From positions 1 to 64,000 of the forward strand of contig JAGTXO010000065.1 of assembly GCA_019448385.1 (NCBI GenBank): a DNA stretch of 64,000 nucleotides. The letters are read 5' to 3'. Shown piece after piece: positions 1-64,000 of the stretch (position 1 is its first letter; each line of letters begins with the position of its first letter). The DNA is from Diacronema lutheri (Eukaryota; Haptophyta; Pavlovophyceae; Pavlovales; Pavlovaceae). The notes beneath the pieces are model-generated. The model searched no databases. It was not told the DNA's origin and saw nothing but the letters and a program-made list of their open reading frames with translations. The position numbers and the translations under genes were made by a program.

Positions 1-49
<49 letters not shown>

Positions 50-130
50 ACTCACACTCACACTGACCCTGACCCTGACCCTGACCCTGACCCTGACCCT
101 GACCCTAACCCTTACCCTTACCCTAACTCT

Positions 131-205
<75 letters not shown>

Positions 206-330
206 CCTAACCCTCACCCTAACCCTCACCCTAACCCTCACCCTAACCCTCACCGCAACCCTCACCGCAACCCTCACCGCAACCTTTACCGCAACCCTTA
301 CCGCAATCCTTACCGCAACCCTAGCCCTAT
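1..330. repeat. Degenerate telomere-like repeat array
   Basis: The first 330 bases are almost entirely 6-base units of the CCCTNA type: blocks of CCCTCA, CACTCA, CCCTGA, CCCTAA, CCCTTA and finally CCGCAA. The C-rich strand reads inwards, as expected at the left end of a chromosome with TTAGGG-type telomeres. The units are not pure CCCTAA, so this is either the degenerate proximal part of a telomere or a telomere-associated satellite. It is followed by a short A-rich stretch and then the first gene. Confidence 0.8.
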
Positions 331-412
331 GAATGCACACTATCCCCTTGGACAGGTTCATTTATTCCTAAAAAAATCCCAAAAAAAATGAGTCGACTGG
401 CCCGGCCGCAGC

Positions 413-2104
413 ATGCCGGCCGGTTGGCGCGCGTTCGCTGTCCTCCTCGGCGGCCTGCTGGCGCTTCAGCTCTTCTTGCTGGGCGCGCGGATGCGCGGCA
501 TGCTCGCGCCCGCCGGCGCGCGCTCGCTTGCCGCGCGTCGCGCGCGCGCGACGCGCGGCGCGCCCGCGCTCACCGCCACCGGCGCACGTGTCACGGCGGT
601 CGCGGCGGCCGCCTCGCCGCCTCCGGCGGCGCGCGGCGTGGTGCTCGACTGCGCGCCGCACGGCGAGATTCGCCTCTTTCTGCGCGCGGAATGGTGCAAC
701 GCTTCTGCCGACTCTGTCGAGCGCGTCGCGGCCGCGTCGGCCGCGTCGGCCGCGGCGGGCGGCGAGTCAAGCATCTACCGGCTCGAGCCGACCTTCCTCG
801 TGCAGGGGCGGCTCGGCGCGGCCGGCGTGCCGACAGGCGGCGCGCGGCGGCGGGCGCGCAAGGTGATGGAGCGCGGAGAGGTGGGATGGGCGGGCGGCAG
901 CGACGGCCCCGACTTTTTCGTCTACCTTGGCGACGGGCCGGCGGCGTGGCTGGGCAACCCGCACGACGGGACGGTCTGGGCCGAGGTCGCGGACGAGGCA
1001 TCGATGGCGGTCGCGCACGCCATCTCGCGTTTACCCGTTCCGCCCACCCGGCCCGGCCAGATGCACATCGCCAGCCCACCGCTGCGCGTCGTGCTGCGCG
1101 CGTGGCGGCCGCCCGCCGCCGAGCCGGCGCGCGGCGCTGCGCTGCTCAAGGTGCGCGGCGCGTCGGTCGACAGTGCGGCGGCGACGTGCGCGCCCGGCTG
1201 CAACGCGCTGCCGCGCACCGAGCTGCACGGCGCGCCGCTCGTCTGGGGCGCGAACCACCGCACCGCCGACGCGGCCGCGTGCTGCGCCGCGTGCGATGCG
1301 CACCGCGCGGCGGCCGCGGCCGCCACGCCCCCGGCGCGCGGGTGCACCGTGTGGGTCTTCTGCGCCTCGGATGCGCTCTGCGGTGCGGCGCGCGGCGAGT
1401 GCTGGCTCAAGCACGCGCCTGACCCGTGGGCGGCCGACGTGGCCCTTGGCACGTCGCCGCGATGGACGACCGGCACGGCTGCTCGCGCCCCGGCGAACCA
1501 CAGCTCGGGCGCGGGCGCCGAGCCACCCGTGCGCGCGCGCGCGCACGTGCGGCTCGTCGTCGGCGACGGCGCGGATGGCGGCACGCCGGCGGTGGTAGCG
1601 CACCTCGTATTCCGCGACGCGGGCGCCGCGCGCGCGCGCGCGCGCATTGAGCGGTTGCTGCGCGCCGGCTGCCGCGGAGCGTGCGCCGTGCTTGCCGCGC
1701 GCGCCGCGCCAGCGCAGTGGGGCTCGGACGCGCTGCCCGACGGGCTGGGCGAGGGCGAGCGCTGGCCCGCGGGACGCGCGCTCGTGCGCGGCACGCTCGG
1801 CCCGAGCGGCGCGCCCGCCGCCATCGACTCGCCCGCCGCCATCGAGTGGCCGCAGGCGCCCGTCGTGCGCGGCTCGGTCGGCTGGTGGCCGACGGCGGGC
1901 GGCGCGGCCAGCGCAGACGGGCCGGCATTTTTCGTCGCGCTCGCCGACATGCCGCACCTCGGCCTTTCGACGGCCGTTTGGGCGCGCGTCGCGGCGGAGG
2001 ACCTGCCCGCGCTCGACGCGCTCGCCGCTGCGGCGGAGGCGGGCGCGATCCAGTTGCCGCTGCCGCTCGTCGTGGAGCGCGTCCCGGGCGCGAGCGGCCG
2101 ATAG
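413..2104 (+). CDS. Type II membrane protein with two cyclophilin-like domains and a PAN/Apple-like module
   Basis: Single-exon ORF of 563 residues with a true ATG. Residues about 7-27 form a hydrophobic signal anchor, so the rest is probably lumenal or extracellular. A cyclophilin-like domain (about 75-205) shows VQG followed by GWAGG, GPDFFVYLGD and TVWAEVADE, the order seen in peptidyl-prolyl isomerases. A Cys-rich segment (about 255-325, with CCAAC and a GCTVW..C.CW pattern) resembles PAN/Apple domains. A second, more diverged cyclophilin-like copy (about 370-545) repeats GSVGWW, GPAFFVALAD and TAVWARVAAED. The usual catalytic arginine is not obvious in either copy, so they may be binding domains. 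It is the most telomere-proximal gene. The domain calls are by motif and the function is inferred. Confidence 0.7.
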   Translation: MPAGWRAFAVLLGGLLALQLFLLGARMRGMLAPAGARSLAARRARATRGAPALTATGARVTAVAAAASPPPAARGVVLDCAPHGEIRLFLRAEWCNASADSVERVAAASAASAAAGGESSIYRLEPTFLVQGRLGAAGVPTGGARRRARKVMERGEVGWAGGSDGPDFFVYLGDGPAAWLGNPHDGTVWAEVADEASMAVAHAISRLPVPPTRPGQMHIASPPLRVVLRAWRPPAAEPARGAALLKVRGASVDSAAATCAPGCNALPRTELHGAPLVWGANHRTADAAACCAACDAHRAAAAAATPPARGCTVWVFCASDALCGAARGECWLKHAPDPWAADVALGTSPRWTTGTAARAPANHSSGAGAEPPVRARAHVRLVVGDGADGGTPAVVAHLVFRDAGAARARARIERLLRAGCRGACAVLAARAAPAQWGSDALPDGLGEGERWPAGRALVRGTLGPSGAPAAIDSPAAIEWPQAPVVRGSVGWWPTAGGAASADGPAFFVALADMPHLGLSTAVWARVAAEDLPALDALAAAAEAGAIQLPLPLVVERVPGASGR

Positions 2105-2899
2105 TTCTGTTGCGCAAGGAGTAGGAAAGGAAGCGAAAAAAGGAAGCACTCTTGACTCTCTTTTCAGTTGCGCAGGGAGCAGGGTAGGAAGCCTATATAC
2201 GGCGCGGTCCGGGCTGGTCCGGCCAGTGTAAGGCTGAGAGTACGACCCGGGTCGTACAATCAATGGTTAAAAGCCAGCCAATGAGCGCTCGAGGGGTCGG
2301 GGCGAGGCTTATGACGAGCCTAGGACCGAGACACCCTCCTGACCGGCCGATTTGGAGTAGAATTCGGGGTCGAGCGGGCGCGGCGGACGGAGGGCCCGAG
2401 CCGGGCCGACGGAGGGTCCGACCCCGGAATGCGGGCGACCGGAAGGGCTTGGGTGATTTACGCCTAGTAGAATAGAATGGCGGATTCCGGGGGGGCTCGC
2501 AACTGGCATCGCGCAAGCTGAGGCCCCCTGACTGACCGGACCGCGCCGAGTGCGCGTGCACCCCGTGGAGGGCGCGGCCAGTCGGACACTCTTCGCGACT
2601 GAGCTCGCCGCGGCATACCGTGCGCTGCGCCGGCGCGCTACTTGCCGTTGGCCGAGCTGCGGGTGTTGCGCACCGCCGTGTTGCGCAGCCAGCGGCTGGA
2701 TGCGCCGGTGGCCGGAACCTTGGCGCGCTTTGGCTAAGCGACCTCGGCCTGCACAGACTCGAACGCGTGCGTAAACTCGAGGCGTTGCAGGTGGCGAGCA
2801 CGTGAGTTCGCGTAGGAGGTCTTGTACTCGGTGGCCTGACTGTCGACCGACGAGAGCTTGGGCGAGTTCGGCGGCACGTTGGCTCACTTGGGCTCGGTG
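2105..2899. other. Intergenic stretch with an 18-base perfect palindrome
   Basis: No convincing gene on either strand. A perfect palindrome, GTACGACCCGGGTCGTAC, lies at 2240-2257 beside a relatively AT-rich stretch that includes tatata at about 2195. The remainder is short open frames without recognisable domains. Confidence 0.4.
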
Positions 2900-2911
2900 C
2901 GCGGCTCTGCC

Positions 2912-2944
<33 letters not shown>

Positions 2945-3777
2945 CTTCGGACTCGCTGCCCGGCTCTGCCTGTGCGGGCGCGATGCACTCGGACTCGATG
3001 CCCGGCTCTGCCTTCGTGGGCGCGGTCGCGGGCACGGGCGCGCCCTCGACCCCGTCGCGGTTGAAGACATCGAACTCGACGCACACGCCGTGGTCCTTGA
3101 AGTCGGTGGCCTCGCTGTCGTTCGCGTAAGCCTCGGGCGAACTCGCAACGAGCGACGACATCTCGGCGTGGAGCCAGCACATCTCATGCTGCACCGCGTG
3201 TTCAGGTTCTCGAGCGCTCCGTTGAAAGAGTCACTCTCACCGAGGCGCTCGCTGCACCACACCAGATAGCCATCGAGCTTGTGAGCGTGCTCGTGCGCCC
3301 GTGCGAGGTCCTTGGAGAGCGCGTCGGCGCGCGCGCACATGCCGTCGCATGACTTGGCCGGTGTCATGCTGTGCTTCCAAGGCCTGGTGCTCGGCGTTGA
3401 GCGTGTCGTGATCCTCGCGAACGAGCTGCAACCAGCTGCAGCAGCCGCGCGACGCCGCTGTCGCCGACGATGCGCTGGAGCATGTGGCCCATGAGGTGTG
3501 CGCGGCACGTGGCGAGCGCCACATTTTTGCGCAGCAGCGCGAGGATCCGGGCGCCGCGGACGAGCCGGCCCATGCACTTGAGCGCGTAGATTCGGCCGCA
3601 CATGCACGCGCCGACGACCGAGTCGGCGGGCCCGCCGTCGAGCCAAAAGTTGGCCTCGGCCGCATCGCGGCGGCGGGCGACGCGCTGAAGGATGCGCACG
3701 CGGTAGTGCCGGTCGACGAGCAGCTCGTCGCCGAAGATCTCGTCGGGCAGCAGCTCGGAGACGTTCTGGGGGTACAT
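2900..3777 (-). pseudogene. Decayed coiled-coil gene with several frameshifts
   Basis: Coding-like peptide can be followed on the minus strand only by changing frame about three times. It starts at an ATG at 3777 with MYPQNVSELLPDEIFGDEL, which resembles an F-box-like helix. It continues through a helical segment ending LMGHMLQRIVGDSGVARLL (to about 3430), then a heptad-like stretch (HDTLNAEHQALEAQHD, ARADALSKDLARAHEHAH, down to about 3240), and ends in an acidic, Pro/Ala-rich tail near 2900. No splice sites sit at the frame changes. I do not recognise the family. It is best read as a degenerate copy, possibly carried by a mobile element. Confidence 0.4.
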
Positions 3778-3863
3778 GCTGTGCGAGCGTGCACGCGACG
3801 AGATCTCGTCGGGCGTGCCGTCCGTTCGTTCAGAGCAGAGCGCGTCGGACCGGCAGACAGACG

Positions 3864-4067
3864 ATGCAGCGCGCGAAGGCACCTGCGGCGCGCGGCGTGG
3901 CCTCGCGTGCCGTCACGAAGCCGCCTGCGCGCACTGCGGAGGCGGCGAGCGCGACGAGGGCGGGCGCGGACGAGGTGCTGAGCGGCGTCACGTACGCGCC
4001 CTCGCTCGCCGAGCTCGACGCCGCGGCGCTGACGATGCGCGCGGCGTACCACACCGACCGCCCCTGA
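3864..4067 (+). CDS. Small basic/Ala-rich ORF, possibly a first-exon remnant
   Basis: A 67-residue ATG-to-stop ORF with a Lys/Ala/Pro-rich N-terminus and a helical C-terminus (SLAELDAAALTMRAAY). It lies head-to-head with the decayed minus-strand gene and ends 130 bases before the inverted-repeat element at 4199. It could be a chance ORF or the start of a gene broken by that element. No family is recognised. Confidence 0.2.
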   Translation: MQRAKAPAARGVASRAVTKPPARTAEAASATRAGADEVLSGVTYAPSLAELDAAALTMRAAYHTDRP

Positions 4068-4198
4068 GACGATGCGCGGCGCCCGCGGAGGACTGGTCCG
4101 TTGGCGCGCAAACCGTGGGCGAAAGGGCGCGAAGCCAACGGCCGTCCGCGCACGTTCAAACGCGCGCATACGGGTGGCATCCTCCCACCTTCGGCGCC

Positions 4199-4505
4199 GC
4201 TTTCTAAAAGGGTGTAGGGTGTAGGGTGTAGGATGCAAAACAAGCCCTCCCCACATTTGGGCCCGACGTCATTCCTTCTTCGAAGCCGTGACGTTACTCA
4301 CATACGAGTACCTTTACTTAGTGTAGGATGTATCTATTCTCTAGGTATTTGCATAGTGTAGGGTGTAGGATACGTACGGTTATGAAAGTCCCATAGGGGG
4401 GAGAAGGAATGACGCTGTGACGAAAGAAGGAATGACGTCGGGCCCAAATGTGGGGAGGGCTTGTTTTGCATCCTACACCCTACACCCTACACCCTTTTAG
4501 AAAGC
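4199..4505. mobile_element. MITE-like element A with long terminal inverted repeats
   Basis: The left end (CCGCTTTCTAAAAGGG, three GGGTGTA units, then GATGCAAAACAAGCCCTCCC and on to GACGTCATTCCTTC) reappears reverse-complemented at the right end. The termini are therefore nearly perfect inverted repeats of about 80 bases around a 140-base AT-richer core. There is no coding capacity. The form is that of a non-autonomous DNA transposon. A target duplication is not clear because the flanks are themselves GC-rich and repeated. Confidence 0.65.
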
Positions 4506-4749
4506 GGCGGCGCCTCGGAGCATGGCGGCTCGACAGCATGGCGCCTCGACAGCATGGCGTCGTCCAGCGTGGCGTCCAGGATGGCGACTGCGCCCGGGCC
4601 GTGACGCCGCGACGTCGTTCGGCTGCGTCACGGAGGAGCGCCATCCGTGCGCCACGGAGGAGCGGCAGGACCACGACGCGGCGTGACGCTGGACGACGCC
4701 ATGCTGTATAGGCGCCATGCTGTCGAGCCGCCATGCTCTGAGGCGCCGC
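4506..4749. repeat. Inverted repeat between elements A and B
   Basis: The left part (GGCGCCTCGGAGCATGGCGG, then AGCATGGCGTCGTCCAGCGT) is mirrored on the other strand at about 4685-4749, leaving a central unique core. The same GGCGCCTCAGAGCATGGCG block recurs once more just right of element B, at about 5058-5078. Elements A and B and this spacer therefore form one nested palindrome of about 860 bases. Confidence 0.6.
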
Positions 4750-5056
4750 CGCTTTTCAAAAGGGTGTAGGGTGTAGGGTGTAGGATGCAAAACAAGCCCT
4801 CCCCACATCTGGGCCCGACGTCATTCCTTCTTTCGTCACAGCGTCATTCCTTCACTCCCTGTAGGACTTTCGTAACCGTACGTATCCTACACCCTACACT
4901 ATGCAAATACTTAGAGAATAGATACATCCTACACTAAGTAAAAGTACTCGTATGTGAGTAACGTCACGGCTTCGAAGAAGGAATGACGTCGGGCCCAAAT
5001 GTGGGGAGGGCTTGTTTTGCATCCTACACCCTACACCCTACACCCTTTTAGAAAGC
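4750..5056. mobile_element. MITE-like element B, inverted copy of element A
   Basis: Same terminal sequences as element A. The internal core is the reverse complement of that in A, including the CGTACGTATCCTACACC and ATAGATACATCC blocks. A few substitutions separate the copies, so the two insertions or the inverted duplication are fairly recent. No ORF. Confidence 0.65.
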
Positions 5057-5159
5057 GGCGGCGCCTCAGAGCATGGCGCCCGCCCGCTCGAGCCGGACCT
5101 CCGCGCAGCCGGACTCGCCCCGCCCCGGGCTGCTCTGGCTGGGCGACGTCGTGCGCGCC

Positions 5160-5458
5160 TCAGAACGCCGCGCTCGCCACGCGCACGTAGCCCTCGTCCG
5201 GGTCCGGCTCGGGCGCCGCGTCGCGCACCGAGCGCGACGCGGCCTCGACGCCCGGCGTTTCGGCACGCGAGGCGACGGATGCCTCGTCCGGCCGGCCCCA
5301 CGGCAGCTGCAGCTCGAGCTGGCGCTGGATGATGCGCGGCGTCGCCACGCGCCCGTGCTGCACCTCGCGACGTCGCGCGCGCACGTAGAGCACGATCGCC
5401 ACCGAGCCGCTGAGGCCCATCATCGCGCCGAGCAGCACCGAGATTGTGGTCTCATTGT
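5160..5458 (-). CDS. C-terminal exon of a single-pass membrane protein (partial)
   Basis: This minus-strand frame encodes a hydrophobic segment (TISVLLGAMMGLSGSVAIVL) followed by basic residues (YVRARRR) and a charged tail ending DPDEGYVRVASAAF. That is the usual layout of a transmembrane helix plus a cytoplasmic tail. A plausible splice acceptor (AAGCAG) lies just upstream at about 5459-5461. No upstream coding exon is visible before the divergent helicase start at 5636. The gene may be truncated by the rearrangement at 4.2-5.1 kb. No family is recognised. Confidence 0.35.
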
Positions 5459-5635
5459 CTGCTTGGGCGCGAACGGAAAACGCGCGAAGGGTGGCGACGA
5501 AGATCGTTGGGTTGGGTTGGGCCACCGGCTCCCGAGGATTGCTTGTGGCGCTCGACTGACCGTTGGCCCAGCTTTTTTTTTTCTCGAACCTACTGTGGAG
5601 CCCGCCTGCAGCGTGATCTCCCGCGCACAACGACC

Positions 5636-8030
5636 ATGGCCGCCATCGACCTGCGCGCCTTCGACGCGGCGCTCGTCAACTGCGAGATCGTGAGCACGCG
5701 GCCGGTCAAGCCGAGCGAGCAGGCGCGCACGGTCGACAAGCTGAGCTACGGGCCGTCGCGCCGCGCGCTCGCCTTCGTCTCGCCGCCCTGCGTCGTCGAC
5801 TGGCCCGAGCTCACGGGCGACGGCAACTTTGGCACCATGTACGGGCCGACGGACGTCGACAAGGCGGCGTACACGGCCGGCGTGACCGACAAGGAGCTGC
5901 CGATTGAAGGCGCGCCGCTCGCGCAGATGGACGCCTACTTTGGCGCCCTGCGCGCCATCGACGATCAGCGCGTCGAGACGGTGCACGCGCGCCAGAAGGA
6001 GCTGCTCAACACGCGCGGCCTCTCGAAGGAGGAGGTGCGCGGCAAGCTCTCGCCCGCCGTCAAGCCCAAGTACGAGGACGACACGCTCGCGCACACGCGG
6101 CTGAACATGTCGACGCGCACGTTCACGTGGGCGGGCTCCGAGCGCGTCGTGCCGCTCGTCGACGCGCGGCGCGAACCGGTCGACGAGATCCGGCACGAGG
6201 ACGTCTGCGCCATCGCCACGCAGCTCGACCGCGTCTACACGGGGCTCACGGGCTCGATGTTTGGCACCAAGTGGAACGTGTGCGGGGTCATGCTCCTGAA
6301 GCGCGCCGAGCAGCGGCCGCAGCCCGGCTCGGACGCCTTCGCCTCGTACGGCGTGCCCGCCTGGGCCGACACGTTCGACTCCACGGGGCTGTACGTGCCC
6401 GACGAGCGCGAGCGCGCGGCGGCGCTCGCGGCGGTGGCCGGTCTGCGCACGGCGCGCGCGCCGGCCGGGCCGGGCGGGCGCGAGCTCGCGCGCGCGCAGG
6501 GCTACCATCGCGCCGAGCGGGCTGCGAGCGCGGCGGCGGCGCGCGCGGCGATGGCCGAGGGCGGCCAGCAGTGCGCGCTCCACGGCGCGGTCGTCAAATC
6601 GGCGCTGCGCGGCGTGGGCAACCGGCTGCATCTTTGCGACGCGCCGGGCGGAACGGGCAAGACGTTCGTCGAGCGCGCCATTATCGCCGCCGTGCGCGCG
6701 GATGGGCACGCGGTCGTCGTGGGCGCGTCCTCGGGCGTCGCCGCCACGCTGCTGCCCGACGGCCGCACCTTCCACTCGACCTTCAAGGTGCCCGGCGGTG
6801 CCGACTCCGACGGGCAAGCCGTTCAATGGCGTGCCGCGCTCCGAGCGCGGGCGCTCCCTGGCCGCCGCGGCGGCTGGTCGTGTGGGACGAGGCGCCGATG
6901 CAGACGCGGTGCCACCTCGACTCGCCTGATCGGTGTTTGCGCGACGTGACGGGCGTCGACGAGCGCTTCGGCGGCGAGACGCTGCTGCTCGCCGGCGACT
7001 TTCGCCAGTGCTTGCCGGTGGTGCGGCGCGGCTCGCGCGCGCAGATCGTGCGCTCCTGCCTCAAGTACTCGGCGCCGTGGCAGCACGATCGGCAGCACGC
7101 CTTGGTCGAGAACGTTCGCGCCTCGAGCGCGGCGCGCGACACGGGCGACGCGCTCGGCGCGGGCGAGTGGGCGGAGCTGCTGCGCAGCCCCGGCGACGGC
7201 GCCGTTCCCGCGGCGGTGCCGGCGGCCGGGGCCATGCCCGGCGCATTCCCGCTCGATCCCGTGCAGCTGCCCGAGGCCGTCGGCGGCGTCCCCATCCGCG
7301 TGGGCTCGGCCTACCCGACGGAGCTCGTGACGACTTTGTCCACGGCGCGACGTGTTGGACCGACGACGGCTCGCTGTGCGACCGCGCGGTGCTCTGCGCC
7401 AAGCAGACGGACGTGGCGCGGATCAACTGGCTGGCGATCGGCCGCTTCCCGGGCGCGGCGGCGAGGTGCGCGTCGGCGGACGAGCTGGCGCGACGACGGG
7501 GCGGGCAAGCAGATTGCGCGGGCGTCGGTCGAATTCCTCGACTCGCTCGAGCACGCGCAGATGCCGCACCGCGTCCTCGACCTGAAGCCCGGGATGGTGG
7601 TGATGCTGCCGCGCAACCTCTCGCCCGGCGAGGGGCTGTGCGGCGGCACGCGGCTGATCGTGCGCGGCGTGCGCGCCGGCGGCCGGCTGCTCGAGTGCGC
7701 ACGCCCCGGCGCGGCCGCCGGGCGCGACAGCACCGTGCTCGTCGCGCGTGTCGACCACCACTCGCCCGACGACGGCACGTTCGCGCTTGTGCGGATGCGC
7801 CGCCAGTTCCCCGGTGCGGCCGGCGTAACGAGGCGCAGGGGCAAGCGCTCGGGTGCGCGGGCGTGTGGCTCGCCGAGCCGTGCTTCACGCACGGCCAGCT
7901 CCACGTGGCCGCTTCGCGCGTCGGGCACACGTCGCGCGTCCGCTTTGCGCTCGGCGCGGACCTCGTGACGCGCAGCGTCGTCTTCAAAGAGGTGCTCCGC
8001 GCGGTCAGCGGTGGCGAGGCGGCGGCGGCG
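5636..8030 (+). pseudogene. Pif1/Helitron-type SF1 helicase with frameshifts
   Basis: From the ATG at 5636 about 300 residues belong to an unrecognised N-terminal region. A helicase domain follows: Walker A APGGTGKTF (about 6640), GASSGVAATLLP..TFHSTFK, then after a frame change VVWDEAPM and GGETLLLAGDFRQCLPVV (about 6880-7020), LVENVRA, a segment with RAVLCAKQTDVARIN, LKPGMVVMLPRNL..GLCGGTRL, and QGQAL..FTHGQLHVAASRV (to about 7950). This motif order is typical of helicases in Helitrons and Pif1 relatives. Four frame changes (about 6830, 7330, 7495, 7830) lack convincing splice sites, so the copy is probably dead. No HUH Rep motif was seen. It lies in the same orientation as the protease and Fanzor genes downstream. 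Confidence 0.75.
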
Positions 8031-9534
8031 GCGCTCGCCGCGGCCGCCGTCGCCGCCGCGCGCGAATGCGCGGCGGCGGCGCGCGGTGGCGGCGGGCGCG
8101 GACGGCGCGCGCGGCGCCGGCGGCGGGCGGCGCGCTGGCGGCGGGCGCGCCGCCGGCGCGCGGTGCTGGCCAGCACCCGCCGGCGCGACGCCCGCCGCGC
8201 CGCTCGCGCCGACGCGCAGCCGTCGGGTGCTCGCCAGCACCGCGCGCCGCGCGACCGGCCCGCGTACCTGCGCGCCCTTCTAGGGCGCGCAGGGCGGCGC
8301 CAATGCGGCCGGCGCGCAGGGGCCTCACGCTGGCGCGCTGCCCGCCGCCGCGTGGGTCGCCGCTGCGCGCGTGCCGTCGGCGCTGCCGCCGCCCGGCGTC
8401 GCGCTCGCGCCGCAGCCGCAGCCGCCGCCGCCGCCGTCGCCGCCGCCTGCCGCCTGCCGGCAAGCTGGGCAAGTGCGCAGCGGCGGCGACGGCGGTGCGC
8501 GACCCGGCGAGCAGGCGGCGCGCCGCCGAGCCGGGGGCGGGCTCCGTGGGCGACGAGGCTCGCCCGCCACTCGCACTACTCGCGCGCCAAGTGCGCACAA
8601 CGCGCCCCCCCCCCCCCCACCCCACCCCCCGATGAAATTATTGCTCATACCATGGCGTCGCGCCACGGCAGTACGCCCGTGGCCCCGGCGGCCAGCCTCG
8701 CGCCGCTACGCCGTGTCGTCGCGGCCGGCGCACACAGCGAACTGTGTTTCCGCGGCACATGCCCGGCTGCTCGCGCGCTGCAAGCTTGCCGAACTGCTCG
8801 CGCTGGAATGGCGCGTTGCGGGCGTGCCCGCGCACCGCGCGTGTGCCATGCGCGTTCCGGGAGCGCCGCGCCGCGCGCCAAAGCGGCGCGCGGCGGACGT
8901 GCGGCCTCGGGCCGAAGAGGGGCCGGCGCGACCGGCCGCGAGGCGGGCGCAGACGCTCGGCGTGCCGGTCGATGCGTCGTCCAAATCCGCGTCGGGCGGA
9001 TGCGCGCCTGGGCCGGCGCTGCGTGCAGTCGGCGGGGCCCGGCCACGCGCTCGGGCGTAACGTTCGCGCCTGTTCGGCCGAGGCGCACTCGCCGTCCCCT
9101 CGCGCCGGCAACGTGCGTGCGGGCCAGCACGCAGGCAGCGTACGATGCCACGGCAGCGGCGAGCGCGTCCCCGCCGGTGTGCCGCTCGGCGCCCCGTCAC
9201 GCGCAACGTGCGCGCCGCCCGCTGCATGCGCACGCATACGCGCGCTGGCAGCGTGCGCAAAATTGCCCGGGCAAGATCGTCCCGCGCTCGCGCCGCCGAC
9301 GCATCATTCCATGTGTCCGTTTCGGCATCTGCCACCATCCACCAGCCCTCGAAAGCCGGCTTGCGCGTGGGCGCCCGTCCGGTGCGAGAAGCGGCTCGCG
9401 TCCTCGCGCGGGGCGCCTCCGCGCCAGGCGCCCGGCGCGCGCTCGTCTTGCCGCGCCACCACGCCGATCTGCGCCCAACCCTCGCTCGCCAATTCCCCCG
9501 TCGTCCCTGCTGCGCAGCCCGCAACAGCGCGCGC
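8031..9534. other. Low-complexity region without a clear gene
   Basis: GCC/GCG-rich sequence that would encode Ala/Arg-rich peptide in several frames, with a poly-C run at 8603-8618 continuing into ACCCCACCCCCC. No domain was recognised on either strand. It separates the helicase from the protease gene and may hold upstream exons of the latter. Confidence 0.4.
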
Positions 9535-10958
9535 ATGGCGCGTGCACGGCGCGGCGCCTTGAGCAAGTTTTACGTCGTCGGTCGGCAGCCTGTGGAAGAC
9601 GCGTTTGACGGCCCGATGTGGCCGGTGAGAGTGCCCGGCGTGCCGCGTGGTGAGCGCCTGCACGGCTTGCCGGGCTCGGCGCGCGCCCAGCCAGCCTCTC
9701 TCCATCCCGCCGCAAACCGTGCGTGCGCACCCCGCACACCCGGCGCTGCGCGGCGCGGCGCAGGCGCGAAAAACGAGGGCAGCGCGTGCTACACGACCGT
9801 CCTTATGCAATCGCTCTTCGCCCTGAACATGCTCCGTGCGATGCTTCGCTCCGCTTCGCGCCGTGCCAACAGCGTCGAGAGGGCGCGTTTTCGGGACTTT
9901 GGCACGCTGATCGAGGACACCAGGGCGCCGACACGGCTGTGTCTTGTGTCCGTCATCGACGTCATCTCGGGCCGTGGCGCGCGAAGGACGCCGCAGGATG
10001 CCGCTGAGTTCTTCCGGTTGCTGCTCGGCCGAGTGCCCGGGCTCGCTGCGGCCTTTGAAGCCGACACACGCGTCGGGCCAGTGCTCGAGCAGATCGCCGT
10101 GCCTTCAGAGGCCGGCGAGGGCATCGCCGTACTCGTCAGCGTCGGCGGCGATGCGGCGCGCGCGCTTGCACACGCTCTGGGGGGCGCCGCTGGGCCGCCG
10201 CGGGATCGCCACACGAACGCGGGCCACTCGGGCGTGCTCACGCCAGCCAGCATTGCTGTCGAGGCGCCGCGCACGACGCGCGGCAATGGCTCGCAGTGCA
10301 AGAACAACCGCGCGCTCGTGTGCGCGCCGCGGCTGCTGCTCGGCGGGCGCGACCACCTCCCCGTCGCCGGCGTGGTGCACGTGGGCGAGGGGCCGATGAG
10401 CGGGCACCTTGTCGCCATCGTGCTCCGCAACGAGGCTTGGTTTCCGTGCGACGACTACAACGTGCGGCGGCGCGCACGGTCGCTCGGTGCCGCGACCGGC
10501 GGTCGAGCGCAGCCGCGACCGCCCCGTCCTCCCGCGCGGCACGCGCGCGTGGCCTGAAAGCTCGCGCGCGCGCCTGCCGCACGCACGCGCGTTGCCCGCG
10601 CAGATCTACAACGTGCCTGAGTCCGACGCGCTGGCGTGGGCAAGTGGTGCGAGCATGCTCGTTCACAGCCGGCTCGACGTGGAGCCGTTGGACCCGGCGC
10701 TGGGCTCAGCGTCACCGCCGTCGGCCGCATCGCCTGCGTGGCCGAGCTCGGAGCCCGACGCGCCGACCTTGCCGGCAGCCTGGCCGCGGGTGCGGCAGAT
10801 GGCAGCGGTGCCAACAGATGCGACGATCGGCATCGCGGAGACGGCTGCAGACATCTCTACGGCGGCGATCGGCCCAGCTGCGTGCGAGGCCCGCCAAGTT
10901 GTCTCCGTGACGCGCGCATTGCCAACAGCGGTGAGTGCGTCCTCGTCTCCGGCGGCCG

Positions 10959-10994
<36 letters not shown>

Positions 10995-11209
10995 ACACAC
11001 ACACAACTCTCCCTACCTTCTTCCTCCTTTCGCACCTCGCACGCGCACGCCGTCCGCTGTCCGCTGTCCGCGGCCCAAATTGCCTTGCGGAAGCCGAGCA
11101 GGCAGAGCCCTGCTTGGATGGCTCCAGCGCGCATCTTGTGGATGGCGACGCTGTGGGCGAGCACGGACGCTCAAATGTGACCAGTGGCGCGCACGTGCAC
11201 GTGCGCTAA
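9535..11209 (+). CDS. USP-like ubiquitin carboxyl-terminal hydrolase (C19), spliced
   Basis: The three signature regions of USP proteases are visible. The Cys box is GSACYTTVLMQSLFALN (about 9778-9830). A QDAAEFFRLLL block (about 9990) is the usual QDAHEF motif. The His box is VVHVGEGPMSGHLVAIVLRNEAWFPCDDYN (split here as HVGEG..GHLVAI..W..DDY, about 10375-10460). A phase-0 intron at 10462-10603 (gtgcgg...gcgcag) joins DDYN to IYNVPESDALAWASGASMLV, which restores the family's final strand. A GTGAGT donor at about 10931 followed by 31 C residues suggests a third intron, so the 3' end is uncertain. A further intron at 9625-9777 is possible. USP and other deubiquitinase-like proteases are carried by some mobile elements, and this one lies between a helicase and the Fanzor gene. 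Confidence 0.6.
10462..10603 (+). other. Phase-0 intron in the USP-like gene
   Basis: GT at 10462 and AG at 10602-10603, 142 bases. Removing it moves the reading frame by exactly the shift needed to continue the protease fold. TACAAC occurs on both sides of the junction. Confidence 0.6.
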
Positions 11210-11546
11210 CTGGACGTCGAGCGTGTGCGCCTTGTCCGCACGTGTGCACTCACGTGCGTCTGCGGCGATCTGCCCGGCGTAGTAGTCCGCGCGCGCGGGA
11301 GCCGCGTCGGCAGTAGGAGCAGGATAACGTACTTGCGCCTGACGAGGACGGCGAGAAGTGCGGCTTTTCGCTCGGGGTCTACCATGCCGCCGAGGTTGGC
11401 GCTGGCGCGCGTGAGGCAGTCGGAGCGCGCTGGGCCCGGGTTGAAGGCCTCACCCCGGGGGACGGGAGGATTCAAGGCGCCGAGCCGCTGCGGGTGCGGC
11501 GGGAGGCCCCGGGCGGGTGTGCTAATGCGGCTCGATGGCCGCCTGC
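11210..11546 (-). pseudogene. Possible endonuclease fragment of a non-LTR retrotransposon
   Basis: On the minus strand at about 11412-11320 the peptide ASANLGGMVDPERKAALLAV followed by a hydrophobic VILLL strand resembles the start of the APE-type endonuclease of LINE elements, which usually has a small polar-NxxGL start and then LLQE. The expected QE is lost where the frame breaks. The segment begins directly after a poly-C tract and a GGCAG acceptor on the minus strand at about 11543. No reverse transcriptase was found nearby. This is a weak, motif-only call. Confidence 0.25.
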
Positions 11547-11996
11547 CGGGGGGGGGGGGGGGGGGGGGGGAGGGGGGGGGGGGGGGGGGGGGGGCGTTGG
11601 GCCGCCCGCGGAAACGGAGGTGAGCGTGTGGGAGCGGCGCGCGTCGGCGCGCGCGGCTGGCGTGCAGCACGGATAAGTCTTGTGTGGACTTCGCGGGGCG
11701 GATCCCGGTGCAGGGATTGCCGACGTAGGCCGCGAGCGCGAGCAGGGCGGGGATGAAGACGGATGATGGGGTTGGGGCCAAGGCCGCCGCACCCGCAGCT
11801 ATCACGGTGGCAGCGACCGCCACGGTCAGTGCGAGGCTCGCGTGGCCGCTGCGCGGGCAGCTCGCCCGCCAGGTCCAGGAGGGCCGGCCTGCGGCCTCAG
11901 TGCCCAGCGTTGGGCATGTCAGCGTCTGCGTCTGCGGGCCCGCCACTGCGATGGCGCATTGAGCCTGGCGCACCAAAACGCAATCGGTCCGCCGAT

Positions 11997-12036
<40 letters not shown>

Positions 12037-13941
12037 CGAGGCGTGCGCGGGGGCTTGGGGTGGGCTCCGGGTGCCGGCGCTGTGCCAGCGGCGGGCTTGG
12101 TTGACGCCGTCTCGCCGGGGCCCTTGCGCCTTGCGGCGCGAGCGTCGCGGAGGGGCGTCGGCTGCGCTGGCTCCGCGTCGGCGGTGGCGTGGGGCAGGCT
12201 CTTGTGGAGGGCGGAGCGCTCGCGCACGAGTCGGTTGCCAAGGCGGGCTGTCTGCGTGCCGTTGGGCTGCGCTTGGGCAGGTAGGACCTGCGGCCTCGGG
12301 GGCGGGCGGGTTTTCGTGTTGGGCCAGGCGGCAACGCGCACCGGCCGTGTTCGCGGCCGGCAGGCGGACGTCCGCAGCGGGGCGGAGAATGCGGGTGAAG
12401 CGCTTGCACGGGCGCGGTTCGCACCTGGCGGCCAGGCGATCACGAACCGTTGGGTCGCCCGGCTGTTTGGTGGAGCCGAGGGCAGCAAGGATAGCGAGCT
12501 TGGCCGCCTCATCGGTGACGAGCGGCACTGTTGCCCAGCTCTGTACCTCGAAGCCCTGGATGTGCAGGCGTCGGGGAAGTTCCCGGCAGCGTCGCCTGCG
12601 TCCGTCGAGAGGCGGACCGAAGTCGCGCCCGTGCCCCCGTTGGCGACACCGAGCTCTCGCTCGTTCACACCGGCCCGCCGACGCGGGCGCGTGGTGCGCG
12701 CGCGTTGGGTGCGTGTCTGCCTCGAGCAGCGTGCCCAGTCGCAGTGTGGGCGCGTGTCCGTCTGCCTCAAAACGCCACGTGGAGGGGAAGGCGCGGGGCG
12801 GGCTCGCCGAGGAGGTGCCGCCGCTCGCTGCCACCCGGCGCGGGCTCGGGGCAGCCGTCTTCGGGTGCCGCGCTCTTCGCGCCATGCACGAACGTTCCGC
12901 CGCGCTCGCAGCGCGCGAGCGCACACACAGAGCGCGCGGCGACCCCGGCGGGGGCAGTGCGTCCCGGTGGCACTCGCGGGCGCGCGCCTGGCCTGGGCGC
13001 AGCTGGGCGCGTTGCCGCCCGCGCAGCGAGCCGCCCGCGCGCCTCGCCGCGCGCGCGCTTCGTCGCACGCGTGCGCCCTGCATGCACGCGCACAGCGCGC
13101 GGCGGCTCGGCGCAGTGCAAGGCAGAGCGTGCTGCAACGGTTGCGAGGGCGCGCACGCGCGGCGCGGCGCGCCCCTGTGTGGTCGCCTGCGCGCGGCGCG
13201 TGGTCCGGACGCAGCTCGGTGGCGTGATGCCGTTCGTGCAACACAGTGCGCGTGAGAGCCGCACGTGCACACCTGCAGTGCAACGCGGCATTGCGCGCGT
13301 TGCGTGGGCGGAGCGCGGCTGGATGTGCTTGAGGTCGCGCAGCATGCCGCGCGCCGCGCGCTGTGCGGCGCAGCGAGTCGGCCATGCCCCTGGTCCTCGT
13401 CTCCGGGGGGGGGGGGGGGGGGTGGTGGTGGCAACCAGGATCCGCCAGCGCGTGGTGGGCGCCGTCCAACTCCCAGCCAGGATGCGCCCCGTTCTTCCCC
13501 GACACTCTCCGTCCAAACCCGCCGCCCAGCCTGCCGCCGCACCCGCCGCCAACGCCGCCGCGCACCCATCCGCCGAGCTCACCTCGCGCGCGCTCGCGCT
13601 CACGCTGCGCGACGAGGCTGCGCAGGCCGGCGCGCGGCCGTGCAGAGCAGCGCAGGCCGGCGCGCGGCCGCGCGCGCGCGCTCACGTTGCGGCCGCGCAG
13701 CGAGCTTTCGCCGCGTCGCAGCCCCTCCGAGCAGCCACGATGCACGCCCCCGGAGGACGTTGGCCGCGCTCGGAGGCCGCGCTCGGGCGCGCAGAGAGAG
13801 GCGGCGCGGGCAAACGAGTAGGCTCGGCGCGCTGGCGGGTCCTGGTTGTGGGAGAGCGGGGCATTCTCCAGGGCATCATGTAAATTCTCCCAAGTATCAT
13901 CCGGGCCGCCATCCGGACACTGACGTGCCCACAGTCTGCAG
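11547..13941. other. Unassigned region with three poly-G runs (poly-C on the minus strand)
   Basis: Runs of G at 11548-11594, 11998-12036 and 13405-13422 read as poly-C on the minus strand, where each is followed by a possible AG acceptor. Minus-strand frames between them contain coding-like peptides, including two hydrophobic helices (about 11840-11720) and a segment with VPLVTDEAAKLAILAALG (about 12500). A multi-exon minus-strand gene is therefore possible, but I cannot build a reliable model. Competing plus-strand frames are Ala/Arg-rich. Confidence 0.3.
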
Positions 13942-16900
13942 ATGGAGGACTCCGTGAAGGACGCTTTGCCCGGCGGGCGGGGCGGCTCGGACAGTTTCTC
14001 GCTGGCCCTCAGCACCATTCTGTCGCCGGGAGATACCCACCCCCACGTGGTCCCATCCACTTGCCTCATCGCCCTGCTGCGTTACGCGGATTTCGGCACG
14101 AGCAGGGTTAGGGTGGGCGACACGGGGTGCTCGCAGCATGCGCTCAAGGTGGCGCTGCGCAACCTGCGCAAAGCATGCGCGGATGCGGACCGGTTTGGGC
14201 AGGTGCTCGTGGTCGTGCTACCGCTCTGCCTCCGCGCGTCCAGCGGCCTCGTGCACTGGACGGCGGCGTACCTGCTCCTCGCGCCGCCCGCGCAGCGCGG
14301 CGCGCCGCCCGGCGCCGCGCTCGCCCTGCTCGCCGATTCGCGCACCTTGGGCAACGGCGAATCGGCGTACGCCACGGCGGCCGGCGTGCTCATCAAGAAG
14401 CTTGCGCAGCGCATCGGCAGAACAGCGCCGCCCATCGATGCCTTCAAGGCGCCCCCGCAGAGTGGGGCCGCGTGTTGCTTCGCCGCGGCAACAGTCGCGG
14501 CCGAGGTCGTGGCGAGCGCATCGACGCTCTACGGCCGCCGCGCGAGTGTCCTTGTCGACATCAAGAAGGCTTTGGACGCGCGCCTCGCGCGCCTCACGAC
14601 GGCCGCGTACGAGGAGACCCGCGCGCGCACGCTCCGCGCCGCCATCGGCGCTCTGCTCGGCGACCGCGCCAGGCGCTTCGGCCCGTTCACCCGCGAGGCC
14701 GCGCGGCTCGCCGAGGCCGCGCGGCTCGCCGAGGCGTGCGATGCCAGTGTCGGCGGATCCGCGCCCGACGGGCTGCTGCAGGCCGTCGAGGCGGCGCTGC
14801 GCGCGCCCGACGACCGCATCGCACGCACGGCCGCGCTCGACGCGCTCACGGGCGCTGCAGGCCGCGCGCTGTCGACGGCGGCCAGGCCGCGCGGCGCGGC
14901 GGCGCCAAGGCCGCCGTCGCGAGCGCCACCGCCGCGTGCGCCGCAGCGGCGCGCCGCCTCGGCGTGGGGGCCCCGACCATTCAGCAGCCTCGGCGGGGGC
15001 GAGGGCGACGGGGACGATGGCGACGCCACCACCGCTGACGACGGGGAGGGCGCGGAGGACGGGGACGACGACCCCGCGGGCGCGGCGGCTGCGGCGGTGG
15101 CGACGGGCACGGCGGCGACGAGCGCGGTGGCGGCGGGCGCGGCGCCAACCTCGCCGGCGGCGGCGGACGGCGGTGGCTCGGCGCCGCTCGAACGCCGCTG
15201 CGTCTACACTGCGCCTGATGAGGGCGACGCGGACGCGCGCGTGTACGACGCCAAGGACCCCGAGCAGCTAAAAGCGGGCAGGGCGCGGCCACGGGCGAAC
15301 AGCGGGCGCGCGCCCGCCGTGGTCGACACGCTTTTCGCGCACGCGACGGGCACGATCGTCACGCGGCAGCGCACGGAGGGCGTGACCGGCGCGGGCATGC
15401 ACCACCTCGCCGCCCCGACGCAGGGCGCGGGGTACGGTACCGTCGTGCGGGCCGAGCTGGGCGAGCCCGGCTTCGCGGGGACGACATGGCACATGACGTC
15501 GGGCGTGGAGAACCAGCCGCGCGCGGTACGAGCGGCCGCGCGCGCGTACGCGCACGACGGCTGGGGCGGCGTGTACAATGCGCACGAGGACTTTGCCGCC
15601 TTCGAGGGCTTGCCGCGGCTCGCCGCGCCCGAATCGCTCGCGGCCATCGCCGGCGGGTCGGCGGACGCGGTGTTCTGCTGGCGGTCCGGCCGGTCCGTCA
15701 TCGGCGAGGTGACGACGGTTCACTTCAATGGCGACCGCGCCGCCGCCATCGACCACGCGCGGGCGCTGCGCGTCAGGCCCGATTGGCGCTCGCAGCCCAG
15801 GATCTACGAGGCGGCGTGCGGCGCGGAGGGCACGGTGCTGCTCGTGTGGGTCGTGCCCGACCGTCACAAGAACCCGCGGCTGGACTGGGCGCCGATTCTC
15901 GTCGTGATCCACCTGCCCGCCGACCCCGACTGGCTCGCGCGCGCCACGCCGGCGATCGCGAAGGCGCGGCGCGAGGTCGAGGACGGACGCGCGCGCGCGG
16001 AGGCGCGCGGCGTGCCGCAGCACCTCGCCTACACGCTGAGCCCACGCTTCCGAGGCACCGCGCCGCGCGGAGCCGCGCGCGTGCCGCCGCGCCTCGGCGC
16101 GAGCGACGCGCGCGAGGCGCGCGCGCTCGCGGCGCTCGAGCCGGCGCTCATGTTCGCGCCGGCCTGGCGGCGCGCGGTGCGCGCGGCGAGCCGCGCCCCC
16201 GGCAGTGGCGCCGCGGCCGTCGAGCGCGCGCTCGCGCGCCTGCACAACGCGCTCGAGCCCGATGACGAGAGCGCGCCCGAGTCGACGCGCGTCGCGCCGC
16301 TCGCCGCCGCGCTCGAGCAGTCGGCGGGCTGGCCGGCGGGCACGGCGCGCATGGCGGCAAGCGTGACCAAGGGCCCCGGCGTCGGAGATGGCGCAGGTGG
16401 CGACGAAGTGACCAAAGTGGAGGAAACGGCGAAGACGAGCGGCGACGGCTGCACCGGCACGCCTCCTCTGCGCCCGGCCGCGCGCGCGGCCGGCGCGGCG
16501 GACGACGGAGGGGCGGCGGTCGTGGCGGGCGTCGAGGGCGAGCGCGACGCACTCGCCAAGACGGGTGCCGGCGGCTGCGACGACGACGCTCGCGAGCCGC
16601 TGTCGGCCGGCAAGCCCGGCGCACTCGCCGCCGCGGCGACCGTCGGGGGTCTCGGCGAGCTCGTCGGCAGCCTATGCGCGTGGCTGGCGCGCGGCGCGGC
16701 TGGCGGCGCCATCGCGGCCACCTCCCCCGGGACGGCCGCGCGCGGAGCAAACGGCACGCCGCAGCGCGCCGAGCCGCCGGCCGCCGGCGATCCCGTCGCT
16801 CCGCACGCGCGCGTCGCCGCTGCGGCGCCCTTGGCGGGCAGCGCGGCGGCGCCGTCGTCGGCCGCGCGCGACGCGCAGCGCGGCGTCGCGGGAGTCGACG

Positions 16901-19900
16901 CGGCCGCGCACGCGCACGCGCGCGACGGCAGGCGGGCGGCACGGCGGATGCGCGAGCAGGAGGGGGCGGTGCACAGGGCCTTCCGCATGTCCCTCTGGCG
17001 CGACGCGACGTTTGTCGAGTTCGTTGAGAAGCTGCGCCCCGACGGCGGCGCGCAGCTGCTCGCGCGCGAGCCCACGCGGCGCGCGGCGGCGGTGCTGTGC
17101 GAGCTCGCGCGCGGCCGCGACGGCGCGAGCGGCGCGGCCGGGCTGCTGCACGAGATGAGAGCCGCCGATGCGCGCGCGCGCGAGGCCGCCAAAGCGGCGG
17201 AGGCAGCGCAGCTTGCGCACGGGACGCTGCGCATCGTGGCAACCGTGGCGCTGGGCGGTGCGGTCTTCGCCGGCATGTCAGCGCTGGTCGTTGCTTGCGC
17301 GGCGCGCACGGCGACCGGTGCGCTTTTTGGGGCCCGCCGCCCGCGGGCGGCCGCGCGCGGAGCCGACGACGCGCTCGGCACGCTGCAGCGCGCCGAGCCG
17401 CCGCCCGCCGACAAGGGCAAGCGCAGGCGCGCCAGAGCCAACGACGACCCCGTCGACGCGGCGCGCAAGGCCGTGGGCAAGGCGGAGGGCAACTGCCGCA
17501 AGGCAGCCCGCCGGCTGCACCTCGCTGCACTGGGCGAGGAGGAGGCGCAGCAGCGCGTGCTCGACGCCGAGGCGGCGGAGCAGCTGGCGCGCTCGCGCGA
17601 GCCGGCCGGCGGCTGGGTAGGCAGCGCGCGCGCGCGCGCGCGCGCGCGCCCCGCCGCGCGCGCGCCCGTCGATTGGCGTGCGCGCAGCGCAGAACGGCGC
17701 GCCAGCTCCGTCACCTGCGCGCCGCCGCGCCCGTGCCCCTCGCGCGCAGGGGCGCCCTGCGGACCTGCGGCTGCAACAGGCGCACTTTGGCATGCGCGAA
17801 GATGCCGACGCGGAAGTGCGCCGCGCGCACGAGGCGCTGCGCCGGGCGAGACAGGGTGTGGCGTGCGCCAAGGCCAGCGTGCGGCAGATGGAGGCGGCGT
17901 TGCTCAACGCGACGCGCTGCGCCACCGCGGTGCTCGCGCCGCGTGGCGTGCCGGAGGGTGACGAGCAGGCCGCGGCGAGAGAGCAGGCGGCGCTGGACCG
18001 GGAGGCGCCGCCGGCCGCGCAACGCGCGGCGCCGACGGCGCGCTCGCCCTCGGAGCCGCCGTCCGAGTGGGGCCCGCCAGCGGTCGGCCGGCGCCCGACG
18101 CCGCGTGCACTGTCGCACGCCGCGGGGCGCGGGGACGACAACCCGTTTGCGCCGCTCGCAACCGTCAGCGGCGATTGGTCGCCCACGCCGAGCTCGCGCC
18201 CGCCGTCCTCGCCGCCGCGGCAGCCGCCGTCCGACCGCCGCAGCGCGCAGCGTCGCAGCGCGCGCGCGCGGCCGCCGAGGCCGACCGTTTCGCCCGAGGA
18301 CGCGCTCGCAGCCGAGCGCCAGGCGCGCGCGCTGTCGGAGCAGGCGGAGCGGAGGCGCGCCAAAAAGGCCGCCGCCAAGGCCGCGCGCCGCGCCGCGCGC
18401 GCCGCCGACAAGCGGACGGCGCGCGTCGTCCACGCGTGCGTAAGCGCCGCCTTGCGGCGCGTCTGCACGAGCGTCGCCACGGGCACGCCGCTCGCCGTGC
18501 TCCGCGAGCGCGCCGAGGGGCCGCGCGCGCCGAAGGCGGCGCCCGCGCCGCCACGCCGCGCAGCGGACGGCGGCCGCGCGCTCCGCCACGCGCGCCGTGC
18601 GGCCGCCGCGGCGGCGGAGCGCGAGGCGGCGGTGGCGGCCGACGCCGACGAGCGGTTCGAGCGGCAGCCCTCCGCCGCCCGGTTCGACGGCGGCGATGGC
18701 GGCGGAGGCGGCCACGTCGAGGCGAGCGCGCGACCGCGCGCCGGCGAGGCCGGCGAGGCTGGCGCGCACGGCGCGCCTGGCGCAGCGGGGACCCCGGCGG
18801 CGTCGCTCGCGTCGCGCAGCCCGTGTGATGCGCGCCGCACGGCACGCCTCCCGCACGCACGCGCCGCAGCCACCTGCGCACGCAACGGCGGCTGGGGTGG
18901 CAACGTCGGCGGCGACGTGTGCGGCGATTGTTTCGGCGGCGGCGGCGTCCGTCGCGACGCCTGCGGCGGCGGCGACGCCACCTGCGGCTGCGGCGATGGC
19001 GGCGTCGGTGCTGGCGCTGGCGAGGCCCCTGCACACGGTGCGCCGGCGCGCGCGACGGCGTCGCGCTTGCTGCGCTTGCTCGGCGCGCCACGCGCCGTGC
19101 TCGGTGCGATGGCGCACGCCGCGGCCGTGTTGGCGCGCGGCGTGGCCGCAGCCGTCGCTGGCGTGCGCGCCGCCGCGCGCGCCGTGCGGCGCGCGCGCCG
19201 CCGAGCGCCTCGCGCGCGCCGCACGGCTGCGCGGCGGGCTCGCGGCCCGCCGATGCGCGACGTCGACGGCGCCCTGCGGCCCTCGCCGTCCTGGTTGCGC
19301 ACACGCCTCGTCTGCGGCCGGCGCCTCGCGCCTCTGCGCCGCGCGGGCGCGCGCCCGCCGCCCGCACACGCCGCGCCGAGTTCCCGCGCGCGCGCTGCGC
19401 AACCCGACAGCGACGCGCCGGCGTGCGCGCCGCGGCGCTCGGCGCCTGTCGGTGCGCCGCCGCGCGCGCGTGGCCTGCGCGCGGCGCGCGCACGGCGCTT
19501 CCCCGACGTCGCCGGCCGCGCGGCGCGGAGCGCGCGCCTCGGCGCGCGCATCACGCGCCAGCGCACGCCGGGTTCGCCATCGGAGCCCTGCACGGCCGAG
19601 AGCGGCGACGGCGCGGGCGCCGGCGGCGTCGGCGCGGCGGCGCCTGGCGCGGCGACGATGCGCGCCACCGGCGCGCGCGCAGCGCGCGCTGCGGCGGCGG
19701 CGGTCGGTGGCGCCTCGCGTCTCGCGCGCCGCGCGATGGCAAGCGCCGCCGCCGCTGCCACCTCCGTCGCCGGCGCTGCCGCCTCGACCGTCGCCGCCGC
19801 CGCCGTTGCCATCGGCGCGGCCGTCACGTCACCGGCGTTCGCCGCGGCGCGCGGCATGGCGGCCGCATGCGTCGCTGCCTGCGCCCGCCCCACCGCCGCG

Positions 19901-22197
19901 CAGGCGGCCGCGTCGCGCGCGCTCGGCGCGCTCTTCGTGCTCGTCGACGCGGCCGACGCGGCGGGCGACAGCGACGCCGCGCTCGGCGCGCTCGCGGCCG
20001 CGGTCGACGCGACGGAGCTGCGCCCGCCGCCGGCCTTTTGGCGCGCGGGCCGCGCCGCGGCGTACGCACCGCGTCCGCCGCCCCTCGACTCGGCGCGGCC
20101 GCGCTACAACCGGCGCGCGCGCGCACCTAGCCCTCCCGTCGCGGCCGCGCGGCGCAATCTCGCGCGCGCGGTGCGCGAGCTCACGCGCGCCGCGCGCGCT
20201 GAGCGCGAGCGCGCGCCGGCGCCGCGCGGCGCGCGCGGCGGCGTGCTCCACGCGCTGCGCGCGTCGCTCCCCGTGCACGCGCGTGCCGCGCTCGGCACGG
20301 ACGCGGAGCTGCGCGCGGACATCGCCGCGTTCGCGCGCGCGCGCCGCGAGCTGCACAGCCTCACCGACGCCGAGGTGGCGGCGCTCGCGCGCCCGGACGG
20401 GCCGCCGCTGCCCGTGCGGCTCGCGTGCACGGCGGTCGCGCGCGCGCGCGGCGTGACCGTGCTGCTCGACATCGTGCCGCGCGGCGGCGGCGCGCCCGAG
20501 CGGCTCGTGTGCCGCGCCCGTCGCCGCGGCGCCGCCACGCGCACGCCACGGCCGACAGCCGCCGTTATCGCGCGCGCGCCTTGCATAGCGGCGCGCGTTG
20601 GCCACACTGAGCCGGCGCGCGCGTGCGCGGGCGGATCGATCGGGGTCGCGCGCCTCCGTTCAGCGCGCCGCCGCTCTTGGCGTGGGGCGCGGCTCGACGT
20701 GCACACCCGCGAGCGGCTGGCCACACCGGTGCCAGGCCACGTCGTGGCCTGCGCCGCCGCCTCGGCCATCGGCGCGTGCGTCGCTCGCGCGCGGCTTGGG
20801 CTTGCACGGCTGGCGCGCGCGTGGCCCTGCGCCTCCGCTCCACTGGCCACTGCTGCTGTCGCCTTCGCGCCTGCCGCCGACGGTGTTTTCTGCGCCCCGC
20901 TGGGCGCTCCTGCATCCGCCTTCGCGCCTGCCGCCGACGGTGTTTTCCCCGCCGCACTAGCCGCTGCTGCATCCGCCTTCGCGCCTGCCGCCGATTTTCC
21001 CGCCCCACTAGTTGCTCCTGCACTCGCCTCCGCGCCAGCCACCGACGGCGTTTTCCCCGCCCCGCTAGCCGCTGCCGCTGTCGCGTCCGCGCCTGCCGCC
21101 GCGGGCGTGTCCTCCGCCCCACCAGCCATCGCCGCCGCGCCCGCCGCCAACGTGCGCACCGCCAACGTGCCCGTTGCCAACGAGGCTACCGCCACCGAAC
21201 CAGCCGCCCTTGAGCTTCCCCTCCAACCCGCCAACTCGGCGCTGCTTGCGTGGGCGGGCGACGCGGCTGCGCGCCGGCTGGCCTCCGCCGCCGCGAGCGC
21301 CGGCCTCCCGCAGGCAGAGGTGGAGCGCATCGCCAGCGGCGACATGCTCGCCTCAACCGTCGACGCGTGCTGCGAGGTCGTGCTACGCGTGCACGGGCAG
21401 GCCGGCGGCGGGCATGTCTGCCACGTGCCGCTCGCCGCGCAACCCGCGGTGTTCCAGGACGGCGCCGAGCGCGCCGCGCTGCTGCACCGCCTGCGCAGCG
21501 AGGCGACGACGCAGGCTGTCATCGGCGTGTGGAGCCCGTCGGACGAGCGCGGCGGCGCGGGCGGTGACGACGGCGCGCAGCTCGCCTCCGGCCATTTCAC
21601 CGCGTTGCGCCTTGTGCGCGTCGCGCGCGCGGGCGAGCGTCGCTACGACGCGGTGCTCGTCGACACGCTCGCGTCGCCCTGCAGGCGGGCGCTCGTGCTC
21701 GCCACGGCGATAACTGCCACGCTGCACGCGGCGGGTCTCGACATTTCGCGCGTGCGCCGCGCGCGGCTGCTCGACGAGGCGGCGCAGCGTGGCGCGACGT
21801 GCGGCCTCGCGATAGTGGGCGCGCTCAACGACGCGCTCGCCGCGGCGGGCTGCTCGTCCGCGCCGCGCACGTTCAGCGTGGCGGACATGTACGCTGTCGG
21901 CGAGCGCCTCCGCGTCGCGCTGACCGGCGCGGCCAGCGATCGTGCGCCGGGCGGCGTCTGCGCGGGCACGAGCGCGGTGCGTGGCGGGGGCAGCCCCGAT
22001 CGCGCCGAAGCGCCGCCGCAGACGCGCGTCGCCAAGGCCGCCGCTGGCGTCACCGCCGCCGCCACCGCCGCCGCCACGCCGCCGCCGCCCGCGCTGGGCG
22101 CCGCCGCCGCCGCCACCGCCGCCGCCGCCGCTGCTGCCGCCGCCGTGGCCGCGCCGTCACCGCCGCCACCGCCGCCGCCGGCCGGCGACGCGGGCGA

Positions 22198-22284
<87 letters not shown>

Positions 22285-25200
22285 GCGCACGTTCTTGAGG
22301 CTCGCGCCCAGGGCGCGCGCGGCCGCCTCGGCGCGTGAGGCGTTGCGCGCCGCGTGTGCGCGCGCGGACGCGGCGGCGTCGTCACACGCGTCGGCGCCGC
22401 ACGCGCCCGCCGGTGCGCGCCGCCGGCGGCGCGCGGGCGCAGGCGAGCTGGCGCTCGCGGCTGCGCGCGCGCTCGCCTCGACGGAGCACGGCGATTTGAC
22501 GGACGACGCGCTCGAGGCCGCCATCGAGCAGGAGCTGGGCGACGAGCGCGGCCAACTGCTGCTGTGCACGCGGGGCGCAGCGGCGCAAAGGCCCGCGCTT
22601 TGCCGGCTCCTGAAGCACGCGTGCGCGTCGGCGCGCGCGGCGAAGCGCGCGCAATTCACGGTGTTCGTCGTGCGCGCGCCCACGCGCGGCGAGCGGGGGG
22701 GCGCCGCCGCGACGCGCGTGGACTCGGTGGTCGAGCTGTCGTGCGCGCTGCACGAGAAGGCGGGCGCGCTCGGCGGCCTCCAGAGCGTCTGTGTGCGTGG
22801 CTTTGCCCTCGAGCGCCGCCGGACACTCGACGGTGGCGCCGAGGCCGGCGCGTCCGCCATCGGCCAGGACGAGCAGGTCGAGGCAGAGGCGGGCGAGGCG
22901 TGCGTCGCCGGCGTGACGATGGCCAAGCAGCTGCGTCAGTTTGCCGAGCAAGCTGCCCGCGACGACGTGCTCTTCCGCGTCGCCGTGTCCGAGGCCGACG
23001 CCCACGCCCGGCTGGCGCGCGTTGCGGGTGACGATGTCGGCGCGTACAGCGTCGTGCTCGCAGTCGCCGGGCTCGTCTGGCTGGCCAAGGCCGACGAGGT
23101 TGCGCCGGCGGCCGCCCAGTCCGCCGCCGCGCCGCCCGCCGCCCCGCCTGCTGCCGCCACGTCCGCCGACGCCGAGCGCGACGCCTCGCCTTCCGACCGC
23201 CTGCGCGCGCTGACGCTCGCCGTGCGAGTCGCGCTCGCGCGCGGCGTGCTGCGCCACCTCCTCGCCGACGCGTCGCCGGGCGCGTCCGCGACCGCTGGCG
23301 GTAGTTGCGCGACGCCCGTCGAGGCGGCCGCGTCCGACGCCGCGCCGCCCGCCACGGGCGTCGTGACGAGTGGCGTCGCGGCGGGCGCTGTGGCGGCCGC
23401 ACCGGCTGCTGCGGGCGGTGCGACGGCGGGTGCATCGCCCATCGCGCGGCCGGCGAAGCGCGCGCGGCGCACGCTCACCGCCGCTCCAGCCGCCTCGGCC
23501 GTTGCGGCCGCTGGAGGCGCACGCGCTGGCGCACGCGGCGCGGCCGGCGCGCCTCGCGCGCGCGCCGCGCGCGCGCCGGCCGAGTACGTCTGGCTTGCCA
23601 TCGCGCGCCGGATGCTGGCGGCGCGACACGCGGCGGCCGCGGGCGGCGACTTTGTCGCGTCGTGCGTCGCCGCGATGCAGGCCGAGTACGGCGACGGCTG
23701 TGCCGTCGTCGTCGGCGACGCGCCTGGTGACGCCTTGGTCGAGGCTGCGGCGGCGGCGCTGCTCGAGGGCAAGCACGCGGCGGTGAGCCTCGGCTGCGTC
23801 GACCGGCCGGCGGTGCTCGTCGTGCAGCGCGCCGTGGATGCGCCCACGTCGCGCGTGCACGGGTGGTGCGCGCACGCGGCGGGCGCCGCCGAGTTTGACG
23901 AGGGCGCCGCGCGCGACGTGTTCAACGCGATCGTCGAGCGCGCGTGGGCGCTGCGTCCGGACCCGGCCGACGGCAGCCCGCCGCCCACGCGCACGTGGGA
24001 GGTCGGGCGCATCGCTGGCGACGCGCCCGACCAGGCGGGCGTGGCCGCGCTGCGCGTGCTCTACGCGCTCGTCGCGGCGCACGGCCGCTACCGCTCGGCC
24101 GCCGCGCTCTTTGGCGCGCTCGCGCAGCTGCACGCGCCCGACGCCGCCGGCGCGCGCGCGGAGGTCGTCGCGGCGGCGTGCGCGGTGCCGCCCGGCGCGC
24201 GGCCGGGCGCCGCGCCGGCGGCCGCGCGGGACGACGCGAGGGAGCGCGCATGGGAGGGCGCTCAGATCGCCGCGCTCGCCGTCGGCGCGGACGCTGCGCG
24301 CAGGCGTGTCGCGCCCGTGCGCGCGCTCGTCGACGCGCTCGGCACGCCACCGACCTCGGCGATCACGGGCGGGCCGGCGGTCCGGCTCGCGGGCGCGGGC
24401 GACGGCGGCCACGGTGTACGGTGGGTGGGCGAGCAGGCGGCGACGCCCGCCGAGCAGCTGCCGAGGGAGCTGCTGCGCGCCTACCACGAGGCGGTGCTGT
24501 GCGTCACGCCCGGCAGCCTCCAGCTCGGCCCGGCGGCGCTCGACGCGGTCACGCGGCCGCGCGAAAACGACACGCTGGAAGGCCTCCTCGCGCGCGTCAG
24601 CTGGCAGTGCGGCGCGAGGGCGAGCACGTGCGCCATGCTCGCCACGTTTTCCGAGCAGGCGGGCACCGGCTCGCGCGTCGCGCTCAAGGCCCTCCGCACG
24701 AGCTCCGACCTGGCCGGGCTGACGGCGGCTGCGGTCGGGCAGCAGGCGCCGCAGACGCCGCCGCCGCCGCTGCTCGTAATGCTCGGCCGCTGCCCCAGCC
24801 CGCTCGTCGGCGGCGGCCTCTTCCCGCCCGACCGCGCGACGGGCGAGCCGGCGGTGCACGCGGCGACGTCCGAGCTCGCCGTCGAGCTGCTGCGCGACGC
24901 GCGCGCGCTGGCCGGCACGGACGGGCGGCTCGTCGTGCTGTGCCTCGAGGCGTCCAACCCGCTCTGGTTCTGTCCCAAGGTGCGCGAGCTCGAGCTGCCG
25001 CGGACGCGGTCGGACGGCGTGCGCGCGTCCGGCTGCACCTGCCCTGCGACGTGCAGCGATGCGCGCGGCGCGGCGGGTGGCGCTGCCCGCGGCGCATCGA
25101 CGCGGCCGGCGGCGCGCGCGATCAACAAGGCGGTGCTCGACCACTTCGTCGCGCTTTTCGGCCGCGAGGGCTTCGCGACCTTTGAGTTTGCGGGCGGCGG

Positions 25201-28200
25201 CGAGGCGAGCTGGCTGTGCGACAGCGCGGCCGGCACGACGACCGTCGCGGCGTGCGCGTCGCTGCCGCCGCGCATGGGCGATGGGCAGCTGGCCATCCGG
25301 CGGCACACGCTCGGCACGGGCGCCGACGCGCCGGCGCACGCCGTCGTCTCGCTCCGCGTCGCGCACGTGAGCCACGCCATCCGCCGCGCGGCGGACGACG
25401 GCGGCGCGCGCGCCGAGCGGATGGCGCGCGCCGCGCGCGCGTTCTGCGATGTGGCGGCCGCGCTGCGCGTCGACGCGATCCTGGCGGAGGTGCCCGAGGA
25501 CCGCCCGACGGGCACGCCCTTCCTTGGCGGGCTGCTCAAATTTTGGGACAAACGCAACGGGAGCTGGACGGCGCCAGCCACGCTCGCGCTCGGAGACGTG
25601 CGCGAGGTGGCCAAGCGGACGGCCGACGCAGCGGCCGGCCGAGCGGACGAGGTCCCTGCGGCTGGCCGTCCGCAGGTCGCGGCGCGCGCGTGCGCTGGCG
25701 CGATTGGCGGCGGCGCGGGCGCGGCGGGCGCCTCGGACGCTGCGCCCCGTGCACTGGCGGGCGCGTCGGGTGCGCGCACGGACGGCGGCCCTGCCGACGC
25801 ACCGCGCCAGCTGGAGAGCCGCTACGGCGAGGCGAGCAAGCTCGACCTACCCCAACATTCCACTACGGGCTGCGTCCTCGACGCTCGCGAGGCCCAGGAC
25901 CGCGCGCGCGTGCCTGCTGCGCCCGACGGCACAGCGCTGCGCCGCGTGCTCGACGCCGTCGGCGCGGGCGCGCCCGCGCAGCGCAGCCCGCGCTGGCACG
26001 ACGAGCGATGGGAGGAGGTCACGGGCAGCAAGGTTGGCGACGTCGTGAACGACAACGCCGGCGTCGCGCACGAGACGCTCACCGACGAGTACGTGCACCG
26101 GCGGCGGCGCGAGGTGCGGACCAAGGCGACGACCGCGGGCATCCTCGGCGAGGCCGTCGCGCTGCGCAAGCTGGCGGCCGCGTACGGCATCACCGTCGTG
26201 TGCAACCTGCCGATGGTGCGTGCGGACCCGCACGACAAGAGCGCGCCGTTCGCCTTCTCGCCGGACGGGCTCGCCATCCTCCCCGAAAACAACGAGCAGG
26301 TCCTCGTCGAGGTGAAGACGCTCACCAAGGCGGGCGCCACGGCGCACGAGGACGGGCCGCCGCAGCCGCACCGCGATCAGCTGCAGCTCGGCATGCACGT
26401 CCTCGGCGTGAGCAAAGCGCTCTACGTGCAGTACCTCAGGCACGAGGACCGGATCGTCGTGCACGTCGTGACGCGCGGCGCCGGCTGGCTTGCATTCGCG
26501 CAGCCGAGGGTGCAGGCCTTCTGGGCGCGCGTCGTCGAGCGGCGCGCGCGGCTCGAGCGCGCGCGCGCCGACCACCCGGCTGCGAGCCGGCGGCACCGGC
26601 GGCAGCAGACGCCGGCCGGGCCGCCGCTCGTGCTCGCGCTGGACGGGCGCATCCCCGCCGCGCGCGCCGCCGCGCTGCACGCCGTCGCGCACGGCACCGC
26701 GAGCGCGGCGGCGGTGACGGCGGCGGCGGCGACGGGCGACGCGACGGCGTTGCAAGACGCGATCGCGGCGCTGCGCGCGCCCGTCGGCAATGCGGCGATC
26801 GACAGCGCAGCGCGTGCGGAGGGCGCGGCCGTCGAGCGGGCGATCGCGTACCTCGGGCAGCCGGCGGGCGACGCCGCCGCCCGCGGCACGGCCGAGGCGG
26901 CCGAGGAGGAGAGGACGGTCGACGCCGACATCTGCGCGTTGCTGCACCAGCTCGGCGCGAGCGTGGCGCACGTGCACGTCGAGGACGCGGATTGCGTCAC
27001 GCGTGAGCACTGGGGCGAGGCGGTGCTCGCTGCAGCGGACGACCCGTCGAGCGCCCCCGCCATTTCGAGCGTCATCGTCGCGCACATCGTGCGCCTCGCC
27101 GGCTTTGGCGTCGAGCTCCCGCAGTCGATTCGCGTCGCCCCCAGCACGGCCGACTGGCACGAGGGCTGGCTCGACGTGCAGTGCGTGCTGCTGCGCACGC
27201 GCCGGCGCGGGCGGCGCGACGACGACTTTGTGGCCGTCGTCAGGCGCGGTGGGCGCTGGTTTGCGTGCGAGCCCGGCCGCGCGCGGCGGCTGCAGTGGCG
27301 GTCGGTCCTACGCCGCGCGCGCGGCGGCGTCGACGGGACCGGCGAGGAGGCGTTCGCGATCGTCTACGTGCGGCGCGGCGACGCGGCCGGCGACGCGGCT
27401 GGCGACGCGCAGGCCGCACGGGCGCGCGGCGGGCGCGCGCGCAGGCGCACGCGCGGCGGCACGCGCAAGCGCAAGCGCGGCGCCTCCGCCGGGCTCGAGG
27501 CGGCCGCGCCCGCCGGCGCGCCGGCTGCCGCGCCCGCCGGCGCGCCGGCGGGCGCTGCTCACCGCCCGCCCGCCATGCGCGCCACGGTCGCCGCGCGCAC
27601 CACGCGCTCTGTGACCGACGCGCTGCACTCGGCGCCTGCCGCCACGGTTGCACCTGTCTTCGACTGGCGCGCCGGCCGCCCGCCCCCCGCCGCTCGAGCC
27701 CGCCACCCGCGGCCGCGTGGGCGCGCGCCACCGGGCAAGGCCTGGGACAGCGTCTCGGGTGCGTGGGCGGACAAGCCGACTGGTGCTGCCGTCGCCGCCG
27801 CGCCGCCGCCGCTGCCGCCCGCCGCCGCGCCGCCGCCCACCGCCGCGCCGCCGCCCGCCGCCGCGCCGCCGCCCGCCGTCGCGCCGCCGCCCGCCGCCGC
27901 GCCGCCGCCGCCGCCGCCACCGGCGGCGCTCGGCCGCCGGCAGCACGTCGGCGCGGGCGGCAGCGCGGCGGGCCGGCGGCTCGCGGCCATCGCACGGCGG
28001 CAGCGCGGCGTGCGCGCGCCGCCGCCCGCCGCGCGCTTCCTCGCCACGCTGCCGCCACCGCCACGCGACGGCCTCGCGCGCACGAGCAAGCAGGCGCGCG
28101 CGAGGCGCAACGCGGACGGACGGCCGGCGCACGCGCGCGCGGCCAACGCGCGCGCCTTCTACCGCGGCGTGGAGCTCGGCGTGCACGCGACGCGCGCCAT

Positions 28201-31200
28201 CGTCGACGCGCGCCACGCCGACCTGCCGCAGGCCGTCTTCGTGGCGGAGGCGCGGGCGATCGTCGCGCGCTCCGCCGGCGGCGGCGCGCTGCTCGCGCCG
28301 GACGACGTGCGCGACCTGTGCGACGCGCAGACGGACGCCGATCGCGCTGCGATCTGGGCGTCGGTGGGCGCGCACGAGGCGACACGCATCTTCGCGCTCG
28401 TCACGCGCAACGCGAGCTTGGCGGGCGCGGCGCTGCTCGTGCTGCACACGCCGGCGGGCGCGCCGGCGCGCGCGCTCGGGCTCCTGGCGACGCGCTCGCG
28501 CGCGCCGTCGACGGGCGCGCCGCGCGACGCGCACAGGGCGCTGGTGCAGCGGTTGGACGTGCTGATGGACGCGATCGCCGCGGCGCGAGGCGCGTCGCCG
28601 CTCGAGCTCGAGCTCGCGCTCGCGCCCGAGCCGCAGAGCGCGTGCAACGCGCGTGCGGCCGCGCTGCTCTGCCTGCAGGCCGTCGCGGACGCGAGCGGCC
28701 GTCCCGCCGCTGAGGACGCGCTGGCCGCGCTCGACGACGCGCGCGGCATCGACCGGCACTGCCACGCCGTCCGGCAGCAGATCGAGGCGAAGCTCGCGTG
28801 GCGGCGCGCCGACGGCGCCGTCGGCGTTGACGGCGCCGACGGCGCGCCCGCGCTCGCGCCTGCCGCCGCACCGCCGGCGTGCGCGCCGGCGCACGCTGCC
28901 GGCGAGGCGGCGGTCGACCAGGCGATCGTCACGCGGGTGCGCGACGCGCTGCGCGCGTGGGCGACGACTGGCACCGCGCCCAGCGCGGCGGTGCTCGACG
29001 ACGCCTGCGCCGCGTACACGGCCCGCGCACGCGCGCGCAAGGACGCGCGCACGGCGCTGGGCCCGACGCGCGCGGCCGAGCTGCTCGCCGCGGCCGCGCG
29101 CGGCGGAGCCGACGGGGCGGATGCCGCGCGCGCGCTGCTCGGCGGCACGCCGCGCCTGCTCGTCGTGCTCCTCTGCGTGCCCGTCGCCGCGCCGTCCGGC
29201 GAGCCGCCGCGCCCGGTCGGGCTGCTCGTCGCCGACCGGCCGACGGACGACTCGCGCCCGGCCGCGCTCGTGCGCTACGACTTTGCGCCGCTCGACGCGG
29301 ACGTGGCCGTCGCGGTCGGCGCGCATGCCGTCGCGCTGGCCAGTGCGATCTGGCCGCTGCTCGCGGCCGAGGGGGAGCCGCGGCCATCGCCCGTCGTGCG
29401 CTCGCAGCCGCGCGGCGGCGACGATGGCGCGCGTGCGCTCGCAACGTTCGCGTGCCTCGACGCGCTGATGACCGCCAGCGTCGGCGCGCACGGCCTCGCG
29501 GGCGGCGCGGGCATGCTGCCCGCGCTGGTCGCGCGAGGCGCCGCGGCCGCCCAGCGCGAGCGGCAGCTGCGCGCGGCCGCCGAGAGGCTGGGCGGCACGG
29601 TCGCTGGGTGGCCGGACACGGGCGCGAGCGCGGCGGGCGCGAGCGTCGACGAGGAGGCGCGCACGTACGAGGTCGAGGCGGTCGTCGACGAGCGCCGCAA
29701 GGCGGGCAAGAAGGTGACGTTCCAGTTCCGGATCAGGTGGCGGGGCTACGACGAGAGCGCCGACACGTGGGAGCCTGAGGCCAACGTGAGCAGCGACCTC
29801 GTCGCCCAGTTCCGCAAGACGCGCGACGAGCAGAAGCGGCGCGCGGGCGTATCGGGCAGCGGCAGCGGCGGCGCGGGCGCGGCGTCGGCATTGGCGTCGG
29901 CGCCGCTTCGCGCGCACGGCGAGTCGGGCGCCGCGGGCAAGCGCGCCGCGGCGGGTGCCGCCGCGAGCGCGCGCGACGCCGCGGGCGCGCGCGCGCCGAG
30001 CGTTCCCCGCGCGCGCGGCGTCGAGCGCGCGCGCGTGGACGAGCCCGCTGCGCCGAGCGCGCGCGCCGCCGGCGGCGCGACGGCGCGCACGCGCGGCAGC
30101 GTGCTCCCGGGCTTCGTGGTCAAGCGCTCGACGCTCAACGCGGGGCCGCAGGCGGTGACGGCGCAGCCCGGTGCGCGGAAGGAGCTGCGGCGCATCGCGG
30201 CGGCCGTGCACAGGCTCACGACACAGGCGTACCGCGTCATCAACAAGGTGGTGCGCGACGAGGCTGCGGTGGCGAGCGCGCAGGCCGTCGGCGCGGCGTC
30301 GGGCGGCCCGTCGACCAGCGTGCACACGTCGACCACGATGGACAAGGGAACCGTCCGTGCGATCTTCTCGGCCATCGGCTGGCACAAGGACGAGAGCACG
30401 TACGGTGCAGCGCCCCGAGGCAAGCCCGCCGAGCAAGCCGCCGCGCAGACCAAGGCGGCGACGGCGCGCGCCGTCGGCGAGATGGCCGAGGGCGTCCAGC
30501 CCGTCTGCGCGGTGGGCCTCACGGAGATCCTCGAGGCGGAGGCGACGCAGGTGTCCACCGCGTGCCTGATGCATCCATCGCGCGTCGTGAACGGGCTGCT
30601 CCGCGACGTCGTCCGCGCGGCAGTCGAGCGCGACGAGGCGCTCGTCGCGCTGCCCGAGATGCAGCGAAACGCGCGCGTGCGCGAGCTGTGCGAGCGGCTG
30701 CTGCGCGGCGACGTGGAGGGCGCGCGCGTCGGCTGCCCCGCCGCGCTCGACCGCCACCTGCCCGACATGGTCCTCCACAAGATCGACTACAAGTGCACGC
30801 CCACGAAAAGGTGGAACTACGACCGGCACACGACGCGCTACTTCCTCGTGCAGATCCGCACCCTGCAGCACGTGGCCGAGGGGCAGGCGCTGCTCTGCCG
30901 GCTCGCGCACATCCACACGCAGCTGACCGGACGGCCGCCGCGGTACAATGTGGCGCCGCTGCGCACGCACAATGTGCGCGCGAGGCGTGGCTGCCGCTGC
31001 CGCCGCCGAGCGCCCAAGCGCGCGCGCCGCCGCCGTGCGCGCCGCCCCGCGGCCAGGTTGGTCACGCGCCCGCGCGCTCGCGCGCCGCGCGCTGCGCGCA
31101 GGTGCCGCGCAACGTGCGCCTCGCCGCGAGCGCCATCTGGGTGACGCTTTCGGATGACGAGCGCAAGGAGCTGCGCGCGCGGCTCAAGGCGCTGGACCTG

Positions 31201-32826
31201 CGCGACCACGATGGCGAGCCGATCAAGTGGACAGGCACAAACGGCAACACCCCGCCGATGTCGGACGTGCGCGTCAGGTACGCGGTCTTTGCGACGCGCT
31301 TCGACATCTCCAACCGCGTCTTCGACTACGCCGGGCGCGAGCGGCCGCCGGCCGATCTGCCGTGGCACGCGCGGCGCTCGTGGGTTGGCCTCGCGCCGCT
31401 GCCGCGCGTGCCGCTCCCGGGCCGGCAGCCCGTCAAGTCGGTGGTGACAGATGGCGTCGCCGTGCACGCCGTCGGGACCGTCCTCGTGCCGAAGGCGCAG
31501 GCGCCGGCCGGCGGCTCGGGCGTCCTGCACCGCTGGCGCCGGCCGGACGGGCGCATCGCCGTCGCGCTCGGCTCCGAGCTGCGGCGGGCGATCGACGTCG
31601 AGGCGGCGGTCGTCGTCGCGGCCGACCCGAACATGGGCAACATCACCACCTACTCTGCGCACGTCGGGCGGGCGGCCGTCTGGCGGCAGTTCACGCAGCG
31701 CGCGCGCGCGCGCGCCGCGGGCTTTGCGCGCGAGACGGCCAAGACCAACGCGGCGCGGCGGCGCGTGCGCAAGGACGGGCGCGGCGAGGAGTTCAGCGTG
31801 GAGGCGGACGAGGCGCGGCTTGGCGAGGCGCACAGCGCCAAGGTGCTCGGCGAGGGCGAGTTCCACGCCTTCCACCGCGAGAGCGCGCGGGTGCGCGAGC
31901 GCGCCGCCGAGCACGTGTACGACGCGCCGGCGCGCCGGAAGGAGCGCTGGCGGCGCGACAGCGGCGGGCGGTCCAACGCGGCGCGCGTCGCCGAGGCGCT
32001 CATCGCGGCGCACTGTGTCGACGGCGTGACGCGCGACCGGCTGCTCGTGTGCGTGGGCAAGTGGCTGCGCGACCACAAGGGCGCGCAGCCCAAGGGCGCG
32101 CCGCCCGCCTTCCAGGTGGGGCTGCTGCGCGAGCTGCGGCGGCGCGGCGTCGCGGCCGTCTTCGTGCCCGAGCCGTACACGTCGATGCACTGCTCGATGC
32201 CGCGGCTCGCCAAGGGCGGCAGGCTGCAGCGCTGCGGCGCGGAGCTCGCGCAGAACCCGCGCCTGCCCGTGGCAAAGGGCGGCACGCGCACGGTGCACGC
32301 GCTCGTCATCTGCCCGGCGTGCAACGGCGGCAAGAAGCCCGTGCACCGCGACTACAACGCCGCGCGCAACATCTTCTACGACGTGCACGACATGGCGGCG
32401 CACGCGGCCGGGCGCGACACCACGTCGACGCCTGAGCGCTTTGCCCTCGTGCTCGCCTGGTGGGCGCGCGGCGAGGTGTGGGAGCGTGAGGAGCGCATGG
32501 TGCACGGCGAGGGCGACGACTGCGACGACGAGTGCGACGGCGACGACGAGGGCGACGACGAGGGCGACGACGACGACGACGACGATGGCAGCGGCGACGG
32601 CGGCGGCGGCGAGGGCGACGGCGACGGCGACGGCGACGGAGGCGGCGGCGGCGACGACGACGATGACGGCGGGGGAGGCGGCGGCGGCGACGGCGGTGGC
32701 GACGACGGCGGCGGGCGCGGCGGCGGTGGCGGCGGCGGCTCTCGCGCCCGCACCCCCGCCCGCGGAGCTGCCAGCGCCAGTGCCGGCGGCGGCAGCGCGC
32801 GCGGGCCGAAGCGCGGCCGGCGTTGA
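13942..32826 (+). CDS. Giant multidomain mobile-element protein: Ulp1-like proteases, YqaJ exonuclease, chromodomain, Fanzor nuclease
   Basis: Three exons (13942-17616, 17750-30973, 31102-32826) joined by phase-0 introns of 133 and 128 bases give about 6,207 residues. In order: a Ulp1/C48-like protease (residues about 40-190); an unrecognised region and a hydrophobic helix (about 1105); a coiled-coil-like stretch across the first intron; a long Ala/Arg-rich region; a second Ulp1-like domain (about 2400-2600); a poly-Ala tract of about 28; unknown globular segments; a YqaJ-like exonuclease (about 3968-4136); decayed protease-like units; a chromodomain (about 5197-5252); and a Fanzor nuclease ending in an acidic Asp/Gly tail and a basic PKRGRR, a likely nuclear signal. 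The ATG at 13942 is the first in frame, but upstream exons cannot be excluded. The ORF is uninterrupted over 13 kb, which argues for recent function. It could be several proteins if the introns are misread. Confidence 0.7.
14224..14540 (+). other. Ulp1-like (C48) cysteine protease domain 1
   Basis: Within the giant gene. A hydrophobic strand (GQVLVVVLPL) leads into the catalytic-type LVHW (His at residue 105). Next comes ALALLADSR (Asp 132) and PPQSGAACC (Gln 173, Cys 178 or 179). This is the His-Asp-Gln-Cys order and spacing of SUMO/Ulp1 proteases, a family captured by several DNA transposon groups. Confidence 0.6.
17617..17749 (+). other. Phase-0 intron 1 of the giant gene
   Basis: gtaggc donor at 17617 and gcgcag acceptor ending at 17749. 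Its removal joins a helical stretch (QQRVLDAEAAEQLARSREPA) to another (GRPADLRLQQAHFG) and moves from one long open frame to the next. Confidence 0.6.
21240..21880 (+). other. Ulp1-like (C48) cysteine protease domain 2
   Basis: Within the giant gene. It shows SGHFTALRLV (His, codon at 21593), DAVLVDTLASP (Asp, 21662) and AQRGATCGLAIVGALN (Gln 21785, Cys 21800). All four catalytic-type residues are present with normal spacing, and the QxxxTCG form is close to canonical, so this copy looks active. Confidence 0.65.
22199..22283 (+). repeat. GCC trinucleotide run encoding about 28 Ala
   Basis: Uninterrupted GCC repeat inside exon 2 of the giant gene, preceded by shorter GCC and CCG runs. It is expected to vary in length between strains. 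Confidence 0.8.
25978..26480 (+). other. YqaJ/lambda-exonuclease-like domain
   Basis: Within the giant gene. SPRWHDERWEEVTGSKVGD is the usual opening with the substrate-binding W and the TGS motif. It is followed by GILGEAVALRKLA, the catalytic PD-(D/E)XK core FSPDGLAI...VLVEVKTL, and HRDQLQLGMHVLG, the conserved glutamine helix. The family comprises alkaline 5'-3' exonucleases of viral recombination systems and some transposons. All key residues (D of SPDG, E and K of EVK) are intact. Confidence 0.75.
28150..29480 (+). other. Two decayed protease-like units
   Basis: Within the giant gene. The unit at about 28390-28710 ends EPQSACNARAAALLCLQAV, matching the Gln/Cys region of protease domain 1, but the His and Asp positions are gone. 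The next (about 29155-29480) keeps a VVLLCVPV strand, a VGLLVADRP strand and a SQPRGGDDGARALATFACL helix where the Cys is replaced. They read as tandem C48-fold copies that have lost catalysis. This rests on pattern similarity by eye. Confidence 0.35.
29660..29832 (+). other. Chromodomain
   Basis: Within the giant gene. YEVEAVVDERRKAGKKVTFQ begins a textbook chromodomain, followed by FRIRWRGYDESADTWEPEAN and a C-terminal helix. The aromatic cage positions (Y, W, W/Y) are kept. Chromodomains on integrases and transposases direct insertion to modified histones, so a targeting role is inferred. Confidence 0.85.
30110..32826 (+). other. Fanzor (eukaryotic TnpB-like) nuclease region
   Basis: C-terminal part of the giant protein. 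RuvC-I is VVVAADPNMGNI (Asp codon at 31624, residue about 5808). The middle segment is VCVGKW..HKGAQPKG...GLLRELRRRGVAAVF, followed by PEPYTSMHC, whose Glu (32170, residue about 5990) lies where Fanzors carry an alternative RuvC-II acid beside the TS..C motif. A zinc-ribbon half CPAC (32311-32322) leads straight into RuvC-III HRDYNAARNIF (Asp at 32350, residue about 6050). The first half of the ribbon is unusual: C-SMP with a later QRCG rather than CxxC. Fanzors are RNA-guided DNA nucleases related to TnpB/Cas12 and are known on diverse eukaryotic transposons. Confidence 0.8.
30974..31101 (+). other. Phase-0 intron 2 of the giant gene
   Basis: gtgcgc donor at 30974 and gcgcag acceptor ending at 31101, 128 bases. 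Joining YNVAPLRTHN to VPRNVRLAAS restores one continuous nuclease-containing frame. The long ORF runs a further 170 bases in the wrong frame before stopping. Confidence 0.65.
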
Positions 32827-33497
32827 CGCACGGCCGAGCCGCGCAGCGGTCGACGCTTTGCGGGCTCTGCCCAGGTCGCGCGCGGCTGGCGACGCGTGCC
32901 GCGCGCGGCACGACCGTGCACGCCGCCACCCGTGGCCGAGCGCGCCGCACCAGCCGGCCCGCTCCAACCGCCGTGCGGATCACGGACGCTCGCTACGGCT
33001 CGTCGGCGCGCGTCACCTGCGCCGGCGGCCACGGCGCCGTCTGCTCCGGCCTCGTCGCGAGCAGCCCGACCGCTGCTCGCCGCCCGCACGCCGCCGCAGC
33101 AACGCTGCGCGTCGTGCTCCCCCGCTCGCCAAACGCGAAGAGCTCCCTCACAAGGACGTCCTTCCGAACGGCCCGCGCTGCACTCGGGGCGCGATCGTGC
33201 CCCTGATCGGATTTGGCTTGACCATCTATACTATAGTAGACCCATGCAAGTTTTACTGCTCCGCCGGCTTGCTCGCTCGCGGCTGCGCTGCTCTGTCGAC
33301 CTGGATGCGCAGGGATCGAAGGTCTGCCCACTCTGGCGACGTTGGTGGCAACTCGATCATGCGCAGCTGCGTGCTGACCCCGCTGTCCTGACGTAACTTC
33401 GCAAGCACCTTCGACCCGTGCAAGTTTTTAAAAGGGGTGTGCACCTTTCGCGTCGGATTAATGGCCGCCCTAAGCGCGATGCGAGCGCGCTCCACGA
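32827..33497. other. Non-coding stretch after the Fanzor ORF
   Basis: No convincing gene. It begins GC-rich and becomes AT-richer at 33215-33260, with the palindrome TACTATAGTA at 33229-33238. The string TGCAAGTTTT occurs at about 33244 and again at about 33418. In TnpB/Fanzor loci the guide RNA lies at or beyond the nuclease 3' end and reaches the element boundary, so this is where it would be sought. No RNA fold was computed. Confidence 0.3.
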
Positions 33498-34060
33498 TTG
33501 GCCGAGGCAGCGCTGCGCCGAAAGTACGGCCACTTGTACGAGGAGGAGCCGAGCGACGAGACGCCGGATGCGCGAACCCGGCGGATCAGCCGCATGCGAG
33601 ATCGAGCCCGTCGAGCGCGAGTCCACGACTCCGACAGCTCCGACGCGGATGATGAGGAGCCAGCCGCACGCTCGACCGTACGAAGGCACTGCGGTGTGGG
33701 CAGCTGCGCGTGCCCCTCGCCTGAGCGCCCACGCCGAAGCGCCCGCCGCACGCCACGCGCGCCACGATGCTCTGCGCATGCCCTGCGATCGCGCCGAGCA
33801 AAGCGCGCAAGCGACTGCGGCTGCTCCGCGCGCGAGCGTGCACCCACGGCCGCCGGCGGAGCAGTGGGCGGCTCGGTGGCGCCGGCGTACGACGCGGGCG
33901 CGCTCGACGAGCTCCAACCCGAGCCGCTCATCAGCGGGGCGATGCTCGCCTTCGCGCAAGGCGAGAACCTGCATTCGCTCCGCACGTGCACCATCTGCCT
34001 CAAGCAGGCCGCGCCCGCAAGGCGCGATGATGCGCCACGCGTGCCCCACCTTCCCGTGAC
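33498..34060 (+). CDS. Unrecognised acidic/Ser-rich protein, incomplete model
   Basis: The plus-strand frame encodes a charged N-terminus (RRKYGHLYEEEPSDETPDA, then DSDSSDADDEEP), an Arg/Ala-rich central part that may be an intron, and a C-terminal segment with ALDELQPEPLISGAMLAFAQ and CTICLK. No in-frame ATG is seen at the start, so a spliced first exon is likely (ATG codons at 33461 and 33479 lie in another frame). It converges with the ATPase gene. No family is recognised. Confidence 0.25.
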
Positions 34061-34112
34061 CTTGATTAGTAGGTTCCCTCCGTGCTCCCTCCTCCACGGG
34101 CCACTGCACGGC

Positions 34113-35432
34113 TCACTTGAATTCCACGGCCGGCCCGCCACTGGCGAAGAGCCAGGCAAGCAGGCCGGACGGGCTGGGCGACAGCAGCTTGGCCGCCGCC
34201 TTGCGGTGCGCGCTGCTGCCAAAGTCGACCGTGTTGGCGACGAGGTCCACGTCAAAGGTCGCCTTGGCCTCGTCCGAATCGCGGATCTTGGAGGCGAAGA
34301 TCCGCGCGGGCACGTTGTACCCGGCGCTCGGCAGCTCGATGGGCCTGCCAGCGTCGAGCAGCGCGCGCATCAGGTCGCGCGTGCCAAGCTCAACCTCCTC
34401 GCCCTTGTCACGAAAGTGCACATGGAGCACGGGGTTGAGCGAAGCCGCCACCTCCTTGCGCGCCGCCGCCTCGAAGCCGCTCGCCCACGCCTCTGCGCGC
34501 GCCGCAAACTCCGCCTCGTCCTTGCTGCCGAGCACCGCCTCAACCACCGCACTCATGCGGCTCGGGCGCGTGGTGAGCGGCAGCACGCGCTCCTTCACCG
34601 CGGCCACCGCCGCAGCAGTCGCAACGTGCTCTGGCAGCAGCGCTTTGAAGTTGGACTCGAGCTGCGCGCGGGCCTCGCCGTCCGAGAGGGCGCCCACGCG
34701 CACAAACTGTTGCCGATCAGGGTCGCGCGGCAGCTCGGCCAACGCAAACGAGCTGCTGAGCAGGAGGATGGCGTGGCAGAGTGCCTTGTCGTGCGCGAGC
34801 ACCTTGAGCCGCGCGCACGCAGCCCTGATCAGCGGGCCGTCGCCCGACAGGTTCATGTCGAGCACGATCGTCGGCCGCCAGCCCGGCTCGCCGCGCGCCT
34901 TTGCCACCGCCTCGAGCCGCTCTGCGAGATACCCGCCCTTGATGGGCTCGGACGTGGCGTGCGGCGAATCGGTCGGCAGCTTGTACTTCTTGAGCGCCGC
35001 CTGCACGATGAGCGCATCCAGGTCGGATGTCGTCGACGACGCCTCGCCGAGCGGCACGATGAGCACGCCGCCGTCCATCTCGCTCAGCACGTGTTCCACG
35101 AGGGTCGACTTGCCCGCGCCGCGCGCACCGACGACGACCATGTACTTGCCGCCTGCTGTGCTGAGCTTGCGCACGAACGACTTGAGCTCATTTTCGAGCT
35201 CGAGGCGTGGCACGTACACCCCGAGCTTGTCCGCGACCGGCGGAGGCACGCGCGAGGCGAGGATCGACGCAACCTCCGTGCGCGCGCGCTCCAGCTCGGA
35301 GGTCTGGAGGCTCTTCGCGGCCTCCGAGCGGTGCGAGGTCCACGCGAAGACGATGCCGGCGATCGTACCGACAGCCGCAAGACTCGCGCCGCCGACCGCC
35401 GCCAATCGGGCAAACCGCCCCGCACCATTCAT
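34113..35432 (-). CDS. P-loop ATPase with N-terminal transmembrane helix
   Basis: 439 residues from the ATG at 35432. A hydrophobic helix (residues about 8-30, AVGGASLAAVGTIAGIVFAW) precedes a domain with Walker A VVVGARGAGKST (about 105), a Walker B-like TIVLDMNL (about 200) and a sensor-like ILLLSSSFAL (about 238). The C-terminal half is helical and ends with LLAWLFASGG. The layout suggests a membrane-tethered AAA/STAND-type ATPase. I do not recognise the exact family. The single exon with normal codon use looks intact. It stands between the transposon cluster and the LTR element. Confidence 0.65.
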   Translation of the reverse strand: MNGAGRFARLAAVGGASLAAVGTIAGIVFAWTSHRSEAAKSLQTSELERARTEVASILASRVPPPVADKLGVYVPRLELENELKSFVRKLSTAGGKYMVVVGARGAGKSTLVEHVLSEMDGGVLIVPLGEASSTTSDLDALIVQAALKKYKLPTDSPHATSEPIKGGYLAERLEAVAKARGEPGWRPTIVLDMNLSGDGPLIRAACARLKVLAHDKALCHAILLLSSSFALAELPRDPDRQQFVRVGALSDGEARAQLESNFKALLPEHVATAAAVAAVKERVLPLTTRPSRMSAVVEAVLGSKDEAEFAARAEAWASGFEAAARKEVAASLNPVLHVHFRDKGEEVELGTRDLMRALLDAGRPIELPSAGYNVPARIFASKIRDSDEAKATFDVDLVANTVDFGSSAHRKAAAKLLSPSPSGLLAWLFASGGPAVEFK

Positions 35433-35887
35433 CGACACGCCGGTCGAGGAAGGGCCGGTGGAGTAAGGCGAGAGAGGCGCCGGGTGGACATGGTGCAGAA
35501 CACGCTGTGGGCCGCCGGCAGGCCGCCTCAAGCGGGGAACGAGAGCGCGAACCCAGATCTGAAATCTCTGTGCGCGAAGCACCATCGTTTGACGGCGGGC
35601 CTGTATGGGGGTGGTATGGGTATTGGGATACTGCACTCATTCAAAATCCTGCCGCGCGGCGCTCAGTCTGGCGCGCCCGTCCGGCGCACCCGCCGCCGGG
35701 CGAGCGGCAGACGCGCCCGAGCGCGCGCCGGCTGGTGCGGCGGCGGCGGCCTCGGTGCCCGCGCCTGCGCCGAGCACCGCCGCAGGTGCCACCTGGCAGG
35801 CCGCTGTGCCAGCGGCGGCCAAGCGCGCGCGCGCGCCTTGCGCAGCTGCGACGGGGCAACCCCTAACCCGAGCGACGGACAGTGCGC

Positions 35888-36147
35888 TGTTGGCATTGTG
35901 TCTGTGCTGCATGTGTGAGTGTGACTGCATGTCCGTGTGACACACACGACGGATCCCACTGGTGGCCAGCGAAACGTTTCGCTCGCGCCTTTTGGGCGAT
36001 TCGGTGTCTTAACGAAGACGGAAAGAGACGAAGACCGCGCTCGGCCAGGCCGAGCACTAGGTGGCGCTCGACTCGCCTGGTCCGCCCATCGGGGACAGGG
36101 AGTCGGAGTGAGCTACCGCGTCGACAAGTTGATCGGGATGTCTAGCA
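35888..36147 (+). repeat. 5' LTR of the copia element
   Basis: 260 bases, TG...CA. About 135 bases at the 3' side, from CGATTCGGTGTCTTAACG to the end, are essentially identical to the 3' LTR. The region before it differs by an indel of about 13 bases and several substitutions. Confidence 0.85.
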
Positions 36148-36196
36148 TGACGTCAAGCCGCAGCAGAACAACCGGATCATCAAGAACATCGACGAC

Positions 36197-36892
36197 TTGA
36201 AGAACCTGAAGAAGGCCGGCGGCAGGCAGTCGAACACGCCAACGTCGAACGGCACGAAGTCGGACGCGGGCAAGAAGCCGGCGGGTCAGCAGCTCGTCGT
36301 CGGCAACAGTAGCGCGGTGACTTCCGACGCGACCCGGCTGAGCGCGATCTTCTCGCTCTCGGCGTGGACGGCGCCGGCGGACGCGCTCCTCGCGGCGACG
36401 ACAGCTGCGACCGGCCTGGACCGCCCGAAGCCGCGCATCGGCGGCGCGTGCGACGCGCTCATCGACTCAGGCTCGGAGAAGAACATCGTGCCTGCTGCGC
36501 TGCTCGTCAACTGCAAGAAGCTGGACAAGCCGCAGACGCTCGTTTTCGGCAACGGCACGCAGGACGTGGTCACGGTCGCCGGAGAGCTGCTGCTCTACCT
36601 CGACGAGGCCAGCGCCGCAAAGTCCGGCGGGAGGCCGTTCGTCGTGGTCAAGGCCTGGGCGTCCGACAAGGTGTCGATGCCGATCATCTCCGCGGCCTGC
36701 CTCGCCGGCGCCGGCGTTCCCATCACGTTCTCGCGCGACGGCCACTACGCGGACTTCCGCGCCGTCGGCGGCCCGCTCGTGCGCCTGGACGAGCAGGCCA
36801 AGATGAATGTGTGGCTCGCGCGGACGGCTTCGACCGCGCTCAAGTCCAACCCGGCGCTCGTCGCCGCCGTCGCGCAGCCACCGGGAAACTAA
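36197..36892 (+). CDS. Retrotransposon aspartic protease fragment
   Basis: 231 residues. ALIDSGSEKNIVPAALL carries the DSG catalytic motif of retropepsins in its usual context, followed by KLDKPQTLVFGNGTQ, a common copia feature after the protease start. The upstream part is Lys/Ser-rich. It stops at 36892 and the integrase follows in another frame. Confidence 0.65.
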   Translation: MKNLKKAGGRQSNTPTSNGTKSDAGKKPAGQQLVVGNSSAVTSDATRLSAIFSLSAWTAPADALLAATTAATGLDRPKPRIGGACDALIDSGSEKNIVPAALLVNCKKLDKPQTLVFGNGTQDVVTVAGELLLYLDEASAAKSGGRPFVVVKAWASDKVSMPIISAACLAGAGVPITFSRDGHYADFRAVGGPLVRLDEQAKMNVWLARTASTALKSNPALVAAVAQPPGN

Positions 36893-37920
36893 GTCGCCCG
36901 CCGGCCGGTCCAAGCGAGGAGGAGCTTCGATTATGGTCGATCAGAGCGGGCACAACGGACAAGGACCTCCTGACGCGTACGATGGCGCGCGTCGGCGGGA
37001 TGGCGGAACGCAAACATGACGCGCTCGACGAGCAGTCGGCGGCGTCGATGGTCCGCAAATCGTTCAAGGACGCGATGCCGACGGGCAGCTACCCGGGCGG
37101 CGTCACTCATGTCGACATCTTCGAGATCTCTCGTGATGATCTTCCGTTCAGCGTGGAGGGCCGTCGCCTCGGCTTCCGCTACGGGATGATCCTGGTCGAC
37201 GGCTACTCGCGTCGGTGGCAAGTGTACGTGCTGCGCACGCTGGCGGAGAGCGAGATCGCGCTCGCGCTGCAGTGGTACGCGCAGCTGTTGGGGACGGGGG
37301 CGATGCACATCTCCCACTGGATCCTCGGCTCGTCGTTCGCGCGACGCAGCATCCACACGGATGGCGGCACTTCGTTGATGGCCGCATCGGTCGAGCGCGC
37401 GCTGGCGCAGCTCGGCTTCTCTTCGACGGTTACCTCCGCACCCGACTCGCCGAGTTCGAACGGGGTGGCGGAGCGCGCGATTCGTTCGCTCAAGGTCCGT
37501 CTGCGCGCGCTCATGACGCGCGCGGGCGGCATACCCATGCACGACTGGCACTTTGCGGCGTGGCATGCGGTGGCATCGCGCAACAGGCTCGCCTCGCAAC
37601 GTATCGCGCAGGCGGGTGAGCGCGCCGAGTGGCGGTCGCCGGAGGAGCTCTTCTTCGGCGTGCCGGCTACGTTCAAGCACCACGGGGGGCCAGGTGCCGG
37701 GTGCTGCTGGTCGGGGCTCGCGCGCAGGCGCTGGGCACTCTCCGACAGCGCGCCGTGCTCGGGCGCGTCTACCTCTGGGGTGGGCACGGCCTGCAGGTCA
37801 GGGGCGTGTTTCGTTACGTCCTCGGCTATGTCGTCCGCTGCGACGACGGTACCCTTTTGTACTCACGCGATGTGTGGGTCGACGAGACGGACATCGTCGA
37901 GGGGGGGTTCTCATCGCTTG
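36893..37920 (+). pseudogene. Copia integrase, frame-broken
   Basis: The core carries THVDIFE, FRYGMILVDGYSR, SIHTDGGTSL and SPSSNGVAERAIRSLK, giving the D, D and E of the DDE triad. A frame change at about 37680 leads into the C-terminal part (GYVVRCDDGTLLYSRDVWVDE). A conventional zinc-binding start is not obvious. Confidence 0.65.
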
Positions 37921-38039
37921 GCGCCGCACCGCAGCGGGCTGGCGTGGGGACGAGCGATGCTGCGCGCCGCACGCGCCAGCACGATTCGCTGCCGGAGGAG
38001 GCGCCCGATGGGCGGCTGCCTGCCGACGAGATGCACGAC

Positions 38040-38460
38040 TGGGCCGACACGCCCGACAGTGCGCGCGAGGATGAGGACGTCGACTTCGACGCTTCCGAGA
38101 GGCCATCGCACGAGCAGCACGACAGGGCTGACACGCCCGACAGTGCGAGCGAGGATGAGGACGTCGACTTCGACGCTTCCGAGAGGCCGTCGCTGAGCAC
38201 CGGAGCTGCGCCGACGCGCGAGCTAACGGGGATTGCGGCTGCGCCGATGCTCGGGCTGCCGTGGTTCGGGGCCTTGCCGAGGCGCGGGATGCCCGAGAGA
38301 GCGGCTGCGCCGACGCGCGAGCTGCCCGAGAGTGCGGCTGCGCCGACGCGCGAGCTGCCCGAGAGTGCGGCTGCGCCGACGCGCGAGCTGCCCGAGAGTG
38401 CGGCTGCGCCGACGCGCGAGCTGCCGCGGTACGGGACTTCGCCGACGCGCGAGCTGCCGT
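38040..38460 (+). repeat. Two minisatellites inside the retroelement
   Basis: A long unit encoding ADTPDSAsEDEDVDFDASER occurs twice (about 38043-38200). A 33-base unit encoding LPESAAAPTRE occurs about four times (about 38290-38440). They occupy the place where the fingers and first half of the RT palm should be. Confidence 0.75.
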
Positions 38461-38639
38461 ACGAGTCGCCTTCCGGCCTGATCGGCGCGGAGTCTCAAGG
38501 CGCACCCAGGCCTTCGGCAGTCGGGGCGCGCGTGGCATCGGCTGCACCGATCGTCGCTGCTGGCGCTCGGCTTCGCCGAGGCGCCGTCCGCCCCGTGCAT
38601 CCACGTCAAGGAGACGGCACCGGGCGAGTACCTCATCGC

Positions 38640-39624
38640 AGGAGGGTTCGTGGACGACCTCATCTTCCTCAATCTGACGCGCTCGGCGCGCGCGATCGAG
38701 GAGCTGGCCGCGAGCTTGCGGCCGCACTACGAGATCAAGCTGTCGGAGAGGCTCGACAAGTTCCTCGGCGCCATCTTTGAGACGTGGTCGGACGGCATTT
38801 ACATGCACCTCGGACCGTACGTCACCGGGCTGCTCGAGCGCTTCGAGGCAACGACAGGACAACCGGCGCCGACGCCGGAGGTCGAGGCGCGATCGCTCGT
38901 GTCGTCAGACGACGACGACGACGAGCTGCTCTCGACGGAGAACAAGCTCATGTACCAGTCCATCACGGGAGGGCTGATGTTCGCGATGGTGACGTGCCGG
39001 CCCGATCTTGCGCACGCGGTGAACATGCTTGCGCGGCGGATGTCGAGGCCGAGGGCCGTCGACCTGCGCGCCGCACGTCGCGTGCTGCAGTACCTGCGCG
39101 GCACCGAGCACCTCGGCTTGCTCTTCAAGTACGACGAGGACGCCGAGTGCGCGACGCTGGGCGCGTTCGCCGACGCGGACTGGGCCAACGACCCCGTGCA
39201 GCGCAAGTCAACGACCGGCTACATCGTGTTTTTCAACGGTACGCCGATCTCGTGGCACAGCGGCTTGCAGAGCACCATCTCGCTCAGCAGCTGCGAGGCG
39301 GAGTATGTCGCATTGAGTGAGTGCTGCCGAGAGGTCGACTACCTCCGGAGCATCATCGACTTCCTCCACCAGCCGTCGGAGTCGCCGACGGAGATCTTTG
39401 AAGACAACCAGGGGATGATCGATCTCGTCAACAACCCGGTGCACCACCGGCGCACGAAGCACGTCGAGGTCAAGTACCACTACGTGCGCGACGCGCAGGA
39501 GAAGGGTCGGATCGTTGTGAGCAAGGTGCACACCTCGCTCAACCACGCCGACATCATGACGAAGGCCACAGACAACGCCACGTTCGCTCGCCACGTTACG
39601 AGCTTCATGGTTGCCCGCCGCTAA
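38640..39624 (+). pseudogene. Copia RT C-terminal part and RNase H
   Basis: The frame enters at GFVDDLIFLN, a variant of the YVDD active site, continues through the connection (YQSITGGLMFAMVTCRPDLA) and ends with a complete RNase H: FADADWAND..RKSTTGY, SLSSCEAEYVAL, FEDNQGMIDLV, RTKHVEVKYHYVRD and ADIMTKA. All upstream RT motifs are missing, so the element cannot reverse-transcribe on its own. Confidence 0.8.
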
Positions 39625-39663
39625 GTGCGTTCTGCGCGCGCGCGCGCCGCACGCACGGTGCGC

Positions 39664-39675
39664 GTCGAGGGGGGG
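39664..39675 (+). promoter_or_regulatory. Polypurine tract before the 3' LTR
   Basis: GAGGGGGGG directly precedes the TG of the 3' LTR, the normal plus-strand primer position. Confidence 0.6.
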
Positions 39676-39948
39676 TGTTGGCATTGTGTCTGTGCTGCAT
39701 GTGTGAGTGTGACTGCATGTCCGTGTGACACGCATGGCGGATGCCCGTCGGCGCATCCCATTGGTGGTCGGCGAAACGATTCGCCGGGCTTACTTGGCGA
39801 TTCGGTGTCTTAACGAAGACGGAAAGAGACGAAGACCGCGCTCGGCCAGGCCGAGCACTAGGTGGCGCTCGACTCGCCTGGTCCGCCCATCGGGGACAGG
39901 GAGTCGGAGTGAGCTACCGCGTCGACAAGTTGATCGGGATGTCTAGCA
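39676..39948 (+). repeat. 3' LTR of the copia element
   Basis: 273 bases, with the same start and end as the 5' LTR. It runs without spacer into CTAACCCTAACCCTAACCC. Confidence 0.85.
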
Positions 39949-40650
39949 CTAACCCTAACCCTAACCCTAAACCAGTTATGGTAAGGGTTCGCGCAAGACT
40001 GACCAGGCCAAAGTCGCTCAAAATTGGAGCCAGGTGTCCCCAAGGTCTACTTCATCGATCGGCCTGGCCAGGTTTGCCGCGAAACGCTCCCTTCGCGTTC
40101 GCCCAGACTACTAACCCTTACCCTTACCTAACCCTAACCCTAACGCTCAAAATTGGAGCCAGGTGTCCCCAAGGTCTACTTCATCTATCGGCCTGGCCAG
40201 GTTTGCCGCGAAACGCTCCCTTCGCGTTCGCCCAGACTACTCACCCTCACCCTCCCCAAGGTCTATTGCATCGATCAGCCTGGCCAGGTTTGCCGCGAAA
40301 CGCTCCCTTCAAGTATGCCCAGACAACTTACCCTAACCCGAATCCTAACCCGCATCCTAACCCGAACCCGAATCCTAACCCGAATCCTAACCCTTAACCA
40401 GTTATAGTTAGGGTTCGCGCAAGACCCACCAGGCCGAAGTCGCTCAAAATTGGAGCCAGGTGTCCCCAAGGTCTACGTCATCGATCGGCCTGGCCAGGTT
40501 TGCCGCGAAACGCTCCCTTCAAGTTCGCCCAGACTACTAACCAAGTTCGTCCAGACTACGTACCTTAACCCTTACCCTACCACCCTTACCCTAACCCTCC
40601 ACCCTAACCCTAACCCTCCACCCTTACCCTCCACCCTTATTCTTACCCAA
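39949..40650. repeat. Interstitial telomere-like array
   Basis: CCCTAA units and variants (CCCTTA, CCCGAATC, CCCGCATC, CCTCCA) in several blocks: 39949-39970, 40110-40145, 40240-40256, 40328-40398 and 40560-40650. The orientation is the same as the array at base 1, so it looks like an older left chromosome end now lying 40 kb inside. Confidence 0.75.
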
Positions 40651-41019
40651 ACGCCCGCACGCCACGCGCGAGGCCGCGCGTGCGGCACGTCCTACACCGT
40701 GCCAGGCTGCGCCGCGCCGGCAGGTGCTCGTCCGGCAGATTGGCTGGTCCGAATGTCGCGAGACGTCGACGCGTGGCTCCATGCACCATGCCTATCGAAT
40801 CGGCTCAGCAGGTCCGCGCACTTTTCGCTTCGGTCACCCGCACGCGCGTGGTCGGCGCCGCGCGCGCCTCGTCTGGCCGTCCGACACGCTCGCGCGACCG
40901 TCGCCCAAGACCCACCAGGCCAAAGTCGCTCAAAATGCGAGCCAGGACAGTGTCCCCCAAGGTCTACTTTATCGATCGGCCTGGCCAGGTTTGCCGCAAA
41001 ACGCTTCCCTCGCGTTCGC
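39971..41019. repeat. Degenerate subtelomeric repeat, about five copies
   Basis: A unit of up to 140 bases containing CAGGCCAAAGTCGCTCAAAA, GGTGTCCCCAAGGTCTAC, ATCGATCGGCCTGGCCAGG, TTTGCCGCGAAACGCTCCCT and GCCCAGACTAC. Copies at about 39971-40111, 40145-40240, 40255-40328 (short), 40398-40538 and 40902-41019 are interleaved with the telomere-like blocks. No coding role is seen. Confidence 0.7.
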
Positions 41020-41275
41020 CGCGCGCACACAGAGGCCCAAGGTAGGCGTCGTCGAGGCAGCCGGCGTTCCGAAGCTGCCGGCCGGCGCGGCCGTGCAGGC
41101 GCGCGCCGCGCCGATGGGGGTCACGGCGCCTCGCGGTCCAAAAATTAAAACACCACGTCACCCGCCTGCATCCCCTCCGACGCCCCGCTCCCCGACGTGC
41201 GCGTCGCGCGAATGCGCCGACGTCGCCTCGGCGCGCCACGGCGTGCGTGCGCGCGGGCGGCGCACGTGCTCGCGC

Positions 41276-44200
41276 TCATCCGCCAAGAGCGCCGCCGCCG
41301 CGCGTGGGCGGCGACCGCGGGCGGCGGCCGAGCGGTTCCTCGGCCGACGCGCGCAGCCGCGCGACCCATTCGTCGTGCTCGCGCTCGCCAACGCCTTCGC
41401 GCTCGCCGCCCGCGTCGCCACCGCGCGCCGCGCACGATGGTGGCATGGGCGCGCGCGCACCAGCTGCGCCGGCGTCGAGCTCGGGCGAGCGCGGCGCGGC
41501 GCATGCGCGCGCGCACGGACGCGACGTAGTGGCGCGCTCCTCCGCCTCGCGCTCGCGCGCGCGCTGCGTCGAGAGCGCGACGAGCTGCGTGCGCAGCGCC
41601 TCCTCCGCCGCGCCGTCGGCAGCCTCGAGGCGCGCGCGCGCGGCGTCCGCCTCGGCGGCCGCGACCGCGCGCTCGCGCGCGTGTGCCGCCTCGCGCAGCT
41701 GCGCGCTGCGCAGCTGAGCCTGCGCGCGCATTCTCCGGCGCGCGGCGGCGCGGCGCGGCGCGTGAGCGGCGCGTGAGCGGCGCGGCGCGGCGCGGCGCGG
41801 CGCGGCGCACCAAACGCGCTGCGCGCGCACCTGCAGCTGCGCCGCCTCGCGCTCGCGCGCGAGGATGGCATCGCGTTCTGCCTGCCGTCTGCTGCTCCAC
41901 GCGGCTGCCTCGGCCGTCGCCTCGTCCGCGCGCGCCGCCTCGGCGTCCGCCTCCGCATCCGCCGCCTGCAAGGGCACGCGGCGCGCGCGTCGGCGGCGGT
42001 TGCGGTGTAGGCCGACGAGGCGGTTGGGTGAAGGCCGAGGCGGCGCGCGGACGCGCAGGCGCGCCCGCACGCCCGCGCGCCCGCGCGCGCCGTGCGCGCG
42101 GCGCGCGGCGCGCGGCGCGCGGCGCGCGGCGCGAGCGGTGCACGCGGCGCGCACGTGCGCACCGCGCTCGAGCTCGTCCGCCGTTCGGCGGAGCGCGTCG
42201 GCGCCGCTCAGCCGCGCCGCGCGCGCGACCGCGGCGTCGGCGGCGTCGGCCTGGGCGCGCAGCTCGGCGAGCGCGACGGAGGCGCGCAGCCGCGCGCGCG
42301 CGTCGGCCGCCTCGGCGAGCCGCTGCGCGTCGCGCGCGCGCTCGACCGCCTCGGCCTGTGCCGCGCTCGCGCGCGCGTCGTCGGCCGCCGCCTGCCGCTC
42401 GCGCGCTGCACGCGCCGCGTCGAGCCGTGCAGCCGCCTCGACGCCCTCGGCCTCGAGCGCCGAGGCGAGCGCGCGCGCGCGCGCATCGACGGCCGCACGC
42501 ACGTGCGAGCGCGCGACCTCGAGCTGCTCGGCCGCCGCCGCCTCGTCCGCGGCGCGCGCGGCCGCGCGCTCGGCGAGCGAGGCCGCACGCGCGTCGACCG
42601 CCGCGCGCGCACGCTGCAGCGCGCCGCGCTGCAGCTCGGCGGCGTCGGCGGCAGCGTCGGCGGCCTCGGCGGCGAGCGCAGCGGTCGCCGCTGCGGCGCG
42701 CGCCCGCGCCGCGTCCGCGTCCGCCGCCTCGTCGCGCCGCAGCGCCGCGTCCGCTGCCGCGAGGCGCGCGAGCTCGTCGTCGCGCTCGGCCGCGAGCTGC
42801 GCGTGCGCGCGGCGCGCGGCGGAGGCGCGCGCGAGCGCGGCGGCGGCGGCGGGACCGAGCGCGCCGCCGCCCAGCGCGGCCGCCATGGCAACCGAGGTGC
42901 GCTCGGCATCCGCGCGCGGCGCCGGCTGTGCCACCGATACCGACGGCGCCACCGCTGCCAACGCCGCCGGCGCGCCGACGAGCGCGCGCGCGCGCGCGGC
43001 CGCGCCGCCGGCCGAGCGCTGCAACGGCGGCGGCGAGGTGCGCGGCAGCGGCGGCGCGCCGTCGGGCGGGTAGAAGAGCGGGCGGTCGCCAGCGAGGCGC
43101 GCGCCGTACCCGGCGTACGCGCCGCCCTCGGCGCCGCTCGCCTCGCGCGAGTCGGCGGGCGCGCCGTCGGCACGCCGTGCGAGGCCGTGCCACACGCCCG
43201 CCGCCGCGCACCCGGCCGCGTGCGCATAGCCGCCGCGCGCGCCGGGTGGGACGAGCGGCGCAAAGGCGGCCCAGCCACTGCCCCAGCCCGCCGCCTCGGC
43301 GCGCGCGCGCCAGCCCTCCGCCGCGTCGAGCCAGCGCGACGTGTCCGCCTCGCCCGGTCGGAGCTGCGCGCGCAGCGCCGCCGCGACGCCGTCGCCGTCG
43401 CGCGCGCGCAGCAGCCGCGCGCGGAGCGGCGGCGCGCAGAGCGCGGCGGCGGCGACGTAGAGCGACAGGTCGGGCGGCTCGAGCAGCAGCCGGTCCCACA
43501 GCGCAAGCCAGTCCGGACGGGGCAGAAGCTGCGAGAAGCCGCTGCCGATGAGCGCGCACGCCCACGCGCGCGCGCCGACGGCGGGCAGCGCGCCGAGGTG
43601 CGCGCCGAGGGGCGGGTCGTGCTCGCGCACGAGCCGCTCGATCAGCCGCACGGCCGTCGACGTGCCCGCGCCCTCCGGCGCGACGCCGTCCGCGCCGCCC
43701 TGCGCCCAGTTGAGCACGAGCGTCGCGCACGCCTCGAAGGCGGCGACGTCGTCGTGCCCGAAGATCGCGAGGAACGGGAAGAGCAGGTGCGCGAGCCACG
43801 CCCACTCGGCGCGCGCAAACTCGCCGCACCAGTGCGCAAGCGCAGACAGCGCGCGCTCGAGCCGCGCCGACAGCCGGCGTAGCCCGAGCGGCAGCGCGCC
43901 GACGAGCCCGGCCCAAGCGCGGTGCGCGCCGCGCGCGCGCAGCGCCGCTTGCTCGCCCGCGCGGTGCGGCAGCTGCAGCGCAAAGCTCCACGCGAGCAGC
44001 CGGTGCCGCTCGTCCAGCCCGCCGTGCGCGCGCACCAGCCGGCGCAGCCGCGGCAGCTCGAGCGAAGAGCCCACCGGCGCACCGGACGGGCTCGGTCCCG
44101 CCGGCGCACCGGACGGGCTCGGTCCCACCGGCGCACCGGACGGGCTCGGTCCCGCCCACGCGTCGCCCACGAGCGGAGGCGACGGCGCGCGCGGCACCGG

Positions 44201-46255
44201 CGGCGGCGGCGACGGCGCGCGCGCCGACCGGCGGCCGCTGTCGCGCGCAACGTCAAGCGGCGCGTCGTCGTCGTCGCCGCCGCCCGCCGCGCGCAACTCC
44301 CACGCGACAGCGCCGCGCGCGCCGCGCGCGCCGCGGCCGAGCGCGGCGGCGAGCGCGCGCGCACCAAGTGGCACGGCGCGCGCCGCCTCGGCGGCCGCGC
44401 TCGGCCACGCGGCCGGCAACGGCGGCGGCGAGCCGCCCGGCCGCACGCCCGCCGCGCGCACCGCCGCCGAGCGCCCCTCGTCCGCCGTCCGGTGCGCGCG
44501 CGGCGGCGGCGACGCGGGCGTGCGCGCGCGCACGGCGGCGACCGACCTGGCCGCCTTCACCTCCGCGTCATCCGCCGCGTCGGCGAGGAAGGCGGCCAGG
44601 TCGGCGCCAAGCGCGCCCGCGGCCTCACGCGCGCCGCCGCCTTTGGCCGCGAGCGCACGCCGCGCGGCGTCGACAGCCGCGCGCACGGCCAGCCGCTCGG
44701 CGGATGCCTCCGCGTCGCGCCGCGCCGCCGCCGCGTCGTGCGCGCGCATTGCCGACGCCGCGCGCGCCGTGCGCGCGCGCCGCCGCGCCCCCTCCGCGTC
44801 GCGCGCGCCGGAGTGCGGCGGCAGCGGCGAGCCGGCGCCGGCCAGCTCGGCCGCGCGCGCGGCCTTTGCCTGCGCGTCCACGCCGCCGTCGCCCTCGCGC
44901 ATCGCGGCGCGCAGGTCGTAGAGGCGCAGCTCCGACCCACCGCCCGCCGGCCTCGCGTCGGGCGCGAGGAGAGCGTAATGGCCCAGCCCGTCGACGGACG
45001 CACAGCCGACGCGCTCGTCGGCGTCCGCGTTGGCGCCCGCGTCGGCGGCGCGCGGCGCGCAGCCGGGAGTGCGCGCGCGCATCGCGCAAAGCAGCCGCGG
45101 CGCGCGCGCATCGTCGAGCTGCAGCGCGAACGCGGCGGCATGCCCGCCTCCGCTCAGCAGCAGCAGCAGCGGCGGCGCGCCGCTCCCCGCGCCGCCGCCG
45201 TCGACGCCGCGCCGCAGCTGCGGCACGGCCGCGATGGCGCGCAGCCGCGCGACGGGTGGCTGCGCGCCGTGCTGCGCGAGGCGCACGACGGCGCGCAGCC
45301 GCGCCGACGGCCCGTCCCACACGAGGCCCGCCCCGCCCGCGCTCACGCCCACCACCACCCAGCCGCCCAGCCCGTCGGCGTCGTGCGCGCACGCGGCGAC
45401 GAGCGCGGGGTCCTGCGCGTGCGACACGGCCTCGTGGCTCGCTGGCGGCGCGTACACGCGCAGCGGCGCGCCGTCCGCCGGCGCCGCGCGCCACGCGCCC
45501 GCCGACGCGCGTCCGACGATCAGGAGCGCCCGCTCAGCCGGCGGGCCGCGCGGCGCGCGCTCGCCGTTGGCGCGTCGCGCGGCGAGGAGCGCGGCGGCCA
45601 CGCCCTCAGGCAGCGCACACGCGTCGACCAGCGCGCCGTGCGCGCGCGCGACCGCCGTCTCGTCGAGCCGCGCCAGCTGCGCGCCCGCGCCGCGCGCGAG
45701 CGGGAGCGAGAGAGAAAAGGCGAGACGCGTGGTGCAGCCCACGAGCGCGGCGGCGCCGCTCGCGGCGGGCGAGGCACTCGCGCAGAGCGTGTGCACGGCC
45801 ACGCCCCCGCCCGGCTCAAGCGTGCGCAGCAGCGCGACGCGCGCCGCACCGTCGCCGCCGGCGCCACCGCGCGGCGGCGGCGGCTGCGCGCGCCAGAGCT
45901 CGAGTCGCCCGTCCGAGAGGCCGGCGGCAAGGAGCAGTGCGGCGGATGAGCCGGCGGCAACCATGCCGTCCTGATCCTCCAGCTCGGCGGGTGTGAGCGC
46001 GAGCGCTGTCACGGCCGCGCCACCGTCGAGCCGTGCAAACGCGACGGCGCGGTTGCGCGTCGGCCACGCGGCGTACAGTCGGCCGCCGGCGTCCGCGGCG
46101 GCAAATGCGTCGCCCGACGCGGCAAATGCGGCCACGAGCACGCGCGCGCCGTCAGCCGTACGGAATGTGGTGAGCAACCCGTCCACCTCGGCAGTCGGCT
46201 TCGACTCCCACAGCCGACAGGCGCCGTCGTCCGGCAGCTCGACCGTCAGCGCCAT
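41276..46255 (-). CDS. TBC1D31: TBC1D31 (WDR67)-like centriolar satellite protein
   Basis: Starts at the ATG at 46255. The N-terminal 430 residues are WD40-like strands. Then comes an Ala-rich linker and a TBC domain of the WDR67 type: LPRLRRLVRAHGGLDERHRL, ARLERALSALAHWCGEFARA, LFPFLAIFGHDD and SQLLPRPDWLALWDRLL. The C-terminal third is a long Ala/Glu/Arg coiled coil. In animals this protein sits at centriolar satellites and supports cilium formation. Two introns are needed in the tail, at about 42154-41966 and 41830-41720, both with gtgcgc donors, cag acceptors and phase 0. The last exon may also be spliced differently. Like its relatives it lacks a clear Arg/Gln finger pair, so GAP activity is doubtful. 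Confidence 0.85.
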   Translation of the reverse strand: MALTVELPDDGACRLWESKPTAEVDGLLTTFRTADGARVLVAAFAASGDAFAAADAGGRLYAAWPTRNRAVAFARLDGGAAVTALALTPAELEDQDGMVAAGSSAALLLAAGLSDGRLELWRAQPPPPRGGAGGDGAARVALLRTLEPGGGVAVHTLCASASPAASGAAALVGCTTRLAFSLSLPLARGAGAQLARLDETAVARAHGALVDACALPEGVAAALLAARRANGERAPRGPPAERALLIVGRASAGAWRAAPADGAPLRVYAPPASHEAVSHAQDPALVAACAHDADGLGGWVVVGVSAGGAGLVWDGPSARLRAVVRLAQHGAQPPVARLRAIAAVPQLRRGVDGGGAGSGAPPLLLLLSGGGHAAAFALQLDDARAPRLLCAMRARTPGCAPRAADAGANADADERVGCASVDGLGHYALLAPDARPAGGGSELRLYDLRAAMREGDGGVDAQAKAARAAELAGAGSPLPPHSGARDAEGARRRARTARAASAMRAHDAAAARRDAEASAERLAVRAAVDAARRALAAKGGGAREAAGALGADLAAFLADAADDAEVKAARSVAAVRARTPASPPPRAHRTADEGRSAAVRAAGVRPGGSPPPLPAAWPSAAAEAARAVPLGARALAAALGRGARGARGAVAWELRAAGGGDDDDAPLDVARDSGRRSARAPSPPPPVPRAPSPPLVGDAWAGPSPSGAPVGPSPSGAPAGPSPSGAPVGSSLELPRLRRLVRAHGGLDERHRLLAWSFALQLPHRAGEQAALRARGAHRAWAGLVGALPLGLRRLSARLERALSALAHWCGEFARAEWAWLAHLLFPFLAIFGHDDVAAFEACATLVLNWAQGGADGVAPEGAGTSTAVRLIERLVREHDPPLGAHLGALPAVGARAWACALIGSGFSQLLPRPDWLALWDRLLLEPPDLSLYVAAAALCAPPLRARLLRARDGDGVAAALRAQLRPGEADTSRWLDAAEGWRARAEAAGWGSGWAAFAPLVPPGARGGYAHAAGCAAAGVWHGLARRADGAPADSREASGAEGGAYAGYGARLAGDRPLFYPPDGAPPLPRTSPPPLQRSAGGAAARARALVGAPAALAAVAPSVSVAQPAPRADAERTSVAMAAALGGGALGPAAAAALARASAARRAHAQLAAERDDELARLAAADAALRRDEAADADAARARAAAATAALAAEAADAAADAAELQRGALQRARAAVDARAASLAERAAARAADEAAAAEQLEVARSHVRAAVDARARALASALEAEGVEAAARLDAARAARERQAAADDARASAAQAEAVERARDAQRLAEAADARARLRASVALAELRAQADAADAAVARAARLSGADALRRTADELERGAHVRAACTARAARRAPRAARRAHGARGRAGVRARLRVRAPPRPSPNRLVGLHRNRRRRARRVPLQAADAEADAEAARADEATAEAAAWSSRRQAERDAILAREREAAQLQVRAQRVWCAAPRRAAPRRSRAAHAPRRAAARRRMRAQAQLRSAQLREAAHARERAVAAAEADAARARLEAADGAAEEALRTQLVALSTQRAREREAEERATTSRPCARACAAPRSPELDAGAAGARAPMPPSCAARGGDAGGEREGVGEREHDEWVARLRASAEEPLGRRPRSPPTRGGGALGG

Positions 46256-46305
46256 TTTTGAACTCGCGCTCAACAAGGCCGTTTCGGCGTCGGGCAACGG
46301 TTGAA
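46256..46305. promoter_or_regulatory. 50-base divergent promoter
   Basis: Only 50 bases separate the ATG of TBC1D31 (minus) from the ATG at 46306 (plus), so transcription of both must start here or within the coding ends. No TATA element is seen. Confidence 0.5.
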
Positions 46306-47304
46306 ATGCCGGCCGTCACGCCATCGCGGCGCGACGTGCTGCTCTCGCGGCGGCGCGGCGAGTTCGCCGGCGCGTCGCGGTGCAGCCCGTCGGCGCAGGC
46401 GCGCATTCAATCGGCCGCCTCGCCTGGCCGCGAGCCGCGCCGCGCCTCGCCGCGCGCGCCGGCCGCCGACGTCGCGCTGCGCGCGCGCGACAACGAGCGC
46501 GTCGGCGACGACGCGCTGCGCGCGCTGGCGGGCGCGCTGCTCGACGAAGGCGCGCCGCTCGACACGCGGCTCGCCGCGGCCTTTCACTTGCATGCCACGC
46601 TCGTCGGCTGTGCGGACGTTGCCGACGCGCGCCGACTCGCCGCGCGCGTGCTCGCGCTGTGCGCGCCGCGCGCGGCCAGCGCAGGCGCCGACGCGGAGGC
46701 CGGCGCCGATCTCGCGCTCGCTGCGGGCGCGGAGCGCGCGGTGCGCGCGCTGTGCGAGCTGCTGAGCGACAGCGGCGAGCTCGCGCACCTGCCCACGATG
46801 CTGCTCCGCGCGCTCGCGCTCGTACCCGCCGGCCTCGACGCCGCCGCCGCATCGGACGCGCCCGCGCTCCTCGCCGCGGCGCTGCGCGTGCCTGCACCCG
46901 CGCTGCGCCACGCGGCGCTGCCGCTCCTCGCCGCGCTCGCCGCGCGGCCCGCCGGCGCCGCCGCGCTCGCGCGCGCGGGCGTCGCGCGCGCGCTCGGGGC
47001 GGCGTGCGCGCCCAGCGCCTGCCCCGACGCGCTCGACTGGGCGCACGCGCTTGCCGTTGTGCGCGCGCTCGCCGCGTGCGCGCCAGGCGTGCGCGCTCTC
47101 CGCGCCGCGCGCGCCGCCGAGTGGGTGCGCGGCGCGAGCGAGCGGTGCGAGCGCGGCGAGCTGCGGCTGCGCGCGGTGGATCGGCGCGCGCTCATGCTGC
47201 TCAACGCCGAGCTCGAGAGCGCGCAATCCCTGCTGCGCGCGCAGCCGCGACTGGGCGGCGTCCGGCGCGCGCCGCCAGCGCCGAGCGCGGCGGGGGACGC
47301 CTGA
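46306..47304 (+). CDS. Ala-rich helical-repeat (ARM-like) protein
   Basis: 332 residues from the ATG at 46306. After a basic N-terminus the protein is built of amphipathic helices rich in Ala and Leu (DTRLAAAFHLHATLVGC, ALRHAALPLLAALAARPAG, HALAVVRALAACAPGVRAL) at about 40-residue spacing, typical of armadillo/HEAT-like solenoids. It ends SLLRAQPRLGG and a short tail. No enzyme motif. Head-to-head with TBC1D31; a shared ciliary role is only a guess. Confidence 0.6.
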   Translation: MPAVTPSRRDVLLSRRRGEFAGASRCSPSAQARIQSAASPGREPRRASPRAPAADVALRARDNERVGDDALRALAGALLDEGAPLDTRLAAAFHLHATLVGCADVADARRLAARVLALCAPRAASAGADAEAGADLALAAGAERAVRALCELLSDSGELAHLPTMLLRALALVPAGLDAAAASDAPALLAAALRVPAPALRHAALPLLAALAARPAGAAALARAGVARALGAACAPSACPDALDWAHALAVVRALAACAPGVRALRAARAAEWVRGASERCERGELRLRAVDRRALMLLNAELESAQSLLRAQPRLGGVRRAPPAPSAAGDA

Positions 47305-47426
47305 TGTCATCAGTGAGTAGGCCATCAAATGGAAATGCGGATGCAATATGGGGATACTATGACAAGGCGCAGCTTCACGCAAGGTCGGTGCACTTTCGCA
47401 TGCAAATCCCCCGGATCCGCTTTTCG

Positions 47427-50400
47427 ATGGCCACGGCTGTCCACCCTGTGCCGCGCGACCACGAGAGCGGCCCCGAGCCGCGCGCGCCGGGCGCGCGTCC
47501 GGTGCCGTTGCTCAAGGTGGCAGGCCGAGTTCCGCGCTGGCTGAGCGACTGGCGCACATGGATCACGTGCCTGCTCGTCGCTGTGATCGTCGCGGTCGGC
47601 GTGTGGCAGCTGCATGCCGAGGAGCGGCAGCGGCTCGCCGACCTGCGCTTGACGGTGCAGGATGCGGCGGAGGATTATGCGGTTGAGATCAAACGGCAGG
47701 TCGTTGCCTCTGCATCTGCCACGGTGCGCGCCCGCACCGCCGCCGTCCGCGCCGCGCGCGCGCAAGAAGGCGATCAACTCCTCCAACCCCAACCCCAACC
47801 ACCCTCCCCCCTCCCCCCGGCTCCGCGCGCAGTGGGCGCTCGGCGCGGTCGTGCAGGCGTTCGGCACCAACATGAGCTTTCCGGCTGATGCGTTTGCGAC
47901 CGTCGCTTCGACGCTCTCCGCCGGCTACAAGGGCGTGACGATGCTGCAGCTCGCGCCGGCGGGCGTCGTCGAGCACGTCTGGCCCGAGCGCGAGCTCACC
48001 CTCAAGGCGCTCGGTATCTCGCTCCTCGTCGTGCCGCCGCGGCGCGCGGAGCTGCTCGACGAGATCGCCGCATACCCCAAGCGCCGCGCGAGCATCACGG
48101 GTCCGCGCACGCTCAAGCTTTTAGGCGAGACGGGCGTCATCATCCGCCACCCGATCTTTACAACCTTTGCCGACAAATACCTCGAGCTGCCACCGTACTA
48201 CTACCCGCCCGATGATGCGACGTACACGCTCAATTGCTCGACGCCCACGCTGCGCGCCGAGCATTGCCACCTGCCCGGGCCCGACGCGCCCGACGGCTCG
48301 CCAACCTTTTTGTGGGGCTTTGCGACCGTCATCTCGTCCGTGCCCGACCTCGTACGCCCAACGGGCCTCGAGCGGCTCGAGCGCAAGACGGTCGGTGGGC
48401 TGAGCGCGCTTGGCTGGCAGATGCGTGACCTGCATCCGCACCCCGAGCTCTCGTACGCCGACGGCATCTTCGCCTCGTCGCCCTCCGCGCCGCTCAACGT
48501 GACGCTCGCCGACGCGGTCGTTGCCAACGTGACGATCGGCGACCTGGGCGTCCACTGGCAGATCCTCGTCGCGCCCGACAAGGGGTGGCCGCGCGTCTCC
48601 GAGCCCTTCGCCGTGCAGCTCCTCCTCGTCGTGCTCTTCACGCTCGTCGGCGGCCTCGGCATGGGCGGCGCTGTCATCGGCGCCGTGCGCGCCACCCACG
48701 CGCGCAGCGAGGCGGAGCTGAACGCGCAGCTCGAGACGCACGCGCTGCAGGCGGCCGCGCTCGCGCGCAGCCGGCTGATCCGGACGGTGATGCACGACCT
48801 GCGCTCGCCGCTCCTCTCGATCTCGACGCTCACTCGTGCGCTCCTCCTCCGCCACGCGCCGCACGACGCCGCGCCCGTGGCCGTGCCGTGGGTTCAGCTC
48901 GACGCGGTGCGCGAGTGCGCGCAGCTGTGCGAAGGCATCGTCTCGGACATGCTCGACTTTGAACGGATCGAGGCGGGGCGGCTCTCGCTCCACTTCCGCC
49001 CCTTTTTGGTCGCCGATGTGCTCCGCGGCTGCGCCGCCACCTTCGGCTCGATCGCCGCGCTCAAGGGCGTGCGGCTGCTGCTGCTCGAACCCGAGCCGAG
49101 CGTGGCGTGCGCGCAGCTGCTCGGCGACCTGCGCCGCATCCAGCAGTGCGTCAACAACGGGCTGAGCAACGCGATCAAGTTCACGCCGGCGGGGCGGCAC
49201 ATTCGTGTCGCCTTAGCCCTCCGCGACGCCGAGCCGCCGCCCGAGCCGCCGCACGCCGACGCGCGCACGCGACTCTCCTCGTCGCACCGCCAGCCACGGC
49301 CGCTGCTCCGTGGGCGCACGCACACGATCACGAGCACGCGCTCGCGCTGGTCGGCGGCGCGTGGCCCACTGGACGCGTACAAGGCGCGCTCGCTGAGTGG
49401 ACGCACGAGCTCCGCCCGCTCGACGCCGCGCGACGCCATCCGCGACAGCCACGGCACGCGCGCGCGCGACATGCACGCGCCGGCGGGCGCCGACGGTCCG
49501 GCGCGGCGGTCCGGCAGCGCGACCGCGCCCGGCGATGGCGGCGACGACGACGACGGCGTCGATGCGCCCGTCGTGATTGGCTGGGTCGAGCTGCTTGTCG
49601 ACGTGACGGACGAGGGCACGGGCCTCGGCGCCGCTGAGCTCGAGCTGCTCAACGAGGGTGAGCCGTTCACGCAGGTGGGGCTTGGGCAGATGCAGGGCAA
49701 TGCCGGCACGGGGCTCGGTCTAAGCATTGTCCGGCAGGTCACCAAGCTGCACCACGCCTCCTCCGTGTCGCTCGCGTCGGGTGGGCCCGACTGTGGGTGC
49801 ACCTTCTCCTTGCGCATACGCTGCGAGCGGCTCAGCCACGCGCAGCCGCCGCCCAACGGTGGCGCGGCCGACGGCGGCGCGCTCCGCGCGGCCTCGCCGC
49901 GCGGCGCGGGTTCGGACAGCGCGCGTGCGCACGACAGCGAGGCCCCGTCGCGCGCCGCGCCGGCGGCCGCTCCGGCCGACGCACGCGGCGCCGGCGCCGG
50001 CCCGGCGTGCGTGCCCTTCCCCGCCGACTACCGCGTGCTGCATGTAGAGGACGACGCCTTTGTTCGCCTTGCGCTACCGCTCACCACCTTTGTCGCGCTC
50101 GGCATCGAGTACGCGCAGGCGGAGCATGGCGGCGAGGCGACTGCGCGGATCCTCGAGCGTGGCGAGCGCTTCGACGCCGTCGTTATCGACAACCAGGCAC
50201 GCCGCACACCGCACACCGCACACCGCACACCGCACACCGCACACCGCACGCGCGTGCGGAGCGCGTTGCGCACTGCGCCGGCTGCGCGCGCGCGCGGTCG
50301 GGCGCGGCCGTCGTTACGCGCGCCCCCGCCACGTCCGACTGAGTCGTTACCTCGCCCGTACGACACCCCCCCCCCCCCCCCCCCCCCCTCCTTCCTCCTT

Positions 50401-50728
50401 CCTCCATCGTGCGCAGATGCCCGTGATGGGCGGCGCCGCAACCGCGAGCGCGTTGCGCGCAGGTGGGTACCGCGGCCTCATCGTGGGCGTCACGGGCGAC
50501 CCTTCGGGCTGCGCCGATCGCGACAGCTTCGAGACGTCGGGCCTTGACCGCTGCCTGAGCAAGGATACAGAGGGCATGGAGCAGCTCGTCAATGCGCTCC
50601 GAGACCACGCGCGGCAGATTGCCGCAGGTGCCATTGCGAGAGCCGCCGCGCTCACTGCGATGGCAGCGCCTGCTGAGAGCGTGGTGCAGCCGGCGGACGC
50701 GTCCGCGAACGTATTGGCACGCTTGTAG
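47427..50728 (+). CDS. CHASE-domain hybrid histidine kinase with receiver
   Basis: Three exons. Exon 1 (47427-47723) carries a transmembrane helix (ITCLLVAVIVAVGVWQL). Exon 2 (47833-50196) holds a CHASE-type sensor (about residues 100-350), a second helix (LLLVVLFTLVGGLGMGGAV), HisKA with the phospho-acceptor His in MHDLRSPLLS, N box NNGLSNAIKFTPAG, a 70-residue Arg/Ser-rich insert, then G boxes TDEGTGLG and GTGLGLSIV. A receiver domain starts YRVLHVEDDAF. Its phospho-acceptor Asp is in VVIDNQ, split from MPVMGG by the last intron. Exon 3 is 50417-50728. Membrane-bound two-component phosphorelay sensor. Another ATG at 47400 is possible. The introns are at 47724-47832 (GT-AG) and 50197-50416 (GC-AG), both phase 0. 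Confidence 0.85.
50197..50416 (+). other. GC-AG intron with tandem repeat and poly-C tract
   Basis: The receiver motif IDNQ/MPVMGG is interrupted exactly at CAG/gcacgc...gtgcgcag/ATG, so the donor is GC rather than GT. The intron holds about four copies of a 12-base ACACCGCACACC-type repeat (50205-50250) and 23 C residues at 50366-50388, 28 bases before the acceptor. Confidence 0.7.
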
Positions 50729-50904
50729 CTGGTGAGTTTGAAGCTGGTGAGCTGGACAGAGACTGCGAATGTCTCGCATTTGGGCTAGCATTGAGCTCGG
50801 GCCACGGGCCACGTGTCGCGTAGTCGACCAAAAACTCCCCACGGGCTGCGTGTCGCGTGCGGCACCGTGAACGATCGGCAAGAGGAAATGAGCCAGATGA
50901 CCCC

Positions 50905-50949
<45 letters not shown>

Positions 50950-50997
50950 TGCCCCTGCCCCCCAACCCCCGCTTCCTTCCTTTCGCATCGTCACTTG
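50729..50997. other. Intergenic region with a 44-base poly-C run
   Basis: Convergent intergenic space between the kinase and the desulfurase-thiolase gene. Poly-C at 50906-50949 is followed by CCTGCCCCTGCCCC. No gene seen. Confidence 0.5.
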
Positions 50998-53900
50998 TCA
51001 CTCGTCACTCGCCGCATCGCCGCACGCCGGCGTTAGCAGCGGGCAAGCGCCGGCCGCGCACGGGCCGGCCAGGAGCTCGCCATCGTCGTCAACGCCGCCA
51101 TCGTCATCGCCGCCGCTGCCGCCGCGCGCCGTACGACGCAGCTCGGCTGCGCGGCGCGCGCGCGCGGCTCTGCCCCTGCGCGCGATTTCGGCGAGCAGCG
51201 TCGCATCGCTCAGCCCATCGAGCGCCGCGCGCTGCTCGGCGCTGAGCGGCCGCACCTCGTCGGCGAGCGCGGCGAGCGCGACAAGGTCGCCGTCCGCACC
51301 GCCGAGCCCCGCGCCGACGCCGCCGCCCGCCGCGCGCTGCCGTTGGAGCGCCGCGCGCTTTGCGGCGCGCGGCTCCGCCTGCCGCCGACAGACGGCGGCA
51401 AGCACATCGGCGACAGCGGGCTCGTTGAGCGGCGCCATTGCGCGGCCGAGGCAGGCGAGCGTGTTGGGGAAGGCGGCCTCCTGCGCGGCGAGCAGCTGCT
51501 TGATGTGTCGCCTCTCCTTGGGCGCCTCAAAGCAGGCGGGGCAGTTGTCACCGATCACGGGCAGCCCGCAGCCGTACGCAAACGCCGCGCTCTCGCGCTC
51601 GCGCACGTGCAGCAGCGGCCGGATCACGCGCACGTCGGCGCTATCGACGGTGTAGCACCCCTTCATCGTGCGCAGCTGCCCGTTGTAGAGCGCGGACATG
51701 AGGAAGGACTCGGCCAGGTCGTCGAGGTGCTGGCCGAGGGCAAGCACGTTATACCCGTGCTGCCGCGCGGCGCCGTACAGAGCGCCGCGCTTGAGCCGCG
51801 CGCAGAAGGCGCAGATCGAGTCGCCCTGCATGCTCGTCGCCGCCGCGTCGAAGATGGGCGTGTGCACGTAGTGCATCGGCAGCCCGAGCGACGCGACGTA
51901 CGGCCGCAGCGCCGACGGGTCGAACGCCGCCGTGCCCGGGTCGACGGTGACGACTCCAAGGGAGAAGTGGCCGGGCGGGCACGAGGCCTGCAGCGCGTGC
52001 AGCGCGTGCAGCATGAGCAACGAGTCCTTCCCGCCCGACAGCCCAACGAGCACGCGGTCGTTTGGCCGGATCATCCCCCAATCGCTCACAGCGCGCCACA
52101 CCGCGCTCATCACGCGGCGCGGCGGCCGGTGCCACCCGCCGGCGCTCGGCAGCGCGGCGGGCGGCCGCGCGGCGGGCGGGCCCGCGGCAAGCGCGGGCGC
52201 GGCGGCGGGCGGCGGCGGCGCGGACGGGCGCGCCTCCGCTCCCGGCTGGCGCAGCGGGTGCTCGCGGCTTGTCGCACGCCGCACGACCGCTCCGCCCTCG
52301 TCGGACCCGCCCTTGTCGGACCCGCCCTTGTCGGACCCGCCCTTGTCGGACCCGCCCTTGTCGGACCCGTCCTCGTCGGAGCCGCCCTCGCGCGGCAGCG
52401 GTGGCGCGACCGCTGCCGTCATGCGCACCGCGCGCTCCGCATCTGCGGCGCCGGCGACCGCCGCCCCGCCACCGCTCGCCGCCGGCGGCCCAACGACGCG
52501 CACGGCATCGTTGGCGCCATCGTGCGCAGCGGCGCCATCGTGCGCCGCGGCGCCATCGTGCGCAGCGGCGCCATCGTGCGCCGCGGCGCCATCGTGCGCA
52601 GCGGCGCCATCGTGCGCAGCGGCGGCACGCGGCGCGCGGCGCGCACCGCCGCCCGCGCCGTCCGCGCCGTCCGCGCGCCGGGCCGCGAGGCGCGCCGCGT
52701 AGCGCCGCGGGTCGATGGGCCCAGCGAGATGCTCGGCCAGCGCGGGCGGCGGCACATCGAGCGACAGCCCGCCTCCACCCGACGCGGAACCGCCAGCCGC
52801 TGCGTGCGAGCGCAGCTGCTGCGCGAGGAGGGCCGCCGCTTCGGCGGGCCACATGAACCAGCGCAGCGTGCGCATGTCGCCAATGATCGCGTCCGCCTCG
52901 CTCTGCGCGCCAAAGACGCCGTCGCCAAGCAACGCCGCGTCGAGCGTCGCGCCGGCCGCGCCGTCGCCGTCGGCGCCGTCGCCGTCCGCAGCGGCCGCGA
53001 GGGCCGCGGCGCGCACGGGCGCGTCGAGCGCACCGCCGAGGGTGCGCAGCGTCTCGGCGCCCGCGGCGAGCTGCTCCGCCCACGCGCGATCGACGCTCGC
53101 CAGCCCGCACGGCGCATCCGCCGCGTCGCGCCACTCGCGAGCGCCACCGCCACCGCCACCGCCACCGACGCCTTGTGCGCCCGCGTCCGCGTCCGCGTCC
53201 GCGTCCGCGTTCGCACGCGGGGACCGAGGGGAAGGGGGCGCGAGCGCGTGCGAGAAGGGGAAGGGGTCGGACGCGAGCCAGCGCCTTTCAGGGAAGGAGC
53301 GCGCGCGCGACCAGTGCCGCGCCTCGGCGGTGCGCGGGAGGAGTCGGTACGACGGGAGCAGCCGCCAGCCATGCAGCGCGACGAGCTCGACGGCACGCAC
53401 GACGTGCTCGACCTCCGCCTCGGTCGCCGTGTGGCAGAGCGACAGCCTGCAGAAGCCCGGCCGCAGCAACTCCGCCCCGCCGAGCAGCGCCGCCTCAAGC
53501 CGCGCCGCGTCGCGCTCGCTGATGCCGAGCAGCGCGTGGGCGTACGGCCCGGCACACGCGCAGCCGCCGCGCGCCTGCACGCCGAAGAGGTTGTCGAGCA
53601 GCGCGCAGACGAAGGCGTGGTGCAGCAGCCGGCCGGGCCCGCCGCCGAGCGGCGCGGGCGCGCGCACGACGAACGAGACGATAGGCACAGGCGGCGAGGA
53701 GAGGAGGGCGGCAGCCATCGTGGGTGGACCCACGGCAGACATCGTGGGTGGACCCAATACCATGATCGCAGCGTTGCGCGCCAGACCAGCGCGCAGTGAG
53801 GCGGAGACGCGCGCGTCCGCCTCGCGCAGCGCAGCGCGCCCGAGCCGGCAGAGCAGACTGCACGCCAGGCCCGCCCGCATCTCGCCGAGCAGCTGCTGCG

Positions 53901-55005
53901 TGCCCGCCTCCTCGCGCTCGTGGCCGTGCGCGTGCGCGGCGAAGCGGTGGTCGCTCGCCGTCGCGTAGAAGACGACACCGCCACCCACCACCGACGGCGG
54001 CCGTTGCTCGAGCGCCGCGCGCCGCGCGCGCATCGCCGGGTGCGAGCCATCGAGCAACGACTGTTTGACGATCAGCACGCCCGGCGCACCGACGCCACCG
54101 GGCAGCTTGTGCGGCGAGAGCACGACCGCGTCCTTGCCCGCCCAGCCGCTCGGCGTGCCGTCGGCGCTGGCGCCGGCCGGGTTCATGTCAAGGCGGCCGT
54201 GCGGCGCGCCTGCCGCGTAGTCCCAGACGGCGAGGGCGCCGTGCGCGTGGAGGAGCTGCGTGATCGTTGCATCGTCGTCACAGCCGCCCGTTACGTTTGA
54301 GCAACCGCTGAATGCACCAATCAGCAACGGCGCGCTCGCGTGCGACACGAGCGCGGCGCGCAGCGCGGCGCGGTCGAGCCGGCCGTGCTCGTCCTCGCCG
54401 AGCTGTACGACGGTTGCGGCGCTCTCCCTCCACGGCAGCAGGTTCGAATGGTGCTCCCATGGGCCAACCAGCACCACCGCGCGCTCGCCCTCCGCGCCGC
54501 GCGCGGCCGGCGGCGAATTGCCGCCCGGTGCGAAGGCGCCGGCGCGCTCGAGGCCGAGTACGCGCACAAGCCGGTCCACCGCGCCCGTCGCGCCAGATCC
54601 CGTCCACAGCACGACGTCGCCATGCTCGGCCGCGCCGGCGATGCGCGCGTTGAACGCGGCTGCGACGTGCGCGCGCGCCTCATCGCGGAATGCGGAGGCC
54701 TGCAGCCCGGCGAGTGAGGTGCTCGTGTGCGCGTTCGCGTACAGCGGCAGCGCATCGCGCAGCAGCAGCGTCTCGAACGCGTGCAGCGCGCGCCCAGACG
54801 CGGCCCAGTCTGCGTAGAGCAGCCGCCGCCGGCCGTACACCGACTCGTACGGCGCGCCCGCGCCCACCACGTCCGCCGCGACGCGCGCGAACGCCGCGCG
54901 CGTGGCGGTCGCCTGCGCGCCGTCCTCGTCGTCCTCGACGCGCCGGCGGGGCGCGCTCCCGGCGGCCTCGCGCAGCAGCTCGGAGCCGCCCGGACCACGT
55001 GCCAT
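50998..55005 (-). CDS. Cysteine desulfurase-like / TtcA-like tRNA thiolase fusion
   Basis: Single exon, about 1,335 residues from the ATG at 55005. Residues about 40-530 are a class V aminotransferase: YADWAASGR start, WTGSGATGAVDRL, EHHSN, WDYAAGAPHG, the PLP lysine in SPHKLPGG (K300), and RGGCACAGPYAH with the Cys expected of desulfurases. A central low-complexity linker has AAAHDGAAAHDG and GGSDKGGSDKGG repeats. Residues about 1000-1250 are a TtcA-type PP-loop ATPase: VGLSGGKDSLLML, ICAFCARLKRG (Fe-S CxxC), GQHLDDLAESF, VIRPLLHVRE and NCPACF. TtcA makes 2-thiocytidine in tRNA and needs sulfur from a desulfurase, so the fusion joins donor and acceptor. The 61 residues upstream of this ATG are open but lack an ATG. 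Confidence 0.85.
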   Translation of the reverse strand: MARGPGGSELLREAAGSAPRRRVEDDEDGAQATATRAAFARVAADVVGAGAPYESVYGRRRLLYADWAASGRALHAFETLLLRDALPLYANAHTSTSLAGLQASAFRDEARAHVAAAFNARIAGAAEHGDVVLWTGSGATGAVDRLVRVLGLERAGAFAPGGNSPPAARGAEGERAVVLVGPWEHHSNLLPWRESAATVVQLGEDEHGRLDRAALRAALVSHASAPLLIGAFSGCSNVTGGCDDDATITQLLHAHGALAVWDYAAGAPHGRLDMNPAGASADGTPSGWAGKDAVVLSPHKLPGGVGAPGVLIVKQSLLDGSHPAMRARRAALEQRPPSVVGGGVVFYATASDHRFAAHAHGHEREEAGTQQLLGEMRAGLACSLLCRLGRAALREADARVSASLRAGLARNAAIMVLGPPTMSAVGPPTMAAALLSSPPVPIVSFVVRAPAPLGGGPGRLLHHAFVCALLDNLFGVQARGGCACAGPYAHALLGISERDAARLEAALLGGAELLRPGFCRLSLCHTATEAEVEHVVRAVELVALHGWRLLPSYRLLPRTAEARHWSRARSFPERRWLASDPFPFSHALAPPSPRSPRANADADADADAGAQGVGGGGGGGGAREWRDAADAPCGLASVDRAWAEQLAAGAETLRTLGGALDAPVRAAALAAAADGDGADGDGAAGATLDAALLGDGVFGAQSEADAIIGDMRTLRWFMWPAEAAALLAQQLRSHAAAGGSASGGGGLSLDVPPPALAEHLAGPIDPRRYAARLAARRADGADGAGGGARRAPRAAAAHDGAAAHDGAAAHDGAAAHDGAAAHDGAAAHDGANDAVRVVGPPAASGGGAAVAGAADAERAVRMTAAVAPPLPREGGSDEDGSDKGGSDKGGSDKGGSDKGGSDEGGAVVRRATSREHPLRQPGAEARPSAPPPPAAAPALAAGPPAARPPAALPSAGGWHRPPRRVMSAVWRAVSDWGMIRPNDRVLVGLSGGKDSLLMLHALHALQASCPPGHFSLGVVTVDPGTAAFDPSALRPYVASLGLPMHYVHTPIFDAAATSMQGDSICAFCARLKRGALYGAARQHGYNVLALGQHLDDLAESFLMSALYNGQLRTMKGCYTVDSADVRVIRPLLHVRERESAAFAYGCGLPVIGDNCPACFEAPKERRHIKQLLAAQEAAFPNTLACLGRAMAPLNEPAVADVLAAVCRRQAEPRAAKRAALQRQRAAGGGVGAGLGGADGDLVALAALADEVRPLSAEQRAALDGLSDATLLAEIARRGRAARARRAAELRRTARGGSGGDDDGGVDDDGELLAGPCAAGACPLLTPACGDAASDE

Positions 55006-55096
55006 CGTTCGCCGTGCCAATATGGGGGTATGAGGCAAGTTCGAGCCACGGCGGGGAACCCCAGCCGAGTTGAGCCCAGCCGAACTGGACGGCCGC
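55006..55096. promoter_or_regulatory. 91-base divergent promoter
   Basis: Lies between the ATGs of the desulfurase-thiolase (minus) and the sulfotransferase (plus). It contains CCAATATGGGGGTATGA at about 55017-55033, similar to a sequence upstream of the kinase gene. Confidence 0.4.
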
Positions 55097-55927
55097 ATGC
55101 TCCCGCTCGTTGCGCTGGTACACGTCGCCTTCTTCCGGTACACGTCGCCAGCGACGGGCAGGAGCCTGAGCGTGTGCGTGTGCGCCAAGTGCGGCTCGTC
55201 CTCTGTCTACCACGCGCTTCACTACGCCATCCTCGCGCGCAAGAAGCGGCCCGGCCCGCCGTCGATCCACGCCTTTCTCGCGTGGCGCGCGCGCGGCGTG
55301 AGCGAGAGCAGCGAGCCGGGGGAGGTGCACGTGCATGTGACGCGCGACCCGATCGACCGCTACCTCTCCGCGTTCCACAACAAGTTGCGCTGCTGCCCGG
55401 GCACGCGCGTGCGATGCTGCCCGGAGCGCGTCATCGCTACGTCGTGCGGCCACGGGCTCATCCGCGGGCTGCTCCGCCTCGCGCGCAACGGCTCGGACGT
55501 GCCGTGCCTCCACCTCGACGACTTTGCGCGCGCGCTGCACGCCGTGCACCGAGCCGGCCGCGCGCACGAGCTCGACGAGCATTTCCTGCCGCAGCCCCTC
55601 GCGTGCCCGCTGCACGCGCCGTCGGCGGGCGTGGGCGTAGAGCGCGGCGGCGCGCCGCGGCTGGCGGCGGCGGCGCGCTCTGGCGGCGCGCGCGGCCACA
55701 CGCTTGTGCTGCGCGGCAACGTGTCGACGCTCACGCCCGCGCTCGCCGAGCTCGACGGCTTCGCCTTTCGCGGCGGCGCGCCCGCCGTGCGCACGGTTCG
55801 CCGCACGAGGCGCGGCGCGGCGGGCGGAGGCTTTGCGCTCACGCCGCGCGCTTTGCGCATGCTCTGCGAGCTGAGCCGAGCCGAGTACCGGGCGCTGGAC
55901 ATGTCAGCGCCGGCCGCGTGCGCCTAG
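55097..55927 (+). CDS. Sulfotransferase (carbohydrate type)
   Basis: 277 residues from the ATG at 55097. A PAPS 5'-phosphosulfate loop-like segment (CAKCGSSSVYHALHYAI) is near the start and the 3'-phosphate motif VTRDPIDRYLSAFHNKL at about residue 85, both in the order of the Sulfotransfer_2 family. CLHLDDFARAL and DEHFLPQ follow, as in chondroitin/HNK-type enzymes. The N-terminus (LPLVALVHVAFF) is mildly hydrophobic but not a clear anchor. The likely role is sulfation of a glycan or small metabolite using PAPS. The C-terminal half is diverged. Confidence 0.75.
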   Translation: MLPLVALVHVAFFRYTSPATGRSLSVCVCAKCGSSSVYHALHYAILARKKRPGPPSIHAFLAWRARGVSESSEPGEVHVHVTRDPIDRYLSAFHNKLRCCPGTRVRCCPERVIATSCGHGLIRGLLRLARNGSDVPCLHLDDFARALHAVHRAGRAHELDEHFLPQPLACPLHAPSAGVGVERGGAPRLAAAARSGGARGHTLVLRGNVSTLTPALAELDGFAFRGGAPAVRTVRRTRRGAAGGGFALTPRALRMLCELSRAEYRALDMSAPAACA

Positions 55928-55942
55928 TCAGTAAATGGGGTC

Positions 55943-56428
55943 TCACACATAGCAGCAGTCGCAGTCGAAGGGGCAGAGCGGGGTGCCGCCCGACACCTTC
56001 TTCTTGGTCGGCTGCAGCAGCCGCGTTTTGAAAATGCGCATCCCCTCCTCCGTCCTGCGGCCCGTCCAGCCCTCGCCGTCGTGCACGCCGCCGAGCCCGT
56101 CATCGACCCAGCCGGTGCGCTCAGCGCGGGAAGGAGGGGTGAACGCCGAGGGCACCGCCCGTTCGGCCGGCGGCGTGCCCTTCGTCGTCCTCGCGCCCTT
56201 AGGCGCCCGCGCGCCGCTGCCGCTTTTTGACGACTTGCCGTCGCTGTCCGGTCGCGCCGCGGCGCTCGGCTTTGCGGTGCGCTTCGCCCGTGCAGCGCTC
56301 GCGGCGCCGAGCGAGCCGAAGATGTCGTCGATCGACGATGATGCGCACCTGGTCGACGCACTCGCTACCTTGCCGCCCTCCGCGCTCTCGCGCCGGGCAT
56401 CCTGCCCAGGCGCGTCGCGCTTGCCCAT
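55943..56428 (-). CDS. DUF1764 protein
   Basis: 161 residues from the ATG at 56428. The family signature is complete: an N-proximal SSIDDIFGSL, a Lys/Ser/Ala-rich middle, then TGRRTEEGMRIFKT and the terminal GGTPLCPFDCDCCYV with its Cys cluster. DUF1764 is a short eukaryotic family of unknown function. The reading frame is open further upstream, with in-frame ATGs and a hydrophobic stretch (FVFMVIVMLFEW), but family length favours this start. Convergent with the sulfotransferase, with 15 bases between the stops. Confidence 0.85.
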   Translation of the reverse strand: MGKRDAPGQDARRESAEGGKVASASTRCASSSIDDIFGSLGAASAARAKRTAKPSAAARPDSDGKSSKSGSGARAPKGARTTKGTPPAERAVPSAFTPPSRAERTGWVDDGLGGVHDGEGWTGRRTEEGMRIFKTRLLQPTKKKVSGGTPLCPFDCDCCYV

Positions 56429-56793
56429 CGCCACAGCCGCGCTCTGGTGACGAGGGCCGCGCACGATGGCGCCCAAGCCCACGTGAAAGTGGAACCTGAA
56501 ACGGTCCACGCTCGGTCGCCATTCGAACAGCATGACGATGACCATGAACACAAACGGCTTGGACGGAGGGCCGCGAGGCACGGGCGGGTTCGCGCGACCG
56601 CATGCGCAACGCGCGCTCGCGCCTTGGCTCTGGCGCGACGAACCTACCTTTCCTCGTTCTCTATTCGCTCTCTCCTCCTCCCCTCCCTCCCCCTTCCCCC
56701 CTTCCGGCGCGCGCTCGCGTGCACACGCGTACGCCGACGACGCATGCGCGCGCGCACCGCACCGCGCCGCTTCTCGAGCGCAGTTCGGAGATA

Positions 56794-57974
56794 ATGTCGG
56801 CGCTCGGCTCATCGCGCAAGCAGCGCCTTTACTTCTTCACCGGCGACGACCAAGCGATCGGCTCGCACGCCGTGCGCGACATGAGCGGCGTCGACCAGTC
56901 CGTCGACTCGGTGGTCGCGTGGTCGCAGTGCCGCGAGATGCTCCTCACATCCGCCGACAAGCGCCAGGCCGTTCTTGTCATGGACACGGAGCGTGGCGTC
57001 ACAAAGAGCGAGCTGGTGCGCACGCGCCCTCGCGCGCGCGCGCGCGCGCGCACTCTCCACCTCGGTCGCGCTCCGCTGACGCGCGCGCGCGCGCGCGCAC
57101 GCTTATGCGTGCGCAGAGCCTGCGGCGCGAGCGCAAGAACTGGGGGATGACGGTCGACTCGATCGCCCCGATGCAAAAGTTTGAGCAGTACGGCCGCTCA
57201 GACGAGATCCATCTGTATGGACTGGGCGACAATGGGCGCACCGTCTTCCACCTGCACCACGACTCGCGCCAGCAGGAGAGCGTGCAGGAGCACGTGATCG
57301 CCGCTGACGCGTGCCGCAAGTACAAGTCGTACATCTTCACCGCGCAGGCGCAGACCAAGGGCGGCTTCCTCGCGCTCGGACGCTCGGACGGCGCGGTCGC
57401 GCTCTACGACTACGTGATGAAGTCGGAGAACGCGGCGTGCGTCCTCGACGGCCAGCCCGGCCCTGTAACGGCTGTCGATGTGAGTGCGGACGGCCGTTGG
57501 CTCGTGTGGACGACGCCGGACTTTGTCTTCTTCGCCGTCCTCGAGCAGACGCACTGGTGCAAGGGGAAGAAGGAGAAGCCGCGCGCGATGCGCCTCGACA
57601 TCTCCGCCGCCGACCAGACCGCCCTCGGCCTCGACCCGCCCGAGCCCGCTGTGGGCGAGCCGACAGGCGATGACGGGGAGGGTGACGACGGCGACCTCGC
57701 GGTGAACTGGCTGCCCGCGCGCTTCGACGCGGGGACGGCCGACCCGTTCAGCGCCGACGTCGTCGAGCGCGAAATCATCAGTTACGTGCGTGATGTGCAG
57801 GTGCGATGGCCGCTCAAGGCGGTGCTGCACGCGTACGAGCAGGGCGAGACGGCATGCTACGGGCTCGCGCACTCGGTCACGGCCAACGGTGCTGTCGCTT
57901 TCCACCGACCCGTCCTCGGTGACGTCGACCTCGTCGCGCTCAGCGGCGAGGTGGTCAAGACGCTCAAGTTTTGA
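56794..57974 (+). CDS. VID27-like WD40 protein
   Basis: Exon 1 56794-57015 and exon 2 57117-57974, joined by a 101-base phase-0 intron (gtgcgc...gcgcag), give 359 residues. The order is that of the VID27 C-terminal domain: FFTGDDQAIG, LVMDTERGV, KNWGMTVDSIAPMQKF, YGLGDNGRTVFHLHHDSRQ, FTAQAQTKGGFLALGRSDGA and TAVDVSADGRWLVWTTPDF. VID27 was found in yeast through vacuolar import and degradation. The usual N-terminal domain is absent here. A strong pyrimidine-rich tract and gcgcag at about 56780 suggest one more upstream exon, perhaps from the ATG at 56532. Confidence 0.8.
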
Positions 57975-58191
57975 ACTCTGGGCGCGCGCGTCCTCGCCGG
58001 CGGTGCGTGCTGGGACGAATGTCGGTCTGAGCGAGCCGACGAGTGCAGTCGCATCAGCTGCGCATCTGAAACTTGCGCGCTGGTGCACGCACTGAAGCTG
58101 ACAAATGCACGCACTGAAGCTGACCAGACAGACGCTCGAAGCTGACAGCAGTCTGCGCTCCAGCATCCTTTGCGGCGAGCCGTCCACGCCG

Positions 58192-59196
58192 TCAGTTCCA
58201 CTCGGCGGGCCAGGCCGATTCTGCCGCCACGCGCACGCGCGGCTTCCGCCGCGCGCTCGAGTTGCGCGCGTGCAGCGCCGAGTGGCGCGCGCTGGGCGCA
58301 ATGAGCGCAAACGGCCCGCCCGATCGGCAGCGCACATTCTTCATGTGCACCTCGCGCTCGTGCACGCCCTGCGGCGCCTGGCGCCACGGCTCGGCGCTCG
58401 CGCGGCTCGACTCGCGCCCAAACGAAAAGCCGCTCACGCTGCCCGGCCCGAGCTTCGCGCGGCCGAGCGTCGAGCGCTCGCGCGGGCTGTACGCACCCGG
58501 CCCCGGCGTCGACGCATCGGCGACGAGCGGGTCGGCGTCGGCTCTGAGCGCGACTCGCGCGCCGAGCATGGAGCCGTGCCCAACACTGCTCCCCTCGGGC
58601 CAGCGCGGCGTGTCGTACGCGCCCGGCCCAGGCGTGTCATCCGGCGCGAATGGGTCGGCGTCAGGATGGATCGCCGACGAGCCGCCGTCGAGCCCGCCGC
58701 CGCCCGACGCGAGGCGGAGGCGGTTGCGCGAGCGCGGGCGCACGCCGCGCGGCGCGTCGGTCGATAGCTCGGCGTAGCCGAAGACGAACCCACCGCCGCC
58801 GACCAGCGGGCCAGGCACGTACGTGTGGTCGTCGAGCCCGTCGAAGCGGAACGCGACGTCCGCGTCCGCGTCCACACCGCCGCCGAGCGCGTATGGACCC
58901 GCGTCGCCGTAGCCGATGTAACGAAAATCGAGGCTTGGCGGCCACGCGGGCGGCGGCAGCTCGGCCAGCCGCCGACCGCTCACCAGCGGCGCGGCTGGCC
59001 GCAGCGCGATGCGCGGCGGCGACGGCGGCGAGCGCAGCACGCGCGCGGCGTCTGATCCGTCGCCCAACGAGCCAAGCTGGCGCGGGCTGCGCGAGGTGGG
59101 CGAGCGCGATGAATAGGGCTGCTGCCGCGCGGGCGAAGACGCCGCCTCGTGCCCGCTGATACCCGTCAAGTAGCGCAGCTCCTTGGCCGCGATCAT
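58192..59196 (-). CDS. STPG/ODF3-like (SHIPPO repeat) protein
   Basis: About 334 residues from the ATG at 59196. Sperm-tail PG-rich repeats are visible: DDTPGPGAYDTPRW, ASTPGPGAYSPRER, with weaker ones such as HTYVPGPLVG and FDYRxxG-type strands. This family lines the lumen of ciliary microtubules or associates with the axoneme. An earlier in-frame ATG at 59319 would add 41 residues. Together with TBC1D31 it implies a flagellated cell. Confidence 0.75.
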   Translation of the reverse strand: MIAAKELRYLTGISGHEAASSPARQQPYSSRSPTSRSPRQLGSLGDGSDAARVLRSPPSPPRIALRPAAPLVSGRRLAELPPPAWPPSLDFRYIGYGDAGPYALGGGVDADADVAFRFDGLDDHTYVPGPLVGGGGFVFGYAELSTDAPRGVRPRSRNRLRLASGGGGLDGGSSAIHPDADPFAPDDTPGPGAYDTPRWPEGSSVGHGSMLGARVALRADADPLVADASTPGPGAYSPRERSTLGRAKLGPGSVSGFSFGRESSRASAEPWRQAPQGVHEREVHMKNVRCRSGGPFALIAPSARHSALHARNSSARRKPRVRVAAESAWPAEWN

Positions 59197-59396
59197 CGAG
59201 CCGCGCCTTGCGGCCCGACAAGGACGGCCGTTTCGGCCGGACCGGAACGCCCGGACTGTAACGGCAGAGGCGTTGTGATTGTTGGCGCCGCCGCCTTTGG
59301 AGGTCGTAATTCGGCACATAGCACCTTCCGCCGAGGTTCTACCAAGCCTGTTTTGCCCCACTCAGCCTCCAAGGACCCCCCGCCCCTCTCCGAGCC

Positions 59397-59723
59397 ATGC
59401 ACCAGGAGGAGCAGAACGCGGAGGAGGTGGCGCAGGGCATGGTACTCGCCTACTTCGACGGCGACCGCCCCGTCTTCCGCTCCGCCGCGCTCGCCATCTC
59501 CGAGGACGACGACGCGATCCAGGACGACGAGCCGGTCTTCTCGTACTCCGCGGGCCTGCCGCGCAACGTTGCGTACGAGATCGAGGACGACGAGCCGGTG
59601 TACCGCTCGCTCGGCGCGCTTACGATCGGCACCAGCGCGCCCTCGCCGGACATGTCCGCCCCGGCGCCGCCGTCGCTTTGTCGCCAGCGCGGTTTCGGCC
59701 AGCCCGGCCTCTGCGACTGCTAA
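59397..59723 (+). CDS. Small acidic protein with three internal repeats
   Basis: 108 residues. Three units can be aligned: FDGDRPVFRSAALAIS, IQDDEPVFSYSAGLPR and IEDDEPVYRSLGALTI. The start is Glu-rich and the end Cys-containing (QPGLCDC). No family is recognised. The context (own ATG, clean codon use, divergent from the STPG gene by 200 bases) supports a real gene. Confidence 0.5.
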   Translation: MHQEEQNAEEVAQGMVLAYFDGDRPVFRSAALAISEDDDAIQDDEPVFSYSAGLPRNVAYEIEDDEPVYRSLGALTIGTSAPSPDMSAPAPPSLCRQRGFGQPGLCDC

Positions 59724-60254
59724 GCCATACGGCGGCGCCCGCCGCCCGCCGCGCAGGGCCGCGCCGCATCGGGCGCGTCGACGAGGGAGCGCGTGCGGTC
59801 ATTCGGGCTCGCCCGGTTCGCCGCCCTTGCGCAGCTCGACTTCCCAAGCGAGCTCCTGCCCTCGTCGCGCGCGCGCTGCCGCGGCTTTGGCCGCGCGCTG
59901 CAGCCCTGCTGGGCGTGCCGGCGGATGCCAGCGGCGCGGCCGGGCGGCTTTTGTGCAGCAGGAACCGAGCCGGCGCCGTGACGCGCGACATCCGCGCTCG
60001 CTCACCGTCAGGCGACCGTCGCGCGCGAATGTCCCACTGTCGGCCGGAGCGGCTGCGGGACGCGCAAACGAGCATGGACTGGCTGCGCCTCTGGCGCGGA
60101 CGTGACGTGGCATGCTCGCACCCCCAGTAGCGTCACGCTAGTGCACGAGATTGGCGAGCGCACGTGCCTTGGACGGGTGCGACGCGGACGTTCGGAAGAG
60201 GTGCGAGGTCGCAAGTCGCAACTCGCAAGACAGCCCTTTGGGCAAGTCACCAAG
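59724..60254. other. Intergenic stretch without a clear gene
   Basis: The minus-strand frame at about 59880-59800 ends GQELAWEVELRKGGEPGEPE, which reads like a real C-terminus, but no further exon could be attached. Otherwise nothing was seen. Confidence 0.3.
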
Positions 60255-60861
60255 TCACCAGCCGGCCGAGAACACGGCGGCCGCGTCCGTGACGTCCGTC
60301 AGCTGCAGCGCGGCCTCGGCAAACGGCAACACCGCGCCGACCGACCCGTCGTTGTGCGCACCGGCCTCACGCGCACCCGATGCCGCCGGCAGCAGTGGCG
60401 CATCAGCCAGCGCGTTCGACCAGCTGCCCGCCTGCGACAGGTCGACGCACGCATGGGCGGCGGTTACGCTCGGTGCGCCGGGCTGTGGTGCTGCCGGCGG
60501 CTGCGACGGTCGCGGCGGCGCGCGCTGCTGCACGTGCGCCGCATTCAGCGCTCGCAGCCCGCAGCGGTCGAGCCGCGCCTGCAGCGACGCCGCGGCGGGC
60601 GACAACGACGCCGCAACACCAGCGGCCGGCCCATCAGCCGGGGGCGCGCGCGCGCCGAGGGCGTCGCCACTCGCGCGCGGCGTGTGCGGCTGCACGTCCC
60701 ACGCGCCGTTCAAAAGCGGCGGCAGCGGCAGCAATGGCGCCCCGTTCGCGAACGCGTCGCCATGCACGCGCGCTCGCTGCGCGCATGGCGGGCTGAGTGC
60801 AGGCGCTACGCCGGCGGCCGCTGCGCGCTTGGCGCCCGCGCCCGCGCCCGCGCCCGCGGCT

Positions 60862-60894
<33 letters not shown>

Positions 60895-62155
60895 GCTGCG
60901 AGGGGGCGCAGCGGCGCGCGCGCACACGCGGGCGCAAGTGCTGCGTGCCGCGCAGGCGGCACTCGACCCCCGTCTGGCGCCTCGCACGGCCGCCCGTGCG
61001 CCCGGCGCGCCGTCACATCCGCGCCCACAAGGCCACTCGCCAAAACCGGAGTTCCCGCCAAATCCGGAGGTGTGGCTGTCAACTGCCAAGGTGGCTGGGC
61101 GCGCGCCGGCACCGAGAAGTCGAAGAGCGCATTCTCGTCATACCCGGCTGCGCGTCCTCCACCCGCGCCTCCCCAAGCGCCCGGCGCGACGACGCCCGCC
61201 GGCTGCGCCGAGCCGAGCGGAAGCGCGCGCGCGGTCGGCGTGGCGGCGCCTGCAAGGTAGGCGCAGTCCGGCGGTCGAGGCGAGCAGTCCGGCGGTCGAG
61301 GCGAGCGGTGCGCGCGCTCCGACTGCGAGCGCGGCGCGCGCGAGCAATGTACCGCGCGCGCCACCTCGTCCACCATTTCCGCCTCCGCCGCCTCGCTCGC
61401 AGCCGCAGCCGCAGCCGCAGCCGCAGCCGCAGCCGCAGCCGCAGCCGCAGCCGCGGTGGCGTCGTCAGGGAGCGCAACGTCTGCGACCGCGTCGAGCGTG
61501 ACGACGAGGTGGTGCTCGTGGTGGCAGAGCGAAGCAAGGACAATGTGACGCAAGCAGAGCGCTGCGCCCACGCTCGCGACACCCGGCCACGCGTCGAGGA
61601 CGGCGCGGTGCATCGTGCAGCCGAGCGCGCCGCTGCCATCGCCAACGGTGAGCGCCGCGTGCTGGCGGCCGTCGCGCCCGCTGTAGCTGAGCACCTGCAC
61701 GCGAAGCCAATGCCGGTCAAGCTGGTGCGGGTGGCGGTATAGCCCCTGCCCCAGAGCGCGCGGCGCGCGCGGGCAAGGAGCGCGCGCGCGCGCGCGCGCG
61801 CGCGTGAGCGGCGCAAGCTGCGGCGCGACGGGCGGCCGCGGCCGCGACCAAGCGCCCGCGCTCGCGTCACCTCGAGTATCGCGGCGACGGTCGTGAACGA
61901 ACGAGCGGGCTGCGAACTGTGCGGCGCGATGCCTTCCCGCGGCGCGAGGAGCGTCTCCACCCTTGCGAGCAGCAGGCGCCACGCGCCGCTCGGCCGCCAA
62001 TCGGCCGCGTCGCCGCAGTCGACGCCGCGCCCGCGCGCGAGGCGCGGCGAGCGGCGCGCGACAGCCGAGCCGAGCTCGCTCGTGCGCGACGACTCGAAGG
62101 CGGTCAAGATCAGCCCGGCGGGCCCAGGGAAGGCGCGCTGGCTGCCGTCGTCCAT
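60255..62155 (-). CDS. HROB: HROB-like OB-fold recombination protein
   Basis: Exon 1 62155-61871 and exon 2 61721-60255, joined by a 149-base phase-0 intron (gtgacg...ccag), give about 583 residues. The N-terminus has the FPGPAGLIL motif that precedes the OB domain in HROB (C17orf53) proteins, then WRLLLARVETLL. Across the junction comes the OB fold: WLRVQVLSYSGRDGRQHAAL, TVGDGSGALGCTMHRAVLD, VGAALCLRHIVLASL and HLVVTLDAVADV. In animals HROB loads the MCM8-MCM9 helicase during recombination repair. The C-terminal 350 residues are Ala/Pro-rich and probably disordered, with Ala runs from GCN repeats. The order, with the OB fold before the disordered tail, differs from the human protein. Confidence 0.7.
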
Positions 62156-62433
62156 CCCCGCAGGGAGCAGCTGCGGGCTTGGGGCCGAAAAGGGCGGGAG
62201 CGACCAAGGAGTTCAGACAGGGCGTGGGCGGGGCGGCGAGTGACGAGGGAACGATGGCCGTGCCCGCTCTACCCACTCATGCACAGCGAGTGGCGGGCAG
62301 ACAAACGGGCACCACCCTGTGAAGCCCGCCCGCGCTGGCGGCGAGCATTTGGGCCATTCGCTCGGCACGCGCGGCTGTACGGTGGTGTGGACGGGCCATT
62401 CGCTCTTCCACGCTCCGAGCCGTTCACGCGCCC

Positions 62434-63586
62434 TCAAAGCGTGGGCGGGGCGTCGCGCGTTCCGGGCGCCTGGCCGCCCGCTCCGGCAGCGCCGCCAGCG
62501 GGCGAGGGCGGCGCGGAGGGGTGCAACGCAGCGACGGCATCCGAGAGCGCCTTGGCCGCCTTGGCCTTGGGCCGGACGACCTCGTCGACGAGCCCAAACT
62601 CGACCGCCTCCTCCGCCGAGAGGAAGCGGTCGCGGTCGAGCGCCGCCTCGATTTCCGCAAGGCCGCGTCCAGAGTGCGCCTCGAAGAGGCCGTACAGCCG
62701 CGCCTACGCCGGCACACGCGGGGCAGCCGCGGCGCGCGGCGGCGGCGCCAGACCCCACCGTAAGCAGCAGCCGCACGCCTGGCCGTCAAGGAAGCGGGGG
62801 GAGGGGGGAGGGGCAAAGGTGGCAAAGGTGGCAAAGGGGGGAAAGGCCGCACCTTGAGCTGGAGCATCTCGGCTGTGTGGATCTGAATGTCGGACGCCTG
62901 CCCGCTCACACCACCGTGCGGCTGGTCACACGCCGCGGCGGGCCAAGCGCGGGCGGAAGGCGCGCGAAAACTGAGGCCGCGCCCACACGCCCTTGGCGCG
63001 CGCGTGCGCGCGCGCGCGCAAAGCCTCGCCGGCGCGCGCGCCGACGGCGCACCTGGTGCACCATGATGCGCGCGTTGGGCAGCGAGCGCCGCAGCCCGGG
63101 CGAGCCCGCGGCAAGCAGCAGGCTTGCCATCGAGCACGCCTGCCCCACGCAGAGCGTCGAGACGGGCGCGCGCACAAACTGCATCGCGTCGTAGATCGCG
63201 AGGCCGGCGGTGACGAGGCCGCCTGGCGAGTTGATATACATGTGGATGGGCGCCTCCTGCGAGAGCGAATCGAGATAGAGGAGCTGTGCGACGACGAGCG
63301 CCGACGTGTTGTCATCCACCGGCCCGTTCACGCATAGGATCCGCTCGACGAGCAGCCGCGAGAAGATGTCGTACCCGCGCTCGCCGCGCGCGGTCGTCTC
63401 GACGACGTACGGGATGTTGAGCGCAGACGGCGGCGGGGCGGGCGGCGCGGCCCAGCCAGACCATGGTGTTGCCGCCGCCACGTGCCAGCTCGGCTGGGAT
63501 GTGTGCCGGTCGTACAGCCCGACCGGCGCTGAGGTCCAGGTCGACACCGCACGCCGGAGCGTCCACGAGCGTCGGAGCACGCCCAT
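62434..63586 (-). CDS. clpP: ClpP protease subunit, organelle-targeted
   Basis: Three exons, all phase 0: 63586-63053, 62921-62853 and 62703-62434, about 290 residues. A 55-residue Arg/Ser/Trp-rich leader looks like a transit peptide. The mature part is typical: [50 protein letters not shown] (nucleophile Ser) and NARIMVHQ (catalytic His at the exon end). Exon 2 supplies [20 protein letters not shown], and exon 3 supplies [20 protein letters not shown] with the catalytic Asp in DRD. The intron donors are gtgcgc and gtgcgg. It forms the barrel of the Clp protease in mitochondrion or plastid. The C-terminus is extended by about 40 Ala/Pro-rich residues. Confidence 0.92.
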
Positions 63587-63680
63587 TGCTGCGTCACTCG
63601 TCGCACGTCACGCGTGACGCGGTTTTGCTACGCGTTGGGTCTGGGGTCCGGCGGACGCCAGCCCAGACTGCGACAACGCG
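63587..63680. promoter_or_regulatory. 94-base divergent promoter of clpP and MBF1
   Basis: GC-rich spacer between two opposed ATGs. It contains CACGCGTGACGCG and TACGCGTTGGG. No TATA element. Confidence 0.4.
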
Positions 63681-64000
63681 ATGGCAGACGGGCAGGTGAG
63701 CGCGCGGCCGTTGGGCGTTCGCGCGGTCGCTCGGCGCGCACTCACGCGCCTCCTGCGCGGTGCGCGTGACCGCGCGCGCGTGGGCAGGATTGGAACACAG
63801 TCTCTTTCACCAAGCGGCCGAGCAAGCCGCCGAGCGCCGCCGCCAACAAGCAGGAGTTCAACAAGGCGCTGCGCGAGGGTGGCTCCATCGAGTCGACCAA
63901 AAAATGTGCGTCGCTGAGCGCGCGCGCCCGGGGGCGCAGCCGAGGCGCTCGCAACGTTGTGCGAACTGACGTTTTGCGCGCCACGCGGGTCGTGCGCGCC
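63681..64000 (+). CDS. MBF1: Multiprotein bridging factor 1 (5' part, cut by window end)
   Basis: Exon 1 63681-63695 encodes MADGQ. A phase-0 intron (gtgagc...ggcag) runs to 63787. Exon 2 from 63788 encodes DWNTVSFTKRP, then NKQEFNKALREGGSIESTKK, the conserved MBF1 N-terminal domain. The family then continues with a Phe/Tyr codon, which fits a phase-1 donor (T/gtgcgt) at 63906. The remaining helix-turn-helix domain lies beyond the window. MBF1 is a transcriptional coactivator that bridges TBP and bZIP factors. Confidence 0.85.

Follow-up and report, generated by a model that had tools for sequence, protein, structure and literature searches.

Gene content of the locus

Three long stop-to-stop frames, at 13924–17961, 17621–31144 (4507 aa), and 29779–32826, lie on the plus strand of the window, the 64,000-nucleotide stretch of Diacronema lutheri contig JAGTXO010000065.1 that was analyzed. 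The region that they cover, 13942–32826, is the right-hand part of a ~31-kb element present at ~200 genomic places. The gene inventory given in the preliminary description of this DNA had missed a Pif1 helicase, a ubiquitin-hydrolase-like segment, and the lack of a recognizable transposase. The features of the element, all on the plus strand, are as follows.

2193..33231, +, whole mobile element, ~31.04 kb, delimited by boundaries common to genomic copies
2193..2213, +, left terminus, [C/G/T]TATATA[C/G]GGCGCGG...
5630..8100 (right limit approximate), +, Pif1-type helicase gene whose exons lie in several frames
9763..10554, +, ubiquitin carboxyl-terminal hydrolase-like gene segment (PF00443, E 4.3e-8, above cut-off)
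13942..17616, +, exon 1, 1225 codons, with a Ulp1-like motif and a region of unknown fold, drawn from frame and codon periodicity
17617..17779, +, putative intron 1, GT-AG, 163 bp, phase 0
17780..30973, +, exon 2, 4398 codons, drawn from frame, codon periodicity, and chance simulation
21270..21900, +, second Ulp1-like segment (motif by eye), at the start of the unit common to a sampled 21.6-kb copy
25970..26545, +, YqaJ/lambda-exonuclease/RecE-like domain (phrog_434, 6.3e-15; TIGR03033, 2.9e-7)
29666..29818, +, chromodomain (PF00385, E 6.7e-12)
30974..31101, +, putative intron 2, GT-AG, 128 bp, phase 0
31102..32826, +, exon 3, 574 codons and stop, with the Fanzor RuvC/TNB region and an acidic low-complexity tail
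32827..33231, +, non-coding right end past the Fanzor stop, the expected place of a guide-RNA scaffold as judged by position only
33210..33231, +, right terminus, GATTTGGCTTGACCATCTATAC

The three frames join through two short phase-0 introns, as the preliminary description had proposed. Both introns are GT-AG, the joined frames give 1225 + 4398 + 574 = 6,197 codons, and codon periodicity follows the joined reading. Two alternative AG acceptors of intron 1 likewise preserve the frame. Third-codon-position GC and a codon-usage score track the claimed frame over most of 14.0–32.6 kb and change phase at both junctions. In 200 first-order Markov simulations of the window composition, the longest frame had a mean of 881 aa and was at most 1872 aa, which places the 4507-aa frame far outside what chance yields. 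Taken alone, the frames of 1,339 and 1,015 aa are not beyond chance in these simulations; antisense frames of 1,291 and 1,154 aa are also present.

Fanzor and the domains linked to it

The chromodomain, the lambda-exonuclease/YqaJ domain, and the Fanzor are real. Their placement in one frame, proposed earlier, is supported, and the pieces sampled from a 21.6-kb copy keep the same carboxy-terminal unit of second protease-like segment, YqaJ, chromodomain, and Fanzor after an amino-terminal region that differs.

The Fanzor matches Cas12f1-like_TNB (PF07282) at E 4e-6, just above cut-off, and is homologous to a separate Fanzor family (L148; tblastn 2e-9, 25.6% over 315 residues) that itself matches TNB at 8.1e-10. 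Asp175, a spacing of 184, TSMHC, and Arg416-Asp417 fit the signature D-X(125-275)-[TS][TS]-X-X-[C4 zinc finger]-X-RD, with an atypical zinc finger in which C-S-M-P takes the place of the second family's first CxxC. The predicted active-site pattern Asp175, Asn177, Glu357, Asp417 corresponds to Asp383, Asn385, Glu541, Asp606 of SpuFz1 by position relative to the motifs, not by alignment; the D, E, and D residues were aligned with the second family. PDB sequence searches returned no Fanzor, the best related row being Cas12f1 (E 0.2). The Fanzor piece is stop-free in 91 of the 92 places scored, from 419 candidates. Compared with Fanzor1 (Bao and Jurka 2013; Saito et al. 2023), the protein is alike in its TNB domain, D-X(184)-TS-xx-C...-RD arrangement (published spacing 125–275), D-x-N/E/D, and place beside the right end of its element. 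It differs in the atypical first zinc-finger pair, in its 31-kb carrier, and in its fusion to a chromodomain and an exonuclease, with one open frame and one intron predicting a product of thousands of residues. The Fanzor is the last coding part before the right end of the element, a position that would allow the right flank to supply a guide. Right-end RNA folds are no stronger than those of shuffles (z -0.8 to -1.35), and Rfam gave no match.

The TIGR03033 match of the exonuclease (a lambda-exonuclease family) is under that model's cut-off. Pfam YqaJ scores 15 bits in the window copy, also under cut-off, and is above it in only one (on C71) of 150 places scored genome-wide; a 221-aa piece of the domain is stop-free in all 150, from 239 candidates. 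The helicase gene matches PF05970 twice (1.9e-15 and 1.8e-24) and the Pif1 2B domain (6.2e-13), and ~120 of 150 places scored, from 414 candidates, share the 89.7 bits of the window copy. Its amino-terminal region of ~280 aa has no identified family; we suspect, but do not claim, that it is SSB-like.

Ulp1-like proteases, claimed earlier, reduce to motifs seen by eye: an H..D..Q..C motif near 14.25–14.46 kb in exon 1 and the second segment in exon 2. No Pfam family at all was matched in the first frame, and the second frame gave Chromo and YqaJ only; NCBIfam had no match for 13942–16098 or 21227–23500. When the two segments were compared by profile, the score was at shuffle noise. Motifs are all that would point to deSUMOylation or self-processing by these segments. 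We also considered five or six tandem Ulp1-like domains in exon 2 and rejected them, as hhalign scores equaled shuffle noise and the sole high-scoring pair consisted of overlapping segments. Single-sequence structure predictions reached pLDDT values of 36 and 42, with no Foldseek match below 0.001, and were set aside. A phage collection gave one match only (E 0.06 across 47 residues).

Copies, ends, and insertion sites

The preliminary description had placed a mobile-element polyprotein at 13942–32826 and had proposed comparing the ends of full copies. That comparison revealed sharp, repeated boundaries at 2193 and 33231, so that mobility stands and the proposed limits do not: because the repeated unit is 2193–33231, 11.7 kb of the element lie to the left of the frames. 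Exact left and right ends occur 195 and 194 times genome-wide, with 0 matches for a reversed-pattern control. The left boundary is common to 8 of 18 copies fetched where full length predicts the element start. On the right, 30 loci (L002–L031, the window being one of them) were compared; the 27 others that run past the end all diverge from the window 0–2 bases from 33231, and in L004 and L006 the contig ends just short of this boundary. Identity is 98–100% in the scored pieces (Fanzor, 92 of 419 candidates; YqaJ, 150 of 239; exon 1, 111 of 194), and every one of the 111 exon-1 pieces (14020–15120) is 100% identical, indicating recent spread. Mobility of the element is strongly supported by the 195 left and 194 right ends.

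A terminal inverted repeat was not found: with up to 3 mismatches allowed, the final 17 bases of the element do not recur in inverted form in the rest of the window, and the longest 25 of 915 inverted pairs are all internal. An inverted match of ~5 bases at the very ends could still be present. For many copies the distance to a contig end is a few hundred bases, and some of these contigs begin exactly at an element end (C1:1, C12:1, C32:2). Telomere targeting was considered on these grounds and dropped, since such contig starts fit assembly breaks at the repeat.

Both ends were read for 21 insertions (the window copy and 20 others), and no target-site duplication was seen. The flanks share 0 exact bases in 19 of the 21 pairs and 1 and 2 in the remaining pairs; mismatched pairs average 0.36. 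The longest string common to both flanks within 20 bases averages 4.1 in true pairs, with one pair reaching 7 and another 6, versus 3.7 in mismatched pairs; this slight excess leaves a little room for a loose duplication. Mis-joining of near-identical copies during assembly could also explain the absence of duplications. The preliminary description had suggested histone-directed targeting; the preference visible at the sites is for locally AT-rich DNA. Insertion sites are dispersed, with mostly unrelated flanks, and locally AT-rich: the nearest 20 bases have a GC content of 47–58% on the left (n=21) and 56–57% on the right (n=38), the latter compared with 72% at 300–700 bp in the right flank. 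The compared flanks contain no conserved motif beside the left end that might serve as a Fanzor target-adjacent motif.

Copies recur in size classes of 31.0, 29.2, 26, and 21.6 kb. Among the matches listed, 56 of 100 left ends could be assigned a partner from the 90 right ends that were typed, at lengths of 30.5–31.1 kb (24), 21.4–22.4 kb (13), 26.0–26.9 kb (7), 29.1–29.4 kb (7), 32.2–37.8 kb (4), and 12.7 kb (1). The amino-terminal modules are replaced or absent in one sampled 21.6-kb and one sampled 26-kb copy, and the Pif1 gene is partly missing in sampled 21.6- and 29.2-kb copies. Variation among copies shows little selection. Counts by codon position are flat in exon 2 across 30 copies (66, 71, 62), in L001 (15, 13, 16), and in L145 (5, 8, 3), and the helicase gene from the 21.6-kb copy that was sampled is flat too. 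The only stretch with a third-position excess (18, 17, 30) is in L144, the sampled 21.6-kb copy, where 611 bp of ungapped homology to the window contain 65 substitutions. A selection test at the Fanzor loci is biased, those loci having been chosen for identical protein, and was left out.

Nature and possible movement of the element

A single protein of about 6,200 residues is possible. The earlier proposal of a polyprotein holds as far as the continuous 6,197-codon reading goes; one fixed polyprotein is no more than a possibility, as the 21.6- and 26-kb copies differ and some copies carry frame-shifting indels of 1, 4, and 29 bp. Two or more adjoining genes, split for example at ~21.2 kb, are a tentative but reasonable possibility, under which no such protein would be made. 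Coding signal is weak at ~18.6–19.6 and 20.4–21.3 kb, where additional introns or a boundary between genes could lie. Homology to the window begins at 16347 in the sampled 26-kb copy and resumes at 21222 in the 21.6-kb copy, whose upstream part is unrelated. However, this unrelated part continues in the same open frame, the tandem repeat at 20.8–21.1 kb has a period of 57 bp (19 codons), and 4507 codons without a stop surpass all 200 simulations.

How the element moves is likewise open to several accounts. Pif1-type helicases are part of RepHel, and Helitrons end in TC...CTRR and insert between A and T. A rolling-circle (Helitron or Helitron2-like) element with a Rep too diverged to recognize, and with the Fanzor and the rest as captured cargo, would explain the Pif1-type helicase, the lack of target-site duplication, the AT-rich sites, and perhaps an 18-bp perfect palindrome seen by eye near the left end. 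It also has a precedent in Chlamydomonas Helitron2 with Fanzor1, which, in the part of the source covered, has hairpins at both ends and inserts without duplication when complete (PMC3627910). We nevertheless consider this account rather unlikely. No Rep (HUH) domain occurs in the scanned frames, the sole HUH-like string found sits in a frame without coding signal, and the only genomic match of Helitron_like_N is on C63. The ends are not TC...CTRR and the sites not A|T, and the terminal folds are equaled by 12/200 (80 nt) and 8/200 (150 nt) shuffles on the left and by 47/200 and 25/200 on the right. Its length of 31 kb and its exonuclease, chromodomain, and protease-like modules also set the present element apart from Helitron2/Helentron elements. 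An element of Crypton or IS607 type, whose tyrosine or serine recombinase went unrecognized, would accord with CTATA in direct orientation at both ends and with the association of Fanzors with Crypton and IS607 enzymes reported in the part of PMC10711439 covered; we judge it improbable, given that the scanned frames contain no recombinase family at E up to 1 and the compared flanks no common core sequence. As for DDE transposases, ISL2EU (PHIS) elements have one together with a YqaJ exonuclease protein, inverted repeats, AT duplications, and a mean length of 4.8 kb, and are reported from animals only in the covered part of PMC4482050. The exonuclease is common to both, whereas no DDE family (in scanned frames), inverted repeats, or AT duplications were seen here. 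The combination of Pif1, YqaJ, Fanzor, and Ulp1-like proteins might instead suggest a degraded or endogenous virus. Each of the four has known counterparts in large algal DNA viruses, and Starships, Polintons, and Teratorn resemble the present element in giant size, multi-gene content, and virus-like repertoire. Polintons and polinton-like viruses are marked by polymerase B, integrase, and capsid. Yet no tyrosine recombinase, capsid, packaging ATPase, polymerase, or integrase family occurs in the scanned frames, no relatives were found in 2.9 million viral contigs (a scan that reaches close relatives only), and sharp ends with recurring size classes fit a transposon, making a viral origin very improbable.

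A recently active giant DNA transposon whose transposase class is not recognizable is most likely. The best explanation overall, to which we assign a probability of roughly 0.45, is a family of giant DNA transposons, active in recent times and numbering ~195 copies, with Fanzor-guided copying added as an inferred component. The element would move as DNA by a route leaving no staggered cut, and the Fanzor guide would be an RNA running from the right end of the element into the flank. If the Fanzor then cuts a matching unoccupied site, recombination may preserve the copy or copy it anew at that site. Roles in recombination or copying are probable for the exonuclease and Pif1: the lambda-type exonuclease would resect ends and Pif1 would drive copying synthesis. 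The chromodomain could tether the protein to chromatin, the protease-like modules might process or deconjugate proteins, and a strand-transfer enzyme may sit in the large parts of the polyprotein without an assigned family. In a bolder version, which we think quite improbable, this would be a transposon class with no dedicated transposase, in which the Fanzor makes the break, the linked exonuclease prepares the ends, Pif1 copies the 31 kb, and the giant chromodomain protein acts as a scaffold.

The host alga is kept in culture for aquaculture. The text covered of the D. lutheri genome paper does not mention the family, which would amount to ~12% of the genome if an extrapolated 5.4 Mb is true. 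Movement with neither target-site duplication nor recognizable transposase leaves a mechanism to find. For each copy, the adjoining right flank would predict the guide, which makes the idea of retention or homing testable with small-RNA data. With a Fanzor coded together with an exonuclease and a chromodomain, in one element with Pif1, these ~195 near-identical, precisely bounded copies bear on why eukaryotic transposons carry Fanzors.

Ends and spread of the element family

We searched 43,492,796 bases on 103 contigs of the Diacronema lutheri genome, a PacBio assembly (PMC8379373) in which the window is C45:1-64000. Pieces of the window's 31.0-kb element (2193-33231) recur at 98–100% identity: exon 1 in at least 111 places (194 candidates), the YqaJ segment in at least 150 (239 candidates), and the Fanzor exon in at least 92 (419 candidates). 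Thirty Fanzor loci were fetched; one was the window itself, two (L004 and L006) lay on contigs that end just short of the right end, and the other 27 diverged from the window sequence 0–2 bases from 33231. The left end, bracketed at 2.1–2.5 kb by upstream sampling of one copy, was found at about 2193 in 8 of 18 further copies fetched where full length predicts it; the remaining 10 lacked a boundary there, four of them being shorter classes with left ends located elsewhere. Over the whole genome, exact copies of the left end number 195 (103 + 92) and those of the right end 194 (105 + 89); reversed end patterns, used as a control, gave no match.

For 100 listed left ends, a partner was sought among 90 typed right ends, taking the closest one in the same orientation up to 45 kb away. 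This yielded 56 pairs of several lengths.

Lengths of the 56 paired copies
30.5-31.1 kb: 24 pairs
21.4-22.4 kb: 13 pairs
26.0-26.9 kb: 7 pairs
29.1-29.4 kb: 7 pairs
32.2-37.8 kb: 4 pairs
12.7 kb: 1 pair

The paired copies total 1.57 Mb (3.6% of the genome). Applying their mean of 28 kb to all 195 ends would put the family at about 5.4 Mb, or close to 12% of the genome, a figure that is an extrapolation because 44 of the 100 listed left ends were unpaired. Three contigs start exactly at an element end (C1:1, C12:1, C32:2), indicating that the family limits the assembly.

No exact target-site duplication was found in 21 copies read on either side, one being that of the window. The bases shared exactly at the junctions numbered 0 in 19 copies and 1 and 2 in the other two (mean for mismatched pairs, 0.36). 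Within 20 bases, the longest string common to both flanks averaged 4.1 in true versus 3.7 in mismatched pairs, and two true pairs reached 7 and 6, so that a displaced target-site duplication is just conceivable. The nearest 10 bases are 47% GC on the left and 57% on the right, compared with 72% farther out on the right. Insertion flanks are mostly unrelated to one another, but a few have a further repeat in common; the same such repeat lies near the junction in the flanks of loci L098, L122, L091, and L015 and at window 33337-33396. Palindromes are present near both ends. Terminal folding was not convincingly better than that of shuffles at either end, and the right end was not found again in inverted orientation in the window. 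The family is precisely bounded, has spread recently, and lacks exact target-site duplications.

Coding content of the window copy

Features of the window
1-322: telomeric repeats of CCCTAA/CCCTCA-like type where the contig begins
2900-4050, minus strand: coding-like patches close to the element's left end, matching no family
4192-5075: inverted repeat inside the element; other classes have it rearranged or deleted
about 5.6-8.1 kb: Pif1-type helicase (E 1.8e-24, 1.9e-15; 2B domain 6.2e-13)
9.8-10.6 kb: ubiquitin-hydrolase-like segment (E 4.3e-8)
10.6-13.9 kb: part of the element (about 3.3 kb) where coding signal is low and runs of G or of C reach 31–47 bases
13942-17616: exon 1
17780-30973: exon 2
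31102-32826: exon 3 (Fanzor)
40330-40648: second, interstitial telomeric-like stretch
47653-50547: histidine kinase, host-like, outside the element
51001-55206: class V aminotransferase with PP-loop ATPase, host-like, outside the element
56487-57974: VID27-like, host-like, outside the element
60255-62276: HROB-like, host-like, outside the element

The preliminary description proposed a polyprotein of about 6,200 residues, encoded by three long frames and two short phase-0 introns. The frames are present, and two putative GT-AG introns (163 and 128 bp), each in phase 0, join them into 6,197 codons. At the roughly 80% GC of this region, long frames arise easily (in 200 Markov simulations the longest frame had a mean of 881 aa and a maximum of 1872), so that length alone puts only the 4507-aa frame beyond chance. 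Better evidence comes from codon periodicity, which tracks the claimed frame and changes phase at both junctions, fading at about 18.6–19.6 kb, 20.4–21.3 kb, and within low-complexity stretches. Across 30 copies of exon 2, substitutions by codon position were flat (66, 71, 62), giving no selection signal. They were also flat in loci L001 (15, 13, 16) and L145 (5, 8, 3), and leaned toward the third position only in L144 (18, 17, 30), taken from the sampled 21.6-kb copy. Some copies carry frame-shifting indels.

The proposed domain set stood in part. The chromodomain (E 6.7e-12) and Cas12f1-like_TNB (E 4e-6) exceed their Pfam cut-offs in the window copy. YqaJ falls below its own there (15 bits against 22), and of 150 scored places across the genome a single one, on C71, exceeds it; the segment is nonetheless RecE-like (E 6.3e-15) and lambda-exonuclease-like (E 2.9e-7). 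The Fanzor exon fits the signature defined by Bao and Jurka (PMC3627910) with a spacing of 184, save for its atypical zinc finger, and its D175-x-N177, E357, and D417 follow the SpuFz1 active-site pattern of D383, N385, E541, and D606 (PMC10432273). A second Fanzor family in the genome is homologous to it (tblastn 2e-9, 25.6% over 315 aa). Among 150 TNB places scored, 31 reached 31.8–44.5 bits (window copy, 31.3); one of these, L148 (G000:C9:378300-381300), holds a canonical Fanzor with CxxC, and its 888-aa open stretch has no chromodomain or YqaJ match. The Ulp1-like segments show H..D..Q..C in that order when read by eye and have no profile match, which leaves the term "proteases" as a lead.

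Exchange of modules between size classes

One copy per class was compared with the window by pieces. In place of exon 1 and early exon 2, the 21.6-kb copy (G000:C27:146428-168022) carries about 2.4 kb of unrelated sequence sharing an open frame with the part from window 21222 onward. Identity from 21222 is initially 89%, then 98.5–100% from 22.4 kb (nine pieces), and 92–99% in the left part (4.2–10.9 kb), as if the right 11 kb (22.4–33.2 kb) had spread or been homogenised later than the left. Homology of a 26-kb copy on C34 begins at 16347, next to an ATG. Since both copies differ at the amino-terminal side, amino-terminal modules swap; at the carboxy-terminal side, the second Ulp1-like segment, YqaJ, chromodomain, and Fanzor are kept together as a unit in these samples. 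Part of the Pif1 gene, which with the ubiquitin-hydrolase-like segment lies upstream of the frames within the same element, is missing from both the 21.6-kb and the 29.2-kb copy sampled, and substitutions in the rest of the gene are not enriched at third codon positions. In a 12.65-kb derivative (G000:C28:58928-71581), the Pif1 match is separated from the YqaJ match by about 220 bp, and the open frame given for each is 2,282 aa long.

Possible roles of Fanzor and of a rolling-circle Rep

TnpB is likewise placed last before the right end of insertion sequences, a position like that of the element's Fanzor. We propose that Fanzor, coded last before the right end, would take its guide from the flank and cut the empty site, favouring retention of the element; the exonuclease and Pif1 would serve resection and copying, and the chromodomain would anchor the product to chromatin. 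The leading rival for the insertion step is a diverged rolling-circle Rep, because Helitron2 is known with Fanzor1 and with hairpins at both ends (PMC3627910). The defining Rep domain was, however, absent from the scanned frames, and the ends did not fit the canonical form when tested. More broadly, a scan at E up to 1 of the three long frames and of 30 further, sizeable ones (29 from the window, one from L144) matched none of the Pfam transposase, Rep, integrase, or recombinase families. The sole genome match to Helitron_like_N lies at G000:C63:35738-36019.

Transposons that carry Fanzor are already known, and so is YqaJ next to a transposase, the latter from ISL2EU (PMC4482050). Among the matches listed, in a search mostly outside the subscription literature, we found no published account of the element's combination of modules, nor, among those listed, of YqaJ together with Ulp1. 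If Fanzor drives the insertion step, the element would be of a new kind.
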